Shown: piece after piece, positions 1-64,000 of the stretch
Numbering within the stretch: position 1 is the stretch's first letter
Layout: each line of letters opens with the position of its first letter
Position numbers and translations under genes: made by a program
Assembly (NCBI RefSeq): GCF_003342675.1
Contig: NZ_CP031148.1
Location: forward strand, 2,294,001 to 2,358,000
DNA length: 64,000 bases
Direction: 5' to 3'
Origin: Haloplanus rubicundus
GTDB lineage: Archaea > Halobacteriota > Halobacteria > Halobacteriales > Haloferacaceae
Notes under the pieces: model-generated
Told to the model about the DNA's origin: nothing
The model's database searches: none
The model's input: the letters and a program-made list of their open reading frames with translations, nothing else

Positions 1-32
1 TTTTATGCGGCCGTGGCGAGCAGTCGTCGTCG

Positions 33-380
33 ATGCCCTCCAGCGATCCGACGTGGAGACTCCCCGTCGCCATCGTCGCCCTCCTCGTCGTCCTCTACGC
101 GTTCGAGGTGAGCGGCAACGTCCTCTTCGGCGTGTTCCTCGCCGCCGTCCTGTATCTCGTCGCGTGGCTCGTCGCCCGCGTTTCGCCGGGCAACCCGCTC
201 GACGACATGACGCGCGAGCGACGGCTGGTGACCGGCGCCGTCGTCCTCGTCGTCCTCGCGTACGCGGTGGTCATCGCGGGCTCCATCCTGCTCGGGGTGC
301 TCGTCGCGGCGACGGTGGCCCTCGTCGCGTGGCTCACCAGCCCGGTCGGGCCCGTCGCGCGGTGGTTGGATCGGGTGTGA
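33..380 (+). CDS. Small integral membrane protein, unknown function
   Basis: 115 aa, nearly all hydrophobic, with about four predicted membrane segments (roughly residues 10-28, 29-48, 66-86, 88-104). These form two similar halves separated by a charged loop around residues 52-64. The ATG at 33 is chosen because a TTTTAT box at the very start of the window lies about 28 bases upstream, as expected for a leaderless haloarchaeal transcript. It precedes menB on the same strand, but no family can be assigned and a role in quinone synthesis is not shown. Confidence 0.6.
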   Translation: MPSSDPTWRLPVAIVALLVVLYAFEVSGNVLFGVFLAAVLYLVAWLVARVSPGNPLDDMTRERRLVTGAVVLVVLAYAVVIAGSILLGVLVAATVALVAWLTSPVGPVARWLDRV

Positions 381-417
381 CCTGCATCTTTTTGCGCGCG
401 CCGCCCCCGAAGCCGAT

Positions 418-1350
418 ATGGTTTCCGACCTCTTCGACCCCGACCGGTGGACGGCCGTCACCGACGCCTTCGACGACGTGACCTACCACCGCGCGGACGA
501 CGTGCCCGCCGTTCGCGTCGCCATCGACCGCCCCGAGGTGCGCAACGCCTTCCGCCCCAAGACCGTCGACGAACTCTACGCGGCGCTGGATCACGCCCGC
601 CAGCAGGCCGACGTGGGCTGTGTGCTCCTGACCGGCAACGGCCCGTCGCCGAAGGACGGTGGCTGGGCCTTTTCCGCGGGTGGCGATCAGGCCATCCGCG
701 GCGAGTCGGGGTACGAGTACCGCGAGGACGACGAGGGGGACGCCCCCGACGGCGCCGACACCGGGGACACCGAACTCGACACGGAGACGCCGACCGTCGG
801 CCGCCTCCACATCCTCGAAGTCCAGCGGCTCATCCGGTTCATGCCGAAACCCGTCGTCGCCGTCGTCCCCGGGTGGGCCGTCGGCGGCGGCCACTCCCTC
901 CACGTCATCTGCGATCTGACGCTCGCGAGCGAGGAGCACGCGAAGTTCCTCCAGACCGACCCCGACGTGGCCTCCTTCGACGGCGGGTTCGGCTCCGCCT
1001 ACTTGGCCCGGCAGGTCGGGCAGAAGAAAGCCCGCGAAATCTTCTTCCTCGGGAAGACGTACGACGCCACGGAGGCGGCAGAGATGGGCATGGTGAACGA
1101 GGCGGTGCCTCACGAGGAGTTGGAGCGCGTCGCCCTCGACTGGGCCGAGACGATGACGGGCAAGAGCCCGACGGCGATGCGGATGCTGAAGTACGCGTTC
1201 AACCTCGCGGACGACGGACTGGTCGGTCAGCAGGTGTTCTCTGGTGAGGCGACCCGGTTGGCGTACATGACCGACGAGGCGAGCGAGGGACGGGACGCCT
1301 TCCTCGACGGCCGGGAGCCGGACTTCTCGGACGTGCCGTGGCACTACTGA
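418..1350 (+). CDS. menB: 1,4-dihydroxy-2-naphthoyl-CoA synthase
   Basis: Crotonase-fold enzyme that closes the second ring of the menaquinone precursor by Dieckmann-type condensation of o-succinylbenzoyl-CoA. 310 aa. The oxyanion-hole and active-site stretches of MenB are present: AGGDQ at residues 87-91, GGGH at 156-159, and SFDGGFGSAY at 186-195. Compared with bacterial MenB there is a long, very acidic insertion (about residues 101-128, rich in Asp and Glu) between the GGDQ loop and the next helix. This is either a halophilic adaptation or a changed lid. menA and menC follow downstream, separated by two other genes. Confidence 0.93.
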   Translation: MVSDLFDPDRWTAVTDAFDDVTYHRADDVPAVRVAIDRPEVRNAFRPKTVDELYAALDHARQQADVGCVLLTGNGPSPKDGGWAFSAGGDQAIRGESGYEYREDDEGDAPDGADTGDTELDTETPTVGRLHILEVQRLIRFMPKPVVAVVPGWAVGGGHSLHVICDLTLASEEHAKFLQTDPDVASFDGGFGSAYLARQVGQKKAREIFFLGKTYDATEAAEMGMVNEAVPHEELERVALDWAETMTGKSPTAMRMLKYAFNLADDGLVGQQVFSGEATRLAYMTDEASEGRDAFLDGREPDFSDVPWHY

Positions 1351-1442
1351 CCGGTTCGTGACGGGGGCGTCCCACCTCCGTCGGACGACCGAACAGGAGG
1401 TAGTATATGTCCGGGGACTCAACTCAACGTACGTGGTGATCG

Positions 1443-1934
1443 ATGAATCCGAATCGTGTTGACTTTCTGGTGGACCTGGCCTACGGCATGGTCATCCTGC
1501 TCTCCGTCGCCCTCATTCTCGTCGTGGGAACTGGCGTCGGGGTGGCGTTCGGTATCGGGGCGATGGTTTCCTACGCGATTCACGTCGTCTGGAAGATGGC
1601 GCGGTTCGATCCCGAGTGGATGACCCGCGAGGTGACCGAGAAGGTCGAGGAGACGATTACCGAAGAGGTGACCGAGGAGGTCACCGAAAGCGTCGAGCAG
1701 ACGGTGGCCGAGGAAGTCACCGAGGAGGTCACGGAAAAGGTCGAACAGACGGTGACGGAGGAAGTCACCGAGAACGTCGAGCGGACCATCACCGACGAGA
1801 TGAACGACATCATCGAGCAGTTGGAGGAAGTGAACCAACGCGTCGACCGACGACCCCGCAGCGACGAACTCGACGAGATGCAACGCGAGTTGACGACGGA
1901 CAAAGACGAGGACGAGGACGAGGCGAAGCGATGA
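1443..1934 (+). CDS. Membrane protein with TEEV-type helical repeats
   Basis: 163 aa. One or two membrane segments span residues 15-50. A highly repetitive, acidic region follows (residues about 63-118) with Val or Ile every fourth residue in units such as EVTEEVTEKVEQTVTE, and then a charged tail ending in DEDEDEAKR. This reads as a membrane-anchored long helix or coiled coil facing the cytoplasm. It lies 46 bp before the PiT phosphate transporter gene and may be co-transcribed with it. The family is not recognised. A structural, scaffolding or regulatory role for the transporter is only a guess. Confidence 0.7.
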   Translation: MNPNRVDFLVDLAYGMVILLSVALILVVGTGVGVAFGIGAMVSYAIHVVWKMARFDPEWMTREVTEKVEETITEEVTEEVTESVEQTVAEEVTEEVTEKVEQTVTEEVTENVERTITDEMNDIIEQLEEVNQRVDRRPRSDELDEMQRELTTDKDEDEDEAKR

Positions 1935-1980
1935 GCGGCGCATCGACGACCGACCGGCAGACGGTACACGACGGCCACGT

Positions 1981-3156
1981 ATGATCGGGGGGCTCCTGCT
2001 CGTCGGCTTCGCCGTCGCGCTGTTCGTCGGGTTCAACATCGGCGGCTCGAACACCGGTCCGGCCTTCGGCCCCGCGGTCGGTGCGGGCGTCGTCTCCAAA
2101 CTCTTCGCCGGCGCGCTCATGTCCGTGTTCTTTTTCGTCGGCGCGTGGACCATCGGCCGGCGCGTGGTCAACACGCTCGGCCGCGAGCTGGTGACCGACC
2201 CCGGCGTGTTCACCATCGAGACCAGCATCGTCGTCCTCTTTTTCATCGGCGGCGCGCTCTTCGTCGGCAACTACGCCGGCGTCCCGGCGTCCACGTCGAT
2301 GACGGCCGTTGGCGCCATCGCCGGCCTCGGCGTCGCTGCGGGCGAACTCAACTGGGTGGTCATGGGCGAAATCGCCGTCTGGTGGATCGTCGCCCCCCTC
2401 GTCGGCTTCTGGGTCGCCGGCGTCGTCGGCCGGTACTTCTACCCGACGATCAACAGCTGGGTCGCCATCGAGCAGACCGACGGCTCGTTGCTGACCCTCG
2501 ACCAGTCGGGAGCGGTGCCGACGCCGGAACTCGGCCCGAACACGACCCGCCGCGAGGCCGTCGGATCGATCGTCGTCATCAGCATCGGCTGTCTGATGGC
2601 CTTCTCCTCGGGTACCTCGAACATCGCCAACGCCATCGCGCCGCTGTACGGCGCTGGCGTCGACCTGAATCTCCTGATCCTGCTGGGCTGTGGCGCCGTC
2701 ACCATCGGCGCCCTCACCATCGCCCGCCGGACGCTCGACACCCTCGGCAACGACATCACCGACCTGCCGCTCACCGCGGCCATCGTCGTCGCCGTCATCT
2801 CCTCGGCCATCGTCATCGGCCTCTCCGCCATCGGCATCCCCGCCTCCTTCGTCATCATCGCGACCATGTCCATCGTCGGCCTCGGCTGGGGGCGGGCCAC
2901 CCGCTCCATCACCGTCTCCGAGGGCGTGCGCGGCGAGAAGAAACCGAACGTCTCCGTCGGCGCGCTGACCGCCGACGAACCCGGTGAGAAGGCACCCGAC
3001 ATCGGGGAGGAGGACCCCAAATCGGTTCCCAGCGCCGCGAACCTGTTCAACCCCGAGACGACGGGGCGAGTCGTCCTGATGCAGAACGTGGTGCCCCTGC
3101 TCTCGACGGTCGGCGCCTACCTGACCTTCCGGCTCCTGTTCGCGTTCGTGTGGTGA
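1981..3156 (+). CDS. PiT-family inorganic phosphate transporter
   Basis: 391 aa polytopic membrane protein of the PiT (PHO-4) family, which takes up phosphate with a coupled cation. The two pseudo-symmetric family signatures are visible: GFNIGGSNTGPAFG near residue 17 and SSGTSNIANAIAPLYGAG near residue 210. About ten hydrophobic segments are present, with a charged cytoplasmic loop (about residues 315-355) before the last helix. It sits inside the menaquinone cluster, far from the high-affinity pst genes at 59-64 kb, so the organism has at least two phosphate uptake routes. Confidence 0.88.
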   Translation: MIGGLLLVGFAVALFVGFNIGGSNTGPAFGPAVGAGVVSKLFAGALMSVFFFVGAWTIGRRVVNTLGRELVTDPGVFTIETSIVVLFFIGGALFVGNYAGVPASTSMTAVGAIAGLGVAAGELNWVVMGEIAVWWIVAPLVGFWVAGVVGRYFYPTINSWVAIEQTDGSLLTLDQSGAVPTPELGPNTTRREAVGSIVVISIGCLMAFSSGTSNIANAIAPLYGAGVDLNLLILLGCGAVTIGALTIARRTLDTLGNDITDLPLTAAIVVAVISSAIVIGLSAIGIPASFVIIATMSIVGLGWGRATRSITVSEGVRGEKKPNVSVGALTADEPGEKAPDIGEEDPKSVPSAANLFNPETTGRVVLMQNVVPLLSTVGAYLTFRLLFAFVW

Positions 3157-3269
3157 CGCCGCCGCGTTCGTAACACGTCGACGTCCCCCGTCCGATCGGG
3201 TGCGCGAACGGGCCAGCCGCAACCGGAGAATCGCGGGGCTTTACGCCGTGGAACCCCCACCGGTAGGTA

Positions 3270-4208
3270 ATGAGTACGGAGGTCAGTCGCTCGAAGGCGT
3301 GGCTGATGGCCGCGCGGCCACAGACGCTCCCGGCCGCGGCCGCCCCCGTCGCCGTCGGCACCGGCCTCGCCGTCGGCCGGGGCGTCGCCGAGCCGTTCGC
3401 CGCGCTCGCGGCCTTCGTCGGCGCCGCCCTCATTCAGATCGGCACCAACTTCGCCAACGACTACTACGACGCCGTGAAGGGCGCCGATACGGAGGACCGG
3501 GAGGGGTTCACCCGCGTCACGCAGTCCGGCCTCATCGCCGCCGAGTCGGTGAAACGGGCCACCTACCTCACCTTCGCCGCAGCCATCCTCGTCGGCACGA
3601 CGCTGGTGTACGTCGGCGGCCTCCCCATCCTCGTGATCGGCCTGCTCTCCGTCGCCGCGGGCCTCGCCTACACGGGCGGTCCCTACCCTCTCGGCTACCA
3701 CGGCCTCGGCGACGCCTTCGTCTTCCTGTTTTTCGGCGTCGTCGCGGTGGCGGGCACCTACTACGTGCAGGCCGCGGCCGTCCTCGCCGGCCCCGTCCCC
3801 CTCGCGGTTCCGACGGGAACGCTCCCGCCCATCGCACTCGTCGCCAGCCTCCCCGTCGCCGCCATCTCGACGAACATCCTCGTCGTGAACAACGTCCGCG
3901 ATCTGGAGACCGACGCCGAGGCGGGCAAGCGAACCCTCGCCGTCCGCATCGGCTACCGCTGGAGCCGCGTCCAGTACGTCGCGCTCCTCGCGCTGGCGTA
4001 CCTCGTCCCCGTCGGCCTGTGGCTCGCCGGCCCCGCCTCGGTCGCCGTCCTGCTTCCCCTCCTGACGCTCCCCCTCGCCGTCACCGTCTCGCGGACGGTC
4101 TGTACGCGGACCGACGGCGAGGCGCTCAACCCCGCGCTCGAACGGACCGGTAAACTGCTCGCGGCCCACGCCCTCTGCTTCGCCGTGGGTCTCGCCGTCG
4201 GGCTGTGA
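3270..4208 (+). CDS. menA: 1,4-dihydroxy-2-naphthoate polyprenyltransferase
   Basis: UbiA-superfamily integral membrane prenyltransferase, 312 aa, joining the prenyl tail to 1,4-dihydroxy-2-naphthoate in menaquinone synthesis. Both Asp-rich, Mg-diphosphate binding motifs are present: [14 protein letters not shown] near residue 62 and [15 protein letters not shown] near residue 208. About eight to nine membrane helices are predicted. The N-terminus ([15 protein letters not shown]) is typical of MenA. The ATG of menC lies 5 bp after its stop, indicating one transcript. Confidence 0.92.
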
Positions 4209-4212
4209 ACCG

Positions 4213-5286
4213 ATGAACCGCCGCGACTTCTCGCTGACCCTCACCCGGCCGCTCGGCACCGCGGCGGGGACGATACGCCGACGCGAGGGCGACCTGCTCC
4301 GGCTGGACGCCGGGACCTACGGCGTCGGCGAGGCGACGCCGCTCCCGGGGTGGACCGAGTCGCTCGCGGACTGTCGGGCGGCACTCGACGCGGTGGTCGA
4401 CGGGGGGGACGAAGCGCTCCGCGGGGCCGTCGACGCCGACCAGTACGACCCGCTGACCGACGCGCCCACGACGCTGACCGACCCGCTGACCGACGCGCCC
4501 GCGGCCCGCCACGCCGTCGAGTCCGCCGTCCTCGACGCGCGGGGACGACGCGAGGGACGCCCGCTCGCGGCGCTGCTCGCCGACGAGCCGGTGGCGACGG
4601 TGCCGGTGAACGCCACGATCGGCGACGGATCGCCCGAGGAGACGGTTACTGCCGCCATCGACGCCGTCGACGCCGGGTTCTCGTGTCTGAAGGTGAAAGT
4701 CGGCGCCGGCGACTTGGACCGTGACGTGACGCGTCTGCGGGCGGTCCGGGCGGCCGTCGGCGACGACGTGGCCCTTCGCGCCGACGCCAACGCCGCGTGG
4801 GACCGCGAGACGGCCCGCGAGGCCGTCGCCGCGCTCGCGACGCTCGATCTCTCGTATCTCGAACAGCCGCTCGCCCCCGACGACCTCGACGGACACGCCG
4901 CGCTCCGGGGACGGGGCGTCGGCGTCGCCCTCGACGAAACGCTGGCGACGACCCCCGCGCGTGACGTACTGGACGCCGGCGCCGCGGACGTACTGGTCCT
5001 GAAGCCGATGGCGCTCGGCGGTCCCGCGCAGGCCTACGCCGTCGCCGAGCTGGCGCTCGCGGCTGGCGTCGACCCCGTGGTCACCACCACCGTCGACGCC
5101 GCGCCCGCCCGGACGGCGGCGGTCCACGTCGCAGGCGCGATTCCGGACGTGCGCCCCTGTGGACTGGCGACGGCGGGCGCCCTCGAAGCCGATCTGGTCC
5201 CCGATCCGGCGCCCGTCGAGTCGGGAACGGTCGCCGTCCCCGAAGGACCGGGCGTCGCGGGCGACGCCTTCGACGGCCTGTTTTGA
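4213..5286 (+). CDS. menC: o-succinylbenzoate synthase (enolase superfamily)
   Basis: 357 aa, assigned to menaquinone synthesis (dehydration of SHCHC to o-succinylbenzoate) from family and context. The enolase-superfamily catalytic set is complete: KVK at residues 160-162, the metal ligands Asp191 (RADANAAW), Glu217 (LEQPLAPDD) and Asp241 (LDE), and Lys264 (LKPMALGG). A perfect 21-bp direct repeat (4447-4467 and 4480-4500) encodes the tandem peptide DPLTDAP twice in the capping domain, suggesting a small in-frame duplication. By sequence alone, a dipeptide epimerase or another MLE-group enzyme cannot be excluded. Confidence 0.85.
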   Translation: MNRRDFSLTLTRPLGTAAGTIRRREGDLLRLDAGTYGVGEATPLPGWTESLADCRAALDAVVDGGDEALRGAVDADQYDPLTDAPTTLTDPLTDAPAARHAVESAVLDARGRREGRPLAALLADEPVATVPVNATIGDGSPEETVTAAIDAVDAGFSCLKVKVGAGDLDRDVTRLRAVRAAVGDDVALRADANAAWDRETAREAVAALATLDLSYLEQPLAPDDLDGHAALRGRGVGVALDETLATTPARDVLDAGAADVLVLKPMALGGPAQAYAVAELALAAGVDPVVTTTVDAAPARTAAVHVAGAIPDVRPCGLATAGALEADLVPDPAPVESGTVAVPEGPGVAGDAFDGLF

Positions 5287-5431
5287 GAGCGACGTCTTGC
5301 TGAATAGAGAGGGTTCGTTCGGCAGTTCGGTTGCTACACCGCTCCGACCTGCTGGAACGGAGTGGGCATCCCGCCATCGTTCCCGTCCCGACGACCTTGC
5401 CGTCCTCGAAGTGGAGACTGGTCGGTCCCAA

Positions 5432-5438
5432 ACTATAC
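5432..5438 (+). promoter_or_regulatory. TATA-like box of the OsmC gene
   Basis: ACTATAC lies about 28 bases before the ATG at 5463, the spacing expected for a leaderless haloarchaeal promoter. It supports the start at 5463 over an upstream in-frame ATG at 5331. Confidence 0.4.
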
Positions 5439-5462
5439 TGCATTCAACGGAGACACACTCGT

Positions 5463-5876
5463 ATGGGAGATTCCAAACGAACCCACTACGAAGTCAGCGC
5501 GTCGCGTGTCAGTCCGCACCGGTCCCGAGTGACGACCGAGGACGGGGAGTTCGTCGTCGGACACGACGTGAATCCCGTCGAGTATCTCCTCGGTTCCGTC
5601 CTGGGCTGTCTCAACTCGACCGGAACGATGGTCGCCCGCGACATGGATATCGACATCGTATCACTCGAGGCGACGGTCGAGGGGGACGTGAACTACGCGA
5701 CGTATCTGGGCAAAGAGTCCGAGGACCGTCCGGGGCTGCAAGGACTGGACGTCTCCCTCTCGGTCGAGACGGAGGGCGACGCAGACCTCGACGCGTGGCT
5801 GTCGGCCGTCGAAGAGCGGTGTCCGGTCACCGACAACGTCGGACACGAGACCGGAGTTAGCGTCACGCTCGATTGA
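5463..5876 (+). CDS. OsmC/Ohr-family protein
   Basis: 137 aa. OsmC-family proteins are thiol peroxidases that reduce organic hydroperoxides with a reactive cysteine pair. Both expected cysteines are present: Cys49 in LGSVLGCLN and Cys120 in EERCPVTDN. The central KxxxDRPGLQGLDVSLSVETEGD region matches the family. Start chosen at 5463 because conserved sequence begins at GDSKRTHYEV and a TATA-like box precedes it. The substrate is unknown. It stands alone between menC and a micro-ORF. Confidence 0.82.
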   Translation: MGDSKRTHYEVSASRVSPHRSRVTTEDGEFVVGHDVNPVEYLLGSVLGCLNSTGTMVARDMDIDIVSLEATVEGDVNYATYLGKESEDRPGLQGLDVSLSVETEGDADLDAWLSAVEERCPVTDNVGHETGVSVTLD

Positions 5877-5938
5877 ACTGAGAGAGCTGTACGTGGCCGG
5901 ATGGAGTGAGTCGACTCCGCTTTCGGGGCTGCCCGTGA

Positions 5939-5959
5939 CGAATACGCGCCCTGTATTCG
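5939..5959 (+). terminator. Stem-loop after the OsmC gene
   Basis: CGAATAC and GTATTCG form a perfect 7-bp stem with a 7-nt loop, about 63 nt after the OsmC stop. There is no clear U-tract, so this could be a 3-prime RNA structure rather than a terminator. Confidence 0.3.
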
Positions 5960-6066
5960 CCACGACTCCCGAGACGGGTCACCAGTTGACGATTCAACAA
6001 GGCGGCTGATCCCTACGCAGATCGGACGACCGTCGGAGCTATACGAATCGCCCCCCTAGCACCGCT

Positions 6067-6168
6067 ATGTCGACTGGGCGGATGCTCTACGTGCTCGCGC
6101 TGTTCGCCGTCCTCGTGTTCTCGGCCGGCTTCGTCGTCATCTGGGCGCTGTCGTACGGGCCGCTCTAG
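6067..6168 (+). CDS. 33-aa single-span membrane microprotein
   Basis: Short ORF of 33 aa: an N-terminal MSTGRML, one clear transmembrane helix (about residues 6-28), and the end ALSYGPL. A TATA-like TATACGA at 6040-6046 sits about 24 bases before the ATG, consistent with a leaderless transcript. Its TAG stop overlaps the TAG stop of the convergent gene through a shared CTAG at 6165-6168. No family recognised. Codon use and the promoter make it plausible as a real gene. Confidence 0.55.
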   Translation: MSTGRMLYVLALFAVLVFSAGFVVIWALSYGPL

Positions 6169-7010
6169 TCCCCTCCGTCCGCACCGTGAGAGGCGCCCTC
6201 CTGCCGATCGGCCTGGAGCCGTCGGATCGTCGCCGCGGCGTTGCTCGCGTCGTAGCCGAAGTAGACGCCGTCGGCGTACGCCGCCGCGACTTCGGTCGCA
6301 TGGACGAGGGCGTCGATGTCCACCTCGACGGCGTAAAGTTCGATCCCCAGTCGAACGTCGGCATCGGCCAACCGGCTCTCGAACCCCTTGGCGATGGTCT
6401 CCAGCCAGTAGGTCGTTCCGTACTCGGTGTCGTAGATGGGGACGACGAACTCCTCGACCATCGGGGCGAGCGCCTCGATATCGACGCCGCTCCGCGTCCG
6501 GAGGTGGCCGGGGTAGGGGTCGGGGTAGACGGTCAGATACAGGTCGCCGGGCACCCGGTCGCGCACGTCGCGCACGAAGTCGGTGACGACCGACGCGCGC
6601 CAGTCCTCGCGGTCCGCGAACTCGCTCTCGGCGAAGCGGCGGTCACAGCGCTCGCAGCGACAGTAGCCGTCGCGGGGGAAGCCCACGTCGTCGAGGCGGA
6701 GGGCCGCCCGTTCGGCGACGCAGTCGTCGACGATCTCCAAGAGTCCCTCGCGATACCGCTCGTGGGTCGGACAGACGTACGACCAGTCGAAGTAGGGGCG
6801 CTCCCGCGTCGCGGGGCGGCCCTCGGCGTCGACGGCGGCGAGGCTCGGGTCGTCGCCGACGGCGGCGTTGTCGCCGAACGCGGACACCATGTTGACGCCC
6901 GTCGAGAGCGGCGCGGCGGCCCGGCCGGTCACGTCTTTCACCTCGTAGAAGCCGACGTCGAACGCCGACCACTCCAGTTCCTCGGCGTTGCGCGTGACGA
7001 CGCCGTACAT
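6165..7010 (-). CDS. Conserved hypothetical protein, possible glycosidase-like TIM barrel
   Basis: 281 aa, soluble. Alternating hydrophobic strands and acidic segments (RLDDVGFP around 105-112, YLTVYPDPYPGH, EEFVVPIYDTEYGTTYW, LGIELYAVEVD) look like a (beta/alpha)8 barrel with carboxylates at strand ends, as in glycoside-hydrolase-like proteins. A small Cys cluster (Cys80, Cys117, Cys119, Cys122) could bind a metal, as in GH families with a Cys-rich loop next to the active site. No enzyme class can be named. The convergent micro-ORF shares its stop. Confidence 0.65.
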   Translation of the reverse strand: MYGVVTRNAEELEWSAFDVGFYEVKDVTGRAAAPLSTGVNMVSAFGDNAAVGDDPSLAAVDAEGRPATRERPYFDWSYVCPTHERYREGLLEIVDDCVAERAALRLDDVGFPRDGYCRCERCDRRFAESEFADREDWRASVVTDFVRDVRDRVPGDLYLTVYPDPYPGHLRTRSGVDIEALAPMVEEFVVPIYDTEYGTTYWLETIAKGFESRLADADVRLGIELYAVEVDIDALVHATEVAAAYADGVYFGYDASNAAATIRRLQADRQEGASHGADGGD

Positions 7011-7136
7011 ACCCGTCGGTAGGCGCGTGTGGGTGTAAGTGGTTCGGCTGCGTCGGGCAGGGGCGTGGCTCGCCGCGTTACGATGGCGAAAGAATCGGGA
7101 TTCGGAGGGCGACCGCGCCCCGCGGACGGGACTCGG

Positions 7137-7241
7137 TTACTCCTCGACGTCGACTTCGACCGGTTCCTTGTCGCCGGACATGACGACGTAGCCGATTGCG
7201 ATCAGTGCGAGCACCAGGATGAACTTCGTCTTCCCTGACAT
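7137..7241 (-). CDS. 34-aa membrane microprotein
   Basis: 34 aa with the layout MSGKTK, a hydrophobic helix (residues 7-21), then an acidic tail ending KEPVEVDVEE. It is a single-span protein with an acidic C-terminal tail. It begins 21 bp after the stop of pyrI on the same strand, and a GCTTTGTG-like box about 26 bases upstream could be its own promoter. No family recognised. The clean start-helix-acidic-tail layout supports a real gene. Confidence 0.5.
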   Translation of the reverse strand: MSGKTKFILVLALIAIGYVVMSGDKEPVEVDVEE

Positions 7242-7262
7242 ACCCCTTCGTTGGTCCACCGG

Positions 7263-7748
7263 TCACAAAGCGGTTTCGCCCGATCCGCGGGCGTCGATGT
7301 GTTCGGCCACGTCGCCCTCGCGGATGATGGTGTCACAGTACGCACACCTGACGCCGTCTCCGAGCACCTCGAACTCCGTTCGGACGGGTTCGTCGGCGTT
7401 CGTGATGCAGTTGTGGTTGGGGCAGACGAGGATGCCCCGGACGGTGTCCGTCTGCTCCACGCGATTCTTCTCGACCACGTCGAAGTCGCGGATGATGTTG
7501 ATCGTCGCCTCCGGGGCGATGAGGGAGAGGACGTCCACCTCGGACTGGCTGAGTTCGCGCCCCTCCACCTTCACCACGTCCTTGTATCCCACCTTGTCGC
7601 TGGGGACGTTCATCCCGATGCTGACGCTCTCGCCCCCGCTGCCGTCGATGCCGAGGATGGCGAGGACGTTGAGCGCCTGGCCGGCGGTGACGTGGTCGAT
7701 GACGGTACCGTCGCGAATCTTGCTGACGCGGAGTTCCTTGTCGGTCAT
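7263..7748 (-). CDS. pyrI: Aspartate carbamoyltransferase regulatory subunit
   Basis: 161 aa. PyrI is the allosteric, nucleotide-binding subunit of aspartate carbamoyltransferase. The N-terminal allosteric domain begins [17 protein letters not shown], and the C-terminal zinc domain has four cysteines, Cys109, Cys114, Cys135 and Cys138 (CPNHNC and CAYC). The ATG at 7748 overlaps the pyrB stop by 4 bp (ATGA), so the subunits are translationally coupled. A longer open frame continues upstream to 8525, but that part is pyrB read in another frame. Confidence 0.95.
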
Positions 7749-8659
7749 TGCTCGCCTCCGAGCAGTCGGTCGAGCAGGGCCATCCGAACCGGGACGCCGT
7801 TGTGGGCCTGCTCGAAGTACTTCGCGCGCGTCGTCTCGTCCACCTCGGGCGCGATTTCGTCGACGCGCGGGAGCGGATGCATCACGGTCAGGTCGTCGGC
7901 TGCGCCCGCGAGGGTCGCGTTGTCGATGCGGTACTCGCCGGCGACTTCGCGGTACTCCCGCTCCTCCGGGAAGCGTTCCCGCTGGATGCGGGTGACGTAG
8001 AGCACGTCGAGGTCGGGAAGCACCGCGTCCAGATCCGTGTGTTCGCGCACCTGCGCTCCCGCCTCGTGCAGGTCGTAGCGAACGTTCCGGGGCAGGCGCA
8101 GGCTCTCCGGGCTGATGAAGTGTTGGCGCACGTCGAAGTTGGTGAGCGCGTGGGCCAGCGAGTGGACCGTCCGGCCGTACTTCAGATCGCCCATGATGCC
8201 GACCGTGATGTCGTCCAACCCCGCGTTCTCGCGGATGGTGTAGAGATCGAGTAGCGTCTGACTCGGATGCTGCCCGGCGCCGTCGCCGGCGTTGACGAGG
8301 GGCACGTCCACGAACTCGGAGGCGAGTTTCGCGGACCCCTCGCTGGGGTGGCGGAGGACCATCGCGTCCGCGTAGCCCTCGATCACCCGCACCGTGTCCG
8401 CGAGGCTCTCGCCTTTCTTGACCGACGATGATTCGACCGATCCCATATCGATCGTCTCGCCGCCCAGGCGTTTCATCGCCGACTCGAAACTCATCTTCGT
8501 CCGCGTACTCGGTTCGAAGAAACACAGCGCGAGGACGCGCCCGTCGTGGCGGTCACGGACGAACTCGGGGTCGGCGTCGACCGCCGCCGCGTGGTCGAGC
8601 ACCGCCTCGATGTCGTCCCGTGAGAGGTGGGCCGCACTGATGAGGTGGTCCTGCAACAT
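7745..8659 (-). CDS. pyrB: Aspartate carbamoyltransferase catalytic subunit
   Basis: 304 aa. Makes N-carbamoyl-L-aspartate from carbamoyl phosphate and aspartate, the committed step of pyrimidine synthesis. The carbamoyl-phosphate loop STRT (residues 51-54, in [14 protein letters not shown]) and [12 protein letters not shown] are intact, as are the 80s-loop SSSVKKGES and the C-terminal [10 protein letters not shown]. It is the first gene of a pyrB-pyrI operon with a 4-bp overlap. Confidence 0.97.
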
Positions 8660-8704
8660 TACGTGTGTGAGCCACCCGTGGCGTCTTGAATCCCTCGGGA
8701 CCGA

Positions 8705-9961
8705 TTAGGGCCAGTTCCCGCCCGCGTCGTCGAACGCCCTCGCCACCCGTTCGATGGCGACGACGTAGGCCGCCGTCCGGAAGTTCGGCACGTCGTACGC
8801 CTCGAACGTCTCGACGAGGCGGTCGAACGCCTCGGTGACGATCCGTTCGAGTTCGTCGTTGACGCGCTCCTCGGTCCACGAGAAGCGCTGGCGGTTCTGC
8901 ACCCACTCGAAGTACGAGACGGTGACCCCGCCAGCGTTGGCGAGGATGTCCGGGAAGACGTAGACGTCGCGGTCGGTGAGCACGTCGTCGGCGTTGGGCG
9001 TCAGCGGGCCGTTGGCCGCCTCGACGATCACGTCGGCCCGCACGTCGCGCGCGATGTCCGCGGTGACCGCGTTCTCCAGCGCCGCGGGCACCAGCAGATC
9101 CACGTCGGCCGTCAGGAGTTCCTCGTTGCTCCATTCCTCGTCGGCGCCCTCGTAGCCGGTGACCGACCCCGTCTCGCGTTTGTGGTCTTTCACGGCCGTC
9201 ACGTCGAGGCCGTCGGCGGCGTAGACGGCGCCGCCCGAGTCGCTGACCACGACGACCGTCGCACCCTGCTCGGCCAACAGCCGCGCCGCGACCGACCCGG
9301 CGTTGCCGAAGCCCTGGACGGCGACCGTCGCGCCCTCGATGCCGCGACCGAGGTAGTCGAACGCCTCGCGGGCGGTGAGCATCACGGAGCGGCCGGTCGC
9401 CTCGACGCGGCCGGCGCTCCCGCCCGAGGTCGGTGCCTTCCCCGTGACGACGCCGGGTTCGGTCGTCCGTTCGAGCGTCTCGTAGGTGTCCTTGATCCAG
9501 TTCATCTCCCGCTGACCCGTGTTCACGTCGGGCGCGGGGATGTCGCGATCCTCGCCGACGAGCGGTCGGAGTTCGACGGCGAACGAGCGCGTGATCCGTT
9601 CGAGTTCGCTCTCGGAGTAGTTCCGGGGGTCGAACGCGATGCCACCTTTCGCGCCGCCGTAGGGGATATCGACCACCGCACACTTGTACACCATCCACCC
9701 GGAGAGCGCCTTCACTTCGTCGCGGGTGACGTTCGGGTGATAGCGGATGCCACCCTTGTACGGCCCGCGGTCGCCGTTGAACTGTGAGCGGTAGGCCCGA
9801 AACTGCTCGACCGAGCCGTCGTCCATGTCGACCGAGAGCGTCGTCGACAACACGCGCTCGGGGTGTTTGAGCCGCTCGATCACGTCGCCGTCCACGTCGG
9901 CGTAGGCGGCCGCGTCGTCGATCTGTTCCTGGAGGCTCTCGAACGGGTTGATGTCCGCCAT
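8705..9961 (-). CDS. gdhA: Glutamate dehydrogenase
   Basis: 418 aa, hexameric-type Glu/Leu/Phe/Val dehydrogenase interconverting glutamate with 2-oxoglutarate and ammonium. Active-site lysines lie in [11 protein letters not shown] (Lys69) and YGGAKGGI (Lys105). The Rossmann domain carries VQGFGNAGS, and [12 protein letters not shown] is typical of the family. Haloarchaea usually carry several paralogues that differ in cofactor, so NAD or NADP preference cannot be told here. It is probably monocistronic. Confidence 0.94.
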
Positions 9962-10013
9962 TTCAAAACGGGTTCGCCCCAGAGGGATACAGACTTTTCG
10001 ACACCGGTCGCCC

Positions 10014-10847
10014 TCAGCCGTCGTCCGGGACTCGCGCCAGGATGCGTTCCGCCCGCGCGATCAGCGGCGCGTCGATCATCTCGCCGTCCACCTCGAAGAC
10101 GCCCCGTTCCTCTCGGTCGGCCTCGTCCCGCGCCGCGAGCACCCGTTTCGCCCACACCACCGCCTCGGGGTCGGGCGCGAGGGCGTCGTGGACGACCCCG
10201 ATCTGATCGGGGTGGACAGCCATCTTCCCGTCGTAGCCGAGCGTCGCCGCGAACCGGGTCTCCTCCCGGAGGCCCTCGTGGTCGTCGAGATCCGTAAACA
10301 CGGTGTCCACGGCGTCGATGCCCGCCGCCCGCGCCGTCAGTACGACGCGTTCTCGGGCGTAGAGCACTTCCGTCCCCCCGGCAGTTCGGGTGGCGCCGAG
10401 GTCGGCCGCGAGGTCCTCCGCACCGAAACAGCAGGCGTCGACGGCCGTGTGTGCCGCCACCTCGCGGGCATCGAGGACGCCGGTCGCCGTCTCGATCAGG
10501 GCGAGGATCGGGACGGACAGGTCGCGGGCGTCGAGGGCGTCGGCGGCGCGTGGAACGGCCTCCGCGTCGGCTTTCGGCACCATCACCGCGTCGAGACGCT
10601 CGGCACCGGCGAGTGCATCGAGGTCGGTCGCGGCGTCGGCGATCCGGACCGCCACTTCGACCTCGGCGGCGGGGTCGAAGTCGGGATCCGAGAGCAGGTC
10701 GGCGACGGCTGCCCGTGCGTCGGCTTTTCGAGCGGGTGCCACGGCGTCTTCGAGGTCGAAGACGACCGTATCCGCGCCGGTCGTCGGTGCCTTGCGACAC
10801 ATCTCGGGGCGGTCGCCCGGCGAGAACAGGACGGTTCGGCGGACCAT
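10014..10847 (-). CDS. HpcH/HpaI aldolase (CitE-like CoA lyase)
   Basis: 277 aa TIM-barrel C-C lyase of the citrate lyase beta / malyl-CoA lyase / citramalyl-CoA lyase group. Family signatures: [10 protein letters not shown] at the N-terminus, [22 protein letters not shown], and [12 protein letters not shown] with the metal-binding acidic residues. The C-terminal KMAVHPDQI is typical. No citrate lyase alpha or gamma genes lie nearby, which argues against an ATP-independent citrate lyase. A malyl- or citramalyl-CoA lyase role is more likely, but the substrate is undetermined. Confidence 0.8.
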
Positions 10848-10877
10848 GGTGGGCGGAGGGGTGCCCGAGACAAGAAA

Positions 10878-11267
10878 CTACAGGGCGAGGCCGACGGCGA
10901 CGACGTTCACGACGGAGGCAACGGCCCAGGGGAGCGCGAGGCCGGCGGGGACGAGGCCGCGGTAGTCCGCGGGCATCACGACCCACCCAATGACGGCGAC
11001 GGCGACGGCGCCACCCTTCAGGATGGCGAGGGCGGGGACGATCCCCACGTCGGCGATGAGGCCGGCCGCGACGGGGTTGACCTCGGTCAGGCCGAGACGG
11101 ATGCCGTAGACGGTGAGGGCGCCGTCGGCGACGAGGGCCGTCATTGCGACGATCCAGAGCACCGAGGCGTGGGTCGTCGTCCCCGTCGCGAGGGCGTCGA
11201 GGCGAGTCCCGCCGAGGGTGGGCCACGTCGTCTCCGTCGATTGGGGCCTAGCCGTATCGGTCGACAT
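10878..11267 (-). CDS. DUF5658-like membrane protein
   Basis: 130 aa. A Ser/Thr-rich N-terminus of about 33 residues is followed by about four membrane helices with the pattern ALVADGALTVYGIRLGLTEVNPVAAGLI. The helix-D-x3-T...E-x-NP arrangement is characteristic of small DUF5658-type archaeal/bacterial membrane proteins, from memory. The start at 11267 is preferred over one at 11471 because the extra 68 residues look non-coding and would run across a large inverted repeat. The stop is 30 bp before the downstream lyase gene. Function unknown. Confidence 0.65.
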   Translation of the reverse strand: MSTDTARPQSTETTWPTLGGTRLDALATGTTTHASVLWIVAMTALVADGALTVYGIRLGLTEVNPVAAGLIADVGIVPALAILKGGAVAVAVIGWVVMPADYRGLVPAGLALPWAVASVVNVVAVGLAL

Positions 11268-11406
11268 GGACGAACGGTTGGCGGCTATCCCCGTGAGTAT
11301 ACGGCGCGTACGGCGGGTAAACGAGTCGTTTATCGGGCCGATATGGGTCGTTGAACTCGGCGAGCGCCGTGACGACTCACCGCCCCGCCGCTCCGTCTCG
11401 TACGGG

Positions 11407-11474
11407 TTATTGTGAGTCGGTACCGGTGGGTCGCCGGACTGTCCTAGCGACCCACCGGTGAACAGTGACAATAA
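11407..11474 (-). repeat. Nested symmetric inverted repeat after fbp
   Basis: Inner arms ACCGGTGGGTCGC (11422-11434) and GCGACCCACCGGT (11447-11459) are perfect over 13 bp with a 12-nt loop. Outer arms TTATTGT (11407-11413) and ACAATAA (11468-11474) are perfect over 7 bp, each separated from the inner arm by exactly 8 nt. The element begins 6 nt after the fbp stop (minus strand), so it would form a large 3-prime hairpin in the fba-fbp mRNA. It resembles the element at 56732-56811 in layout. Confidence 0.75.
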
Positions 11475-11480
11475 TGCGTC

Positions 11481-12323
11481 TCAGTCGAGCGCGGCTTCCA
11501 GCCGGTCGATCAGCGCCTCGTTGCCGAGATACACCGGCGTCCGCTGGTGGAGGCTAGTGGGATCGACGTCGAGCACCGATCCCGTGCCGTCCGAACTCCG
11601 GCCGCCGGCGCACTCGATCACGTAGCCGACGGGGTTACACTCGAACTGGAGGCGGAGTTTGCCCTCGGGCGCCGACTGCAGGGCGGGGTAGGCGAACACG
11701 CCGCCGTAGGTGAGCACTTGGTTCACGTCGCCGATCATCGCGCCGCCGTAGCGGAGTTTGAGTTCCGACTCGATCTCCTCGACGTAGCCGGCGACGTCGG
11801 CGGGCCAGTCCGGGACGCGCCCGCCGAAGCCGTACACCGTCGGGTCCGCTGGGAGGGTCACGTCCGCGTTCAGGACCGTCGACTCGCCGTCGTCGATCAG
11901 GTACTCCGTGACGGTTCCCTCGCGGGCGAACGCCATCGTGGTGATGGGGCCGTAGAGGACGTAGCCCGCGGCGACCAGGTCGTGCCCGCTCGCGGGGAGT
12001 TCGGCGTCGTAGACGCCGACGATGGTCCCCATGACGTTGTTCGGCTGCAGGTTCGACGAGCCGTCGAGGGGGTCGACGGCGACGGCGCAGCCCTCGCCCG
12101 TGTCGACGACGCCCTCGCGTTCCTCGCTGGCGTAGGCACCGACGCCGTCGATGCGTCCGAGGCGCTCCTCGAGCAACTCGTCGGCGTACTCGTCGGCCGC
12201 CAGTCGTCGCTCGCCGGAGGGGTTCTCGGTGCCCGCCGTCTCCCGACGGCCGGGAAGCCCCGACCGAATCTCGGGGGCGGCGGCGGCGACGGCCTCGCGA
12301 ATCGCCGCGACGGTGTCCGTCAT
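11481..12323 (-). CDS. fbp: Fructose-1,6-bisphosphatase, class I type
   Basis: 280 aa, sugar phosphatase of the FBPase/inositol monophosphatase fold, removing the 1-phosphate of fructose 1,6-bisphosphate in gluconeogenesis. The metal-binding motif DPLDGSSN is intact, followed by [13 protein letters not shown], with SEEREG upstream as the first carboxylate cluster. The C-terminal [19 protein letters not shown] is typical of class I FBPase. The ATG overlaps the aldolase stop by one base (TGATG), so the two enzymes form a translationally coupled operon. Confidence 0.93.
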
Positions 12324-13135
12324 CAGTCGCTCGCTTCGAGGCCCGCGCTCGCAGCCAGTGCCTCGTCGACCGACGCGTCGTCGAAGATGACGGCTTCGAG
12401 GCCGTCGAGGATGGCTTCGGGGTTCTCGCGCTGGAAGACGTTGCGCCCGACCGCCAGCCCCGAGGCGCCGGCGTCCATCGCCTCGCGCACCGTCGAGAGG
12501 AACGCCTCGTCGCTGGTCTTCGACCCGCCGCTCATGACCACCTTCATGTCGCCCGCGCTCTGGACGGCCCAGTTCATCGCGTCCGGGGAGCCGGGATACT
12601 TCACCTTCGCGATGTCGGCGCCGAGTTCGAGGCCGAGACGGGAGGCGTAGGCGATGGTGTCCGGGCTGGTGTCGTCTTTGAGTCCCTGCCCACGTGGGTA
12701 GGACCACATCACGACGCCCATATCGTGTTCGCGGGCTTTCTCCTGTGCCCGCCGGAACTCCTCGGCCATCTCGACTTCGTGGTTGGAGCCGCCGTAGAAC
12801 GTGAAGCCGATGGCGTCCGCGCCGACTTCGGCCGCGTAGTCGACCGACCAGTTGACCGCGGAGTCGGGTTCGCCCATCCAGAGGTTGCTCGTGCCGTTGA
12901 GCTTCGCCAGCAGGGTCACGTCGTCCTCGTAGGAGGGGTAGTACGCCTCGGCGACGCCCTTCTGGACCGCCACGGCGGTCACCGCGTCGTGGGTTCCCAC
13001 GTCGAACACCGTCGACGGGTCGGTCGTCGCCGGCACCGGCTCGAAGTCGACCGGGCCGTGTTCGAGCCCGTGGTCGTACGCGAGTATCAGCGCCTTGCCG
13101 TCACGGGTGATCGCGTCGTCAGCACCGGGAATCAT
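12323..13135 (-). CDS. fba: Fructose-bisphosphate aldolase, archaeal class I (DhnA type)
   Basis: 270 aa TIM-barrel Schiff-base aldolase of the archaeal DhnA family, cleaving or forming fructose 1,6-bisphosphate. The Schiff-base lysine is in [11 protein letters not shown] (Lys177 or Lys179). The N-terminal [11 protein letters not shown] and the phosphate-binding SGGSKTSDE and [10 protein letters not shown] are conserved. The start at 13135 fits family length and a TATA box about 30 bases upstream. It is coupled to fbp, which makes a bidirectional glycolysis/gluconeogenesis pair. Confidence 0.93.
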
Positions 13136-13158
13136 GTGTGTAGACCTACCGGCGAAAT

Positions 13159-13177
13159 ACCACATAAAGCGTGTGGT
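13159..13177 (-). promoter_or_regulatory. fba promoter with palindrome over the TATA box
   Basis: ACCACA (13159-13164) and TGTGGT (13172-13177) form a perfect 6-bp inverted repeat, 7-nt spacer. Read on the minus strand the spacer supplies CTTTATG, the likely TATA box, about 30 bases before the fba ATG. A repressor bound here would block TBP/TFB. The TACT-N7/8-GAGTA pattern of TrmB is not seen. Confidence 0.4.
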
Positions 13178-13256
13178 CGGCGGTGGTGAGTCGTCGCACC
13201 GACTCGCCGCTACGAAAAACGGGAGGCTGATGACGACCGAAGACGGACGCACGACC

Positions 13257-14075
13257 ATGGCTCGGACGGAACTACGTATCGCGGCCGTCGCCCTCCTCCT
13301 CCTCGTCGCGGGGTGTGCCGCGCTCGGGCCGGGCGGTTCCGGGACGCAGACGCCGACCGAAACGGCGGCATCGACCGCAACGGGGACGCCGACGCCGACC
13401 GAAACGGCGGCACCGACCGCAACGGGGACGCCGACCGACGCCGACCGCGCGCGGTATCCCGACGGCTGGTCGGCGGCGGGGATCGACGACCCCGACGCGG
13501 CGCTCGCCGCCCACTATCGAGCGACCCTCGCCGGCCCGTCGGTGACGGTGACCTACCGGTCGCGGATACGCGAGTCGACGAACGACCGCGGGGCGAACAC
13601 CACGCTCGCCATGCGGGTCGACACGGCGTCCGAGCGGCTGTACGCCGACCTCGACGGCTCGGACACCCATCGCGAGGCCTTCTTCGCCGACGGCACCCTC
13701 ACCCAGTGGAGCGTCGAGAACGAAACGGTCGCCGACCGGTCGGGAACGACGTTCTCGCGGGCCGCCCGGTCGATAGATCGGTCGGTCCTCTACTCGCATC
13801 TCCTGCTCTACACGCTGGAGCGAACCGGTAGCGTCGAGCGGTCGGGGACGACGGCGCTCGTCTACAACGTGACCGGCGTCCCCGACAGCACCGTCTCGAA
13901 CACGTACGGGACAGCCACCGGCGCGTCCGGACGGGTCGTCGTCGGCCGCGACGGCCGCGTCTTCGACGTCGAGACGACCGTGACCTACACCGGTGGGACG
14001 GTCACGTACCACTACGGCCACGCGGCAGTCGGCGAGACGGCGGTCGAGCGGCCGGGGTGGATGGACGAGGCGTGA
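13257..14075 (+). CDS. Secreted lipoprotein, unknown function
   Basis: 272 aa from the start chosen here. The signal peptide RIAAVALLLLVAGC carries a lipobox whose Cys would be lipidated. It is followed by a low-complexity linker with an imperfect tandem repeat of TPTETAA(S/P)TATGTP, then a globular beta-rich domain. An upstream ATG at 13230 (nine codons longer, with GGGAGG a few bases before it) is an alternative start. This type of haloarchaeal lipoprotein with a domain comparable to LolA/LppX-like beta folds is common, but no function can be given. Confidence 0.72.
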   Translation: MARTELRIAAVALLLLVAGCAALGPGGSGTQTPTETAASTATGTPTPTETAAPTATGTPTDADRARYPDGWSAAGIDDPDAALAAHYRATLAGPSVTVTYRSRIRESTNDRGANTTLAMRVDTASERLYADLDGSDTHREAFFADGTLTQWSVENETVADRSGTTFSRAARSIDRSVLYSHLLLYTLERTGSVERSGTTALVYNVTGVPDSTVSNTYGTATGASGRVVVGRDGRVFDVETTVTYTGGTVTYHYGHAAVGETAVERPGWMDEA

Positions 14076-14112
14076 ACGGCGACGGCTCGGGACGGTCGAG
14101 CCCTCGCCTCCG

Positions 14113-14574
14113 TCACCAGTCGAATTCGTGGTGGACCGCTCGCCCCGCATCGTTCAGGACGGGGCCGATCACCGCCGTCACGCCGTCCAGAATCTCCGCG
14201 GAGCGAACGTTCGGCTCGCCGCCCGTGAACTCAGTTACCTCCGCGCCGCTCACGCTGTAGACGACCCGTCCGAAGCCGGCCGTCCGCATCCCGCCGGCAC
14301 ACATCGGACAGGGTTCGGTGCTGGTGTACATGACCATCTCGGCACGCTCGGTCGGGTCGTACTCCCGGCACGCGCGGTACGCGAGGTGGAGCTCCGGGTG
14401 GCGGCGGATGTCGTCTTCGGTGTTGATCCGGTTCGACTCGCGCATGACGACGGCGTCGTCGCGGACGAGGACGGAGCCGAACGGCTCGTCGCCACGGGCG
14501 GCGGCCTCGCGGGCCAGATCGAGGGCCGCCCGCATGTGCGACGCGTGATCGAAGCCGTCGAAGTCGGTGACCAT
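14113..14574 (-). CDS. Cytosine/guanine deaminase-like zinc enzyme
   Basis: 153 aa, CMP/dCMP deaminase superfamily. Zinc ligands: His in RRHPELH (HPE in place of the common HAE) with the catalytic Glu two residues later, and the two Cys of PCPMCAGGM. The small size, N-terminal MRAALDLAREAAARGDEPFGSVLV and lack of an RNA-binding extension fit guanine- or cytosine-deaminase-like nucleobase salvage enzymes rather than tRNA editing TadA, but the substrate is uncertain. Its start lies 82 bp from the divergent dehydrogenase. Confidence 0.8.
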   Translation of the reverse strand: MVTDFDGFDHASHMRAALDLAREAAARGDEPFGSVLVRDDAVVMRESNRINTEDDIRRHPELHLAYRACREYDPTERAEMVMYTSTEPCPMCAGGMRTAGFGRVVYSVSGAEVTEFTGGEPNVRSAEILDGVTAVIGPVLNDAGRAVHHEFDW

Positions 14575-14655
14575 GGCCGAATTAAACGTCCGCCGGAGTA
14601 TCACTCGTTCGGTGCGGTCGCTACCCTTACAACCCACGGCCGCACAGGGACGACC

Positions 14656-15516
14656 ATGCGAGGATTCGATCAGATCGACACCGTCGGGGTCGTCGGCGCC
14701 GGCACGATGGGCAGCGGAATCGCACAGGTGGCCGCCACCGCCGGCTACGACGTGGTGATGCGCGACATCGAGGACTCCCTCGTCGCCGACGGCTTCGACC
14801 GCATCGACGACAGCCTCTCGCGGTTCGTCGAGAAAGAACAGCTCTCCCGCGAGGAGGCCGACGCCGCCGTCTCCCGAATCACCGGCACGACCGATCTCGC
14901 GGACCTCGCCGACTGCGACTACGTCATCGAGGCCGCGGTCGAGAACATGGAGATCAAACAGGACATCTTCGCGGACCTCGACGCGGCCGTCGACGACGAC
15001 GTGATCCTCGCGACCAACACCTCCACGCTCTCGATCACGACCATCGCGTCGGCCACCGACCGGCCGGAACTCGTCGTCGGCCTGCACTTCATGAACCCCG
15101 CGCCGATCATGGAGGGACTCGAACTCGTCGTGGGCGAGAAGACGACCGACGCGGCCGTCGAGTGCTCGCACGCCCTCGCCGAGGACTTCGGCAAGACGAC
15201 GTGGGAGTCCGACGACAAACCCGGCTTCGTCGTCAACCGAGTGCTGATGCCGTGGATCAACGAGGGCATTCGCGCCTACGACGAGGGCGTCGCCGACAAG
15301 GCCGACATGGACTCGGGGCTCAAACTCGGCACGAACGTCCCGATGGGGCCGCTCGAACTCGCCGACCACATCGGTCTCGACGTCTGTCTCGACGCCAGCC
15401 AGACGCTCGCGGAGGAACTCGGCGACCGCTACAAGCCGCCGTACCTACTCAAGCGGAAGGTCGACGCAGGCGATCTGGGTCGGAAGACGGGGAAGGGCTT
15501 CTACGAGTACGAGTAA
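14656..15516 (+). CDS. 3-hydroxyacyl-CoA dehydrogenase
   Basis: 286 aa. NAD-dependent oxidation of 3-hydroxyacyl-CoA in beta-oxidation or PHB-type metabolism. The Rossmann motif GVVGAGTMGSGIAQ is at residues 10-23, NTSTLSIT and the catalytic His in GLHFMNPAP follow, and the C-terminal domain NRVLMPWINEGIRAYDEGVA and KTGKGFYEYE are typical. The start at 14656 is used because the longer frame upstream is the antisense of the deaminase. It is not fused to an enoyl-CoA hydratase domain. Confidence 0.93.
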   Translation: MRGFDQIDTVGVVGAGTMGSGIAQVAATAGYDVVMRDIEDSLVADGFDRIDDSLSRFVEKEQLSREEADAAVSRITGTTDLADLADCDYVIEAAVENMEIKQDIFADLDAAVDDDVILATNTSTLSITTIASATDRPELVVGLHFMNPAPIMEGLELVVGEKTTDAAVECSHALAEDFGKTTWESDDKPGFVVNRVLMPWINEGIRAYDEGVADKADMDSGLKLGTNVPMGPLELADHIGLDVCLDASQTLAEELGDRYKPPYLLKRKVDAGDLGRKTGKGFYEYE

Positions 15517-15520
15517 CGGA

Positions 15521-15919
15521 TTGACCGACGCCGTCACCTACCCGTCCGTCCGACTCGTCCTCGACCTCCACGAACAGGTCGTCGCGGAAGGTGACGCTAC
15601 GGAACCGGGCGTCCGGTCGGAAGCTGCAGTCGAATCAGCGTTGCAGTACGTTTCAGAGGGGTTCTTCGGTGAAGTCCCCGAATCGACCCACGAAAAAGCG
15701 GTGCATCTGATGCGACTGCTCGTCGCCGATCATCCGTTCGTCGACGGAAACAAGCGAACGGCACTCCGGACGGTAGTCGTCTTCTACATGCTGAACGGAT
15801 ACACGTTTGACTACGGCGACGAGATCCGTACGTTACTTCGCCGCTTCGCGACCGACGAAGCCGAGGTGGACATCGAGACGGCAGTCGTCTACTTTCGGAG
15901 TTGCACTCGGCGGAACTGA
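15521..15919 (+). CDS. doc: Doc-type (death-on-curing, Fic fold) toxin
   Basis: 132 aa, Fic/Doc superfamily. The core motif HPFVDGNKRTA (compare HxFxxANKRTA of phage P1 Doc) lies at about residues 71-81. Doc enzymes phosphorylate EF-Tu-like factors, while Fic enzymes transfer AMP. The Lys in GNKR favours the Doc type. The start is a TTG at 15521, only 4 bp after the dehydrogenase stop; no ATG start is available before the conserved part. No Phd-like antitoxin gene lies upstream. A 55-aa ORF follows 33 bp downstream. GC content is visibly lower than in its neighbours, hinting at transfer. Confidence 0.82.
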   Translation: MTDAVTYPSVRLVLDLHEQVVAEGDATEPGVRSEAAVESALQYVSEGFFGEVPESTHEKAVHLMRLLVADHPFVDGNKRTALRTVVVFYMLNGYTFDYGDEIRTLLRRFATDEAEVDIETAVVYFRSCTRRN

Positions 15920-15952
15920 TAAACGGACGCGACGAGTAAGCGCAAAACAAGA

Positions 15953-16120
15953 ATGGCGTCCAGTACCGATGCCTCGTCGGTCGACAAAGAGGTTCGCCGC
16001 CTGTACGAGCGGTATCAGTCCGCCGAGAGCGACGAGGAACGCCGCGAAATAGCACTGGAGATGGGGGCACTCGACGGACGCCGCCACGCCGACATCTACG
16101 ACGCACTCGAAGACGAGTGA
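15953..16120 (+). CDS. 55-aa acidic helical protein, possible Doc partner
   Basis: Short ORF of 55 aa starting [14 protein letters not shown] and ending YDALEDE. It is predicted to be almost wholly helical (RRLYERYQSAESDEERREI, then ALEMGALDGRRHADIYDAL) and strongly charged. It follows the Doc-like gene by 33 bp on the same strand with the same relaxed codon use. By position it is a candidate antitoxin in reversed (toxin-first) order. No DNA-binding fold or known antitoxin family is recognised, so this is inference. Confidence 0.55.
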   Translation: MASSTDASSVDKEVRRLYERYQSAESDEERREIALEMGALDGRRHADIYDALEDE

Positions 16121-16196
16121 CCGATCCGGGGCGGCCGCGGTGCGCGTACCGCTCGATACCGGCCCCTTTTCTACACGCACCACCTCGTACCCGTCG

Positions 16197-16931
16197 ATGG
16201 AAGTCGCCATCCTCACCGTCGGCGACGAGGTACTGTCGGGCGATACGGCGAACGCGAACGCGACGTGGCTGGCGTCACGACTCACCGACGCGGGCGCGAC
16301 GGTCGCCCGCATCCTCACCCTCCCCGACGACCGCGCGGCCATCCGCGAGACGGTCGAGACGTGGCGCGAAACCTTCGACGCCGTAATCGTCACCGGCGGC
16401 CTCGGCGGCACCCACGACGACGTGACCGCGGACGCCATCGCGGACGCCTTCTCCCGTGAGCTGGTCGTCCACCCCGCGGTCCGCGAGGACGTGATCGAGA
16501 CGGTCGCCGCCTACCGCGACCGGAATCCGGACCTCGTGGAGGCCCACGACCTCGACATCGACGTGGACGCGTGGGCGGCGTTGCCCGAGGGGAGCCGACC
16601 GCTCGTGAACCCCGAAGGCCTCTGTCCCGGCTGCGTCCTCGACACCGTCTACGCCTTCCCCGGCGTCCCCGCGGAGGTGCGGGCGCTGTTCGACCTCGTG
16701 GCCGGCGAGTTCGGCGGCGACGCCGTCTCGACGACGCTCTACACCCCTCAGCCCGAGGGGTCGATGGTCGAGGCGGTCGCCGGCGTCCGCGACCGGTTCG
16801 ACGTGACCGTCGGCAGCTACCCCAGTACGGAGACGCGCAACCGAATCAAGCTGACCGGCACCGACCCCGACGCCGTCGCCGCGGCGGCCGCGTGGCTCCG
16901 CGACCGGATCGACGTCGTCGAGGGGCCCTAA
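16197..16931 (+). CDS. MoaB/CinA-like molybdopterin-binding domain protein
   Basis: 244 aa. The N-terminal molybdopterin-binding (MoCF_BD) fold has the signatures ILTVGDEVLSGDTANANA and VTGGLGGTHDDVTADAIA. The C-terminal part resembles the COG1058 group (CinA N-terminal domain), with YAFPGVPAEVRALF. Such proteins are related to NMN deamidase/pyrophosphatase CinA or to molybdenum cofactor enzymes. Which reaction applies cannot be told. It is followed by an ABC transporter operon with its own promoter-like CGTTTAACC before it. Confidence 0.78.
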   Translation: MEVAILTVGDEVLSGDTANANATWLASRLTDAGATVARILTLPDDRAAIRETVETWRETFDAVIVTGGLGGTHDDVTADAIADAFSRELVVHPAVREDVIETVAAYRDRNPDLVEAHDLDIDVDAWAALPEGSRPLVNPEGLCPGCVLDTVYAFPGVPAEVRALFDLVAGEFGGDAVSTTLYTPQPEGSMVEAVAGVRDRFDVTVGSYPSTETRNRIKLTGTDPDAVAAAAAWLRDRIDVVEGP

Positions 16932-16996
16932 CTCCCTATCACGAGTGATTCTGCGGGCCGTGCGTTTAACCCCTCCCCATCCGTCGCTCCGACCAG

Positions 16997-17887
16997 ATGA
17001 TCGAGGTCGAAGGCCTCCGCAAGACCTACGGCGACTTCCCCGCCGTCGTCGGCAGCACGTTCGACGTGGACCGCGGCGAAATCTTCGGGATCGTCGGCCC
17101 GAACGGCGCGGGCAAGACGACGACGCTGAAGATGATCGCCGGCCTCGTCGACCCGAGCGTGGGGACGGCCACCGTCGCCGGCGTCGACGCCGGCAATCCG
17201 GAGATGCGGCACTCGCTCGGCTTCCTCCCCGAGGAGTCACCGCTCTACGAGGACATGACCGCCCGGTCGTATCTCGACTTCTTCGCCGACCTCTACGACG
17301 TGCCGGAGGGCGAGGCGAGCGAACGCATCGAGCGGACGCTCGACCGCCTCGAACTCGACCACCGTGATCGCCGCCTCGGCGACGTATCGAAGGGCATGAA
17401 ACGCAAGGTCGCCATCGCGCGGTCGCTGGTGAACGACCCCGACGTGCTGATCTACGACGAACCCGCGAGCGGCCTCGATCCGCTGACGACCAACTACGTC
17501 CTGGAGTTCGTCCGCGAACTCCGCGACGCGGGCAAGACCGTCCTCTTCAGCGCACACAACCTCTATCACGTCGAGAGCGTCTGTGACCGCGTCGCCATCA
17601 TGAACCGGGGCGAAATCGTCGCCCGCGGCACCGTCCCCGAAATCCGTGACGAGTACGGCACCACCGAGTACCGCGTGTTCACGTCCGTCGCCGTCGACGG
17701 CGCGGCACAGGAGGGGGACCGCCACGTCGTGACCGTCGACGACATGGCGGCGGTGGAGGACGTGCGCGAACGCGCCGCCGCGGCGGGCGGCGAGGTGGTG
17801 GACATCCGCACCCGCGAACCGAGCCTCGAAGACATCTTCCTCGACTTGGCGGCGGACGCCGACCCCGACCCACGGGGTGGAGCGTGA
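16997..17887 (+). CDS. ABC exporter ATP-binding protein
   Basis: 296 aa ATPase of a NatA/CcmA/Ybh-type ABC-2 exporter. Walker A GPNGAGKTT, signature DVSKGMKRKVAIARSL, Walker B VLIYDEPASGLD and switch His in SAHNLYHVE are all present. The C-terminal 80 residues form the usual small regulatory domain. Its stop overlaps the GTG start of the next gene by 4 bp. With the two following permeases it forms a three-gene exporter; the cargo is unknown. Confidence 0.92.
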   Translation: MIEVEGLRKTYGDFPAVVGSTFDVDRGEIFGIVGPNGAGKTTTLKMIAGLVDPSVGTATVAGVDAGNPEMRHSLGFLPEESPLYEDMTARSYLDFFADLYDVPEGEASERIERTLDRLELDHRDRRLGDVSKGMKRKVAIARSLVNDPDVLIYDEPASGLDPLTTNYVLEFVRELRDAGKTVLFSAHNLYHVESVCDRVAIMNRGEIVARGTVPEIRDEYGTTEYRVFTSVAVDGAAQEGDRHVVTVDDMAAVEDVRERAAAAGGEVVDIRTREPSLEDIFLDLAADADPDPRGGA

Positions 17888-19761
17888 GCGGCCGTCTCGA
17901 CCGACTCCGGGAGGGCCTCCGCGCCGTTGCCCGCATCGCGCGCTGGGAGACACGACGGAGCGTCGGCGTCGTCGACCGGCAGACGGCGGTCCTCGGCTTC
18001 GTGGCTCTCCTCCTCGCGGGCGCCGTCGGCGGGGCGGCCATAGCCACCGGCGGCGTCGCCCTCGACCGCGACGTGTATCGGGTCGGCGTCGACGACGACA
18101 GCCCCTACCACGAGGTCGTTCGGGAGAGCCCCGCGCTGGCGGCGCAACCACCCGATATCGGCCGACTGGGTCGGGAGGTCGAAGTCGTCGTCAGCGACGG
18201 CCGCGTCTACGTCGCCGACTCGAAGAAGGCGCGTGCGGCGCTGTCGACGTTCCGCTCCGCCGTCCGGAGCCGGAACCTCCAACGGATGCGCGAAGAGCCA
18301 AACGAGTCGGCCGCGTTTCCGGTCGTCGTGACCCTGCAGTACGTCGAGCGGGGTCCAGACGGTGTCGTCGCGAGCGGGGGTGGGGGCGGGAGCGGCGGCC
18401 GCGCCAGCGACGGCGACGGCGACGGCGGCGTCAACTCCGGGACGAGTGACGGGAGCGACGACGGCGGCGCCGGCACCGGGAGCGGGGGCAGCGACGGTGG
18501 GGGCAACGACGGCTTCGGCGCCGCCGCGAGCGGATCGACCGGCGACGGTCCCCTCGGCGTCCCCAGCTTCGGCGGCGTCGCTGGTGGCCTCCTCGGCGGT
18601 GGCACCTCCGGGTCGCCGGCCGACATCTCCCCGCCCTTCCCCTTCGGCGCGCTCGTCCTCGCGTTCGTCTTTTTCATCCCCATGAACTTCGTCATCCAGC
18701 CCTACGGGAGCACCGTCCTGAACGAACGGATCAACCGACGGGGCGAACTCCTGCTGGTCGCCCCCGTCTCACCGACGGCCATCGTCGCCGGGAAGACGCT
18801 GCCCTACCTCGCCACCCTCGTCGGGATCACGGCGGTCGTCGCCCTCGCCATCGGCGGCGGGCCGGTGAGCGTCGCCGCCGTCGCCCCCATCGCGACGCTG
18901 TATCTCGCCGCCACCTTCGTCGGCGGTATGTTCGCCCGGTCGTTCAAGGAGCTCACCTTCGTCACCGTCTCCATCTCCGTCTTTCTCACCTCCTACGCCT
19001 TCGTCCCCGCCATCTTCACGAACGTCACGCCCATCGCGCTCATCTCGCCGCTGACGCTCGTCGTCCACGACCTGCAGGGGACGGGCGTGACGGCCGCCGA
19101 GTACGTCTTCTCGACCGGGCCCTTCTACGTCGGCTCCGCGGTCTGCTTTCTGCTCGGTATCGGCGTCTACCGCGAGGAGGACATGTTCACCCAACGGCCC
19201 GTCCCGCTGAAGTTCCTCGACGCGCTCAACAGCCGGATCACCGGGCTGCGGTCGGTGGCCGTCCTGAGCTCGCTCTCCATCCCCTTCGTCTTCATCGCCG
19301 AACTCCTCGCCATCGCCGTCCTGTTCGTCCTGCCGGTGGAGGTGTCGGTGCCGCTGCTCCTCGTCGCCGTCGCCGCCGTGGAGGAGGTGGCGAAAAGCGT
19401 CCACGTCTACGCCGGGTTCCGGGGGCCGTTCGCGGGGCAGCGAGGGTGGCGGACTGCGCTCGTCCTCGGCGCGCTCTCGGGACTCGGCTTCTTCGTCGGC
19501 GAGAAGCTCACGGCCATCGTCCAGTTCGTCGGCCTCCCGAACCTGACGCTCGGGCGGGCGGCGTTCTCCTCGGCGGGTATCGCGGCGACGCCGGCGCTCG
19601 GCTTGCTCCTCCTGCTCGCCCCACTCGCCCTCCACGCGACGACGACGAGCATCGCGGCGCTCGGGGCGACGCGGAATCGGTCGACCTATCTGGCGGCGCT
19701 GGTTCCGGCCGTCGCCGTCCACGCGGCCTACAACCTCGCGGTGGTGAGTGTCCTTGGGTGA
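17884..19761 (+). CDS. ABC-2 permease fused to a PrsW-type protease domain
   Basis: 625 aa with a GTG start. Residues 1 to about 440 are an ABC-2 (NatB-like) permease: one N-terminal helix, a large extracytoplasmic loop with a Gly/Ser/Asp-rich stretch (about residues 160-240), then five or six helices. The remainder (about 450-625) has the PrsW (peptidase M82) residue pattern: Glu500-Glu501 with Lys504 (EEVAK), Glu540 (GEK), His584, and His613 with Asn617 (HAAYN), each inside predicted helices. The fusion couples an exporter channel to a probable intramembrane protease. The next permease overlaps its end. Confidence 0.8.
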   Translation: MSGRLDRLREGLRAVARIARWETRRSVGVVDRQTAVLGFVALLLAGAVGGAAIATGGVALDRDVYRVGVDDDSPYHEVVRESPALAAQPPDIGRLGREVEVVVSDGRVYVADSKKARAALSTFRSAVRSRNLQRMREEPNESAAFPVVVTLQYVERGPDGVVASGGGGGSGGRASDGDGDGGVNSGTSDGSDDGGAGTGSGGSDGGGNDGFGAAASGSTGDGPLGVPSFGGVAGGLLGGGTSGSPADISPPFPFGALVLAFVFFIPMNFVIQPYGSTVLNERINRRGELLLVAPVSPTAIVAGKTLPYLATLVGITAVVALAIGGGPVSVAAVAPIATLYLAATFVGGMFARSFKELTFVTVSISVFLTSYAFVPAIFTNVTPIALISPLTLVVHDLQGTGVTAAEYVFSTGPFYVGSAVCFLLGIGVYREEDMFTQRPVPLKFLDALNSRITGLRSVAVLSSLSIPFVFIAELLAIAVLFVLPVEVSVPLLLVAVAAVEEVAKSVHVYAGFRGPFAGQRGWRTALVLGALSGLGFFVGEKLTAIVQFVGLPNLTLGRAAFSSAGIAATPALGLLLLLAPLALHATTTSIAALGATRNRSTYLAALVPAVAVHAAYNLAVVSVLG

Positions 19762-20800
19762 CCCGCGCCTGACCATCGCGCGGCGGGAACTGGCGACGCT
19801 GCGGTCGGAGAAGACCATCGTCCTCGCCCTCCTGATTCAACTGTTCATCGCCGCCTTCTCCTCGTTTCTCGTCGTCGGTCTCGTCTCCCTGTACGATCCG
19901 GGGAGCGTCGAGGGCTACGAGACGACGGTCGGCGTCACCGGCGACGCGGCCGACGACCTGCTTCGCGTGGTCGACGAACAGCCGTCGATGGCGGGCACCG
20001 CCTACGACTCGCAGGCCGCGGCGCGGACGGCGTTCCGGAACGGGGAGGTAGACGCCGTCCTCCTCGCCGACCGGCGGGCGGGGCGGGTGTTCGTGACCGC
20101 CACGGTGCCCGACGGGTCGGTCCGGACGACGGTGATCGTCGTTCAACTGCGGGACGCCCTCTCGACGTTCGAGCGGACGGAACGCGACGACAGGGCGTCG
20201 TTCCTGTCGTCGACGCCGCTCGACCTCCCACCCCGAGCCGGGTCGACGCCCTACTACGGGTTCAGCTACACCGTCCTGTTGCCCCTCCTCTGCTTTCTCC
20301 CCGTCTTCATCAGCGGGTCGATGGTCGTCGACTCGGTGACCGAGGAGGTGGATCGGGGGACGCTCGAACTCCTCCGGGTCGCACCCGTCTCGACCGTCGA
20401 TATCGTGGACGGTAAGGTGTGGGCGTCGGCGGCGCTCGCACCCGCTCAGGCCGGCCTCTGGCTCGCCCTCCTCGATTTCAACGGGACGACCGTCCGCCAC
20501 CCGCTCGCGCTCCTCGCCGTCGTCGCCGCGCTCGCCCTGCTGGTGGTGACCCTGGGCGCGACCATCGCCCTCCTCTCCCCTGATCGGCGCGCGGCGCAGT
20601 TCCTCTACGCCGTCGGCGTGCTGGTCGCGTTCGGAGGGTCGACGCTGCTCCCGTACAGTCCGGTCAACACCGTGGCCCGCCTCGCCGTCGACAGCGTCGG
20701 CGCGACCTATCCGCTGCTCGTCGCGGGCTACGTCGCCCTCGGCGTCGCCGCCTACGTCCTGCTCCGGCGGGCGGTGCCGCGGATCGAACTGGGGGCGTGA
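19748..20800 (+). CDS. ABC-2 permease subunit
   Basis: 350 aa. An N-terminal helix, a large extracytoplasmic loop (about residues 50-165) and five helices follow the NatB/ABC-2 pattern; SGSMVVDSVTEEVDRGTLELLRVAPVS is typical of the permease core. The GTG at 19748 overlaps the previous gene by 14 bp; a TTG at 19754 is an alternative start. Together with the ATPase and the permease-protease fusion it would make a heterodimeric exporter. Confidence 0.85.
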   Translation: MSLGDPRLTIARRELATLRSEKTIVLALLIQLFIAAFSSFLVVGLVSLYDPGSVEGYETTVGVTGDAADDLLRVVDEQPSMAGTAYDSQAAARTAFRNGEVDAVLLADRRAGRVFVTATVPDGSVRTTVIVVQLRDALSTFERTERDDRASFLSSTPLDLPPRAGSTPYYGFSYTVLLPLLCFLPVFISGSMVVDSVTEEVDRGTLELLRVAPVSTVDIVDGKVWASAALAPAQAGLWLALLDFNGTTVRHPLALLAVVAALALLVVTLGATIALLSPDRRAAQFLYAVGVLVAFGGSTLLPYSPVNTVARLAVDSVGATYPLLVAGYVALGVAAYVLLRRAVPRIELGA

Positions 20801-20847
20801 CTCCCCGGCCCCGAAACACACTCAAGGCCGGCGGTGAAGGCACAGGT

Positions 20848-21138
20848 ATGGGACTTGGAAGTACGGCGAAGAAGCTTCAGCAGATCGCCGACATGGCCGA
20901 GGACGTGTACGCCCGCCTGAACCAGCTCCGCGAACAGGTCACCGAGACGCGGGAAACCGTCGAGGAGACGAAATCGCGGGTCGACGAGATGGATCACGAA
21001 CTGGCCGAACAGCGGGCCATCGTCGAAGCCCTCGCCGAACGGGAGGGGATCGACGTCGACGCCATCACCGCGGAGGTTCACGTCGTCGACGCCGAGTCGG
21101 AGGCCAGCGATAGCGAGTCGACGACCGGTGACGCCTAG
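20848..21138 (+). CDS. DUF5798-like coiled-coil protein
   Basis: 96 aa. The N-terminus MGLGSTAKKLQQIADMAEDV matches, from memory, the small haloarchaeal DUF5798 family. Residues 15-70 form one long charged helix (RLNQLREQVTETRETVEETK), probably a coiled coil, and the tail is Ser/Asp/Glu rich. Soluble, function unknown. Its TAG stop shares a CTAG with the convergent CoA-binding protein gene. Confidence 0.75.
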   Translation: MGLGSTAKKLQQIADMAEDVYARLNQLREQVTETRETVEETKSRVDEMDHELAEQRAIVEALAEREGIDVDAITAEVHVVDAESEASDSESTTGDA

Positions 21139-21557
21139 TCGCGCAGTCGGCCGTGTTCGACCTTGAGGCACCGATCCTGAACGACGGTGAGCCCGGCGTC
21201 TCGGGCACGCGCGACCGCGTCGTCGTCGCGGATGCCTAACTGGAGCCAGAGCCCCTCCACGTCGCCCCGCCGTTCGACCCGCTCGATCACCGCGTCGACG
21301 ATGCCGCTCACTTCCTCGCTCGGGCGGAACACGTCCACCAAGTCGACGCGTTCCGACACGTCGGCGAGGCTGTCGGCCGCCTCGCGACCGAGCACCTCGT
21401 CGCGGTGTGGGTTGACCGGGACGATTTCGTAGCCCTGCCGCTGGAGGTACGCGGGCACGTCGTGGGCGGCCTTCCCGGGCGTGGCCGAACAGCCGACGAC
21501 CGCGATGGTTTCGGCGTCGAGCAGAGTTCGGATGTCGGCTTCGGTGGCGTCGGTCAT
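21135..21557 (-). CDS. CoA-binding domain protein (YccU type)
   Basis: 140 aa Rossmann-like CoA-binding protein. IAVVGCSATPGKAAHDVPAYL and the IVPVNPHRDEVLG loop are the hallmarks of the YccU/COG1832 group, and the LWLQLGIRDDDAVARARDAG segment supports it. The start at 21557 matches the family. Members bind CoA, but their cellular role is poorly defined. It is a single gene with a stop overlapping the convergent DUF5798-like gene. Confidence 0.85.
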   Translation of the reverse strand: MTDATEADIRTLLDAETIAVVGCSATPGKAAHDVPAYLQRQGYEIVPVNPHRDEVLGREAADSLADVSERVDLVDVFRPSEEVSGIVDAVIERVERRGDVEGLWLQLGIRDDDAVARARDAGLTVVQDRCLKVEHGRLRD

Positions 21558-21619
21558 GGGGGGCGTACTCGGTCCGGCGGAATGAATGGCACGCTCGGGG
21601 ATCACCGAGACGGTCCGTC

Positions 21620-22231
21620 TCAGATATCGGGGAGGTTCGCGGTCGGCTCGCCGTCCTCGTGGGTCTCGACGACGCCGTCGAACAGCTGTTTGAGGGTGTT
21701 CATCGTCTTGTCGTCGTGGGCGGTGGAGTCGATGGCGTAGAGGCCGAGGCCGTCGACGCTCTGGACCCGCCCAGTGAAGACGTGCAGGAAGCGAAAGACC
21801 GTCTGGAGATCCGAATACATCAGGAGCGTCGACAGCGAGTCCAGAAACACGCGGTTGCGCTCGATGTCCTGTCGTTCGTAGAACTCCTCCAGCAGTTCGG
21901 AGAACTTGATCCCGACGCCGGTCATGTCGACCGGCGAGGAAGTGTATCGCACCTGTGCCTCGTCGCGGGCCTCGCTGACGCCCTGCTGTCGGGTGACGCA
22001 GTCGACGACGGCGACGGGGCGGTCGACGTACTCGAACCGCTCGCCGAGCGTCTCGAACACCCGTTTGGCGCCGTCGGTGTTGCTGACGACGATTGCCCCC
22101 TCGTCGTTTCGAACGCCCGCGGCGAGGATATCGAAGGCGAGCTGTTTCTTTCCGGTGAGCGCGGGGCCGGAGAGAAGCAGGTTCGACCCCGGTTCGACCT
22201 CGACATCGAGCGGGGGGCCAAGATCATACAT
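21620..22231 (-). CDS. RecA-superfamily (RAD55/KaiC-like) ATPase
   Basis: 203 aa. A degenerate P-loop SGPALTGKK (residues 21-29) and a Walker B-like NRVFLDSLSTLLMY place it in the KaiC/RAD55 branch of RecA-like ATPases, without a DNA-binding extension. Single-domain haloarchaeal members often sit next to signal-transduction genes. Here a HalX response regulator lies divergently 258 bp away. The lack of a conventional GKS/T (it has GKK) suggests weak or altered nucleotide hydrolysis. Confidence 0.72.
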   Translation of the reverse strand: MYDLGPPLDVEVEPGSNLLLSGPALTGKKQLAFDILAAGVRNDEGAIVVSNTDGAKRVFETLGERFEYVDRPVAVVDCVTRQQGVSEARDEAQVRYTSSPVDMTGVGIKFSELLEEFYERQDIERNRVFLDSLSTLLMYSDLQTVFRFLHVFTGRVQSVDGLGLYAIDSTAHDDKTMNTLKQLFDGVVETHEDGEPTANLPDI

Positions 22232-22489
22232 TACGAACCCTCGCAGGGACGAACGGATAGGGGAGAGCCTCCCTGCGACCGACACGACTCACCGGAAATC
22301 ATGAGGTAGTATGATCATATAGTGAGCCGGTAATATTCTTTTTGATTGCGTAGAATCGAAGGATGGGGCGCTGATGATGTGAACCCGACGTATCGGGTCG
22401 TCTGTGGGGAGACGACGACTCCGTCGTGGGGGTGCCGCCGTCGGGTGGAGCCGCACGGTTTAACACACCACGCCACCGACGGGGTGACG
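22232..22489. promoter_or_regulatory. Divergent intergenic region, ATPase / response regulator
   Basis: This 258-bp AT-richer region separates two divergent genes. It contains the 10-bp palindrome TATGATCATA (22310-22319) and an AT-rich run GGTAATATTCTTTTTG near 22330, likely core-promoter material. No small ORF or RNA gene is evident. Confidence 0.35.
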
Positions 22490-23071
22490 ATGGCAACAGC
22501 GCAGCCGACCGTGCTCCTCGTCGACGACGAACGGGACGTCGTCGACGTCTACGCGCTCGCGTTCACCGGTGGCGAGTACACCGTACTGAAGGCGTACAGC
22601 GGCGAGGAGGCACTCGAAAAGGTCGACGACGCCGACATCGTCCTGCTCGACCGTCGAATGCCGGGACTCTCCGGCCAAGACGTACTCGACGAGATCAGAA
22701 ACCGCGGGTTGGACGTTCGGGTGGCGATGGTGACGGCCGTGGATCCCGACTTCGATATCGCCGACATGGACTTCGATACGTATCTCACCAAGCCGGTGAG
22801 CGACGACGAACTCCGCGCCACCGTCGACGAACTGCTCACCCTCTCGGAGTACGACGAGCAGGTTCGTGAGCGGTTCGCCGTCGCGGAGAAGTTGGCGGTG
22901 CTCGAAGCCGAAAAGACCGAGAACGAACTGAACGCGAGCGCCGAATACGCGCAGTTACAGGCGCGGGCGGCAGAGCTGGACGCCAAGTCGTCGGAAACCT
23001 TCGGATCGATGACCACGGAGACCTTCGAGAAAGCGCTGTCGGAACTCGACGACGGAACGAACACCGAGTAA
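22490..23071 (+). CDS. HalX-domain response regulator
   Basis: 193 aa. The receiver domain has the acidic pocket Asp12-Asp13, phosphoacceptor Asp54 (VLLDRRMPG), Thr82 and Lys101 (YLTKP). It is followed by a HalX domain (about residues 115-190), a haloarchaeal helical output module of unknown mechanism. No histidine kinase is adjacent, so its partner is unknown. The start at 22490 gives the normal N-terminus (TVLLVDDERDVVDVY). Confidence 0.92.
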   Translation: MATAQPTVLLVDDERDVVDVYALAFTGGEYTVLKAYSGEEALEKVDDADIVLLDRRMPGLSGQDVLDEIRNRGLDVRVAMVTAVDPDFDIADMDFDTYLTKPVSDDELRATVDELLTLSEYDEQVRERFAVAEKLAVLEAEKTENELNASAEYAQLQARAAELDAKSSETFGSMTTETFEKALSELDDGTNTE

Positions 23072-23088
23072 ACGAGCGCGAGGTGCGT

Positions 23089-23445
23089 TCAGGCGTACTT
23101 CGCGACGACGTTCAGAATCTCGTCGAGTTCGTCGCCGTCGAGCGAGTAGCGGCCGTGAGCGAACACCGACCGGAGCTCGTCACGATCCTGCGGGAGCAGG
23201 TCGGCGATTTTGAACGCGGCCTCTTCGTCGACCTGTTCGAGCTCGAGCAGTGCCTCGGCGAGTTCGCGAGATTCGTCGCCGTCGAGGACGGCGAACGTGT
23301 TGACGTGCTCGATGGCGCGGGCGAGCTCGTAGCGCATCTCGCGGTCCACGTCGGCGGCCCGCTCGGCTTCGACCTCGGCGAGGAGTTCCTTGACCTCGGA
23401 GACGGTGACGTACTCCTCGTCGAGCTTCTCTTTGAATATGGTCAT
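23089..23445 (-). CDS. rpoF: RNA polymerase subunit Rpo4/RpoF
   Basis: 118 aa, Rpb4 family. It pairs with Rpo7 to form the stalk of archaeal RNA polymerase. The helical VTVSEVKELLAEVE and the C-terminal DLLPQDRDELRSVFAHGRYSLDGDELDEILNVV segment are characteristic of the haloarchaeal protein. It begins 6 bp after rpl21e and is co-transcribed with it. Confidence 0.92.
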   Translation of the reverse strand: MTIFKEKLDEEYVTVSEVKELLAEVEAERAADVDREMRYELARAIEHVNTFAVLDGDESRELAEALLELEQVDEEAAFKIADLLPQDRDELRSVFAHGRYSLDGDELDEILNVVAKYA

Positions 23446-23451
23446 CGGGCG

Positions 23452-23742
23452 CTACTGCTGGGCCGTGAGGTGTGCCGGGCGCGCGATGAGCGTCTTGTCC
23501 TTGCCGCCGTCGTTGATCTCCACTTTGAACGCGCGGCCCTGCGTCCCGACGACGGTGCCGGTGTGGCCGTTGAAGCGGGGATGGAACCGACCCTCGGAGA
23601 CGCTGGGGTCGATCTTGAGGTGAACTTTCTGACCGGTCTCGTACTCCTGAATCGCGCGCTGGGGCGGGGAGGCGCCGCGCTCTCGGGGGTCGTTCGAGAG
23701 CTTGCCGCGCGTCCCCTTCAGCGGTCCGTTCGAACTCGGCAT
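23452..23742 (-). CDS. rpl21e: 50S ribosomal protein L21e
   Basis: 96 aa. The N-terminal basic [15 protein letters not shown] and the core [27 protein letters not shown] identify L21e, an archaeal/eukaryal large-subunit protein. First gene of an rpl21e-rpoF operon with a strong leaderless-type promoter. Confidence 0.97.
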
Positions 23743-23768
23743 TATGTGCGTGATTACTCCCGTGGTGG

Positions 23769-23776
23769 TTATAAAT
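23769..23776 (-). promoter_or_regulatory. TATA box of the rpl21e-rpoF operon
   Basis: On the minus strand ATTTATAA sits about 30 bases before the rpl21e ATG, the expected distance for a leaderless haloarchaeal promoter. No Shine-Dalgarno sequence precedes the ATG. Confidence 0.55.
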
Positions 23777-23785
23777 GGTGCGTTG

Positions 23786-24052
23786 TTAGATGCGGCCGAC
23801 GTTCTCGACGGCGACGCTCTCGACGCCGTCGACGCCGGAGAACGACTCCTCGACGGCTTCCGTCCCGCCCGCGTCGTCGGGGACGATGACCGTCGGCAGG
23901 AGCGCCACGAGGCCGAAGGCGACTTCGTCGCGTTCGAAGCCGTTGATCTTCGCGCCCTCGGGGAGCGACGCCTCGAGTCGGTCCTGCAGGTCGTCGAGGT
24001 CGATGTCCGGGCTCTGCGGCATGACCTTCATCTTGGCGGCGACCTTCCCCAT
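23786..24052 (-). CDS. ef1b: Translation elongation factor 1-beta
   Basis: 88 aa guanine-nucleotide exchange factor for aEF-1A (aEF-1B). The N-terminal [18 protein letters not shown], central [20 protein letters not shown] and C-terminal [15 protein letters not shown] match the archaeal family at full length. The ATG lies 2 bp after the stop of the upstream zinc-finger gene, so the two are one transcript. Confidence 0.95.
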
Positions 24053-24054
24053 CG

Positions 24055-24234
24055 TTACGGCCCCCGGAACCCGCAGTCGGGACACTCGTAGAGGTTGCTC
24101 TGCTTGCGGCACTTCGCACAGCGGTAGATCTGTTGGCCGCAGTCCGGACATTTGAACGCGGCGGCGCTCATCCCGGAGATGTTGATCCCACAGGAGACAC
24201 ACTGGCGCTCCTGTTTTCCTTCCGTCTGGCTCAT
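24055..24234 (-). CDS. HVO_2753-family two-zinc-finger microprotein
   Basis: 59 aa, with eight cysteines forming four CxxC knuckles: CVSC, CPDC, CAKC and CPDC. Size and sequence match HVO_2753 of Haloferax volcanii, a characterised zinc-finger microprotein required there for swarming and biofilm formation (established knowledge). The partner elongation factor 1-beta follows after 2 bp. It has a leaderless-type promoter with GATTAAAACC 27 bases before the ATG. Confidence 0.88.
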
Positions 24235-24255
24235 ACCCGTACGAACCCGCCCGCG

Positions 24256-24274
24256 GGTTTTAATCGTTGTCTTT
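24256..24274 (-). promoter_or_regulatory. Promoter of the zinc-finger/EF-1 beta operon
   Basis: Minus-strand CGAAAGACAACGATTAAAACC combines a BRE-like GAAAGACAA with the TATA box GATTAAAA about 27 bases before the ATG at 24234. It closely resembles the rpl11 promoter at 42735-42755. Confidence 0.6.
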
Positions 24275-24298
24275 CGGGTCAGGTCGGCGGCCGGTGCA

Positions 24299-24646
24299 TT
24301 ACCCCGGCGCCCGAAACGCCTTCAGCCTGAACCGCAGGACGACTGCCTCCACCGCCGCCGGCTCGCCGGCCCACGCGACCCGCACCTCCGTGAGTCGGTA
24401 CGAGGGGCCGACCGGGACGACCGTCGTCGACAGCGTGGCCGTCCAGCCGGGTCCCTCGATGGTTCGGTCGTCCACCTGCTCGCCGCCGAGCGCCTCCAGA
24501 TACCGGATCGCCTGTTCCGGGGTGACCCCGCGGAACCCGTGGGTGACCCGGAGCTCGCCGTCGGTCTCTGATCGGTCGAGGGGTGGAATCGCCGATAGGG
24601 CGGACTCGCGCTTCCGGTCGGCCGGTGAGGGTGTCTGTGTACTCAT
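24299..24646 (-). CDS. Conserved hypothetical protein
   Basis: 115 aa, soluble, Tat/Sec signals absent. The N-terminal 25 residues are polar and disordered ([20 protein letters not shown]), followed by a small alpha/beta domain with [34 protein letters not shown] and beta strands up to [11 protein letters not shown]. No family recognised. It lies between a TctA-like transporter and the zinc-finger gene on the same strand. Confidence 0.65.
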
Positions 24647-24698
24647 CGCTGTTCACCGTCTACTAGTTAGCTCTCTGAGAATACGGCACTTCCTACGG

Positions 24699-24715
24699 TT
24701 CCCGCCGACCGGGAA
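24699..24715 (-). terminator. Hairpin 3-prime of the TctA-like gene
   Basis: TTCCCG and CGGGAA make a 6-bp stem with a 5-nt loop, 12 nt after the transporter stop on the minus strand. No T-tract follows directly. Confidence 0.3.
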
Positions 24716-24727
24716 TCGCGGCAGGCG

Positions 24728-25957
24728 TCACGCCAGCACGATGGCGGGAACGAGTACGGCCATCAGGTGGACGCGGCGCACGCCGAGGACGGGCGGGAGG
24801 AGGCCGACGACGGCCGCGAGCGCGAAGATGGCGAGACCGAGACTCCCCGCGAACAGATAGGCGAGGACGACGAGCAAGCCGCCCGTGGCGAGACACACAC
24901 GCGCGTAGTCGAGGCGGCCGACCGTCCGGAGGTACGCGTCGCCGACCGAGACGACGAGCGCGAACCCGGCGGCCGCCGCGAGACAGACCGTTCCGAGGAG
25001 GACGCCCGCCGACGCGACGGTGTCGGCCCGATCCATCGCGACCATCACGCCGGTTCGGGGCGTGCCGAGCGCGAGGAGGGCAAAGAGGGCGAAGACGGTG
25101 TTGGCCGTGTTGGCGCCGCTGGAGGCGACGAGAAAGCCCCGGGCGCCCGACTTTCCCGGGACGGCCGGGAGGACGAGCACCGTCCCGACGGCGGCGGAGA
25201 CGCCGGGGAGGTAGCCGACGAGCGCCCCCGCGCCCGCCCCGGCGCTCGCGGTTCCGAGCACCGTCCGCGGATCGAGGGTCACCGTCGGGTCGGCCTGTGG
25301 CGGGACGCCCTCGCCCGAGAGCGCCTCGATCAACACCGGCGCGCCGAACAGGCCGGCAAACAGCGGCGCGAGGACGCCGCCCGCCGCGACCGGTCCCGTC
25401 GGCTCCAGATCGAGGACGAGCCACCCCAATCCCGCGGCGACGCCGATGGTCGCGACGGCGGCGAGCCGTCGTCGCCACGTCGGTTCGGTGGCGACGAGGA
25501 AGGCGCCCACCGCGGCCAAGAGGACGGGAAGGTGACGACGGAGCGTCGGGTAGAACGCCTCGACGGCGCGGGTGACGGGAACCGCGACGAGGAGGGCGAC
25601 GACGACGGCGAGGCCGCTGCCGAGCGCCGACAGTCGGAGGGCCTCCCGGCCGCGGCCGTCGAGGACGAGACGGTGCCCCGGCAGCGTGACCGCCGCCGTC
25701 GCCGGGTCGGGCACGCCGAGCGTGAGCGCCGGCACCACGTCGAGGAAGGTGTGGACGACGCCCGCGGCGAGCATCGCGGCGCCGAGGGCGACGGTCGGTC
25801 CCGGCAACGACGGGACGACCGACGCCAGTAGGAGGGCGAAGTTGTTGGCGTGGAGGCCGGGCGTCAGCCCGCTACAGGTGCCGAGAGCGACGCCGAGGAG
25901 CGCGTAGGCGAGCGCCGTCGTCCCGACGGTGGGCGTGGCGGCCGGCACGGGGAGCAT
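24728..25957 (-). CDS. TctA-like tripartite tricarboxylate transporter permease
   Basis: 409 aa with about ten to twelve membrane helices. The signatures TCSGLTPGLHANNFALLLAS near the N-terminus and LVGYLPGVSAAVGTVLVLP in the second half are the inverted-repeat loops of TctA (COG1784) proteins. No periplasmic TctC or small TctB gene accompanies it, as is usual for archaeal single-gene members, so the true substrate and energy coupling are unknown. Confidence 0.82.
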   Translation of the reverse strand: MLPVPAATPTVGTTALAYALLGVALGTCSGLTPGLHANNFALLLASVVPSLPGPTVALGAAMLAAGVVHTFLDVVPALTLGVPDPATAAVTLPGHRLVLDGRGREALRLSALGSGLAVVVALLVAVPVTRAVEAFYPTLRRHLPVLLAAVGAFLVATEPTWRRRLAAVATIGVAAGLGWLVLDLEPTGPVAAGGVLAPLFAGLFGAPVLIEALSGEGVPPQADPTVTLDPRTVLGTASAGAGAGALVGYLPGVSAAVGTVLVLPAVPGKSGARGFLVASSGANTANTVFALFALLALGTPRTGVMVAMDRADTVASAGVLLGTVCLAAAAGFALVVSVGDAYLRTVGRLDYARVCLATGGLLVVLAYLFAGSLGLAIFALAAVVGLLPPVLGVRRVHLMAVLVPAIVLA

Positions 25958-26019
25958 CCCGCGGGAGTGGCCGCCCCCTCGCTTTTGAACCTACGCGTCG
26001 CTACGCGGATCGTGTCGTC

Positions 26020-26025
26020 AAAAAA
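26020..26025 (-). terminator. T-tract terminator of the rpl1-rpl10-rpl12 operon
   Basis: A run of six T on the minus strand begins about 29 nt after the rpl12 stop. Archaeal RNA polymerase terminates at such U-rich tracts without needing a hairpin. Confidence 0.45.
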
Positions 26026-26053
26026 GTGGATCGCACAGAGTGCGGTGGGCCGA

Positions 26054-26395
26054 TCAGCCGAAGAGTTCGCCGAGACCCTCGCCGCTGGCCTCTTCGTCCT
26101 CGTCCTCTTCTTCGTCGGCGGCTTCCTCTTCCTCGGCCTCGTCGGCGGCCTCGTCGCCCTCGTCGTCGTCGTCGTCGCCACCGGCCGCACCGCCAGCGGC
26201 GCCGCCCGCGGCGGGCGCGGCGGCGGCCGTGTCGATGGCCTCCTCGATGTCGACGTCCTCGAGGGCGGCGACCAGCGCCTTGACGCGGGACTGCTCCACG
26301 TCGACGCCGGCGGCTTCGAGGACCGCGGTCACGTTGTCTTCGTTGATCTCTTCGCCGGTCTCGTTCAGGATGAGTGCTGCGTAAACGTATTCCAT
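26054..26395 (-). CDS. rpl12: 50S ribosomal protein P1/L12
   Basis: 113 aa stalk protein. The N-terminal dimerisation domain ([19 protein letters not shown]) is followed by an Ala/Gly hinge and a very acidic tail ([18 protein letters not shown]) ending GLGELFG, which contacts translational GTPases. It is the last gene of the rpl1-rpl10-rpl12 operon. The tail is also matched by the rpl10 C-terminus. Confidence 0.97.
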
Positions 26396-26404
26396 TGTTC
26401 TGAA

Positions 26405-27463
26405 TTAGCCGAACATCGCGCCGAGGCCTTCGGCGCCGTCGCCGCCGTCGTCTTCGTCGTCGTCGTCGGCGTCGTCGGCGTCGGTATCCTCGTCGGTGTC
26501 CGTCTGAGTGTCTTCGTCTTCGTCGCTCGATTCGTCGTCCGTCTCCTCGGCCGCTGCGGGCGCTTCCACGCCGCGCAGTTCCTCCGGAAGCGCCTCGTCG
26601 TCGTCGATCAGGGCCGCGAGCGCGCGGACCTGACCGTCGGCCTTGGCCACGAGGTCCGGCACGAGTTCGGGGTCCTCGATGGCGGCGAAGAGACCGACCG
26701 ATTTGGCCTCGCCAGCCGCCTTGGCCAGCAGGGTGCCCGCCGTGCGGGCCGTCGGGTACGCCGCGTTGACCGAGAGGTTGCGCGCGGCCGCCGCGGCCGA
26801 CTCGACGTCGGCGCGGTACTCGTCGACGTCGATGGCGAGTTCGTCGGGCTCGAACAGGACGCCCTCGGAGTACACCGAGCGCAGGTCGAGGCCGACTTCC
26901 TTCGGCTCGATGCCGAGTTCGCCGAGGACGTTCGCGAGTTCGTCGCTGACCTCCTCGCCGGTTTCGAGCACCGTCGAATCGGCGGTGACCCTGATCGACC
27001 CGTCCATGATGCGGGCTTCCGCGCCCACCTGCTGGAGTTCGCCCACGAACGGACCGGGGTCGATGCCGGTGTCGCCCTCGGGGATCACGATGTCGTTGGG
27101 GGCGATTTCGCCCGCGTTGATCGGTGCGGGCGTCTTCGACGCCTCGAGCTGCTGGTAGAGTCCGAACGGGTTGTCGTTGGTCCCGATGAGCGCGACCTGT
27201 CCGGAGACGAACTCCGTGAGCTGTTCGAGGCCGTCGTCGACGTCCTCCAGCGCGCGGCGGGTGAGCGTGTTGCGGCTCATCCGCACCTCGGCGCTGCCGT
27301 GGAGGTCACGGCGCATGTTCTGGAGCTGTCGGCTCGGAATGCCGGCGACGCCGACGATGCCGACGCTGGCGTAGGACTCGATGAACTCGACGAGTTCGTC
27401 GACCTCCGCCTGTTTCCACTGCGGGATCGTCTCGGTCTTGCGGACCGCTTCGCTCTCGCTCAT
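26405..27463 (-). CDS. rpl10: 50S ribosomal protein P0/L10
   Basis: 352 aa, stalk base that binds 23S rRNA and several L12 dimers. The N-terminal rRNA-binding domain ([18 protein letters not shown] ... [21 protein letters not shown]) is followed by the archaeal insertion domain, L12-binding helices, and an acidic tail ending EGLGAMFG, similar to that of L12. Its ATG overlaps the rpl1 stop by 4 bp. Confidence 0.97.
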
Positions 27464-28098
27464 GCCTCTACCTCCACGGACGGTCCCATGGTGGTCTTGA
27501 CGTAGATGGAGTCGATGTTGAGCGGCCCCTTCTCGAGGGCGGCTTCGAGACGACGGACGATCACGTCGATGTTGTCCGCGATCTCCTCGGCGTCCATGTC
27601 CTGCGCGCCGACGCGCGTATGGAACGTGCGTCGGTCGCGGCTCCGGAGTTGGACCGTGTTCTTCATTCGGTTGACCGTCTCGACGACGTCGTCGTCGGGC
27701 TGGAGCGGCGTCGGCATCTTGCCGCGCGGCCCGAGGACGGTCCCGAGATAGCGACCGATATCCTGCATCATCGACGCCTCGGCGACGAAGAAGTCGGTTT
27801 CGTCGGCGAGGTCCTTGGCGGCGTCGTCGTCGTCCCCGAGGTCTTCGAGTTCGTCGGGGCTGAGGACGTCGTCCGCCACCTCCTCGGCACGGAGTGCGGT
27901 CTCACCGGTTGCAAAGACGACGATCTGCGTCTCCTGGCCGGTACCGGCCGGCAGGACGACGCTCTCGTCGACGCGATTCGACGGGTCGTTGAGATCTAGG
28001 TCGCGCAGATTCACGGCGAGGTCGACCGTCTCGCGGAAGTTCCGCGGCGGGGCCTCGTCGAGTGCGCGATTGACTGCTTCCTCTATTGTATCTGCCAT
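27460..28098 (-). CDS. rpl1: 50S ribosomal protein L1
   Basis: 212 aa. Full-length L1, with [11 protein letters not shown] (the RNA-binding loop) near residue 140. L1 binds 23S rRNA helices 76-77 and, in several archaea, represses its own mRNA. Unusually for this window, a clear Shine-Dalgarno GGAGG lies 6 nt before the ATG, in keeping with a leadered, regulated transcript. First gene of rpl1-rpl10-rpl12. Confidence 0.97.
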
Positions 28099-28139
28099 CT
28101 TTCACCTCCGTAGTACGCTAAATGCTCCTACGGGTCAGT

Positions 28140-28161
28140 GAAACAGGCGTGGGCCTGTCTC
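28140..28161 (-). promoter_or_regulatory. Leader stem-loop, candidate L1 autoregulation site
   Basis: The rpl1 mRNA leader can form a 9-bp stem, GAGACAGGC with GCCTGTTTC (one G-U pair), closed by a CCAC loop and followed by ACUGACCC. It ends about 41 nt before the ATG, near the predicted transcript start. In Halobacterium, the L1-L10-L12 leader carries an rRNA-like L1 site (established). That this hairpin is the equivalent is inference. Confidence 0.45.
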
Positions 28162-28183
28162 ATCGGAAGGTGGAGGAAGTTGG

Positions 28184-28192
28184 ACTTAAGTC
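28184..28192 (-). promoter_or_regulatory. TATA-like box of the rpl1 operon
   Basis: The palindromic GGACTTAAGTCC (28182-28193) contains CTTAAG, a TATA-like core. Transcription would start about 25 nt downstream, near 28160, at the foot of the leader stem-loop. Confidence 0.4.
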
Positions 28193-28251
28193 CGTCGAAG
28201 CATCGGCGGCGACGCCGCCGAAGACGGGCGTTTCGTGGGACGAGTCCCCAC

Positions 28252-29232
28252 TCAGGGAGCGGACGTCGCGGTCGGCCGACAGACGTGAACCCCGTCGTCG
28301 GACAGCGTCAGCCACACCTCGTCGCCAACGGCCGGGGCGTCTTCCGCGAACGCGTCGATGTCGACATCGTCGACGGCGAACGTCACGCGGTGACTGGCGT
28401 CCTCGCGGACGACGCGTTCGACCGTGGCGCGCACGTCGCCCTCGGAACCGAACTCGACTGCCTCGGGACGGAGGGCCACCACGTCGTCGCCCGACACGTC
28501 GAGCGCCGAGCGGATCGAGGGTGCGTCGTCGAGGTCGATCACGTTCGACCCCGTGAATCGGGCGACCATTGGCGAGTTCGGGCGGTGGAAAATCTCCTCG
28601 GGCGTGCCGCTCTGGACGACCTGCCCGTCGTTCATCACGGCGATACGGTCGGCGAGGGCGCGGGCGGTGGTCCGGTTGTGGGTCACGTACACCGCCGTCG
28701 CGTCCGCCAGTACGTCCGCGAGGTCGTCACGGAGCGACTGTCGGGTCGGCACGTCCAGCGCCGCGAGCGGTTCGTCGAGCAGCATCACCTCGGGACGGAC
28801 CGCGAGCGCCCGCGCCAACGCGACGCGCTGTTGTTCGCCCCCGGAGAGGGTCGGCGGGTAGCGGTCGGTCAGGTCGTCGACGCCGAGCTCCGCCAGCAAC
28901 TCGCCGCCGTCGCGGGTGTCGTCGTGATAGCGGCTCCCGAAGTCGACGTTCTCCCGGACGGTCATGTGCGGGAAGAGCGCGTAATCCTGGAAGACGAACC
29001 CGAAGTCGCGCTTCTCCGGCGGAGTGTCGCTTACCCGTTCCCCGTCGAGGGTGACCGGGCCATCGTGGGAGTGAAAGCCAGCAATCGTTTCGAGAAAGAG
29101 CGTCTTTCCGCTCCCGCTGGGACCGAGGATCACGAGGCTCTCGCCCCGTTCGACCTCGATTTCGGCGTCGACGTGGAACGACTCCGCTCCGTCGGCGGTG
29201 AACGTCGCCGTCACGTCGGCGCGGAGGCTCAT
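28252..29232 (-). CDS. wtpC: Tungstate/molybdate ABC transporter ATP-binding protein
   Basis: 326 aa. Walker A GPSGSGKT, signature LSGGEQQRVALARAL, Walker B VMLLDEPLAALD, switch His in VTHNRTTA. The C-terminal region (about residues 235-326) is a TOBE-like regulatory domain, as in ModC/WtpC. The ATG overlaps the permease stop by 4 bp. It would energise WtpAB-mediated oxyanion uptake. Confidence 0.88.
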   Translation of the reverse strand: MSLRADVTATFTADGAESFHVDAEIEVERGESLVILGPSGSGKTLFLETIAGFHSHDGPVTLDGERVSDTPPEKRDFGFVFQDYALFPHMTVRENVDFGSRYHDDTRDGGELLAELGVDDLTDRYPPTLSGGEQQRVALARALAVRPEVMLLDEPLAALDVPTRQSLRDDLADVLADATAVYVTHNRTTARALADRIAVMNDGQVVQSGTPEEIFHRPNSPMVARFTGSNVIDLDDAPSIRSALDVSGDDVVALRPEAVEFGSEGDVRATVERVVREDASHRVTFAVDDVDIDAFAEDAPAVGDEVWLTLSDDGVHVCRPTATSAP

Positions 29233-30227
29233 ACGACCCCTCCAGTCGTGGCGCTGTCGCTCGTCAGATACCGGATGAGCAGGAAGATGAGCGCCGAGAC
29301 GCCGAGCAAGATGAACGCGACGGCACCGCTTTCGGCGAGTCCGCCCTGCAGGTACGTCCCGTAGACGAACACGGGCGCGTGCTGTGTCGTCACCTCGCCG
29401 CCGGCGGGGGGATAGAAGAAGGAGACGGAGTAGGCGACGACGGCGACGGCGCCGAACTCGGAGACGGCGCGTGCCCACGCGAGGACGCCGCCGGTGACCA
29501 TCCCCCGAATCGCGAGGGGAGCGGTCACCCGACGGAACGTGTTCCACCGACTCGCGCCGTGGATCCGCGAGGCGTATTCGAGGCGGTCGTCGATCGATTC
29601 GAACGCCTCGCGCGTGGCGTTGACGGCGTAGGGTGCGCTCACGAACGTCATCGCGAGGACCATCCCGATCATGCTCCCGAGGACGGTGACGTTCGGGAAC
29701 GCGCCGCCCTGTCCGAAGCCGAAGAGGATGAGGATGCCCGCGACGCTGTGGGGGACGACCAGCGGCAGGTCGACGAGGCTCTCAACCAACTGTTGGCCGG
29801 CGAACCCCTCCGAGAACAGGTGCGCGAGCGGCACGCCGAACGCCAGGCTGACGATGGCCGCCAGTAGCGGGCCGTAGACACCGAGATAGAGCATCCGGTG
29901 CACGTCGGAGCTGAGCGCCTTCTCGACGACGATGGACGGCTGCTGGCGGGCGACGAACATGAACAGCGGGAGCCCGAGCGCGACCATCAGGATGCTCCCC
30001 ATCGTCGCGGTGGCGACGACGAAGGTGTCGCCCCGGAGTACGTACGCCGTGACCGCAGTGCTCCCGATCATGAAGAAGGCGTACCACGTCGGTCGCCCGA
30101 TGGTGTACGCGCCCGCGAAGGCGAGTCCCTGTATCGCGACGAACGCCACGGCCAGCGATACCCGTCCGGCCCCGTCCAGCGAGAATCGTGTCTCAGTGCT
30201 CGTAGCCATTGCTATCGTTATTCCCAT
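29229..30227 (-). CDS. wtpB: Tungstate/molybdate ABC transporter permease
   Basis: 332 aa, about seven or eight membrane helices. The EAA loop that contacts the ATPase reads EYASRIHGASRWNTFRRVTAPLAIRGMV. Compared with typical ModB/WtpB (about 250 aa) it has an extra N-terminal membrane region of about 80 residues. A start at 30209 (MATSTETR) is an alternative. Encoded between the binding protein and the ATPase. Confidence 0.85.
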   Translation of the reverse strand: MGITIAMATSTETRFSLDGAGRVSLAVAFVAIQGLAFAGAYTIGRPTWYAFFMIGSTAVTAYVLRGDTFVVATATMGSILMVALGLPLFMFVARQQPSIVVEKALSSDVHRMLYLGVYGPLLAAIVSLAFGVPLAHLFSEGFAGQQLVESLVDLPLVVPHSVAGILILFGFGQGGAFPNVTVLGSMIGMVLAMTFVSAPYAVNATREAFESIDDRLEYASRIHGASRWNTFRRVTAPLAIRGMVTGGVLAWARAVSEFGAVAVVAYSVSFFYPPAGGEVTTQHAPVFVYGTYLQGGLAESGAVAFILLGVSALIFLLIRYLTSDSATTGGVV

Positions 30228-30262
30228 TCAGAAACATAGCTGTGTCGGAGCGGAGTGCCCCG

Positions 30263-31429
30263 TTACAGTTCGAGCGGGCCGAGGTTACTCTGAGCGGAGG
30301 CGACGTCCATCACGCGGTCCGGAACGGCGTCCTGCCCGCTCTGAGGGACCACGATGGGTTCGACCGGGACGAGACCCAGATCCTCGAGGACGGACCGACC
30401 CTCGTCGGTCGCGAAGTACTCGATCCACGCGGCGCCCGCCTCGGGGTTGGGCGCGACGTTCGGGACGGTCATGCCGTACGCGATGGGCGCGCCGGTGAAC
30501 GTCCCGCTGTCGGTTTCGACTTCCGCCTTCGCGTAGTGTTTGGCGTACTTGCTCGTCGCCTGCGAGAGGTCGACCTCGGGCTGGAGGTCGATGTAGGGCA
30601 TATCGGCCGTACTGGAGATGGACTGGTAGTAGAACGCGTAGTCGAGAGCGCCGGACTCCAGCTGTCCCTTGAGCTTCGTCTCCGTTCCCGTCGGCACGGT
30701 GGAGTTCTCGCGGAGCTTCTCGTAGGTGGACTGGTCGTAGAGCGACGAGCCGTCGAACTCCTCGGCGCCGAGTTGCTGGGTCATGACCGCACGGTAGCCA
30801 CCGGGGTCGACCGCGGGGTCGGAGTGACCGATGGTCACGTCGTCGCGCGAGAGAACCTCCCACCAGTTGTCCTTCGAAATTTCGTCCGCGCCCGGCGAGT
30901 CCTCGCGGTACTGGATCGACATCGAGTTCGTCGTGAAGATGCTGTACCAGTCGCCGTAGTCGGGGACGATCCGGTCGCGGATGAGCCGGAAGTCGGAGGT
31001 GCCGAGCACGGACGCCCGACGGCCCTGCTGGGTGATCTTCTGGGTCGAGGCGACCGACCCCTTCGGCTCGCGGTTCACGTCGACACCGTACTCCTCCTCG
31101 AACGTCGGTTCGGCCTCGCTGAACGCCGCCGCGAGGCTGCCGGCGTGGAAGATGGTCATCGAACCGCTGACCTCGGCGGGGGTGCTGGTCGCCGTGTCCG
31201 TCGCCGTCGGGTCGCCACCGGAGTCCATCGACTCCTCCGTCGCCGTCGCGGTGGCCGTCGGATCGCTTCCGCCACCGCCACCGCCACCGCCGGAACAACC
31301 CGCGAGTCCCGCCATTCCGGCCGCACCGAGCCCCTTCAGCACGTCGCGCCGCGAGCGTCCCCGAACGACCTGCTTCCAGTGTTCCTTCTGTGTCTGCAGC
31401 CAGTCTGGCGCCTCCTCTCGTTGTGTCAT
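30263..31429 (-). CDS. wtpA: Tungstate/molybdate-binding lipoprotein
   Basis: 388 aa. A Tat signal with the twin arginine in GRSRRDVLKGLG (residues 24-35) leads to the lipobox GLAGC (Cys45). A Gly/Ser/Thr linker follows, then the WtpA/ModA-like binding domain (MTIFHAGSLAAAFSEAEPTFEEEYG ... EPKGSVA). The unusually long 20-residue cytoplasmic N-region before the RR is common in haloarchaeal Tat lipoproteins. An ATG three codons upstream (31438) overlaps an operator-like palindrome and is less likely the start. Confidence 0.87.
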   Translation of the reverse strand: MTQREEAPDWLQTQKEHWKQVVRGRSRRDVLKGLGAAGMAGLAGCSGGGGGGGGSDPTATATATEESMDSGGDPTATDTATSTPAEVSGSMTIFHAGSLAAAFSEAEPTFEEEYGVDVNREPKGSVASTQKITQQGRRASVLGTSDFRLIRDRIVPDYGDWYSIFTTNSMSIQYREDSPGADEISKDNWWEVLSRDDVTIGHSDPAVDPGGYRAVMTQQLGAEEFDGSSLYDQSTYEKLRENSTVPTGTETKLKGQLESGALDYAFYYQSISSTADMPYIDLQPEVDLSQATSKYAKHYAKAEVETDSGTFTGAPIAYGMTVPNVAPNPEAGAAWIEYFATDEGRSVLEDLGLVPVEPIVVPQSGQDAVPDRVMDVASAQSNLGPLEL

Positions 31430-31436
31430 GGGTAGC

Positions 31437-31449
31437 ATAACGGCGTTAT
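31437..31449 (-). promoter_or_regulatory. Palindrome at the wtpA promoter
   Basis: ATAACG-G-CGTTAT is a perfect 13-bp palindrome just upstream of the wtpA start at 31429. It lies downstream of an AT-rich TATA-like stretch (CCATAAATAA on the minus strand). A bound repressor here would block initiation. ModE is encoded nearby and is the obvious candidate. Confidence 0.45.
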
Positions 31450-31533
31450 TATTTATGGGACATAATGTCTTTGGATTCCTCGGGTCGAACGACTCACGGG
31501 GACGGTGATGCAGGAACTGGACGCTGCGACCGA

Positions 31534-32301
31534 TCAGTACACCAGTTCGCCGGAGACGAACTTCGCAGTCCGTTCGTCGGTCGGATTCTCGAACACCTGC
31601 TCGGCCGGACCGAACTCCGCGATGCCGTTCCCCAGGAGGACGGCGACCCGATCCGCGATGCGTTCGGCCTGGTGCATGTCGTGGGTGGCGATGCCGACGC
31701 CGATACCCCGATCACGGGCTTCGAGGACCGCGTCCTCGATGAGGTCCGTGTTCCGCGGGTCGAGGTCGGAGGTCGGTTCGTCGAGGAAGAGATAGTCGGG
31801 GTCGTACGCGAGCGCCCGTGCGAAGGAAACACGTTGAGCCTCGCCGCCGGACAGCGAGCGGGCTTCCTGGCCGAGTTTGTCGCTCAACCCCACGAGTTCG
31901 AGTGCCTCCGTGACCGCCTCGGGCGTCCCGTTCGACCCCAGGACCGACCACAGTTCCTCGCGGAGTCGGTCGCCCCAGGGCTGGCGCACCCGGAGGCCGT
32001 ACTCGACGTTTCGCTCGACCGTGGCGTCGAACAGGCTCGCCTCCTGAAACACCATGCCGATCCGGCGGCGAAGTTCCAGTCGCGTCTCCTCGGAGAGCGA
32101 CCACACGTTTTGCCCGTCGAGCGTGACGGCGCCCTCGGTCGGTTCGAGGAACAGGGCGAGGACGCGGAGGACGGTCGTCTTGCCGACCCCCGACGGGCCG
32201 ATGATCGCGACCACCTCGCCGGGATCGATCGAGAGCGAGAGGCCATCGACCACCGTCTCGTCGCCGAAGGCGTGGGAGACGTTCGAGAGCCGGACCATCA
32301 C
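31534..32301 (-). CDS. tupC: Tungstate ABC transporter ATP-binding protein
   Basis: 255 aa. Walker [10 protein letters not shown], signature [15 protein letters not shown], Walker [13 protein letters not shown]. It lacks the C-terminal TOBE domain seen in WtpC, as expected for TupC. The ATG region overlaps the tupB stop by 4 bp. Completes the tupABC uptake system. Confidence 0.85.
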
Positions 32302-33020
32302 TGCATCACCCCCTCGTCGCCGAGGCGGACGACGATGGCGTTGACCGTCAACACGATGGCGAGCAGGACCGCCCCGAGCACCATCGCCGTGTCGTACTGT
32401 CCCTGTCGCGCCTCCAGCTGGATGGCCGTCGTCAGCGTCCGCGTACTCGAGATACCGCTGGAACTGACGATGTTGCCACCGACGATGAGGACGGACCCAA
32501 CCTCGCTGATGGCGCGGCCGAAGCCGGCGAGGACCGCCGTGGCGATGCCGTAGCGGGCCTCCTTGATGACGACCAGCGCGACGTCGAGTTTCGTCCCGCC
32601 GAGGACGTGGGCCGCGTCGCGGACGTTCTCGTTCACGCCCGTGATAGCCGCGAGGCTGATGGCCGTGATCGGCGGCGTCGCGAGGACGAACTGTGACATG
32701 ATCATCGCTTCCTTGGTGAAGATGAGTTCGAGTGGTCCCAACGGTCCCTGATTCGACACGGCAAAGAGGACGACCAGCCCGACAACGACGCTCGGAAAGC
32801 CCATCCCGGTGTTGATCACCGACTTCACGAACTGCTTGCCCCGAAAGTCGGTAAAGCCCATCACCATGGCGACCGGGAGGCTGAACAGCGTGCTGAGCGT
32901 CACCGCGATGACGCTGACGTACAGCGAGACGTAGATGATGCTCCGGACGTAGCCCTCGCGAAACGGGGAGTCGACGACGACCGGAAGCAGCTGTGCGACC
33001 GGTTCGAGTGGCACGGTCAC
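32298..33020 (-). CDS. tupB: Tungstate ABC transporter permease
   Basis: 240 aa with five or six membrane helices. The EAA loop reads [41 protein letters not shown], typical of TupB. Its start codon overlaps the tupA stop by one base (33020), so the operon is tightly packed. Confidence 0.86.
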
Positions 33021-33955
33021 TACTCGGAGGAGTCGCTACTCCAGCCTTCCGGAACGTACTGCTGGAAGTCGGGGTTCTCCGAGACCGCTTCCGGGAAGAA
33101 CAGCTGCTCGCCGTTCATCTGGTAGTTCGAGATGGCGTCCTGTGCGCCGGGGCTGGTGATCCAGCCGATGTAGGCCATCGCGAGGTCGTAGTTGGCGTTG
33201 TCGTGAACGCCGGGGTTGACCGCCATGATGCCGTACGGGTTGGCGAGAATCTCCGGCCCGCCCCCGATGGGACCCTGCACGAGGATGACCAGATCGATCT
33301 CCGAGCGCTGGGAGATGAAGGTTCCGCGGTCCGAGAGCGTGTAGGCGCCCTGCTGGTTGGCGACGTTTAGCGCCTCGCCCATGCCGGTCCCGGTCTCCTG
33401 GTACCAGTCGCCGCCCGGGTCCGTCCCGGCCGCCTCCCAGAGGTTCAGCTCCTTGGTGTGGGTTCCCGAGTTGTCGCCGCGGGAGACGAACGTCGCCTCC
33501 GCCTCCGCGATGGTCGTGAGCGCCTCCGTCGCGGAGCTCATACCCTGAACGCCGGCCGGATCGCTCTCCGGGCCGACAATCACGAAGTCGTTGAACATGA
33601 GGTCGCGGCGGTTGATCCCGTAACCGTTGCGCATGAACTCGTCTTCCAGCCCGCGGGCGTGGACCATCACCACGTCGGAGTCGCCGTTCCGGGCGGATTC
33701 CAGCGCCGCGCCGGTCCCCTGGGCCACCGCGTCGACGGTCACGCCGTACATCTCCTCGAAGTCGGGGTGAATCTCGTCGAGCAGTCCCGTATCGTAGGTG
33801 CTCGTCGTCGTCGTCAGCGTGAGGGTCTCGCCGGCGACGCCGGCGCTACTGCCCCCCTCGCTCTGTCCCCCGCCACCGGTTCCGGAACACCCGGCGATGC
33901 CTGCGAGCGCTCCCCCACCGAGTGCCGCGATGAACTGCCGCCGTTGTATCGACAT
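33020..33955 (-). CDS. tupA: Tungstate-binding lipoprotein
   Basis: 311 aa. Tat motif [11 protein letters not shown] (RR at residues 5-6) and lipobox IAGC (Cys23). The binding domain starts [28 protein letters not shown], with the TTTST motif that is a hallmark of TupA, and continues with [33 protein letters not shown], also typical. TupA is usually selective for tungstate over molybdate. Divergent from the ModE-like gene. Confidence 0.92.
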
Positions 33956-34105
33956 GGAAACAATGTTGGAAAATGTCGATAATGTAGTTTTCGGTTATTA
34001 TCGCATTGAATAATTAGTATCGTTTTCGTAACGCAATCGTTCGACGTTTCGCGTCGTCCCCACAGCCGCGGCAAAGTCTTTCATATCGGCCTCTCAATCA
34101 GGTCC
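33956..34105. promoter_or_regulatory. Divergent tupA / modE control region
   Basis: A 150-bp AT-rich region. Half-sites CGATAAT (33977-33983), ATTATCG (33997-34003) and AGTATCG (34017-34023) recur at exactly 20-bp steps; the first two form an inverted repeat. Next to them lie CGTT (34021-34024), AACG (34030-34033) and CGTT (34038-34041), forming overlapping palindromes. Such a spaced array suggests cooperative binding by a dimeric regulator, most simply the adjacent ModE-like protein. Confidence 0.45.
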
Positions 34106-34795
34106 ATGGAGTTCTCGACGGAGTTCGACGCCCGAATCGGGCACGGCGACGTGGCACTCGCCGCGCGCGACGTGGAACTGTTACGGGCTATCGACGACCA
34201 CGGGTCCATCAACGCCGCCGCGACGGCGCTCGGTCGGTCCTACTCCCGGGCCCAACAGCGGATCGTCGAGTTGGAGGGCGCGTTCGGCGACCTCGTCGAA
34301 CGCAAACGCGGTGGGTCGGGGGGCGGCGGGAGTCGGTTGACCGACGATGCCCGGTCCCTTCTGTCGCGCTACGACCGGCTGCGCGCGGAGTTCGGCGGCG
34401 TCGCCGAGACGGCCGAGACGGTGCTCGCCGGGCGGGTCGTCGAGCGGGAGGGGGAACTCGCGACCGTCGAGACGGCGGCCGGGACAGTGCGGGCGCTCGT
34501 CCCGCCGAACGGCGACGAGGTGCGTCTCACTCTGCGAGCGGACGCGGTCACGCTCCAGTCGCCGTCGCGGTCGCCCGACGCGGACCGCACCAGCGCCCGC
34601 AACCGTCTCCAGGGAACGGTGCTCACCATCGACGCCGGCGAAACGGTCGCGCTGGTGACCGTCGACGTGGGTGGCGAAGTCGAACTGTCGGCGCTCGTCA
34701 CGACCGAGAGCGTCGAGCGACTGAACCTCCACCGCGGGACGCCAGTGGTCGCCTCGTTCAAGGCCACGGCGACGCGGGGCGTCCCGAGCGCCTAG
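34106..34795 (+). CDS. modE: ModE-like tungstate/molybdate-responsive regulator
   Basis: 229 aa. The N-terminal winged helix is of the ModE/LysR type (LLRAIDDHGSINAAATALGRSYSRAQQRIVELE). Two mop/TOBE-like oxyanion-binding domains follow (about residues 105-150 and 165-229; SARNRLQGTVLTIDAGETVALV and FKATATRGV). It is divergent from tupA and near wtpABC, so it most likely controls both uptake systems. Its TAG stop shares CTAG with the convergent Usp gene. Confidence 0.87.
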   Translation: MEFSTEFDARIGHGDVALAARDVELLRAIDDHGSINAAATALGRSYSRAQQRIVELEGAFGDLVERKRGGSGGGGSRLTDDARSLLSRYDRLRAEFGGVAETAETVLAGRVVEREGELATVETAAGTVRALVPPNGDEVRLTLRADAVTLQSPSRSPDADRTSARNRLQGTVLTIDAGETVALVTVDVGGEVELSALVTTESVERLNLHRGTPVVASFKATATRGVPSA

Positions 34796-35592
34796 GGGCC
34801 GACGACCAGCACGGGCGTCGTCGCCGCCCGCAGGACGCGTTCGGCGACGCTTCCGAGGAGGACACGCTCCACGCCCGTCCGGCCGTGACTTCCGAGCGTC
34901 ACCAGGTCCACCCCCGCTTCGTCGGCGTAGTCCAGGATCGCCTCGTGTGGACGCCCCGTCCGAACGGCGACGGTGGCGTCGACGCCGGCCTCGCGGGCAC
35001 GCGCCGCGAGGGATCGAGCGGGGGCGTCGTCGTCGCCGACGGTCAGGACGTGGAGGCGAGCACCGCTCGCCGCCGCGATGGCGACGGCGTGTGCGCTCGC
35101 GCGCTCGGCCCCGTCGCTCCCGTCCGTCGCGATCAGGATCTCGTCGACCGTCGCGTCGCTCTCGACTTCGCGGACCGTCAGGACGGGGACGTGGGCGGTA
35201 CGGAGGGTCCGCTCTGCGAGGCTACCGAACAGGTAGCGGTCGACGCCCGAGCGGCCGTGGGTCCCCATCGCCACGAGGTCCGTGTCGTAGTCGTCGATGG
35301 CCGAGGCGAGGACCGCCGACGGGCGCCCCTCGACGACGTGTGTCTCGACGGGGACGGGACTCTCCGCCGCGACCCGGTCGACGTCGGCCCGGGCTCGCTC
35401 GTGGAGGCGCTTCTCCTGACGGCGGATCAAATCGTCCACGTCGCCCACCGCGTCGGTGACGAAGCGGTCGGGGTCGACGATAGAGAGGACGTGAACGGTC
35501 GCGTCGAATCGCTCGGCGAGCGCCAGCCCGTAGCGCGCGGCAGTGCTCGCGGCGTCGCTGCCGTCGGTCGGGATCAGGATGGAGTCGTACAT
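34792..35592 (-). CDS. Tandem universal stress protein
   Basis: 266 aa with two UspA domains (residues 1-143 and 147-266). Each has the ATP-binding signature: GTHGRSGVDRYLFGSLAERT and GSHGRTGVERVLLGSVAERV. It starts MYDSILIPTDGSDAA. Tandem Usps bind ATP or other nucleotides in stress signalling. The gene starts 2 bp after the RND exporter stop, so it is likely co-transcribed with it. Confidence 0.92.
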   Translation of the reverse strand: MYDSILIPTDGSDAASTAARYGLALAERFDATVHVLSIVDPDRFVTDAVGDVDDLIRRQEKRLHERARADVDRVAAESPVPVETHVVEGRPSAVLASAIDDYDTDLVAMGTHGRSGVDRYLFGSLAERTLRTAHVPVLTVREVESDATVDEILIATDGSDGAERASAHAVAIAAASGARLHVLTVGDDDAPARSLAARAREAGVDATVAVRTGRPHEAILDYADEAGVDLVTLGSHGRTGVERVLLGSVAERVLRAATTPVLVVGP

Positions 35593-35594
35593 GA

Positions 35595-37928
35595 TTAGCT
35601 CCCCGCCACGTCGGCGGTCGGGGTCGACTCGTGGCGCTCGATCAACCGCACCGTCACCAGCGCCGCCGGCAGGATGCCGAACGCCGCGATAAGCGACAGC
35701 GCGATGGCGAAGACGGTCGTCACGCCGAAGTTCGCGAGCACCGGGAACTGCGAGACGGTGAGGACGCCGAAGCCGAAGATGGTGGTGAAACTCGACCCGA
35801 TCACCGGCCGGGAGAGCTTCGCCACCGCCGTCGTCGCGGCGTCGAGGCGGGACTGCCCCCGTTCGGCCACCTCGTACTCGAACCGCTCGAAGACGTGGAC
35901 CCCGTAGTCGATGCCGATGCCGAGCGTCAGCGACGACATCGTGATCGTCAGGGGGTTCCACGGGATGCCGACCAGATACATCGCGCCGGTCACCAGCAGG
36001 GCGGCGCTGCCGGCGACGGCGGCGATCAGGACCGCCGAAATCTTCACCGACCGGAAGGCGATGGCGAGGAAGGCGAAGCCGAGCGCGAAGCTCAGCAACG
36101 TCATCGGCGTCAGCCCGGCGGTGACGTTCTCGATGACGTTGCGGTTGAGGACGGGCTTGCCCGTCACCCGCACCTCGTCGGCCGTCGTCAGCGTGTAGTC
36201 GGCGTTGCCCTCGAACTCGTCGATGAGCGTCCGGACCGGCTCGCCCTCCACGTCGTCGACGTAGAAGGTGAGCAGGAGTTTGCTGGGGTGCTCCGAGGGA
36301 TCACGGATCGCCGTCGGTCCGTCGTCGCGCGCCGCTCGAAGACTCGCGTCGAGAGCGTACTGCGTCTCGGGGATCGACCCGCCGTTCTGCATCCCTACCG
36401 CGGTCACTGGACTCGACACCGCGTTCACGTTCGGATTCTCCAACATGAGTCGCTGGTAGGTGGCCACCTCCCGGAACGTCTCGGGGGTGTACGCTTGGTC
36501 GGTTTCGACGACGACGTAGATGACCTTCGAGCCTTCGACGGTGTCCTCCAGCCGCTCCAAGTCCTCCTTGGCGTCGAGGTTCTGGGGCCAGAAGTCCATC
36601 ATCTGCTGGCGGGGTTCGACCTGCGGGTAGGCGTAGGCGCCCCCCGACACCAACAGGAAGGCGATCAGCAGCGTCACCAGCGGCTTCCCCGCGGTCACGC
36701 GGCGGGTCAACAGTCCGGTCAGGGCTTCGAGGCGGTCCTCGTCCGACTCCCCGCTCGCGTCCGCACCCGCACCGGCGTCGAACCGAACCAGCAGGGCGGG
36801 CAGCAGCGTCACCGAGAGGACCATGCTCGCGAAGACGCTCACGGCGCTCGTGACGCCGAACTGCTGGACCGGCGGAACTTGGGAGACGAGCAGCGATCCG
36901 AGGCCGACGACGGTGGTGCCCATCGCGATGAGGAGCGCCCGGCCCGTCGTCCGCGTCGCCAGCCCCGCCGCCTCGACGGGCGAGCGGTCGCTCGCCCGCT
37001 CTTCGAGATAGCGCGTCTGAATCTGCAGGCCGTAGTCGATGCCCAAGCCGAGGGCGATGGGCATGACGCCGAGCATGATGGCGTTGAAGTTGTAGCCGAG
37101 GACGCCCATCGCCCCCATCATGTAGATCAGCGCGGTCATCGCCGTGCCGAGCGGGAGGAAGACGTGCCAGCCGCGCTCGACTTTCGAGCGCATGACGAGG
37201 TAGACGACGCCGAAGATGAGCGCGAACGCGCCCGCGAACAGCGTGATCATCTCGGGGAGCATCAGCCCGAAGGCGGCGTTCTCGAAGACCGGTTGGCCGG
37301 TGATCGTCACCGACAGACCGGGGGGGAGCGCCGCCAGTGCCGTCTCCTCCTGCACCTGCCGGTAGACGATGTCGGAGCCGCGTTCGGGGAGCAGCCGCCC
37401 CCGGTCGAAGGTGTCGACGTCACCGTAGTCGGCGAGGATGATCGTCGTTCCGGCTTCGGGGACGACCTGCGCGCGAAGCCCCGCCATCTCGGGATTGGTG
37501 GCAGTGGCACGGTCCAGCGCGCGGCGGACGCCCGTCTCCGTCGCCGGAATCTCGCCGTCGTTGCCCGCCCGCACCAGGTCCGCGAGGCTGATCACCCGGT
37601 TCGTCTCGTCGAGCGCCGTGTAGCGTCGGTCGAGACGGTCGATGGCCCGAATCGTCTCGGGGTCGTACAGTTGGTCGGACTCGACGACGACGAAGACGTT
37701 GTTGCCCGTCTCGAAGTCGTCTTTCAGGGCCGCCCACTCCTCCGCCGTCTCGGAGTCGTCGTCGATGTAGAGGGTCATCCCCATGCTCATCTGGAGCGAG
37801 GTGGCGGCGATGCCCCCCGAGAGGACGATCAGTACGAGGACGACGGCGACGACGGGTCGGGGATCGCTCGCGCTCGTCCGCCCCAGCGTCTCCAGTCCGT
37901 CCCTGACGCGAGTGCCGAGATCCGACAT
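35595..37928 (-). CDS. MMPL/RND-family exporter
   Basis: 777 aa. Two symmetric halves, each with one helix, a large extracytoplasmic domain and a five- or six-helix bundle. The paired fourth-helix motifs GLGIDYGLQIQTRYLEE and GIGIDYGVHVFERFEYE mark proton-coupled RND/MMPL transporters (HpnN-like). The gene starts immediately after the stop of a secreted repeat-domain protein, which is probably its extracellular partner. Cargo unknown; lipids or drugs are typical for the family. Confidence 0.88.
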   Translation of the reverse strand: MSDLGTRVRDGLETLGRTSASDPRPVVAVVLVLIVLSGGIAATSLQMSMGMTLYIDDDSETAEEWAALKDDFETGNNVFVVVESDQLYDPETIRAIDRLDRRYTALDETNRVISLADLVRAGNDGEIPATETGVRRALDRATATNPEMAGLRAQVVPEAGTTIILADYGDVDTFDRGRLLPERGSDIVYRQVQEETALAALPPGLSVTITGQPVFENAAFGLMLPEMITLFAGAFALIFGVVYLVMRSKVERGWHVFLPLGTAMTALIYMMGAMGVLGYNFNAIMLGVMPIALGLGIDYGLQIQTRYLEERASDRSPVEAAGLATRTTGRALLIAMGTTVVGLGSLLVSQVPPVQQFGVTSAVSVFASMVLSVTLLPALLVRFDAGAGADASGESDEDRLEALTGLLTRRVTAGKPLVTLLIAFLLVSGGAYAYPQVEPRQQMMDFWPQNLDAKEDLERLEDTVEGSKVIYVVVETDQAYTPETFREVATYQRLMLENPNVNAVSSPVTAVGMQNGGSIPETQYALDASLRAARDDGPTAIRDPSEHPSKLLLTFYVDDVEGEPVRTLIDEFEGNADYTLTTADEVRVTGKPVLNRNVIENVTAGLTPMTLLSFALGFAFLAIAFRSVKISAVLIAAVAGSAALLVTGAMYLVGIPWNPLTITMSSLTLGIGIDYGVHVFERFEYEVAERGQSRLDAATTAVAKLSRPVIGSSFTTIFGFGVLTVSQFPVLANFGVTTVFAIALSLIAAFGILPAALVTVRLIERHESTPTADVAGS

Positions 37929-39509
37929 TTACAGGCCCAGGAACTGCAGGATGGAGGCGATCAGTCCACCCCGCTTCTCGGTCACTTCGACGGCGGTCGG
38001 TTCCACGTCGGTGACGACCGTTCGCCCGAAGCTGTTGTCGTACTTGACGGTCGTATCGAGCGAGTAGGTCTTCGGCGTCGCCGCGCCGTCGACGCTCACG
38101 GTGAAGGTGACCGTCGTCGACTCGCCGGGACCGAGTTCGCCGACGTAGGCCGTGTCGTCGTCGGTTTCGAACGGCGTGTTCGCGTTGATCCGGGCGACGG
38201 CGTCGGTCATCGTGCCCTCGCCGGTGTTGGTGACGGTCACCTCGATCGTCTGGGTCGACCCGGCGGCCACCGTCGGCGACCCCGACGTGTCGACGGTCAT
38301 CTCGGGACCGACCGTGACGGGCACGGTCAGCGGGTCGCTCTCGACCGTCTCGCGGTAGGCGTCCTCGTAGGCGACGGTGAACTCGAGGGGGTAGTCCTGT
38401 GCGATGGCACGGTCAGCCACCTCGAGTTTGAACTTCGCCGTCGCCGTCTCGCCCGGAGCGAGCGTGCCGAGGCTGGCGCTCGTCGAGAGCGGCGAGAACG
38501 GCTCCATCGGCGCCAGGAGCGCGCGGGCGTTCGTCACGGGGCGGTCGCCGGTGTTCGTCACCGACAGCGTCACGGCGCCCGTCGAGTCCACGTAGAGGTC
38601 GGTGGTCGTCGCCGAGAGGTCGAAGGTCGGCGCGTCCGCGACGGTCACCCGTCCGGTGCGGACCTGTGACTCCCGGACCACGCCGTTGCTGTCCTCGTAG
38701 CGCAGTCGGAAGGGGACGGCGTAGGTGTCCGTCGACTCCGTCTCGGCCACGCCGACGCGGAACGCGGCCGTCGCCGTCTCGCCCGGGGCGAGCGTGCCGA
38801 GCGACAGGCCGTTCGTTCGCGGGGTCAACTGGTCGCTCCCCTCGATCAGCAGTTCGGCGTCGGTGGCCGTCTCGGTGCCGTCGTTGCGGACGGTCACCAC
38901 GACGCGCCCGTCCTCCTTGGCGTGGAGGTTCTCGCCGCTGACGGACTCGATGCCGAGCCTGACCGTGGGTTCGATTCGGACCGTCACGTGCGTGCGGTGG
39001 GTGACGTCACGGCGGGTGACGAACGTCTCGTCGCCGTCGACGCTCACGGCCCGTACGTACTGGTAGTCGAGCGTGACGGGAATTCGGTAGGTGCCGGGCG
39101 TGGCGTTCTCGGCGACTTCGAGTTCGAGCGCTGCGGTCCCCTGTCCCTCGGGCGAGATGGTTCCGACGGGTTGCTCGCCCGACCGGAGGGTCACGGGGGC
39201 CGATCCCGATCCGAACGAGGCCGTCGTCGCCATCGCCGCGCCGGGGGTCACGCCCGCCGTCCGGAACGCCGAGGCGAGTTCGCTGACCTCACCTTCCGCG
39301 TTCGTCACGGCGGTGCCGCGGTTCTGAATCCCGACCTGAAGCGTCGTCGTCTCGCCCGGGACGAGGACGTTCGACCCACTGATCGACGTCCGCAGTTCGG
39401 GTTCCTGATGCTCGCTGTATCGCGCCGCGGCGGCCGGCGTCGCGACGGCCGCCGACACCAGCAACAGCGTCACCAGCGCCGCGAGTGCCGTTCGTGCGTC
39501 GTAATTCAT
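37929..39509 (-). CDS. Secreted COG1361-type beta-sandwich repeat protein
   Basis: 526 aa. A Sec signal peptide (ALAALVTLLLVSAAVATPAAAA) leads into at least four Ig-like/NEW3-CARDB repeats of about 110 residues. Each has the pattern LGTLAPGETATAxFxxxVAE and NTGxxxVTNA. The C-terminus (GGLIASILQFLGL) is hydrophobic and could contact the membrane. COG1361 proteins commonly pair with MMPL exporters in archaea, as here. The start at 39509 is preferred; the upstream ATG at 39530 lacks support. Confidence 0.82.
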   Translation of the reverse strand: MNYDARTALAALVTLLLVSAAVATPAAAARYSEHQEPELRTSISGSNVLVPGETTTLQVGIQNRGTAVTNAEGEVSELASAFRTAGVTPGAAMATTASFGSGSAPVTLRSGEQPVGTISPEGQGTAALELEVAENATPGTYRIPVTLDYQYVRAVSVDGDETFVTRRDVTHRTHVTVRIEPTVRLGIESVSGENLHAKEDGRVVVTVRNDGTETATDAELLIEGSDQLTPRTNGLSLGTLAPGETATAAFRVGVAETESTDTYAVPFRLRYEDSNGVVRESQVRTGRVTVADAPTFDLSATTTDLYVDSTGAVTLSVTNTGDRPVTNARALLAPMEPFSPLSTSASLGTLAPGETATAKFKLEVADRAIAQDYPLEFTVAYEDAYRETVESDPLTVPVTVGPEMTVDTSGSPTVAAGSTQTIEVTVTNTGEGTMTDAVARINANTPFETDDDTAYVGELGPGESTTVTFTVSVDGAATPKTYSLDTTVKYDNSFGRTVVTDVEPTAVEVTEKRGGLIASILQFLGL

Positions 39510-39544
39510 TGTTGTGCCCAATATACACAATACTCACTAATAAA
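39508..39544 (-). promoter_or_regulatory. Exporter operon promoter with operator-like repeat
   Basis: TAATAAA (39538-39544) read on the minus strand gives TTTATTA, a TATA box about 32 bases before the ATG at 39509. Between it and the ATG lies the imperfect inverted repeat ATTGTTGTG (39508-39516) / CACAAT (39526-39531), where a repressor could act. Confidence 0.35.
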
Positions 39545-39660
39545 CTCGTCGCACTGGTCGGTCTCGACACGAACGATTGTGGATATTTTCCGAATAACTG
39601 ACCCGCCGCCGCGGTTCCGCTTTCGACACGCGTATCGCCCTCGATATCCAAGCAGGCGGT

Positions 39661-40755
39661 GTGTCAGCCGATCTGTTCACACCGCTCGAACTCCGCGGGA
39701 CCGAGCTCCCGAACCGTATCATGGTGTCGCCGATGTGTCAGTATTCCTGTGAGGCTCGCGACGGCCTCCCGACGGACTGGCACCATACCCACCTCGTCAG
39801 TCGGGCCGTCGGCGGCGCCGGCCTCGTCATGACCGAGGCGACGGCCGTCGAACCACGCGGCCGCATCTCGCCGCAGGACCTCGGGATCTGGAGCGACGAC
39901 CACGCCGACGCCCTCGCCGACATCACGGACTCGATCCGTGCCCAGGGGAGCGTCCCCGCCATCCAGCTGGCCCACGCCGGGCGCAAGGCGTCGACGAAAC
40001 GCCCGTGGGAGGGCGGCGACCCGATCACCGGCGACGAGGGCTGGGAGACCATCGCCCCCTCCGCCGAGCCTTACCCCCACGACGCCGGGGCGGTCCCCAC
40101 ACGGGAGATGACGGCCGACGACGTCGCGGCCGTGATCGACGCCTTCCGGGACGCCGCCGTCCGCGCCCGCGAGGCCGGCTTTCGGGTGGCCGAGATTCAC
40201 GCCGCCCACGGCTACCTCCTCCACGAGTTCCTCTCGCCGGTGACCAACCACCGGACCGACGCCTACGGCGGCGGCTTCGAGGGCCGCACGCGCCTCCTCC
40301 ACGAAATCGCGAGCACCGTCCGCGAGGTGTGGCCCGACGACGACCCCCTGTTCGTGCGCATCTCCGCGACCGACTGGCTCCCCGACCGCGACTCCTGGAC
40401 CGTCGAGGACTCGATCCGCCTCGCCGACGACCTCGCCCCCCTCGGCGTCGACCTGATGGACGTGAGCGGCGGCGGCATCCACCCCGAGCAGCGGATCCCC
40501 TCGACCGGCCCGGGGTATCAGGAGCGCTACGCGCGGCGGATCAAGACGGAGACGGAGTCGGACATCGCCGTCGGCGCCGTCGGCGGCATCACGACGCCGG
40601 AACAGGCCGACGCGCTGATCAGAAACGGTCGGGGTGACCTCGCCATCGTGGGTCGGGAACACCTCCGCGATCCCTACTTCGCGCTGCACGCGGCCAAGCA
40701 ACTGGACCGCCTCGACGACGTCGAGGTCCCGCCCCAGTATCACCGCGCGTTCTAA
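39661..40755 (+). CDS. Old-yellow-enzyme family NADH:flavin oxidoreductase
   Basis: 364 aa FMN-dependent ene-reductase of the YqjM/NemA class. The YqjM-type Cys26 and Tyr28 (SPMCQYS) are present, as are the substrate-binding His pair in EIHAAHGYLLHEFLSP and the FMN-binding GAVGGITTPEQAD and VGREHLRDP. The start is a GTG at 39661. It likely reduces alkenes of unsaturated carbonyls or takes part in quinone/oxidant detoxification. Stand-alone. Confidence 0.9.
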   Translation: MSADLFTPLELRGTELPNRIMVSPMCQYSCEARDGLPTDWHHTHLVSRAVGGAGLVMTEATAVEPRGRISPQDLGIWSDDHADALADITDSIRAQGSVPAIQLAHAGRKASTKRPWEGGDPITGDEGWETIAPSAEPYPHDAGAVPTREMTADDVAAVIDAFRDAAVRAREAGFRVAEIHAAHGYLLHEFLSPVTNHRTDAYGGGFEGRTRLLHEIASTVREVWPDDDPLFVRISATDWLPDRDSWTVEDSIRLADDLAPLGVDLMDVSGGGIHPEQRIPSTGPGYQERYARRIKTETESDIAVGAVGGITTPEQADALIRNGRGDLAIVGREHLRDPYFALHAAKQLDRLDDVEVPPQYHRAF

Positions 40756-40821
40756 AGTATCGGTCGAAGCTGTTTGCACAACCGATCGCAGTGCGGCGTC
40801 TGATCGGCTGTGAACTGACTT

Positions 40822-42168
40822 TCAATCGCTACTATCGTGCCCGCCGTCGGGCGACGGCGCGGCGAAGTCCCCGTCGTCGTCGAAGGCGAGTTCGTCCGGT
40901 TCGGCGACCACCCGCAGGTCGTCGCGATCACGCGCCGCCTCGATCAGGGGCGCGGAAGCGTACACCCGCTGTAGGCGCATCGTGTCCGTCACGCGCAGGA
41001 CGCGCGCCTCGTCGCCGGCGACGGGGCCGACGGTCCCGAGGGCGCCGAGCAGTCCCGCGCGGTCGTTCTCGACGACGGGAGGCAGGCGGACACAGCGAAC
41101 GGTGCTCGCGGTGATGGCGTTGATCAGCGCCTTCGACGTGTCGATGCCGTCGAGGATGTCGTGGTGGACGAAGTCGGCCTGTCCCATCCCCATCGCGTTC
41201 CCCTTCGTCTTCTCGGTCATCCCGCGGAGGAAGATGCGCTTCACCTCGGGCGACTCGGGTTCGGGTTCGTTGATCGTGAAGTGTCGGCGCCCGGTGACGT
41301 TGGTGTCCATCCCCTGCCCGCTCACGTCCTTACCGATCCGATCGACCACGAGCACGTCCAGTTCGTCGAACGGGAGCGTCGGCATCCGATCGTAGGCCAT
41401 CTCCAGCAACTCCCGTTCGCGTTTCAGGAAGCCCGAGGCGGGGACGCCTTCCAGCAGCGTCGTGTCGTCGTGTTCGTCCTCGACGATGGCGACGCCGCCG
41501 GCGACGGGGAGGGAGTCGAGCAACTGGCTCGCGATTTCGGGGAGCATGTTCCGGAGGCTCCAGTCGACCGCCCAGTCGTGGGCCATCTTCGCTCCCTTCT
41601 GTTTCCCCATGCCGATGACGAGCATCTTCGAGAGGCCGCTCTCCACCTCGCCGCTGAAGTCGGTGTGGGGTTTGATCCGGTTGACCATCACGATGGCGTC
41701 GGCGGCGACGGCGTTGGCGTCGGCGTACACCGAAACGCCGCGTTCCGGCGTCTCGCCCACCGTCTCCACCTCCATCGTCGCACGAATCTCGCAGCCGACC
41801 GTCTCCTCGCTGACGCCGAGGGTGTTCAGTTTCTCGCGTTGTCCCTCCGCGGTCGCGCCGCCGTGACTCCCCATCGCCGGGAAGACGAACGGTTCGTACC
41901 CTTGTTCGCGGACGCCGGCGACGACGCCGCGGACGATGCGTCCGAGGTTGGCGATGCCGCGACTGCCGGCGCCGATGGCCACCTCGCCGCCGTCGGGGAC
42001 GTGGTCGAAGTCGAGGTCGTGCGTCGCCGACGCGGCGCGCGATTCGATCTCCTCGGTCGGGATGGGGTCGGTTTCCCAGACCTGTTCGACGACGCCCATC
42101 CGCGGTAGGGCGAGGTCGCCGACGGTCGTTCGGATGGTGTCCTCGGGGACGGCGAGCGAATCCCTCAT
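40822..42168 (-). CDS. LarA-like/DUF2088 protein
   Basis: 448 aa. The N-terminal region (VAIGAGSRGIANLGRIVRGVV ... VFPAMGSHGGATAEGQREKL) matches the DUF2088 domain shared with nickel-pincer lactate racemase LarA. The His-rich HGGATAEG loop and VNRIKPHTDFSGEVESGLSKMLVIGMGKQKGA are conserved in this group. No larB/larC/larE cofactor genes are visible nearby. Whether it is a racemase or binds the nickel cofactor is unknown. Confidence 0.78.
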   Translation of the reverse strand: MRDSLAVPEDTIRTTVGDLALPRMGVVEQVWETDPIPTEEIESRAASATHDLDFDHVPDGGEVAIGAGSRGIANLGRIVRGVVAGVREQGYEPFVFPAMGSHGGATAEGQREKLNTLGVSEETVGCEIRATMEVETVGETPERGVSVYADANAVAADAIVMVNRIKPHTDFSGEVESGLSKMLVIGMGKQKGAKMAHDWAVDWSLRNMLPEIASQLLDSLPVAGGVAIVEDEHDDTTLLEGVPASGFLKRERELLEMAYDRMPTLPFDELDVLVVDRIGKDVSGQGMDTNVTGRRHFTINEPEPESPEVKRIFLRGMTEKTKGNAMGMGQADFVHHDILDGIDTSKALINAITASTVRCVRLPPVVENDRAGLLGALGTVGPVAGDEARVLRVTDTMRLQRVYASAPLIEAARDRDDLRVVAEPDELAFDDDGDFAAPSPDGGHDSSD

Positions 42169-42222
42169 ACCGAGGACGTAGCAGGGACGTGGAAAAGAAA
42201 CCCGCGGATCGGTCGGTCGACC

Positions 42223-42711
42223 TTACGCGGCCGCTTCTTCGGCGAACTCGTCGTCGTACTCGCCGTCGTCGATTCGCTCTTTGAACTGCCGGGGATCGTT
42301 ACCCTCGATGGTGACGCCGAGGGTGACGCAGGTGCCGACGACCTCCTTCGCGGCGTTTTTCAGGTCGTACGCGAGCAGGTCCGACTGCTTCTGCTCGGCG
42401 ATCTTTTTGACCTGTTCGACGGTCAGGTCGGCGACGAACGTCTCCTGGGGCTCGCCGCTCCCCGTCTCGAAGCCGGCCTCGTCCTTGATGAGTTCGGCCG
42501 TCGGCGGGACACCCACCTCGATGGTGAAGGAGCCGTCGTCCTCGTACTCGACGGTGATCGGTACTTCCATGCCGTCGAACGCGGCGGTCTCGTCGTTGAT
42601 CTGCTGTACGACGGCCTGTACGTCGACCGGCGTCGGACCGAGTTCCGGCCCGAGCGGCGGGCCAGGGGTGGCCTCGCCGCCGGGAACGAGCACTTCGATA
42701 GTTCCAGCCAT
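42223..42711 (-). CDS. rpl11: 50S ribosomal protein L11
   Basis: 162 aa. N-terminal domain with the Pro-rich PGPPLGPELGPTPVDVQAVVQQIND, and C-terminal rRNA-binding domain with KNAAKEVVGTCVTLGVTIEG. The C-terminus is extended and acidic. The start at 42711 follows a strong TATA box (27 bases). It is separated by about 14 kb from rpl1, which it neighbours in the Halobacterium ribosomal cluster. Confidence 0.96.
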   Translation of the reverse strand: MAGTIEVLVPGGEATPGPPLGPELGPTPVDVQAVVQQINDETAAFDGMEVPITVEYEDDGSFTIEVGVPPTAELIKDEAGFETGSGEPQETFVADLTVEQVKKIAEQKQSDLLAYDLKNAAKEVVGTCVTLGVTIEGNDPRQFKERIDDGEYDDEFAEEAAA

Positions 42712-42734
42712 ACCGAACCAAACCCGCGGCCGAC

Positions 42735-42755
42735 TTTTAACGGTTTTCTTTCGGT
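42735..42755 (-). promoter_or_regulatory. rpl11 promoter
   Basis: Minus-strand CGAAAGAAAACCGTTAAAAG: BRE-like purine run GAAAGAAAA, then TATA box GTTAAAAG centred about 27 bases before the ATG, leaderless type. Nearly the same 20-bp sequence precedes the zinc-finger/EF-1 beta operon. Confidence 0.6.
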
Positions 42756-42852
42756 TCACGGGTGTGTCGCGCGGTCACAGGGCGTTCGGAGTGCGTCACG
42801 AACGGTTCGTCCGTGAGTCCCGGCGCACCGCCTGACGATCCCGGAATCCGGT

Positions 42853-43914
42853 TCAGACGTCGACCGCGAAGGAGTCCGTCGACCCCGCACGCACCGCCAC
42901 GGCACCCAACAGCGTCGCCAGGTCGTCTAGGTCGTTCGCGTCGACGACTTCGACCGGCGTGTGCATGTAGCGGTTCGGCAGGCCGACGTTCAGCGCGGGG
43001 GTGCCGCCGGCCGCGACGAAGAAGGCGTCGGCGTCGGTGCCGGTCCGACTCCCCGCCGCCTGCAACTGCACGTCGACCCTCACGTCGTCGGCCGCGGCGC
43101 GCGCCATCTCGACCAGCACGGGATGGTTGGCGCTCCCGCGGGTCACGACCGGCCCCTCGCCGAGTTCGACCGGCCCGCGCCGCTTGTCCGGAATCCCCGG
43201 CGAGTCGGTGGCGTGGGTCACGTCGACGGCAACGACGGCGTCGGGCGCGAGGTCGGCACCCACCATCCGCGCGCCCTGCAGGCCCACCTCCTCCTGAATC
43301 GTCGAGACGGCGTACACCGTCGCGTCGGCGTCGGACTCGACCGCTCGGCGCAATCCCTCGGCGGCCGCCCAGACGCCGATCCGGTTGTCCATCCCGCGGG
43401 CCGAAATCCGCGAGCCGTGGAGGTCCTCGACGGTGGTCGAGACGGTGACGGGGTCGCCGACGGAGACCAGCGATTCGGCCTCCTCGCCGTCGGCCGCCCC
43501 CACGTCGACGTACTGCTCCTCGACGTCGTCGTAGCTCTCCTCGCCTTTCTCGCGCAGGTGGATCGCCGTCTGCCCGACGACGCCCGCGACCGGGTCGTCG
43601 GCGTGGACGGTGACGTGTTGGCCCTTCGACACCGTCCGGTCCGCGCCGCCGATCGAGCCGATGCGGACGAAGCCGTCGTCGTCGATCCGGCGGACGATGT
43701 ACCCCACCTCGTCGGCGTGGCCGGCGAGGGCGAGTTCCGTCTCGCCGCCCTCGTGGACCGCGACGGCGTTGCCGTAGTCGTCGGTCCACACGTCGTCGGC
43801 GAACTCGCTCACGTAGTCGAGCCAGACGCGTTGCCCGCGGGTCTCGAAGCCCGACGGACTCGGCGTCTCCAGCAGTCGGTCCAGAAACGCCCGGCGCTCC
43901 GGTTCCAGTGTCAT
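42853..43914 (-). CDS. M42-family metallopeptidase
   Basis: 353 aa dinuclear-metal aminopeptidase of the M42 (PepA/FrvX/TET) family. Metal and catalytic positions: His in LALAGHADEVGYIVRRI, Asp in ISARGMDNRIGVWA, Glu-Glu in IQEEVGLQGARM, Asp in VAVDVTHATDSPG, His near RYMHTPVEVVD. Archaeal members form tetrahedral complexes that trim peptides from the proteasome. It is monocistronic or read with rpl11 (142 bp apart). Confidence 0.88.
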   Translation of the reverse strand: MTLEPERRAFLDRLLETPSPSGFETRGQRVWLDYVSEFADDVWTDDYGNAVAVHEGGETELALAGHADEVGYIVRRIDDDGFVRIGSIGGADRTVSKGQHVTVHADDPVAGVVGQTAIHLREKGEESYDDVEEQYVDVGAADGEEAESLVSVGDPVTVSTTVEDLHGSRISARGMDNRIGVWAAAEGLRRAVESDADATVYAVSTIQEEVGLQGARMVGADLAPDAVVAVDVTHATDSPGIPDKRRGPVELGEGPVVTRGSANHPVLVEMARAAADDVRVDVQLQAAGSRTGTDADAFFVAAGGTPALNVGLPNRYMHTPVEVVDANDLDDLATLLGAVAVRAGSTDSFAVDV

Positions 43915-43993
43915 ACCCTCGGGTACGCGAGCGCGGGCAAGAACCCAGCGATCCGACGGGTCGAGCGGCGGCTCCCTCTAGCGATCCGTCGGC

Positions 43994-45838
43994 TCACTCC
44001 CCGTGTCGCGTCACACAGGTCGACAACCCCGTCACCTCCACCGGTTCGGAGTTGTCGGGCGAGTAGACGACCATCTGCCCTTTCGCCATGTACGGCACCT
44101 TGTCCTCCAGCTTCGGCGGGATGTTGACGCTCTTGATCGCGTCCTCGTCGCCCAGGTTGAGGACGAGTTTCGTGTTTACCTGCTTGAACACCGACTCCGC
44201 TACGTCCTGTGGGTCCTGCGTGATGAGGAACAGCCCGAGTCGTTCCTTGCGGCCCTGTTTGGCCGCCTCCGTGAACTTCGTGATCACCTTCCGCGCCTGC
44301 ACGCTCTCCGCGTCGGTGAGGAAGTTGTGTGCCTCGTCCATCCCCACGATCAGCGGCGTCTCCTCGATGCGGTCGTAGGTGGGGTCGTTCGACAGCTTCT
44401 CGTCGACCAGCAGGCTGGCGACGGCGAGGACGACCAGTTCCGTCGCCCGCGAGTCGTTGACGTGATACGTCGGCACCACGGTCAGCCCACCGGGACGGAC
44501 GAGTTCGTGGATCAGGTCGGTGACCGGGCGGGCGTCCCGGTCGAAGACCCGGCGAAAGGCGCTCCCGAGCGCTCGCCGGCGCACGGCGTCGAAGGTGGCC
44601 TCGTGGACCCGCCCCGACTCGTCGAGTTCCTCGCGGAGCGCCGGGTCGTCGAGATACGTCGTGAAGTCGTCGTACGTCCCGCCGTCGCCGTAGTCGTCGA
44701 AGAATCGGTCGAGCAGGTAGTCGAGCGCCTGATACTGGTTGTCGTTGAGGCGGGCGCCCGCGACCAGCCACGGCCGGTGCCGGACCATGCTGAACGGGAC
44801 GGTGAAGGACACCTGCTCGGCGCGGTGGTTGGCGCCGTCGTACGACGCCCCCCCGACTTCGGGGACGAACGCGATGGTGTCGTCGTGACCGCCGTGGGCG
44901 ACCCCCTCCCGGTCGAGTCGACGAGCGATATCGTCGTCCATGTCGGGGTTGTCGTCGTGCATCTGGGCGTACTCGTCCTGCGGGTCGAACTGGACCACCG
45001 CCGTCGCTACCTCGCGCCCGTCGTCCATCGGATACGCGGTGTCGAGGTACTGCCGGAGGACGTTCTTCGAGGCGTGGGTCTTCCCCGACCCCGTGCCGCC
45101 GGCGACGAGGGTGTGCCGGAAGACGAGGGGGTCGCCGTCCGCGTAGTCGTCTTTCAGCCGGTAGTCGATGGTCGGCGGCGACGCCGCGGTCCGCACCGTC
45201 TCGCCGCCCACCGAGAGGTGGCCGACGAAGACGCCCTCGCTCGGGATGGCCAGTCCCGTCTTGATCTGTTCGGCGTCGCTCGCCTCGCGCACCACCGCGC
45301 CCGGCTTGGGCACCCGGTCGACCATCCGCCGTTGCAGGTCCTCGCCGTCACCGGACTTCGTCCGGTTATCAGAGGCGCCTTGCGCCTCGCCCTCCGAGAA
45401 CAGAACCGCCACGGGGTCGAGCGACGCGACGAACTTGTAGTCCCGCTCCGCGAAGTCGTCTCGGCGCATCGCCCGCCGGGCGTGAATCTCGGTCGCGTCG
45501 TCGGCCTCGAACTCCTGGGCGTACTCCAGGGCCGTGATGCGACAGAACAGCGTCTCGTCGTCCGGATAGGGCACGAGGAGGTACTTCCCCAGCCGCACCG
45601 ACTCGCGGTTGTCGCTGGTGACGAAGGCTTCGAGCGTCGTCTCGTCGCCGTCCTCCGACACCCGGAGGCCCTGCGAGACGGAGATGGAGCCGAGGCCGCG
45701 GTCGGAGCCGGCGGGCGACACATCGTAGGGTTCGAAGTCGTCGGCAGCGGGGTCGGCGTTGGCGTCCGACGACGCCGGATCGGCCTCGCCGTCGGTGTCG
45801 TCGGAGGAGAAGTCGGTGAAGTCGCCGAGGTCGGACAT
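43994..45838 (-). CDS. HerA-like ATPase/translocase
   Basis: 614 aa. FtsK/HerA-superfamily: N-terminal HAS-barrel region after an acidic, disordered leader (about residues 1-45), Walker A AGGTGSGKTHASKN, Walker B PLIVGMDEAHNFL, and arginine-finger/sensor region KQGRKERLGLFLITQDPQDV. HerA works with NurA in DNA end resection. NurA is encoded at 54.3-55.6 kb with the surface cluster between them. HerA-like paralogues with other roles exist, so assignment to repair is probable, not certain. Confidence 0.82.
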   Translation of the reverse strand: MSDLGDFTDFSSDDTDGEADPASSDANADPAADDFEPYDVSPAGSDRGLGSISVSQGLRVSEDGDETTLEAFVTSDNRESVRLGKYLLVPYPDDETLFCRITALEYAQEFEADDATEIHARRAMRRDDFAERDYKFVASLDPVAVLFSEGEAQGASDNRTKSGDGEDLQRRMVDRVPKPGAVVREASDAEQIKTGLAIPSEGVFVGHLSVGGETVRTAASPPTIDYRLKDDYADGDPLVFRHTLVAGGTGSGKTHASKNVLRQYLDTAYPMDDGREVATAVVQFDPQDEYAQMHDDNPDMDDDIARRLDREGVAHGGHDDTIAFVPEVGGASYDGANHRAEQVSFTVPFSMVRHRPWLVAGARLNDNQYQALDYLLDRFFDDYGDGGTYDDFTTYLDDPALREELDESGRVHEATFDAVRRRALGSAFRRVFDRDARPVTDLIHELVRPGGLTVVPTYHVNDSRATELVVLAVASLLVDEKLSNDPTYDRIEETPLIVGMDEAHNFLTDAESVQARKVITKFTEAAKQGRKERLGLFLITQDPQDVAESVFKQVNTKLVLNLGDEDAIKSVNIPPKLEDKVPYMAKGQMVVYSPDNSEPVEVTGLSTCVTRHGE

Positions 45839-45883
45839 GTCCGCTACCACGGACGATGGGCTCAAACCGCTTTCGGCGCCGGG

Positions 45884-47059
45884 CTACGACTCGTCGGCGC
45901 CGCCGTCGCCCTCGCTGTCGGCGTCGGGGGGTCGCCCCGTCGACGCCCCGTCCCGCTCGTCCGCCACGACGGCCTCGCCCCTCGGCGGCGTGTACGCGTA
46001 CAGCAGCCCCTCGTGGGGGACGTAGAAGGCCGCTCCGTCCGGCCGCTCGAACACGCGGGCGTCGACGTCGATGGCGGTGTCGACCAGCCCCGAAAGCGAG
46101 TCGACGTCGACCCGCGGGCGGTCGAGGACGGCCGACGGGAGCCGGGCGGTCGTGATCCAGTCGTCGAACTCCTCGCGCGTCGACTCGAAGTCCAGACGGT
46201 CGCGTTCGGCCACCGAGACGGCCAACTGACCGTCGTATCGACCGTACGTGAGGCCTGCGAGGCCGACGACGCCGATCAGCAACGCGACCGGACCGCCGAC
46301 CCGCCACGCCGGGCCGTACGTCCGCTCGCGGGTGATTCGCTCGGTCGTCGAGCCGGTGACCGCCTGTCCACCCGTCTCGCCGGGCGCGTACGTCGATCCG
46401 TCGACACCGACGGGGAGACGGTACGTCGCGCTCCGCTCGACCGGCTGGCCGTTGACCTCGCCGTCGAGAGCCACCGTGTTGATCACCGTGATCCGGGTCG
46501 AACCCGGCGTCCCGCCGAGCCGCTCGGTGACGTTCGCCGCCCGGTTGGCGACCCGACTGACGTTCCGGGAGAACGTCGTCCGGACCGGCTCGCCGGGCGT
46601 CACGCCGCTCGCGTCGGTCGTGCCCAGCGGCTCCTCGATCCGCCAGTACTCGACGGTCGATCCGTCCTCACCCTCCTCGACCGCCCGGACGACGAGCGTC
46701 TGCTCGACGGCGACGTCGACGCTCCCACCGCCGCTGGCCGCGTACTCGAAGGCGAAGGTGCCGTCGAGCCGCGGGCTGACGGTCAGGAAGTACGCCGGCC
46801 GGTCCGAGAGTTCGGTTCCCGTCGCGTAGAGCGGGTTCGGCTCGGTCACCGTCGCCGCCGTGGTGTAGCTGCCGTTGCCCTCCCAGCTCGACACCTGTCG
46901 TTCCTCGACGGTCGTTCCCGGCGCCGCGTAGGCGGTGTACGCGACGTATCCACCCGCGCCGGCGACGACGACGGCGACCAGTGCGACGGCCCAGAACCAC
47001 TCGTCGAGGATCGCGCGTACGCGCACCCCCAACAAATCTCGATCGCCCCCCAGCGACAT
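45884..47059 (-). CDS. DUF5305-family membrane protein
   Basis: 391 aa. Topology: short cytoplasmic N-terminus, helix at about 24-44, a large extracytoplasmic beta-rich domain (45-265), second helix (about 275-292), and a cytoplasmic C-terminal domain ending in a charged tail. This matches, from memory, DUF5305 proteins. These commonly lie next to archaeal signal peptidase and DUF1102 genes, as here (immediately downstream of the peptidase). A role in the export or assembly of the surface proteins is inferred from context. Confidence 0.75.
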   Translation of the reverse strand: MSLGGDRDLLGVRVRAILDEWFWAVALVAVVVAGAGGYVAYTAYAAPGTTVEERQVSSWEGNGSYTTAATVTEPNPLYATGTELSDRPAYFLTVSPRLDGTFAFEYAASGGGSVDVAVEQTLVVRAVEEGEDGSTVEYWRIEEPLGTTDASGVTPGEPVRTTFSRNVSRVANRAANVTERLGGTPGSTRITVINTVALDGEVNGQPVERSATYRLPVGVDGSTYAPGETGGQAVTGSTTERITRERTYGPAWRVGGPVALLIGVVGLAGLTYGRYDGQLAVSVAERDRLDFESTREEFDDWITTARLPSAVLDRPRVDVDSLSGLVDTAIDVDARVFERPDGAAFYVPHEGLLYAYTPPRGEAVVADERDGASTGRPPDADSEGDGGADES

Positions 47060-47081
47060 GGCCGGTTCGTTTCCGGCGGGG

Positions 47082-47092
47082 ACTTAAAAACG
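47082..47092 (-). promoter_or_regulatory. Promoter of the DUF5305 gene
   Basis: Minus-strand CGTTTTTAAGT lies about 28 bases before the ATG at 47059, inside the 51-bp gap after the signal peptidase gene. The DUF5305 gene may therefore be transcribed separately as well as by read-through. Confidence 0.4.
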
Positions 47093-47110
47093 TTGAGCAA
47101 GCGACAACGG

Positions 47111-48262
47111 TCAGCCGAACCGGTTCGCCAGCCGGCGGAGCGTCGACGGACCGTCCCGAGAGTGGGAGCGGACGCGACCGGTGCCGACCACCGCCATCCC
47201 GACGAGATACATCGTCCCCCCGAGCAGCGCGTCGATGACGACGATGGGGAGCCACGGGTGGACACGGTAGAGTGCGACGACGACGGGCTCCGGGAGGACG
47301 GCGAGATACCGGTACTCGGTGAGGAAGTAGCGGTAGTATCCCGTCTCGGGCGGCGCCGTGAGCGTCAGATCGACCCGCCCCTCACCCCGACTCCCGACGT
47401 AGACGTGCTCCGAGTCGACGGCGACGCCGTCGCTGGAGTCGAAGTAGACGTGGACCGGCACTAGCCCGGCGTTGGGGACGGCGTACGGGACCGTCGACGA
47501 CTCACCTTGCCGGATGGTCGTCGGCTGCTCCGAGTCGAACTCCGCGCTGACGACGCCGAACTCCTGTGTGCCCGCAGGGACGACCATCGCCGCCGTCGCG
47601 GTGGAGACGACCAGCAGGGCGAGTGCGACCATCACGAGCCGCGTCGAGACGCCGTCGTCGCGGCTCCGGCTTCGCTCCCGACCCTTGCTCCGGTCGTCGC
47701 CAAGCACGAGGTCGAGGACGTACGCGAGCGCCGATCCGGCGAGGAGGAGGTAGGTCAACCCCTGCGGTCCGAGCAGCGAGCGGGTGCCGAGCGTGGCCGC
47801 GATCCACCGCTGGGCGCCCGAAATCACGTCCTGGACGCCCACGACGACCGTCCCGAGGTTCGGAATTACGACGACGGTGCCCCCCACTTGCAGCGCCTTC
47901 GCGACGATCTGGGCCTCCTTCACCGGGGGTTCGCCGCCGTCCTGATCGGTGAAGGGGTTGGCGTCGCCCCTGGTTACGTACCCCCGCTCCGTCTCGCCGA
48001 CGACGCGGTGGGTGGTGAGACCGCCGCCCTGAATCTCCTCGGCGCGGAACGTGATCACGTCGCCTTCCTCGACCTCCCCAGCGACCGCCGACGGCACGGC
48101 GACGAAGCCATCGCCGGGCTCCATCGTCGGCGCCATGCTCCCCGTCTCGACGTAGCTGAGGAGGACGGGCTGGCCGAGAAACTGGCCGGCGAGGAGCGAG
48201 ACGACCACGAGGACGAGGAAGAGTTCGAGTCCCAGTGTGAGGAGGCGGCGGGCCGACGGCAT
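47111..48262 (-). CDS. Signal peptidase I, archaeal Ser/His (SipW/Sec11-like) type
   Basis: 383 aa. N-terminal helix, then the catalytic Ser42 in ETGSMAPTMEPGDG. The base is a His (His85 in THRVVGE) rather than Lys, with Asp100 or Asp106 near (RGDANPFTDQDG): the Ser-His-Asp arrangement of archaeal, eukaryotic and SipW-type enzymes. A second hydrophobic half (residues about 160-383) includes more helices and a beta-rich domain, far longer than a housekeeping Sec11. Its place among DUF1102 genes suggests dedicated processing of those proteins. Confidence 0.9.
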   Translation of the reverse strand: MPSARRLLTLGLELFLVLVVVSLLAGQFLGQPVLLSYVETGSMAPTMEPGDGFVAVPSAVAGEVEEGDVITFRAEEIQGGGLTTHRVVGETERGYVTRGDANPFTDQDGGEPPVKEAQIVAKALQVGGTVVVIPNLGTVVVGVQDVISGAQRWIAATLGTRSLLGPQGLTYLLLAGSALAYVLDLVLGDDRSKGRERSRSRDDGVSTRLVMVALALLVVSTATAAMVVPAGTQEFGVVSAEFDSEQPTTIRQGESSTVPYAVPNAGLVPVHVYFDSSDGVAVDSEHVYVGSRGEGRVDLTLTAPPETGYYRYFLTEYRYLAVLPEPVVVALYRVHPWLPIVVIDALLGGTMYLVGMAVVGTGRVRSHSRDGPSTLRRLANRFG

Positions 48263-48325
48263 CTATCCACACGAACGCGAGCCGGGGCAAAAAACCTCGG
48301 TCGGCAGGGTAGCGCTCGGCGGGAG

Positions 48326-49852
48326 CTACTCCCGCAACCGACGGACGAGCGCCAGCACCACCACCACCCCGACGAGGGCGACGAGCCACAGCGTCTCGGT
48401 CGGCGCCCCACCAGCCGGTTCGACGATCGGCGGTTCCGCGTCGGCCGGCGTCCCGGCCGGCGAGTCGTCAGTCGACGGGGTGGCGGGCGGCGACGCCGCG
48501 GCGCCGCCCGGCGGTCCCTCGGCGTCGCGTCCGGTGTTCGTCTCCGGCCTCTCGACGACGAGCCGTCCGGCGTCGGCCGACCCGACCCGAACCGCGTAGG
48601 TGCCCGCATCCGACGGATCGACCCGGAACGACAGCGTCGTCGATTCGCCGGGGTTCAGGTCGACCCGCCGCTCCGCGACCGGGTCGCCGTCGAGAGTCAG
48701 GGCGATGGTCCGTGCCCCGGACGCGTCGCCCGCGTTCGTCACCTCGGCCGTCACGGTCGTTCGCTCGCCGGCCGTGATCGATTCCGACCCGAGGTCCGCG
48801 CTCGTCACCCGCAGGTCGGGCACCGCCGCGGCGACGACGAACGTCGAGAAGCCGGGCGTCTCGGTTTCGAGGAACACCCGCTCGTCGGTCCGGCCGACCA
48901 CCTCGACGCCGCGCTCGGACCACTCGTGCCCATCGTATCGGTAGACTGTCAGGTACTCGGAGGCGTACCCGGCCGCCTCCAGATACGCGCGGTCGACGGC
49001 GAACCGGAGCGTCGCTCGCTCGACCGCCCCCCGACGCTCCACGACGCGGACGGCCCCGAGCGGACGCACGCCCGCGTCCGCAGGGAGCGCGCCCGCCGAA
49101 TCGGGCGGCGTCACGCTCACGTCGAGGTCGAGGTCCCCGCCGTCACTCACGACCGACAGTTCGTCGAGCGTCAGGGCGCCGTCGCCGGCGCGGGCGACGA
49201 CCAGGCGGTCCAAATCGAGCGTGATGGAGCGCCCGGCTGTGGTGTCCCGGAGGGTCAGGACGCGGCTCGTCGGGGTCGGGCTCGTGATTCGGGTCGTCGC
49301 CGGTTCGTCGGGATCGGTCGCGGCGATCCCCGATTCGGGACTGGGCGTCGCCGTATCGGTGCCGGTGTCGGGATCGGCCACCTGCGCGCGGACGGTGAAC
49401 TCGCTCGATTCGGGCGGTTCGGCGCCTTCGGTGTCGACGACGACGCCCACGGCCACCGACTCGTCCGGCGCCAGCGTGACGGCGTCGGCGTGGGCGTCGA
49501 CCGGCGCGCCGTCCGCGAGGAACGTGATCCCCGCGGCGTCGCTCGTGATCCAGACCGTCGCTGCGGCGTCGCCGTCGTAGTGGATGCGGAAGGCGTCCGC
49601 GACGTACGTGCGGGCCTCGGGATTGAGACCGTCGCCAGCGAGGGCGGGGTTCGAGGTCGTGAAATCGAGGGCGAGAGTGCCGGTGTCGGTGATGGTGACG
49701 TAGTCGGCGTTGGCGCTGTTTTCGGTGGTGAGGGTGACGTTGGCGGAGGCGGGGTCGGTCGCCCGTTCCGTCAGTGGTGCTGCGACGGTGGGGAGTGCGA
49801 GCGCTATCGTCGCGAGCGTGAGGGCGACGAGGGCGGTTCGGCGTCGTGACAT
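48326..49852 (-). CDS. Surface protein: DUF1102-like, PGF-pre-PGF and CARDB domains
   Basis: 508 aa. Signal peptide (residues 1-25), an N-terminal domain with GLNPEARTYVADAFRI that parallels GLNPDARTAFHDLFEV in the DUF1102 protein at 50685-51377, a Thr/Pro/Glu-rich linker, a PGF-pre-PGF domain (ERGVEVVGR ... ETPGFSTFVVAA), a CARDB-like domain, a disordered Pro/Thr segment and a C-terminal helix with basic residues. It is membrane-anchored at the cell surface, likely an anchor or minor subunit of the assembly built from the DUF1102 proteins. Confidence 0.75.
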   Translation of the reverse strand: MSRRRTALVALTLATIALALPTVAAPLTERATDPASANVTLTTENSANADYVTITDTGTLALDFTTSNPALAGDGLNPEARTYVADAFRIHYDGDAAATVWITSDAAGITFLADGAPVDAHADAVTLAPDESVAVGVVVDTEGAEPPESSEFTVRAQVADPDTGTDTATPSPESGIAATDPDEPATTRITSPTPTSRVLTLRDTTAGRSITLDLDRLVVARAGDGALTLDELSVVSDGGDLDLDVSVTPPDSAGALPADAGVRPLGAVRVVERRGAVERATLRFAVDRAYLEAAGYASEYLTVYRYDGHEWSERGVEVVGRTDERVFLETETPGFSTFVVAAAVPDLRVTSADLGSESITAGERTTVTAEVTNAGDASGARTIALTLDGDPVAERRVDLNPGESTTLSFRVDPSDAGTYAVRVGSADAGRLVVERPETNTGRDAEGPPGGAAASPPATPSTDDSPAGTPADAEPPIVEPAGGAPTETLWLVALVGVVVVLALVRRLRE

Positions 49853-49920
49853 GGTTCGGTTGGGTGCGTGGGGGACCACTCGCACCCGCGGGTTCGTGTT
49901 GGGCACGCGGCTACACGTAT

Positions 49921-49940
49921 TTTGTATTAACGTGATTGAA
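49921..49940 (-). promoter_or_regulatory. Shared upstream element, copy 2
   Basis: TTTGTATTAACGTGATTGAA on the plus strand matches 16 of 20 positions of copy 1 at 51431-51450. It lies 68 nt before the ATG of the PGF-pre-PGF gene. Read on the minus strand TTAATACAAA could act as a TATA box. Confidence 0.5.
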
Positions 49941-49943
49941 GCA

Positions 49944-49956
49944 GCCCGCAGCGGGC
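49944..49956 (-). terminator. GC-rich palindrome between surface genes
   Basis: GCCCGC-A-GCGGGC is a perfect 13-bp palindrome between the DUF1102 gene (stop at 50070) and the next promoter. It could form a 3-prime hairpin; no T-run follows, so a terminator role is weak. Confidence 0.3.
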
Positions 49957-50069
49957 AGAGGCTGCGCAGTCAAACCGGTGGCCGAGCCGACCGCAATCGT
50001 CGAGCTGTCGTCCGAAGGTGGCTGGACGCGTTGTGCTTCGAAGGCGCGACACACCCCGTGGGAATCGGT

Positions 50070-50654
50070 CTACTCCAGTATTCCAGAGGGGCCACGCGGC
50101 GCATCAGACGCTTGTTCGGTTATCGGATCTGCACGGATCCGCAACGCGAGTTGATACTGCTGTACGTTGGCGTCACCCGTTTCGATGAAGAGGCCTGCGT
50201 TGAACGACTCACCAGGGTAGAGTTCGGTTGCGTCCGCCTCGGAGGTGAGCAACTGGTTCCGGTCGCTATCGACCAGTCCGAGGCGTTCGAATCCAGACGG
50301 AACGTTTCGGCCGCTACCAAACACCTCGACTGGATCGGACCCCTGATTGGAGATCACGAGTAGATCCCCGAACGTGTATCGGGAGTTCGGCTGCACACCG
50401 TTTCCCTCGGGCGTGTCACCGATTCCCGCCCGAGTTTTGATACCGGGAATATAGAACTCGAGTTGACCGCCACTAGTAGTCGTCCTGCTGAGGTCCGAGG
50501 ACGGATCGAGGCTGAGGTACGCATCGTCGTCGTCCTCCACATCGACAGAGACGGTCCGCTCAGCACGCGCACTTGTGAACGCCCCCGTACCAGTGACTGC
50601 ACCGGCAGCAAGGGAGAGGCTTCCGAGCCCGAAGAGGAACCGACGTCGTCTCAT
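50070..50654 (-). CDS. DUF1102 secreted protein A
   Basis: 194 aa. Signal peptide with Tat-like MRRRRFLFGLGSLSLAAGAV and the SipW-type stretch GTGAFTSARA. Cleavage after Ala31 would expose ERTVSVDVEDDDDAYLSL. The mature protein is a small acidic beta-sandwich with GVQPNSRYTFGDLLVISNQGSDPV, reminiscent of the TasA/camelysin pattern of PGD then FxVxNxG. It starts 30 bp after the related gene and is co-transcribed. No Cys. It is a candidate fibre or surface-layer subunit. Confidence 0.8.
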   Translation of the reverse strand: MRRRRFLFGLGSLSLAAGAVTGTGAFTSARAERTVSVDVEDDDDAYLSLDPSSDLSRTTTSGGQLEFYIPGIKTRAGIGDTPEGNGVQPNSRYTFGDLLVISNQGSDPVEVFGSGRNVPSGFERLGLVDSDRNQLLTSEADATELYPGESFNAGLFIETGDANVQQYQLALRIRADPITEQASDAPRGPSGILE

Positions 50655-50684
50655 ATATTAGGGGGCGAGGATTAGCAGTGACGT

Positions 50685-51377
50685 TTAAGTCGATCCGGTG
50701 ATGTCACGTTCGCCGCCGGTTTCGACGGCGAAGGCGTACAGTCCCACGTCGCTCTCGGAGAGCGTGCTCGGATCGAAGCTGTCACCGGTTTCGATCGAGA
50801 GGTCGACGCTCGCCGTCTGTCCGGGCGTGAGGACCTTTTCTTGACCACTGGTACGCCAGACGCGGCCACCGGCGTCGAGCTTGTTCGCCGAGGGATTCCC
50901 GATGCCGGTCGAATTCGCGTTCCCTTCCGAATCCGTTTCGTCGTAGGCGTACACGACGTTGATGCCAGCGTAGTCCTGAAGCAGATCCGGAAGACTGCCC
51001 GAGGAGGGAGCGCTCGTTCCCGCCGGAGGATTGTCGATACCAACCTGGTTCTTCGCCACGCCGACGGAGAAGGCAACATCGTTCTGACCGTTGTTCTGGA
51101 CCTCGAACAGATCGTGGAACGCGGTCCGTGCGTCCGGATTCAGACCCGTGCTGTTGTTGTTGTAACCCGATGCAAAGTCGATCTGCAGCTGGCCGTTTGC
51201 ATCTTGACTAACCCGTTCGTCGGTCCCACTGAGTGCGAGGAACGCGTTGCTGTCAGTAACGACGTTGACAGAAACGGTCCGCTCGGCCGTCACACTCGTA
51301 AACGCACCAGTACCAGTCACGGCCGCCGCGCCAGCGGCCAGCGATCCCACACCAGCGATGAACTTTCGCCGTTGCAT
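50685..51377 (-). CDS. DUF1102 secreted protein B
   Basis: 230 aa. Signal peptide MQRRKFIAGVGSLAAGAAAV then GTGAFTSVTA, with cleavage after Ala31 exposing ERTVSVNVVTDSNAFLAL. Core motif GLNPDARTAFHDLFEVQNNGQNDVAFSV. Larger than protein A by a loop around residues 120-150. Base composition is lower in GC than flanking genes. It shares an upstream 20-bp element with the PGF-pre-PGF gene. A start at 51377 is chosen so that the RR motif is at the N-terminus. Confidence 0.82.
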   Translation of the reverse strand: MQRRKFIAGVGSLAAGAAAVTGTGAFTSVTAERTVSVNVVTDSNAFLALSGTDERVSQDANGQLQIDFASGYNNNSTGLNPDARTAFHDLFEVQNNGQNDVAFSVGVAKNQVGIDNPPAGTSAPSSGSLPDLLQDYAGINVVYAYDETDSEGNANSTGIGNPSANKLDAGGRVWRTSGQEKVLTPGQTASVDLSIETGDSFDPSTLSESDVGLYAFAVETGGERDITGST

Positions 51378-51657
51378 TGTTGTCCACGTGCCCCGTCCGG
51401 AGCACATCACACCCCTGGACCCCTACCCCGTTTGTAGTAAGCCGATTGAACCGTCTACAACGAGGGGATAGAACCGGTTCAACGACCACGTATCCCGGTT
51501 TCAGGGTGGCGTTGATCCGCCTTCGAACGGTCGTTGATCGGGGCGTTGGCCGGGGCTGAAAGCCAGTCATCGATTTGATAATGATGGTCATTTATGTGCG
51601 AAGGCGTGTTCAGAATCGGCCGACCCGGACGCGTTCGCTGGGGGGGACTCGAACGAC
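51378..51657. promoter_or_regulatory. Divergent control region of the surface cluster
   Basis: This 280-bp region lies between DUF1102 protein B and the HTH regulator. It holds the 20-bp element at 51431-51450, a perfect inverted repeat TTGAACCG (51446-51453) / CGGTTCAA (51475-51482), the palindrome GAACCGGTTC (51471-51480) and TTGTAG (51432-51437) / CTACAA (51455-51460). The nested repeats suggest a compact operator, perhaps for the adjacent regulator. CATTTATG near 51590 may be its TATA box. Confidence 0.45.
51431..51450 (-). promoter_or_regulatory. Shared upstream element, copy 1
   Basis: TTTGTAGTAAGCCGATTGAA on the plus strand, 53 nt before the ATG of DUF1102 protein B. The other copy is 49921-49940. 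On the minus strand the common core is TTCAATC-N3-TTA-N-TACAAA, which could contain a TATA box plus an upstream site. Confidence 0.5.
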
Positions 51658-52194
51658 ATGAGCTTGGCACGAGACGACGTATACGAGGTGTTGAGTAACC
51701 GACGACGGCGGTTCGTCATTCACTACCTGCAGCGGAACGGTCCGCGGGCGGCCCTGGGGACGCTCGCGGAGCACGTCGCCGCCTGGGAGGACGGCATCGA
51801 CGTCGAGGCCGTGGGGTCGGCCGCGCGCAAGAACGTCTACACGTCGCTGCAGCAGTTCCACCTGCCGAAGATGGAGAAACTGGATCTGGTGATCTTCCAC
51901 CAGCGCGACGGCGAGGTGGAACTCACCGACGTCGCCGCCGACGTCGACCTCTACCTGGAAGTCGTGGAGGGCCACGACGTGCCCTGGAGCCTCTACTACC
52001 TCGGAGTCGGGGCGCTCGCCGGGGGCGTGATGCTCGGCCACGCGCTCGACCTGCCGCTGCTCGTGGGGCTGGGCGACGTGGACCTGGCGGTGTTCACCGT
52101 CATCGCCATCGCCACGATGGCGCTGATCCACACCTACTACACCCGCGGGATGCGTCTCGGAACCGACGGGCCGCCACCCGAAGTCGAGCGATGA
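51658..52194 (+). CDS. Membrane-bound winged-HTH regulator (DUF7344-like)
   Basis: 178 aa. The N-terminal HTH (DVYEVLSNRRRRFVIHYLQRNG ... LGTLAEHVAAWEDG, then RKNVYTSLQQFHLPKMEKLDLV) is the haloarchaeal ArsR-like/DUF7344 type. It is followed by two membrane helices (about residues 115-135 and 140-158). It is membrane-anchored and probably senses the envelope. Its stop overlaps the next gene by 4 bp (ATGA), and it is divergent from DUF1102 protein B, so it likely controls the cluster. Confidence 0.78.
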   Translation: MSLARDDVYEVLSNRRRRFVIHYLQRNGPRAALGTLAEHVAAWEDGIDVEAVGSAARKNVYTSLQQFHLPKMEKLDLVIFHQRDGEVELTDVAADVDLYLEVVEGHDVPWSLYYLGVGALAGGVMLGHALDLPLLVGLGDVDLAVFTVIAIATMALIHTYYTRGMRLGTDGPPPEVER

Positions 52195-52775
52195 GCCGGC
52201 GAACCCGCCGCATCGTCGCGCTGGTCGCCCTCTGTATAGCGGCCAGCATGGCGCTCGGCGTCGGGAGCTACAGTTCGGTGTCGGCCGAGCGGAGCGTGAG
52301 CGTGAGCGTCGTTCCGCCGGAGGAGGCGTATCTCGGGTTCGACGAAAATCTCCGGTGTGGCCCCGGTAACAGCGCCGGGGTCGGCAACGGGCAACCGTTC
52401 CTCCACAATCAGTTCGCAGCCGACATCGACGACATCAAGTTGCGGGTCACGGCGCTCGGTGGATACGTCCGCGTCAGAGCGGACGAGTCGCCGAAGGGAG
52501 CGCCCGCCAAACAGCTAACTCCGAACGACCCGACGGCGACCCTCGTCTTCGAGGACACGTACGGGCCGGGAAGCAGCGTCGAACTGGAGATATACGGCCC
52601 GAGCGGCGTCGGAACCAAAGACGGTGCCGACGAACTGCGGATCGAACTCGTCGAAGCGACGGGGCCGAACGTCCGCGTCGCGGGCGCGGACAAGACGTAC
52701 GAGGTGAACTGCCCCGATCAGTATTCGCCGCCGGAAGGTGAGGGGAGTGGCGAGAACGGCGGCGGTCAGGACTGA
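52191..52775 (+). CDS. DUF1102-like secreted protein C
   Basis: 194 aa. Signal peptide (residues 1-32) with the SipW-like GVGSYSSVSA; the mature end ERSVSVSVVPPEEAYLGF matches the other DUF1102 proteins. Two Cys (CGPGNSAG and CPDQYSPP) could bridge the ends. The core is beta-rich (FEDTYGPGSSVELEIYGPSG); the C-terminus is Gly/Glu rich. It is translationally coupled to the HTH regulator, so the regulator and a cargo protein are made together. Confidence 0.75.
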   Translation: MSRRTRRIVALVALCIAASMALGVGSYSSVSAERSVSVSVVPPEEAYLGFDENLRCGPGNSAGVGNGQPFLHNQFAADIDDIKLRVTALGGYVRVRADESPKGAPAKQLTPNDPTATLVFEDTYGPGSSVELEIYGPSGVGTKDGADELRIELVEATGPNVRVAGADKTYEVNCPDQYSPPEGEGSGENGGGQD

Positions 52776-52870
52776 GAGGCGTCCCGTTCCCGGGATCGAC
52801 CCCGCACAGTTATTCACGTGCGGAGCGGTCGCTTGGCCATGACGCCGGCTATCGACGGAAGTGGTTCCCC

Positions 52871-53815
52871 GTGACCGACCGCACACCCGATCTTCACCCC
52901 GAGGCGAGAGAGATACTCGACCGGGTCGACCTCCCGCCGACCCACGCGCTGTCGGTCGACGGCGCCCGGGAAGCGCTCCGTGACCTACTGGTCAGCGACG
53001 ACCCGCCGGACGACGACCTGACGGTGCGCAATCTGTCGATTCCCGGCCCCGACGGGCCGGAGGCGCCCCTCGACGTGCGAGCGTACACGCCACTCGGCAC
53101 CGACGACCGTCCCGTCCTCGTCTACTTCCACGGCGGCGGCTGGGTGCGCGGCGACCTCGACACCCACGACGGCCTGTGTCGCCTCCTCGCCGACGCCGCG
53201 AACTGCGTCGTCGTCTCGGTGGACTACCGGCGCGCGCCGGAACACCGCTTCCCGATCCCCGTTCGCGACGCCTACGCGGCGACGGCGTGGGCGGCCGAAC
53301 ACGCGGAGGTGGTCGGCGGCGACCCGGACCGAATCGCGGTCGGCGGCGACAGCGCGGGCGGGAACCTCGCCGCCGCGGTGACGCTTTTGGCCCGCGAGCG
53401 CGACGGGCCGGAGGTCGACCATCAGGTCCTGCTCTATCCGGTCACGGATTACGACCTCGACACCGACTCGTATCACGCGAACGCCGAGGGCTTCCTGCTC
53501 TCGCGGGCGAGCATGCGCTGGTACTGGGCGCGCTACCTCGACGACGAACTGGACGGCGCGAACCCCTACGCGTCGCCGCTTCGAGCGCCCGACCTCTCGG
53601 GGCTGCCGTCGGCGACGGTCGTCACCGCGGGCTACGACCCGCTCCACGACGAAGGTGCGGCGTACGCCGACCGACTGCGCGAGGCGGGCGTCGAAGTTAC
53701 CCACGCGGACTATCCGGGGATGGTCCACGTATTCGCGTCGTTCCCGGACCTGGAGCGGGCACGGGACGCACGGGAGACGATTGCGGCCGATCTGGCGGCG
53801 GCGTTCGGCCGGTGA
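52871..53815 (+). CDS. Alpha/beta hydrolase, HSL-type esterase
   Basis: 314 aa with a GTG start. Oxyanion hole HGGGW at residues 87-91, nucleophile Ser161 in GDSAGG, Asp256 (YDPLHDEG) and His286 (GMVHVF): the complete triad of the hormone-sensitive-lipase family of esterases. No signal peptide, cytoplasmic. Stand-alone; the ester substrate is unknown. Confidence 0.93.
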   Translation: MTDRTPDLHPEAREILDRVDLPPTHALSVDGAREALRDLLVSDDPPDDDLTVRNLSIPGPDGPEAPLDVRAYTPLGTDDRPVLVYFHGGGWVRGDLDTHDGLCRLLADAANCVVVSVDYRRAPEHRFPIPVRDAYAATAWAAEHAEVVGGDPDRIAVGGDSAGGNLAAAVTLLARERDGPEVDHQVLLYPVTDYDLDTDSYHANAEGFLLSRASMRWYWARYLDDELDGANPYASPLRAPDLSGLPSATVVTAGYDPLHDEGAAYADRLREAGVEVTHADYPGMVHVFASFPDLERARDARETIAADLAAAFGR

Positions 53816-53867
53816 CGGCGTCGCCCGTCACGGACGCCTTTTACGTCGGGCGCCCGTAATCTGGGAT

Positions 53868-54206
53868 ATGCTACTGATCCGCGGTACGGGCGGCGACACG
53901 ACGCTCACCGGGACGGTTTACGAACGGGGTGAGCGCGCGCCGTCGTTCCAGGGCGCGCCCGACGAGGACGCCGCCTACGTGTGGGTCTGCGACGAGTTCT
54001 ACGAGGTCGAAAGCGGCGGCTCGACCACGCGGATCGACGGCGAGGAGAAACGGATCGCGTTCGAGTCTCCGATGCCCCGCGGCTTCGACACGCGCGAACA
54101 GGCCATCGAGGCGGCGAAAGAGCACCTCCGAACCCAGTTCGCCCGCGTCGGCGTCCCGGAGTCGACGGTCACCGTCGAGATAGAGAAAGCGGAACCGATA
54201 GAGTAG
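53868..54206 (+). CDS. Conserved small acidic protein
   Basis: 112 aa, acidic, soluble. Begins MLLIRGTGGDTTLTGTVYERGE with a central DEDAAYVWVCDEFYEVESGG segment and a C-terminal helix (TREQAIEAAKEHLRTQF). I recall similar haloarchaeal conserved proteins but cannot give a domain name or function. It starts 53 bp after the esterase gene on the same strand. Confidence 0.7.
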   Translation: MLLIRGTGGDTTLTGTVYERGERAPSFQGAPDEDAAYVWVCDEFYEVESGGSTTRIDGEEKRIAFESPMPRGFDTREQAIEAAKEHLRTQFARVGVPESTVTVEIEKAEPIE

Positions 54207-54231
54207 CCGGGCCGCGGGACCGACCGTCGCC

Positions 54232-54254
54232 GGCGGCTCTTCCGAGCCACCGCC
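54232..54254 (+). terminator. Hairpin after the small acidic protein gene
   Basis: GGCGGCTC-TTCC-GAGCC-A-CCGCC forms a stem with a one-base bulge and a 4-nt loop, about 25 nt after the stop. It is GC-rich without a T-tract. Confidence 0.3.
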
Positions 54255-54321
54255 CGCCGATGTTCGCCGCTCGACGCCTTCCGCGTTCTGGCGACGCGTT
54301 GCCACACCGAGGCCGCCGCGT

Positions 54322-55563
54322 TCAGAACTCCACGTCCCACCGCACGTCGTCGTACGTGCGGACGAACGCCGAATCCAGTCGCTCCTCGAACTTCCGTCGG
54401 AGCGCCGCCTTCTCGTCGACGCCGATGCGTGCCAGCGCGTCCGCACGCTCGACGACCGTCGGCGGGCCACGCGAGACGGCCACGTCCCGCAGTATCTGCC
54501 GGGTGAGGCGGTCCCGCGCGTCGGCGTCGCGGGTGAGGCCGGCCGGCGCTTCGACGCGATAACACAGATCCTCGCGGGGGTCGTAGACGACGAAGAAGGT
54601 GACCTCGTAGTCGGCGGGGTCGCGCCGTCGCTCGACGCCGAGGGCGTCGCCGTCGGCCGCGAGGGTCCGATCCGAGCCGCCGCGGGAGCGAAACCAGTTG
54701 GTAAACGTGAGGCGGTGGCCTGCCGTATCGTCGCTGTCGTCGCTCGGTTCGAGCAGTCGCGTGAAGAACGCGGTGTCGTCAACCCACGGCGCGTCGACGC
54801 CCTTCTCGCGTAGGGCGCGCGTGATCAGCTTCGCGGAGGGGTTCTTGACGAAACCTCCGAGGGCCACGTCCCGGTCCAGCATCCGTTCGACGAGGCGGAC
54901 GTAGTTCTCGACGATGGCTCGGGGTTTGGCCTCCGTCGTCAGCGCGCCGAGTTCGGCGTCCCGGTCCTGCCAGTTGAGGAGTTCCTTCGGGTAGAGGGGC
55001 CCGTCGAGGAGCAGGCAGTCGGAGACGACGTCGGCGTGTTCGAGCGCGTGAGAGCTCTCGGCGAGATAGAGCGCGAGGGCGTGGACGACGCCCTCGGCGT
55101 AGCGGTTCACGCGCGGGGCGTGCAGAATCTTCCGTCGGAAGTAGCCCTCGTCGCGGCGCACCCAGTCGGTGCCGAGCGAGAGCGTCGGGTCGTTGGCGTG
55201 GACCGTCGTCACCAGACTCCGGGCGCGATGGAGGTCCAGATCGGAGGGGTCGGCGGCCATCGCGGCGTGAGCCACGTCGAGGACGAGGCCGTTCTTGAAC
55301 GTGGTCGGGTTGATCGTCCCCGAGTCGAGGCCGTGGACGGTCGGGTAGGGGGTGTCGACGAGGGCGACGTCGTCGACGGCGACGGCGCGGAGGCGACGTT
55401 CCCCGAGGGGGTCGAGGACCGTCCGCCCGTCGACCCGGAGGGGATCGAGCCACTCCTCGAACGCCGTCCGCGCCAGGTCGTCGTGGTCGCCGTCGTCGAC
55501 GCGGCGACCGAGCAGTCCAGCGAGGTCGGCGACTTCCTCGACGTGGACCGGATCGAGTGTCAT
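54322..55563 (-). CDS. nurA: NurA-family nuclease
   Basis: 413 aa. Metal-binding positions expected for NurA: HGLDSGTI (the first acidic residue near residue 85) and LLDGPLYP in the middle, plus a second domain with VAVSRGPPTVVERADALAR. NurA is a 5-prime to 3-prime nuclease that acts with HerA and Mre11-Rad50 in end resection. The HerA-like gene is 8.5 kb away with the surface cluster in between. The start at 55563 is chosen over 55587. Confidence 0.82.
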   Translation of the reverse strand: MTLDPVHVEEVADLAGLLGRRVDDGDHDDLARTAFEEWLDPLRVDGRTVLDPLGERRLRAVAVDDVALVDTPYPTVHGLDSGTINPTTFKNGLVLDVAHAAMAADPSDLDLHRARSLVTTVHANDPTLSLGTDWVRRDEGYFRRKILHAPRVNRYAEGVVHALALYLAESSHALEHADVVSDCLLLDGPLYPKELLNWQDRDAELGALTTEAKPRAIVENYVRLVERMLDRDVALGGFVKNPSAKLITRALREKGVDAPWVDDTAFFTRLLEPSDDSDDTAGHRLTFTNWFRSRGGSDRTLAADGDALGVERRRDPADYEVTFFVVYDPREDLCYRVEAPAGLTRDADARDRLTRQILRDVAVSRGPPTVVERADALARIGVDEKAALRRKFEERLDSAFVRTYDDVRWDVEF

Positions 55564-55675
55564 AGGGCACCAACCGACCGGAGGCACAAATATCGTCGCG
55601 TTCGACGGCGGGGCGGAGCCGGCGATTCCCGCCGGAAGACGGCACCCTCATACTCGTCGGTGGACTAGGGGCGGT

Positions 55676-56329
55676 ATGGACACGGCCGCGGTGGCGTTCG
55701 ACCTCGACGACACGCTCGCGGTCACGCGGATCGACCGAGCGACGCTCCTGGCGGAGGCGCTCCGCGACGTCGACGCCCCGCAGCGCTCGCGGGAGGCGTA
55801 TCTGCAGGCCCACGCCGAGAACCTGACGGCCCGGAGCCGGGAGCCGGTGTTCGAGCGGCTGTTCGAGGACGAGAACGTCGACGCGGCCGCGGTGGCGGCG
55901 GCGTATCGCGACCGGGTGAACGCCGCGCTCGAACCGGTTCCGGGCGTCGAGCGGATGTTGGCCGACCTCCGCGAGCGCTATCGACTCGGCCTGCTGACCA
56001 ACGGGCCGGTGGTAGCCCAGCGCTCGAAACTCGAGGCGCTGGGGTGGGTCGACGCGTTCGACGCCGCCCTCGTGACCGGCGAACTCGCGGCCGGCAAGCC
56101 CGAACCGGCGGCGTTCGAGTCGCTGCTGGCCGAACTCGGCACCGACGCGTCGGAGACGGTGTTCGTCGGCAACGACGTGACCGCCGACGTGGGGGGGGCG
56201 GTCGCCGCCGGCATCGACGCGGTGCAGGTGTGTTACCCCGGCGGCCCGTCCCGCGACCCCGACGCGTTCGCCCACGTGGAACGCGACGAACTCGCGGCCG
56301 AACTACCGCGGATTCTCGCGGCGCGTTAA
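55676..56329 (+). CDS. HAD-superfamily hydrolase
   Basis: 217 aa. Motif I FDLDDTLAV (Asp9, Asp11), motif II LLTNGP, motif III Lys in GELAAGKPEPAAF, motif IV VFVGNDVTADVGGA. The alpha-helical cap between residues about 18-80 places it in subfamily I, phosphoglycolate phosphatase/YjjG-like. Its TAA stop overlaps the convergent gene in TTAA at 56326-56329. Confidence 0.88.
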   Translation: MDTAAVAFDLDDTLAVTRIDRATLLAEALRDVDAPQRSREAYLQAHAENLTARSREPVFERLFEDENVDAAAVAAAYRDRVNAALEPVPGVERMLADLRERYRLGLLTNGPVVAQRSKLEALGWVDAFDAALVTGELAAGKPEPAAFESLLAELGTDASETVFVGNDVTADVGGAVAAGIDAVQVCYPGGPSRDPDAFAHVERDELAAELPRILAAR

Positions 56330-56697
56330 GCACTCACCGCCGCCTCGACGACACGCAGGACCCGCTTCACCTCGGCGCCGTTCTCGACGAAGACGACCGT
56401 CCGCGGTGGCTCGGTCGCTTTGGGGCGGACGCGGAGGCCGGCGTCGCGGGCGGCGTCGAGGGTAGCCTCCGGGCCGGCTTCGAACACGATCCGGGCGCGC
56501 TCGGGGTGGACGAAGACGACCGCGAGCGGCCGGTCGGCGGCGCGAACACGGTAGGCGCGGGCGCCGTTCGGCGTCGGCTCCACGTCCGGGTCGGCGTCGG
56601 TCACCGTCACGTCCGCGAGGCCGTCCTCGTGGCCGACGAGATCGGAGGCGAGGAGCTGAGCGATGCGCACGCCGTCGTCGAGTTCGTGGGAGACCAT
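56326..56697 (-). CDS. Conserved hypothetical protein
   Basis: 123 aa with this start. An alpha/beta domain: VSHELDDGVRIAQLLASDLVG, a beta hairpin region with YRVRAADRPLAVVFVHPERARIVFEAG, and C-terminal TVVFVENGAEVKRVLRVVEAAVSA. An ATG at 56733 would add 12 residues, but that ATG falls inside the arm of a large inverted repeat, so 56697 is favoured. No family recognised. Confidence 0.6.
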   Translation of the reverse strand: MVSHELDDGVRIAQLLASDLVGHEDGLADVTVTDADPDVEPTPNGARAYRVRAADRPLAVVFVHPERARIVFEAGPEATLDAARDAGLRVRPKATEPPRTVVFVENGAEVKRVLRVVEAAVSA

Positions 56698-56731
56698 GGG
56701 TGTGGTAGGGTTCGGAGGGGTTTCAACACTC

Positions 56732-56811
56732 ATACTGTTGGCTGTAACTGTTTCAAGATGTCCGCAACCCCGGGATGGCGGACATCTTGATTGACTTACA
56801 GCCGGCAGTAT
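56732..56811 (-). repeat. Nested symmetric inverted repeat after the DUF2240 gene
   Basis: Outer arms 56732-56747 and 56796-56811 match at 14 of 16 positions; inner arms CAAGATGTCCGC (56754-56765) and GCGGACATCTTG (56778-56789) match perfectly over 12 bp. Outer and inner arms are separated by exactly 6 nt on both sides; the loop is 12 nt. The element abuts the stop codon of the DUF2240 gene (minus strand). Layout resembles the 11407-11474 element: 12-nt loop, 12- or 13-bp inner arm, fixed gap, outer arm. Confidence 0.75.
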
Positions 56812-57257
56812 CAGTCTTCGAGTTCGGCCAGCGCACGCCCGGCGACGTCGCCGACGGCGACGCCACGGCCGCGGGCGTAGAGGACGGCCGCGGCCTCGAT
56901 GGTGACGCCGAGTTCCCGCTGGCGTTCGTTGATGGCGGCGACGGCCGTCTGTTTCTCGACGCCGGCGTCGGTCAGCGCCGAGAGAACGCGCTCGAAGGTG
57001 GACTGCTCGCGGAGGACGGACTCGTCGGGGACGAAGCCGTCGGGGACGGCGACGCCAGCGGGGTCGAACTCGGCGACGAGATCGTCGCCCTCACGGGAGA
57101 GGAGGCCCCGGCCGGCGGCCACGTCGACGAGGCGTTTGGCCTGATCGGGCGTGAACCAGTCGCGGTCGAGCGACAGCGCGACCACGAACTCCCCCTCGCC
57201 GAGGCGTTCGCGCCCCCGGTCGCGGAAGGGCGCGGCCACGGCAGCCTCGAGACTCAT
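56811..57257 (-). CDS. DUF2240-family protein
   Basis: 148 aa, soluble, acidic. The sequence SLDRDWFTPDQAKRLVDVAAGRGLL, DPAGVAVPDGFVPDESVL, and a helical C-terminal AAAVLYARGRGVAVGDVAGRALAELE correspond, from memory, to haloarchaeal DUF2240. No catalytic motif is visible. Its first codon is 94 bp from rps8e, which is transcribed the other way. Confidence 0.75.
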   Translation of the reverse strand: MSLEAAVAAPFRDRGRERLGEGEFVVALSLDRDWFTPDQAKRLVDVAAGRGLLSREGDDLVAEFDPAGVAVPDGFVPDESVLREQSTFERVLSALTDAGVEKQTAVAAINERQRELGVTIEAAAVLYARGRGVAVGDVAGRALAELED

Positions 57258-57351
57258 GACACACAGACCGGCGGGCCGCCCACTAAATCCTGTCGTGTGC
57301 GCACTTCTCCGTTTCGAGCGATTCAAGTAGTTGCTTGGACTGGATAGCGGT

Positions 57352-57726
57352 ATGAAAGACCAGGGACGCTCCACGCGGAAGCGCACTGGGGGCCGCCTCC
57401 GGCCCTTCCGAAACAAGAAGCGGTACCAGCTCGGCCGCCAGCCGGCCGAGACGACGGTCGGCGAACCCCGATTCCAGACCGTCGACGCCCGCGGCAACGA
57501 GACGAAGACCCGGGCGCTCGCGACGAACGTCGCCCACGTCGCCGTCGACGGCGAGACGGTCGAAGCCGACATCGAGAACGTCGTCGACAACCCCTCGAAC
57601 ACCAACTACGCCCGCCGGAACATCATCACGAAAGGCGCCATCCTCGAGACGAGCGAGGGGCGCGCCCGCGTCACGTCCCGCCCGGGACAGAGCGGGCAGG
57701 TCAACGCGGTGCTGGTCGACGAGTAG
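57352..57726 (+). CDS. rps8e: 30S ribosomal protein S8e
   Basis: 124 aa, full-length. N-terminal MKDQGRSTRKRTGGRLRPFR and central GEPRFQTVDARGNETKTRAL, NYARRNIITKGAILETSEGRARVTSRPGQSGQVNAVLV are diagnostic of S8e. The start at 57352 is the conserved MKDQGRS. The gene is divergent from DUF2240. Confidence 0.97.
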   Translation: MKDQGRSTRKRTGGRLRPFRNKKRYQLGRQPAETTVGEPRFQTVDARGNETKTRALATNVAHVAVDGETVEADIENVVDNPSNTNYARRNIITKGAILETSEGRARVTSRPGQSGQVNAVLVDE

Positions 57727-57743
57727 GGCTTTTCTAACGACGC

Positions 57744-58745
57744 TTACGGCGTCGGCGCCGCCTTCTGTAGCGCCGTCTCGGCGATGTTGCCGCCGTAGTC
57801 GGCGCTCCGGGAGAGGGAGTCGACGACGAGACCGAGCAGTTGCGCCCGCGTCGGATCGAGTTCGCGGAGGAGTTCGTCGATGGAGCGGGCGTGGCTGTCG
57901 ATGCCCTGCACCGACTCGCGGGCCTCGTTCGCCTCGCGGGTCGCCTCGTCGCTTCCGTCGAGGAAGAGCGCGTCCATCGCGACGTCGATGACGTTCGCGG
58001 CGTCGGCGTGGAGGCCGCCGAGTGCCTCGGTCACGTCCTCGGGAAGCGGCTCGTCGAAGTTGAGCGAGAGGTGGGCGATCTTCGTGGCGTGGTCGGCGAC
58101 GCGTTCGAGCTGTCGGGCCGCGGACTGGTAGTCGAAACACACCTCGCGGGAGACGCCGAGTTCTTCGGCCGCCCGGGGGCTGCGAAGCGTCGCCCGGAAG
58201 ATGCGCGAAACGACCATCCACAGGCGGTCCACGTCGTCGTCCCGCTGGATCACGTCGCGCGCGAGGTCCTCGTCGAGGTCGATCAGCGCCGTCACCGCGT
58301 CCTCGAGCATCGAGAGGGCGATCAGCCGCATTCGGGTGACGGCGTTGTTGATCGAGAGTTCGGAGGAGTCGAGCAGGTCCCGGATGACCACCCTGTCACG
58401 GGTCTCCTCGAGCACTTCGAGGCCGACGAGGCTCTGGGTGGCCTGCCTGATCGTGCGGCGCTGATCGGTCGTGATCCGCGCGCTCTCCAGTGCGATGATG
58501 TCGAATCCGCTGACGTACATCGTCATGACGGCACGAATGAGTTCCTCCCCGGCGAGTTCGCCGATGTCGAGCGTGCCTTCCGTCCGCTCGTCGCCGGTTC
58601 GTGGCGTCAGAAAGAGGGAGTCCCCCTCGGGATAGAAGGCCACCTCGCTGCCCGCCGACACGCCGTTGTCGGTCGCCCAGTCTTTCGGGATCGACACGGT
58701 GTACGTCGATCCACCGGTCACCTGCACCTTTCGGGTCTCGACCAT
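57744..58745 (-). CDS. AbrB-PhoU phosphate regulator
   Basis: 333 aa. The N-terminal SpoVT/AbrB-type swapped-hairpin DNA-binding domain (RKVQVTGGSTYTVSIPKDWA ... GSEVAFYPEGDSLFLTP) is followed by two PhoU-like helical domains (about residues 115-220 and 225-333). PhoU modules couple Pst transporter state to gene control. The gene lies divergent from pstS across a 325-bp region, so it probably represses the pst operon when phosphate is sufficient. Confidence 0.85.
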   Translation of the reverse strand: MVETRKVQVTGGSTYTVSIPKDWATDNGVSAGSEVAFYPEGDSLFLTPRTGDERTEGTLDIGELAGEELIRAVMTMYVSGFDIIALESARITTDQRRTIRQATQSLVGLEVLEETRDRVVIRDLLDSSELSINNAVTRMRLIALSMLEDAVTALIDLDEDLARDVIQRDDDVDRLWMVVSRIFRATLRSPRAAEELGVSREVCFDYQSAARQLERVADHATKIAHLSLNFDEPLPEDVTEALGGLHADAANVIDVAMDALFLDGSDEATREANEARESVQGIDSHARSIDELLRELDPTRAQLLGLVVDSLSRSADYGGNIAETALQKAAPTP

Positions 58746-59070
58746 ACGCGGACAGTACGGACTCGCCGAGATAAAACCATTCATATCTATATACCCTTGC
58801 CGGAAGCACGGGGGACGCGTGGACGAACACGCCGATTCGATGTCTGGTGTGACCCCGATTCGTCGACGGTGCGGTACTGGGTAGTAATCTAACGACGCAC
58901 TTAGAGACAGTTATACGTCCTATCTATCGCTCAATAGCCGATTTTTCGCTATTCGTTCGTGCAGCCACTCGGTCCGAACACCCACGAATTCCACGTTATC
59001 CGTTGCCGTACCAACTTCTATATAGTTATAATAGAAGGGTACTTACGTCACAGTCGACCAGCATCGGGTG
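58746..59070. promoter_or_regulatory. Phosphate-regulon control region
   Basis: A 325-bp, relatively AT-rich intergenic region with no ORF. TTTTAT on the minus strand (58771-58776) sits about 28 bases before the AbrB-PhoU ATG. TCTATATA occurs at 58786-58793 (near the regulator start) and again at 59017-59024 (pstS side). AATAGC (58933-58938) / GCTATT (58948-58953) form an inverted repeat of 6 bp in the middle. Candidate binding sites for the AbrB-PhoU regulator. Confidence 0.5.
59015..59037 (+). promoter_or_regulatory. Inverted repeat at the pstS promoter
   Basis: CTTCTAT (59015-59021) and ATAGAAG (59031-59037) are perfect 7-bp arms around ATAGTTATA. It lies about 34 bases before the pstS ATG and overlaps the likely TATA box. 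Confidence 0.5.
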
Positions 59071-60075
59071 ATGACGGAGGAATCCACGAGTGGACGCGTG
59101 TCGCGCCGAAAGTTCCTCGCGGCGACCGGGACGGTCGGCGCCGTCGGGCTCGCCGGCTGTACCCAGAGCGGGGGCGGCGGTGGCGGTGACGGGGGCGACG
59201 GCGAACTCTCCGGCACCATCGACATCGCGGGCAGTTCCACGGTGTTCCCGCTCGCGACGGCGATGGCCGAACGGTTCCAGGAGGAGCACTCCGAGGTCAA
59301 CATCAACATCCAGTCCACGGGGTCGGGCGGCGGCTTCGCGAACCACTTCTGCCCCGGCCGTACCGACTTCAACAACGCGTCGCGGCCCATCCAGCCGCCG
59401 GAGGAGGACGCGTGTTCCGAGAACGGTATCACGCCGGTCGAGATGACCGTCGCGACGGACGCGCTGACGGTAGTCGTCAACAACGAGGCCGACTGGGTCG
59501 ACTGCATGACCGTCGAGGAACTCCAGCAGATCTGGTCGGCCGAAGAACCGCCGGAGACCTGGAGCGAGGTAAACTCCGACTGGCCGGATCAACCCCTCGA
59601 ACTCTACGGCCCGACGGACGCCTCCGGCACCTACGACTACTTCATCGAGGCCATTCTCGGCGAGGAGGGACCGGGCCACCGCCAGGACTACTCCGCCACC
59701 GAGCAGGACCGCACGATCATCCAGGGCGTCGAGGGCTCCGCGGGCGCCATCGGCTACCTCGGCTTCGCGTACTACTCCCAGAACCAGGACCGAGTGAAAG
59801 CGCTCGGTATCGACGACGGGAGCGGCTGTGTCGAACCCTCGCTCGAAACGGCGCGTGCCGGCGAGTACACGCCCCTCGCCCGTCCGCTGTTCACCTACGC
59901 CAAACAGGAGGCGCTGGCGGAGGACCACGTCGCCGAGTTCGCGCGCTACTGGATCGAGAACGCCAGCAGTCAGGACATCGTCGCCGACGAAGTCGGCTAC
60001 GTCCCCCTGAGCGACGAGGACCAGCAAGCCGCGATGGACGCCCTCGAGACGGCCATCGAGAACGCCCAGGGCTGA
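59071..60075 (+). CDS. pstS: Phosphate-binding lipoprotein
   Basis: 334 aa. Tat motif SRRKFLAATG (RR at residues 12-13) and lipobox LAGC (Cys30). Phosphate-binding domain begins GTIDIAGSSTVFPLATAMAERFQEEH with IQSTGSGGGFANHFC, typical of PstS. An in-frame GTG at 59068 precedes the ATG by one codon. First gene of pstSCAB. Extracellular high-affinity phosphate capture. Confidence 0.94.
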   Translation: MTEESTSGRVSRRKFLAATGTVGAVGLAGCTQSGGGGGGDGGDGELSGTIDIAGSSTVFPLATAMAERFQEEHSEVNINIQSTGSGGGFANHFCPGRTDFNNASRPIQPPEEDACSENGITPVEMTVATDALTVVVNNEADWVDCMTVEELQQIWSAEEPPETWSEVNSDWPDQPLELYGPTDASGTYDYFIEAILGEEGPGHRQDYSATEQDRTIIQGVEGSAGAIGYLGFAYYSQNQDRVKALGIDDGSGCVEPSLETARAGEYTPLARPLFTYAKQEALAEDHVAEFARYWIENASSQDIVADEVGYVPLSDEDQQAAMDALETAIENAQG

Positions 60076-60183
60076 GACGATGTCCGGAGCCGTTCGCCGA
60101 CGGGGTGTCGCGACCCACCGGCGATGGCTCACGGCGCCGAACGAAGAGCTTTTTCCACCGAGCGAAGAATCGACCCACGTTAG

Positions 60184-61143
60184 ATGAGTACGGACGACCT
60201 ACAACGGGACCTCACCCGTCGAACGGAGAACGCACCACAGGAGCTTCTGACGCGCTCGTTTTTCTTCCTGTGTGCGGTGCTGTCCATCGTCACCACCGTC
60301 AGCATCATTCTGATGTTGACCACGGAAGCGGCGAAGTTCTTCACCATCACGGCGCCGCTGATGGGCATCGAGGGACCGACCGCCTCGGTCGTCGACTTCC
60401 TCACCGGGACCGAGTGGATCATCAACAACGAACAGTTCGGCGTCCTGCCGCTGGTGTCGGCGACGCTCGCCATCACCATCGGGTCGGCCGTCGTCGCCAT
60501 CCCGCTCGGCGTCGCGACGGCTATCTACCTCAGCGAGTACGCGAGCCCACGCGCCCAGCAGGTGTTGAAGCCGGCGCTCGAAGTGCTCGCCGGCGTCCCG
60601 ACGGTCGTCTACGGCTTCTTCGCCGTCGTCTACATCACGCCCGCGCTTCGGACCATCATCCCCGGTCTCGGCACCTTCAACATGCTCTCGGCGAGCATCG
60701 TCGTCGGCATCATGATCATCCCGATGGTCGCCTCGATCAGCGAGGACGCGATGTCCGCCGTCCCCGACTCCCTCCGGCAGGCCGGCTACGGCATGGGCGC
60801 GACGAAGTTCGACGTCTCCGTCGGCATCGTGGTTCCCGCTTCCCTCTCCGGCATCTTCTCCTCTTTCATCCTCGCGCTCTCGCGGGCCATCGGCGAGACG
60901 ATGGCCGTCACCGTCGCCGCGGGGTCACAGGCCAACCTCCTCAACCCGCTGAACCCGGCCGCGTATCTGGAGGGCGCGCTCCCGATGACCGCCGCGATGG
61001 TGAATCTCCTGACCGGCGACATCACCGGCGGCGGCGTCGCCTACCGCAGCCTCTTCGCCATCGGCCTCACGCTCTTCGTCATCACGCTCGTCATGAACAT
61101 CATCAGCGACCTCGTCGCACAGCGGTACCGGGAGGAGTACTGA
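60184..61143 (+). CDS. pstC: Phosphate ABC transporter permease PstC
   Basis: 319 aa, six membrane helices. EAA loop PDSLRQAGYGMGATKFDVSVGIVVPASLSGIFSSFILALSRAIGET is diagnostic of PstC/PstA. A 108-bp gap after pstS contains a TATA-like GCTTTTTCC, so an internal promoter is possible. Stop is 1 bp before pstA. Confidence 0.93.
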   Translation: MSTDDLQRDLTRRTENAPQELLTRSFFFLCAVLSIVTTVSIILMLTTEAAKFFTITAPLMGIEGPTASVVDFLTGTEWIINNEQFGVLPLVSATLAITIGSAVVAIPLGVATAIYLSEYASPRAQQVLKPALEVLAGVPTVVYGFFAVVYITPALRTIIPGLGTFNMLSASIVVGIMIIPMVASISEDAMSAVPDSLRQAGYGMGATKFDVSVGIVVPASLSGIFSSFILALSRAIGETMAVTVAAGSQANLLNPLNPAAYLEGALPMTAAMVNLLTGDITGGGVAYRSLFAIGLTLFVITLVMNIISDLVAQRYREEY

Positions 61144-61144
61144 G

Positions 61145-62743
61145 ATGGCGACGAGAGAGAACGTCATCGAGGACTTCGGCCACGTCAGCCGGACCGTCGG
61201 CACCGTCTTCCGCTATCTCCTGCTCGCGGCGACGCTGTTCGGCATCGTCGCGCTGGCGGTGCTCTTGGTCTACGTCGCCAACGACGCGATCCAGCCGCTG
61301 ACCGCCGACCCCGGCTGGCATCTCACCTTCTTCCTGACGCTCGTCGTCCCGACGCTCGTCGTCGGTGGGTATCTCCTTCGAGCCGACGCCGCCTCGTTCC
61401 GGTTCGGCGCGAGCGTCGTCGGCCTGCTCGCGGTCAGCACGATGTTCGCCGGCGGCGCGGCGATGATCTTCGTCGACATCGTGTCGCCGGTGGTGTGGTT
61501 CAGCTACGTCCTCGCGCTCGCCATCGCGCTCGCGGGCGTCGTGGTGATCGAGCGGTTCGACCGTCGGCTCCCCTTCCTCGCGCGCTTCGCGGGCGCGGGC
61601 GGGGTCATCGTCGGGTCGCTGCTGCTCGTCCCCGGTCTCGTACAGGCCCTCCCCGTCTACCCCACCGACGGCATCATGCTCACCCTCTCGCTGGGCGCGC
61701 CGGTGGCGCTCGTCGTCGGCCGCTACGCCGCCGCGGAGGCGGGACGCCGGGGTACCCTCCTCGCGATTCTGGCGGGCGTCGTCGCCGTCGGCACCGGTGA
61801 AGTGCTCGGCCCGCTGCTGGCCGTCGGCGCGGTGCCAGCGACGGTGTTGCTGTCCGTCGCCGTGGTGCCGACGGGTGGCTACGCCGTCGGCGCCGTGCGC
61901 CGGAATCCGGGGCTTCGGTCGGGGCTCGCCTTCGCGGCCACGATCCTCGGCGGGGCGCTCGTCGGCGCCGCCGCCGTCGAGGCGTTCGGCTTCGCCGGGC
62001 CGCAGTCGTGGCTCGACTGGGGCTTTCTCACCAGCGCCCACAGCGGGACGGCAGCCGACGCTGGCCTCTACCCCGCCATCGGCGGCTCCATCCTCCTGAT
62101 GGTCACCGTCGCCGCGCTCTCCTTTCCCCTCGGCGTCGGCGCCGCGGTGTATCTGGAGGAGTACGCGCCGGATAACCGCTTCACCCGCTTCATCGACGTG
62201 AACATCTCCAATCTCGCTGGCGTCCCCTCCGTCGTGTACGGGCTGCTCGGCCTCGGCGTGTTCGTCACCTATCTCGGCCAGCCGACCGGGACGGTGTTGA
62301 TCGGGGGGGCGACGCTCGCGCTCCTCATTCTCCCCATCGTCATCATCTCCGCCCGCGAGGCGCTCCGGAGCGTCCCGAACGAGATGCGACAGGCCTCCTA
62401 CGGGATGGGCGCGACGCGGTGGCAGACGATCAAAAACGTCGTCCTCCCCCGGGCCTTCCCGGGGATTCTGACCGGGACGATCCTGGCGCTCGGCCGCGCC
62501 ATCGGCGAGACGGCGCCGCTCATCATGATCGGCGCGCCGAACGTCCTCTTCTCCCTGCCGACGGCCCTCTCCTCGAAAGTGAGCGCGATGCCCCTGCAGG
62601 TGTACGCCTGGGCGAGCCTCTTCGCCAGCGAACCCTTCTACCAGGCGGCCGTCCCCGCGGGCGTCGTCGTGTTGCTCATCGTCCTGCTCAGCATGAACTC
62701 CGTCGCCATCGTGCTGCGCAACAAGTACCAGAACAACCAGTGA
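61145..62743 (+). CDS. pstA: Phosphate ABC transporter permease PstA, extended
   Basis: 532 aa, versus about 280-300 for a typical PstA. The C-terminal half (from about residue 295) is a normal PstA with YGMGATRWQTIKNVVLPRAFPGILTGTILALGRAIGETAPL. The N-terminal about 250 residues contain about seven extra membrane helices of unclear origin (VVPTLVVGGYLLRADAASF, LLAVSTMFAGGAA). Such extended PstA proteins are known in haloarchaea. The extra domain may regulate or stabilise the permease. Confidence 0.9.
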   Translation: MATRENVIEDFGHVSRTVGTVFRYLLLAATLFGIVALAVLLVYVANDAIQPLTADPGWHLTFFLTLVVPTLVVGGYLLRADAASFRFGASVVGLLAVSTMFAGGAAMIFVDIVSPVVWFSYVLALAIALAGVVVIERFDRRLPFLARFAGAGGVIVGSLLLVPGLVQALPVYPTDGIMLTLSLGAPVALVVGRYAAAEAGRRGTLLAILAGVVAVGTGEVLGPLLAVGAVPATVLLSVAVVPTGGYAVGAVRRNPGLRSGLAFAATILGGALVGAAAVEAFGFAGPQSWLDWGFLTSAHSGTAADAGLYPAIGGSILLMVTVAALSFPLGVGAAVYLEEYAPDNRFTRFIDVNISNLAGVPSVVYGLLGLGVFVTYLGQPTGTVLIGGATLALLILPIVIISAREALRSVPNEMRQASYGMGATRWQTIKNVVLPRAFPGILTGTILALGRAIGETAPLIMIGAPNVLFSLPTALSSKVSAMPLQVYAWASLFASEPFYQAAVPAGVVVLLIVLLSMNSVAIVLRNKYQNNQ

Positions 62744-62749
62744 TCACCA

Positions 62750-63625
62750 ATGACAGATAATCCGGAGCAGGAGTACGCGACCGAGGAATCGACCGACGAT
62801 CCGACGACCGACGACATGCTCGTCGAAACCGACGTGAGCGGGAGCGTGGAGTCGTCGGGGCCGACGATGCAGGCGAACACCGTCGTCCGCGCCGAGAACG
62901 TCGACGTCTGGTACAACGACGAGCAGGCGCTTCGGGACATCAGCCTCGAAATCCCGGAGAATCAGGTGACGGCCATGATCGGGCCGTCGGGCTGTGGGAA
63001 GTCCACCTTCCTCCGGTGTATCAACCGGATGAACGACCTCATCGACGCCGCCCGCGTCGAGGGTGACCTCTACCTGCGCGGGAAGAACGTCTACGACGAC
63101 GACGTAGACCCCGTCGCGCTCCGCCGCCGGGTCGGCATGGTGTTCCAGTCGCCGAACCCCTTCCCCAAGAGCATCTACGACAACGTCGCGTACGGCCTGA
63201 AGATCCAGAACAAGGAGGGCGACTACGACGAAATCGTCGAGGAGTCGCTGAAACGGGCGGCGCTGTGGGACGAGGTGAACGACCGCCTCGACGAATCCGG
63301 GTTGGAACTCTCCGGCGGGCAGCAACAGCGGCTCTGTATCGCCCGCGCCATCGCCCCCGACCCCGAGGTCATCCTGATGGACGAACCGGCGTCCGCGCTC
63401 GACCCCGTCGCCACCTCACAGATCGAGGACCTCATCTCCGAACTCGCCGAGGAGTACACCGTCGTCATCGTCACCCACAACATGCAACAGGCGGCGCGCA
63501 TCTCCAACAAGACGGCCGTCTTCCTCACCGGCGGCGAACTCGTCGAGTTCGACGACACCGAGAAAATCTTCGAGAACCCCGAGAGTCAGCGCGTCGAGGA
63601 CTACATCACCGGCAAGTTCGGCTAG
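62750..63625 (+). CDS. pstB: Phosphate ABC transporter ATP-binding protein
   Basis: 291 aa. An acidic, disordered N-terminal extension (about 42 residues, rich in Asp, Glu, Ser, Thr) precedes the PstB core: Walker [10 protein letters not shown], signature [15 protein letters not shown], Walker [13 protein letters not shown], switch His in [10 protein letters not shown]. The C-terminal [21 protein letters not shown] is typical. Completes pstSCAB; phoU follows after 95 bp. Confidence 0.95.
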
Positions 63626-63628
63626 CGG

Positions 63629-63668
63629 CTATAGAGTTCCTCGCAAGGAACTATAGATCTCTCTATAG
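63629..63668 (+). terminator. Hairpin and CTATAG repeats between pstB and phoU
   Basis: AGTTCCT-CGCA-AGGAACT (63635-63652) is a perfect 7-bp stem with a 4-nt loop, 9 nt after the pstB stop. CTATAG occurs three times (63629, 63651, 63663), flanking and following it. It may attenuate read-through or serve as a regulator site before phoU. Confidence 0.45.
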
Positions 63669-63720
63669 TCAACAGTAGACATGGGGCAACGCTTTAGGGT
63701 AACCGTATCCTGACGACGGT

Positions 63721-64000
63721 ATGGCGCGAACGGACTATCAGTCGTCGCTGGAGGAGCTCCGCGACGACGTTCTCTACATGAGCGAGCTGGTCGCGGAGCG
63801 GCTCCGGACGGGACTCGACGCCCTCGAACGGAAGGACGAACGACTCGCACAGGAGGTGATCGAGGGTGACGACGAGATCAACCAAATGTATCTCGAACTG
63901 GAAGGGGAGTGTGTCGATCTGATCGCGCTCCAACAGCCCGTCGCGAGCGACCTGCGGTTCATCGCGGCGTCGTTCAAGATCATCACGGACCTCGAACGCA
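63721..64000 (+). CDS. phoU: PhoU-like phosphate regulator, 3-prime end beyond window
   Basis: Partial: the first 93 residues are visible (MARTDYQSSLEELRDDVLYM ... ASFKIITDLER), and the frame runs off the window end. LRDDVLYMSELVAERLRTGLDALERKDERLAQEVIEGDDEIN and QQPVASDLRFIAASFKIITDLER are PhoU helices with the metal-binding Asp/Glu pattern. Third PhoU-type module in this cluster counting the two in the AbrB-PhoU gene. Confidence 0.9.
   Translation, partial: MARTDYQSSLEELRDDVLYMSELVAERLRTGLDALERKDERLAQEVIEGDDEINQMYLELEGECVDLIALQQPVASDLRFIAASFKIITDLER

Follow-up and report, generated by a model that had tools for sequence, protein, structure and literature searches.

A probable Tafi-like surface fibre locus in Haloplanus rubicundus

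Genes of the locus

The window, a 64,000-nucleotide stretch of the Haloplanus rubicundus genome (NZ_CP031148.1, positions 2,294,001 to 2,358,000), contains between positions 45,884 and 52,775 a cluster encoding three pilin-like exported proteins (A, B, and C), a PGF-pre-PGF/CARDB surface protein, a DUF5305 membrane protein, a signal peptidase I, and a membrane protein with a winged helix-turn-helix (HTH) domain. The features, with the evidence for each, are as follows.

45884..47059, minus strand: DUF5305 membrane protein (Pfam, E = 7.5e-47; synteny; match of its C-terminal domain)
47111..48262, minus strand: signal peptidase I of the Taf clade, 383 aa (TIGR02228, E = 2e-16; tree; AF2 model, pLDDT 84)
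47858..48166, minus strand: S26 catalytic domain of the peptidase, residues 33-135, with Ser42/His85 (VIA; invariant residues)
47303..47572, minus strand: PapD/MSP/ASH-like Ig domain of the peptidase, residues 231-320, predicted to be extracytoplasmic (model, Foldseek, VIA)
48326..49906, start more likely 49852, minus strand: PGF-pre-PGF/CARDB protein with a C-terminal transmembrane segment (TIGR04213, CARDB)
49358..49738, minus strand: pilin-like N-domain of the PGF protein, residues 57-183, without a donor-strand motif (hhalign)
50070..50654, minus strand: pilin-like protein B, Tat signal MRRRRFLFG (sub-cut-off TafE/TafA matches; 9p0a)
50685..51410, start more likely 51377, minus strand: pilin-like protein A, Tat signal MQRRKFIAG (sub-cut-off TafE/TafA matches; 9p0a)
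51258..51302, minus strand: inferred mature N-terminus and donor strand of A, FTSVTAERTVSVNVV (motif conservation; 9p0a modelled range)
50535..50579, minus strand: inferred mature N-terminus and donor strand of B, FTSARAERTVSVDVE (motif conservation; inference from 9p0a)
51432..51460, no strand: inverted repeat TTGTAG-N17-CTACAA between the A and HTH genes (possible operator)
51658..52194, plus strand: DUF7344 winged-HTH protein with two predicted transmembrane segments (Pfam, E = 8.9e-27; candidate regulator)
52191..52775, plus strand: protein C, hydrophobic Sec-like signal (hhalign to the pilin profile)
52269-52313, plus strand: donor motif of C, YSSVSAERSVSVSVV (shared motif)

Pilin-like proteins and their match to a solved pilus

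A first-pass annotation of this DNA had singled out three exported proteins with a common signal end followed by AER.VSV.V, and our analysis bears this out: of the 330 window ORFs with 60 aa or more, A, B, and C alone carry the strict form of the motif, GxG(A/S)(F/Y)(T/S)S..AER.VSV.V, and 20,000 shuffles of those proteins did not produce it once. Among 212 A/B-type homologues, GxG is conserved in 98%, A in 93%, F in 89%, and R at +7 in 87%; a looser GxG(A)F motif had served to pre-select the rows, and the first three percentages partly reflect this choice, whereas the arginine is free of it (its invariance in alignment A2 arises because the rows there were trimmed on this residue, R2, the unselected value being 87%).

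Homology of protein A to PDB entry 9p0a, entitled 'Structure of Natrinema sp. J7-2 Tafi pilus' and released 2025-07-23, extends along almost the whole protein (residues 12-217 against 3-200; E = 6.7e-16); B matches the same entry at 7.7e-8, and a profile does so at 2e-16. A literature search found no paper for 9p0a, which was used by way of its title, the sequence match, and the alignment range. The Natrinema pilin has the same signal type and N-terminal strand as A; its precursor differs in length (215 aa against 230 aa for A), and the comparison covers the pilin alone. The 188 modelled residues of 9p0a end at residue 215 and would start at F28 if unbroken, and the mature A and B proteins probably begin at the corresponding F/Y of GxG(A/S)|F/Y. 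The A|ER cut originally suggested is less likely. The DUF1102 assignment given in the same annotation was only partly recovered, as matches of A (1.8e-3), B (0.2), and the PGF protein (2.8e-3) that all lie under the Pfam cut-off; C gave no match.

For mature A, AF2 gave a model of modest confidence (pLDDT 70, pTM 0.66). Its best Foldseek matches are 7ueg, the bundling pili of Pyrobaculum calidifontis (E = 8e-4), and 9p0a (1.5e-3), each with a VIA Z of 8.1, a value near 8 that may arise by chance; the model also resembles MSP/ASH folds. A similar beta-sandwich subunit fold is seen in the Sulfolobus acidocaldarius 0406 filament (7pnb, VIA Z 5.8). Both 7ueg and 7pnb have about 8-10% identity to A and lack a sequence-level match to it. 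The predicted assignment of A to the Tafi type is carried by the sequence match and not by the fold match.

Twin arginines occur upstream in 123 of 133 A/B-type signals, and signal hydrophobicity is 1.7 for A and B versus 2.75 for C. These signals suggest that A and B are exported by Tat, probably folded, and C by Sec. Export through Tat had been named beforehand as a finding that would tell against processing by the peptidase; the signals of A and B do point to that route, with which cleavage by a signal peptidase is still compatible. Protein C matches the pilin profile in hhalign (probability 96.2, E = 2.5e-9). A is likely to be a main fibre subunit, and C is proposed as a minor or tip subunit.

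The PGF-pre-PGF/CARDB protein scores over the TIGR04213 cut-off and matches CARDB at 1.5e-12. Comparison of its profile with the pilin profile (hhalign probability 98.95, E = 1e-17) covers pilin columns 17-165 only, so that a homologous domain is present without the donor strand. The pattern G(V/L)xPxxR..F..VxNxG, previously attributed to A, B, and this protein alike, was confirmed in A and B; the PGF protein keeps only the first half (GLNPEAR..FRIHYDG), despite the profile-profile homology. Its pilin-like domain together with the C-terminal transmembrane segment makes the anchoring role first proposed for it plausible, and suggests that it forms the membrane base of the fibre. A donor-less pilin-like domain in the PGF protein, with the base role that it suggests, appears to be new.

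Relation to Tat-fimbriae and to SipW-TasA loci

Tat-fimbriae (tafi) of haloarchaea have been on record only since 2025 (Galeva et al. 2025, iScience 28:111793, as cited in PMC12687288), and NCBIfam models exist for TafA (NF052520), TafC (NF052521), TafE (NF052522), and TafF (NF052523). None of A, B, and C reaches the TafA, TafE, or TafC cut-off: A matches TafE at 2.4e-20 (73 bits, cut-off 155) and TafA at 1.4e-11 (44.9 bits, cut-off 190), B matches TafE at 1.8e-15 (57.1 bits) and TafA at 2.9e-10 (40.5 bits), both under cut-off, and C reaches 24.3 bits with TafA, also under cut-off. The PGF protein sits at the TafF position of tafi loci; it has no match to NF052523 at E up to 1, and the profile of its family matches TafF proteins at 1e-11 to 1e-21.

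The cluster shows synteny with loci annotated as tafi (TafA/E/F). Loci with TafA, TafE, and TafF over or near cut-off share the DUF7344 HTH protein and the signal peptidase, and DUF5305 homologues occur in true tafi loci, including most of those fetched. Among 57 full-length relatives, pilin-like genes were found in 57, DUF5305 in 55, the HTH protein in 54, and the PGF/CARDB protein in 41. Most relatives have a further gene between those for the PGF protein and the peptidase; it was considered as a missing pilin and rejected, since it encodes a rhomboid-like membrane protein. Pilin homology to 9p0a, twin-arginine pilin signals bearing GxGAF..A(E/D)R.V.V.V, and the set of HTH protein, DUF5305 protein, peptidase of one clade including its PapD-like domain, and pilin-like membrane protein at the TafF position identify a system already known in kind: it is Tafi-like. 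It is a variant of that kind because A, B, and C fall under the TafA/TafE cut-offs and a PGF-pre-PGF/CARDB protein replaces TafF; C, with its Sec-like signal, lies downstream of the HTH gene, where fetched tafi loci have a TafC-like protein. A relative of the window peptidase is present in 149 of 194 haloarchaeal genomes sampled, versus TafE over its curated cut-off in only 19 of them, which makes it probable that current annotation greatly understates the extent of the Tafi-like class.

The locus had been read at first as belonging to the SipW-TasA class, and this part of the claim has to be given up. A, B, and C lack TIGR04088 and Peptidase_M73 matches, whereas the proteins of a separate SipW-class locus of the same genome (L042) do match these models and serve as a positive control; the window peptidase falls outside the SipW-type clade (support 100/98) and groups with known tafi enzymes (95/94). 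That the locus encodes a true SipW-TasA/camelysin-class biofilm fibre, with SipW-type processing of TasA-family subunits, is thus very improbable. The peptidase does match the SipW model weakly (3.9e-8; 33 bits against a cut-off of 190), and the cleavage region GxGA|F is reminiscent of TasA. The fold search with the A model includes among its matches 7ueg, which belongs to a TasA-like system (PMC9674648); TasA and CalY were not among the matches listed, which is compatible with a resemblance to either. TasA is absent from the PDB sequence matches, and profile comparison with the SipW-class locus, represented by only 4 rows, gave no match (probability 0.1). SipW-TasA/TapA (PMC9674648) and haloarchaeal SipW-class loci such as L042 resemble the present locus in having a dedicated peptidase of archaeal type, exported subunits that are small and beta-rich, and a similar cleavage region; they differ in signal family, peptidase clade, and donor motif, with no detectable sequence homology to the window proteins. 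The C-terminal domain of the DUF5305 protein recurs in another peptidase of this genome, one of SipW type (L038; E = 4.5e-13).

The homology of A to the 9p0a pilin and the likeness of its model to the bundling pili uphold the broader proposal of a surface-fibre locus with a dedicated peptidase. It is highly probable that the locus makes a Tafi-like donor-strand fibre. Were A and B instead monomeric or wall-binding surface or S-layer-associated proteins, no fibre would be built; filaments have so far not been observed in this organism, and Haloplanus ruber retains the rest of the locus without A/B-type genes, so other parts may serve without them. TafE-family genes do occur elsewhere in the H. 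ruber genome, however, and this reading is unlikely, since A is homologous along nearly all its length to the subunit of a solved pilus and the donor-strand-like N-terminus is conserved in A/B homologues.

The peptidase and a model of assembly

Ser42 and His85, the catalytic residues picked out initially, are invariant in 58 relatives of the peptidase, and its length (383 aa versus about 290-312 aa) does exceed that of housekeeping enzymes, as had been remarked. The S26 domain resembles Streptococcus pyogenes SipA (4n31, VIA Z 11.0) and E. coli LepB (3s04, 10.6). Residues 231-320, modelled with a pLDDT of about 94-98, match the pilus chaperones CupB2 (Foldseek E = 2.9e-3) and Caf1M (3.9e-3) and MSP/ASH domains (down to 3.6e-4), with probabilities near 1 and VIA Z of 6.4-7.3, i.e., below 8. 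The SipW-type and housekeeping peptidases tested all lack this extra domain, which is confined to the Taf clade. Conservation within it is highest in the first and the last strand, with mean entropies of 0.74 and 0.69 compared with 1.3-2.1 in the other strands. A predicted PapD/MSP-like domain on a Taf-clade peptidase appears to be new.

Clade restriction and conserved end strands suggest a cleave-and-cap assembly factor, in which an S26 domain and a PapD-like chaperone domain would cut the pilin and hold it until strand exchange onto a donor-less base (PGF/CARDB or TafF). The proposal is tentative. It finds a parallel in PapD-family chaperones (Caf1M, CupB2), whose fold the extra domain appears to share, at weak structural scores and with no demonstrated sequence homology; here, unlike in those proteins or SipA, chaperone-like and peptidase domains lie on one membrane chain. 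Somewhat favoured over it is the view that this Ig domain serves only for structure or membrane spacing and does not act as a chaperone: PapD/MSP/ASH arrangements are common, the VIA scores of the domain are low, the A model itself matches MSP/ASH folds, and the conserved end strands adjoin the membrane, which could alone account for their conservation. Against a mere spacer stand the Taf-clade specificity and the end strands being the best conserved. If the cleave-and-cap proposal holds, one archaeal enzyme does what in bacteria takes a signal peptidase, a periplasmic chaperone, and an usher, and the assembly of donor-strand fibres in cells with neither outer membrane nor usher gains an explanation that can be tested.

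In the Tafi-like fibre that we favour, the dedicated membrane peptidase would cut exported A and B at GxG(A/S)|F/Y, a site taken from the homologous solved pilus, to free an N-terminal strand of alternating hydrophobic residues. The peptidase's PapD/MSP-like domain might, speculatively, retain the freshly cut subunit until the strand enters the groove of an adjacent subunit, as in TasA and the archaeal bundling pili. The conserved donor-strand-like segment accords with the idea, already advanced in the first-pass annotation, that the new N-terminus is a donor strand; strand exchange itself would follow by analogy. A and/or B would polymerise, as the 9p0a homology and 7ueg fold similarity indicate; the PGF-pre-PGF/CARDB protein may accept the first strand and hold the fibre in the membrane, and C, which has a donor strand, may join as the minor or tip component.

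The divergent DUF7344 membrane HTH protein is, from its position, a putative regulator of the locus. The inverted repeat at 51432..51460, a possible operator, is present in two further Haloplanus genomes and arises in about 0.2% of shuffles.

Locus organization and homology to Tafi pili

A group of seven genes in the window very probably constitutes a donor-strand fibre locus resembling those for Tafi (the Tat-fimbriae of haloarchaea):

45884-47059, minus strand, DUF5305 protein
47111-48262, minus strand, signal peptidase (383 aa)
48326-49852, minus strand, PGF-pre-PGF/CARDB protein (PGF protein)
50070-50654, minus strand, B, pilin-like protein
50685-51377, minus strand, A, pilin-like protein
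51658-52194, plus strand, DUF7344 HTH protein
52191-52775, plus strand, C

The signal end and mature start common to A, B, and C, described in the first-pass annotation, are real and specific: a motif search recovered just these three of 330 window ORFs, and the motif occurred in 0 of 20,000 shuffles. Below-cut-off matches of A and B to the NCBIfam families TafE and TafA gave the lead to Tafi; the sequence match of A (residues 12-217, E 6.7e-16; B, E 7.7e-8) to PDB entry 9p0a ("Structure of Natrinema sp. J7-2 Tafi pilus") was decisive for that identity. The fibre inference made earlier is right in outline. Tafi loci fetched from other haloarchaea encode TafF, TafE, and TafA proteins scoring above or close to their cut-offs, a DUF7344 HTH protein as in the window, peptidases 35-40% identical to the window enzyme and, in most, DUF5305. 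They have TafF where the window has the PGF protein, and this proposed PGF/CARDB base sets the window locus apart as a Tafi variant. When mature A was modelled with AlphaFold (pLDDT 70), the model's top Foldseek matches were 7ueg (bundling pili) and 9p0a, both with a VIA Z of 8.1. The N-terminal strand falls outside the VIA alignment to 9p0a, which begins only at residue 14 of the model; this would be expected of, but does not prove, donation of that strand in the pilus.

A and B carry Tat signals, with RR in 123 of 133 relatives' signals on the peptidase strand; the signal of C is Sec-like (hydrophobicity 2.75 versus ~1.7 for A/B), and RR is often missing in its relatives. The modelled range of 9p0a implies F28 as the mature start, so cleavage is probably between GxG(A/S) and F/Y. 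In TasA, too, the donor strand is N-terminal (residues 28-38; PMC9674648).

The SipW-TasA family label was not borne out: TIGR04088 and camelysin-type models gave zero matches to A, B, and C, and membership was rejected as unlikely. Those signals are carried by a separate, genuine SipW-class locus of the same genome (L042; G000:C2:1906001-1926000, 5236-14106), which encodes several RR-signal proteins, its own SipW-type peptidase, and a low-complexity protein. Signal ends of the GLGTTAYFSDQ type mark the clearest RR-signal proteins there, one of which contains a VWA domain.

Proposed accessory subunits and distribution

Residues 57-183 of the PGF protein are homologous to pilins by profile comparison (probability 98.95, E 1e-17), the match starting beyond the donor segment. 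Such a domain, which may offer an acceptor groove, lacks a donor strand, and is fused to a TM helix, would suit a fibre base. Profile comparison also identifies C as distantly related to the pilins (probability 96.2); its retained donor motif would suit a minor or tip subunit. Its C-terminal Cys174 is invariant among homologues, many of which have a second cysteine near residue 50-56; a disulfide formed outside the cell is possible.

A peptidase relative occurs in 149 of 194 haloarchaeal genomes sampled. The 57 full-length relatives are accompanied by pilin-like genes (57), DUF5305 (55), HTH (54), and PGF protein (41). The HTH protein, peptidase, and HerA are 92-93% identical to those of a close Haloplanus relative; best matches of A and B between the same genomes reach only 36-49%. 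This fast divergence, with the low GC3 of the pilin genes (50070-51377; 0.65-0.71 versus ~0.9 for neighbours), suggests exchange or diversifying change. In Haloplanus ruber, pilin genes of the A/B type are missing from a locus that otherwise retains HTH, C, PGF, peptidase, and DUF5305; a different contig of this genome carries TafE-family matches.

Signal peptidase and neighbouring elements

Ser42 and His85, proposed as catalytic, do not vary across 58 relatives. In a tree, the catalytic regions sort into a SipW-type group (100/98), a housekeeping group (100/99), and a Taf clade (95/94) uniting the window and tafi enzymes; the L042 peptidase, in contrast, is SipW-type. The AlphaFold model (pLDDT 84) contains an S26 domain resembling S. 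pyogenes SipA (Z 11.0) and a second beta-sandwich (residues 231-320) flanked by TM helices, which hydrophobicity and basic loops, judged by eye, place outside the membrane together with the catalytic domain. The fold matches of this predicted sandwich are MSP/ASH/PapD-like, including the CupB2 and Caf1M chaperones (Foldseek E in the 1e-3 range, VIA Z 6.4-7.3); its profile matches tafi peptidases (1e-13 to 1e-19) and none of the SipW-type or housekeeping peptidases tested, and its first and last strands are most conserved. These features raise the tentative, rather unlikely idea of a built-in chaperone, which merits testing.

The C-terminal domain of DUF5305 also ends a SipW-type peptidase elsewhere in the genome (L038, G000:C2:1459105-1462542; E 4.5e-13), and this sharing suggests a functional link. 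Most relatives, though not the window locus, have a rhomboid-like membrane protein gene (Pfam Rhomboid 4e-4, slightly under cut-off) between PGF and peptidase, as at relatives' loci L088:9348-10196, L094:8509-9360, and L113 (H. ruber), about 8090-8936. An inverted repeat, TTGTAG-N17-CTACAA (51432-51460), lies between A and the HTH gene and is possibly an operator; variants occur in two other Haloplanus genomes only.
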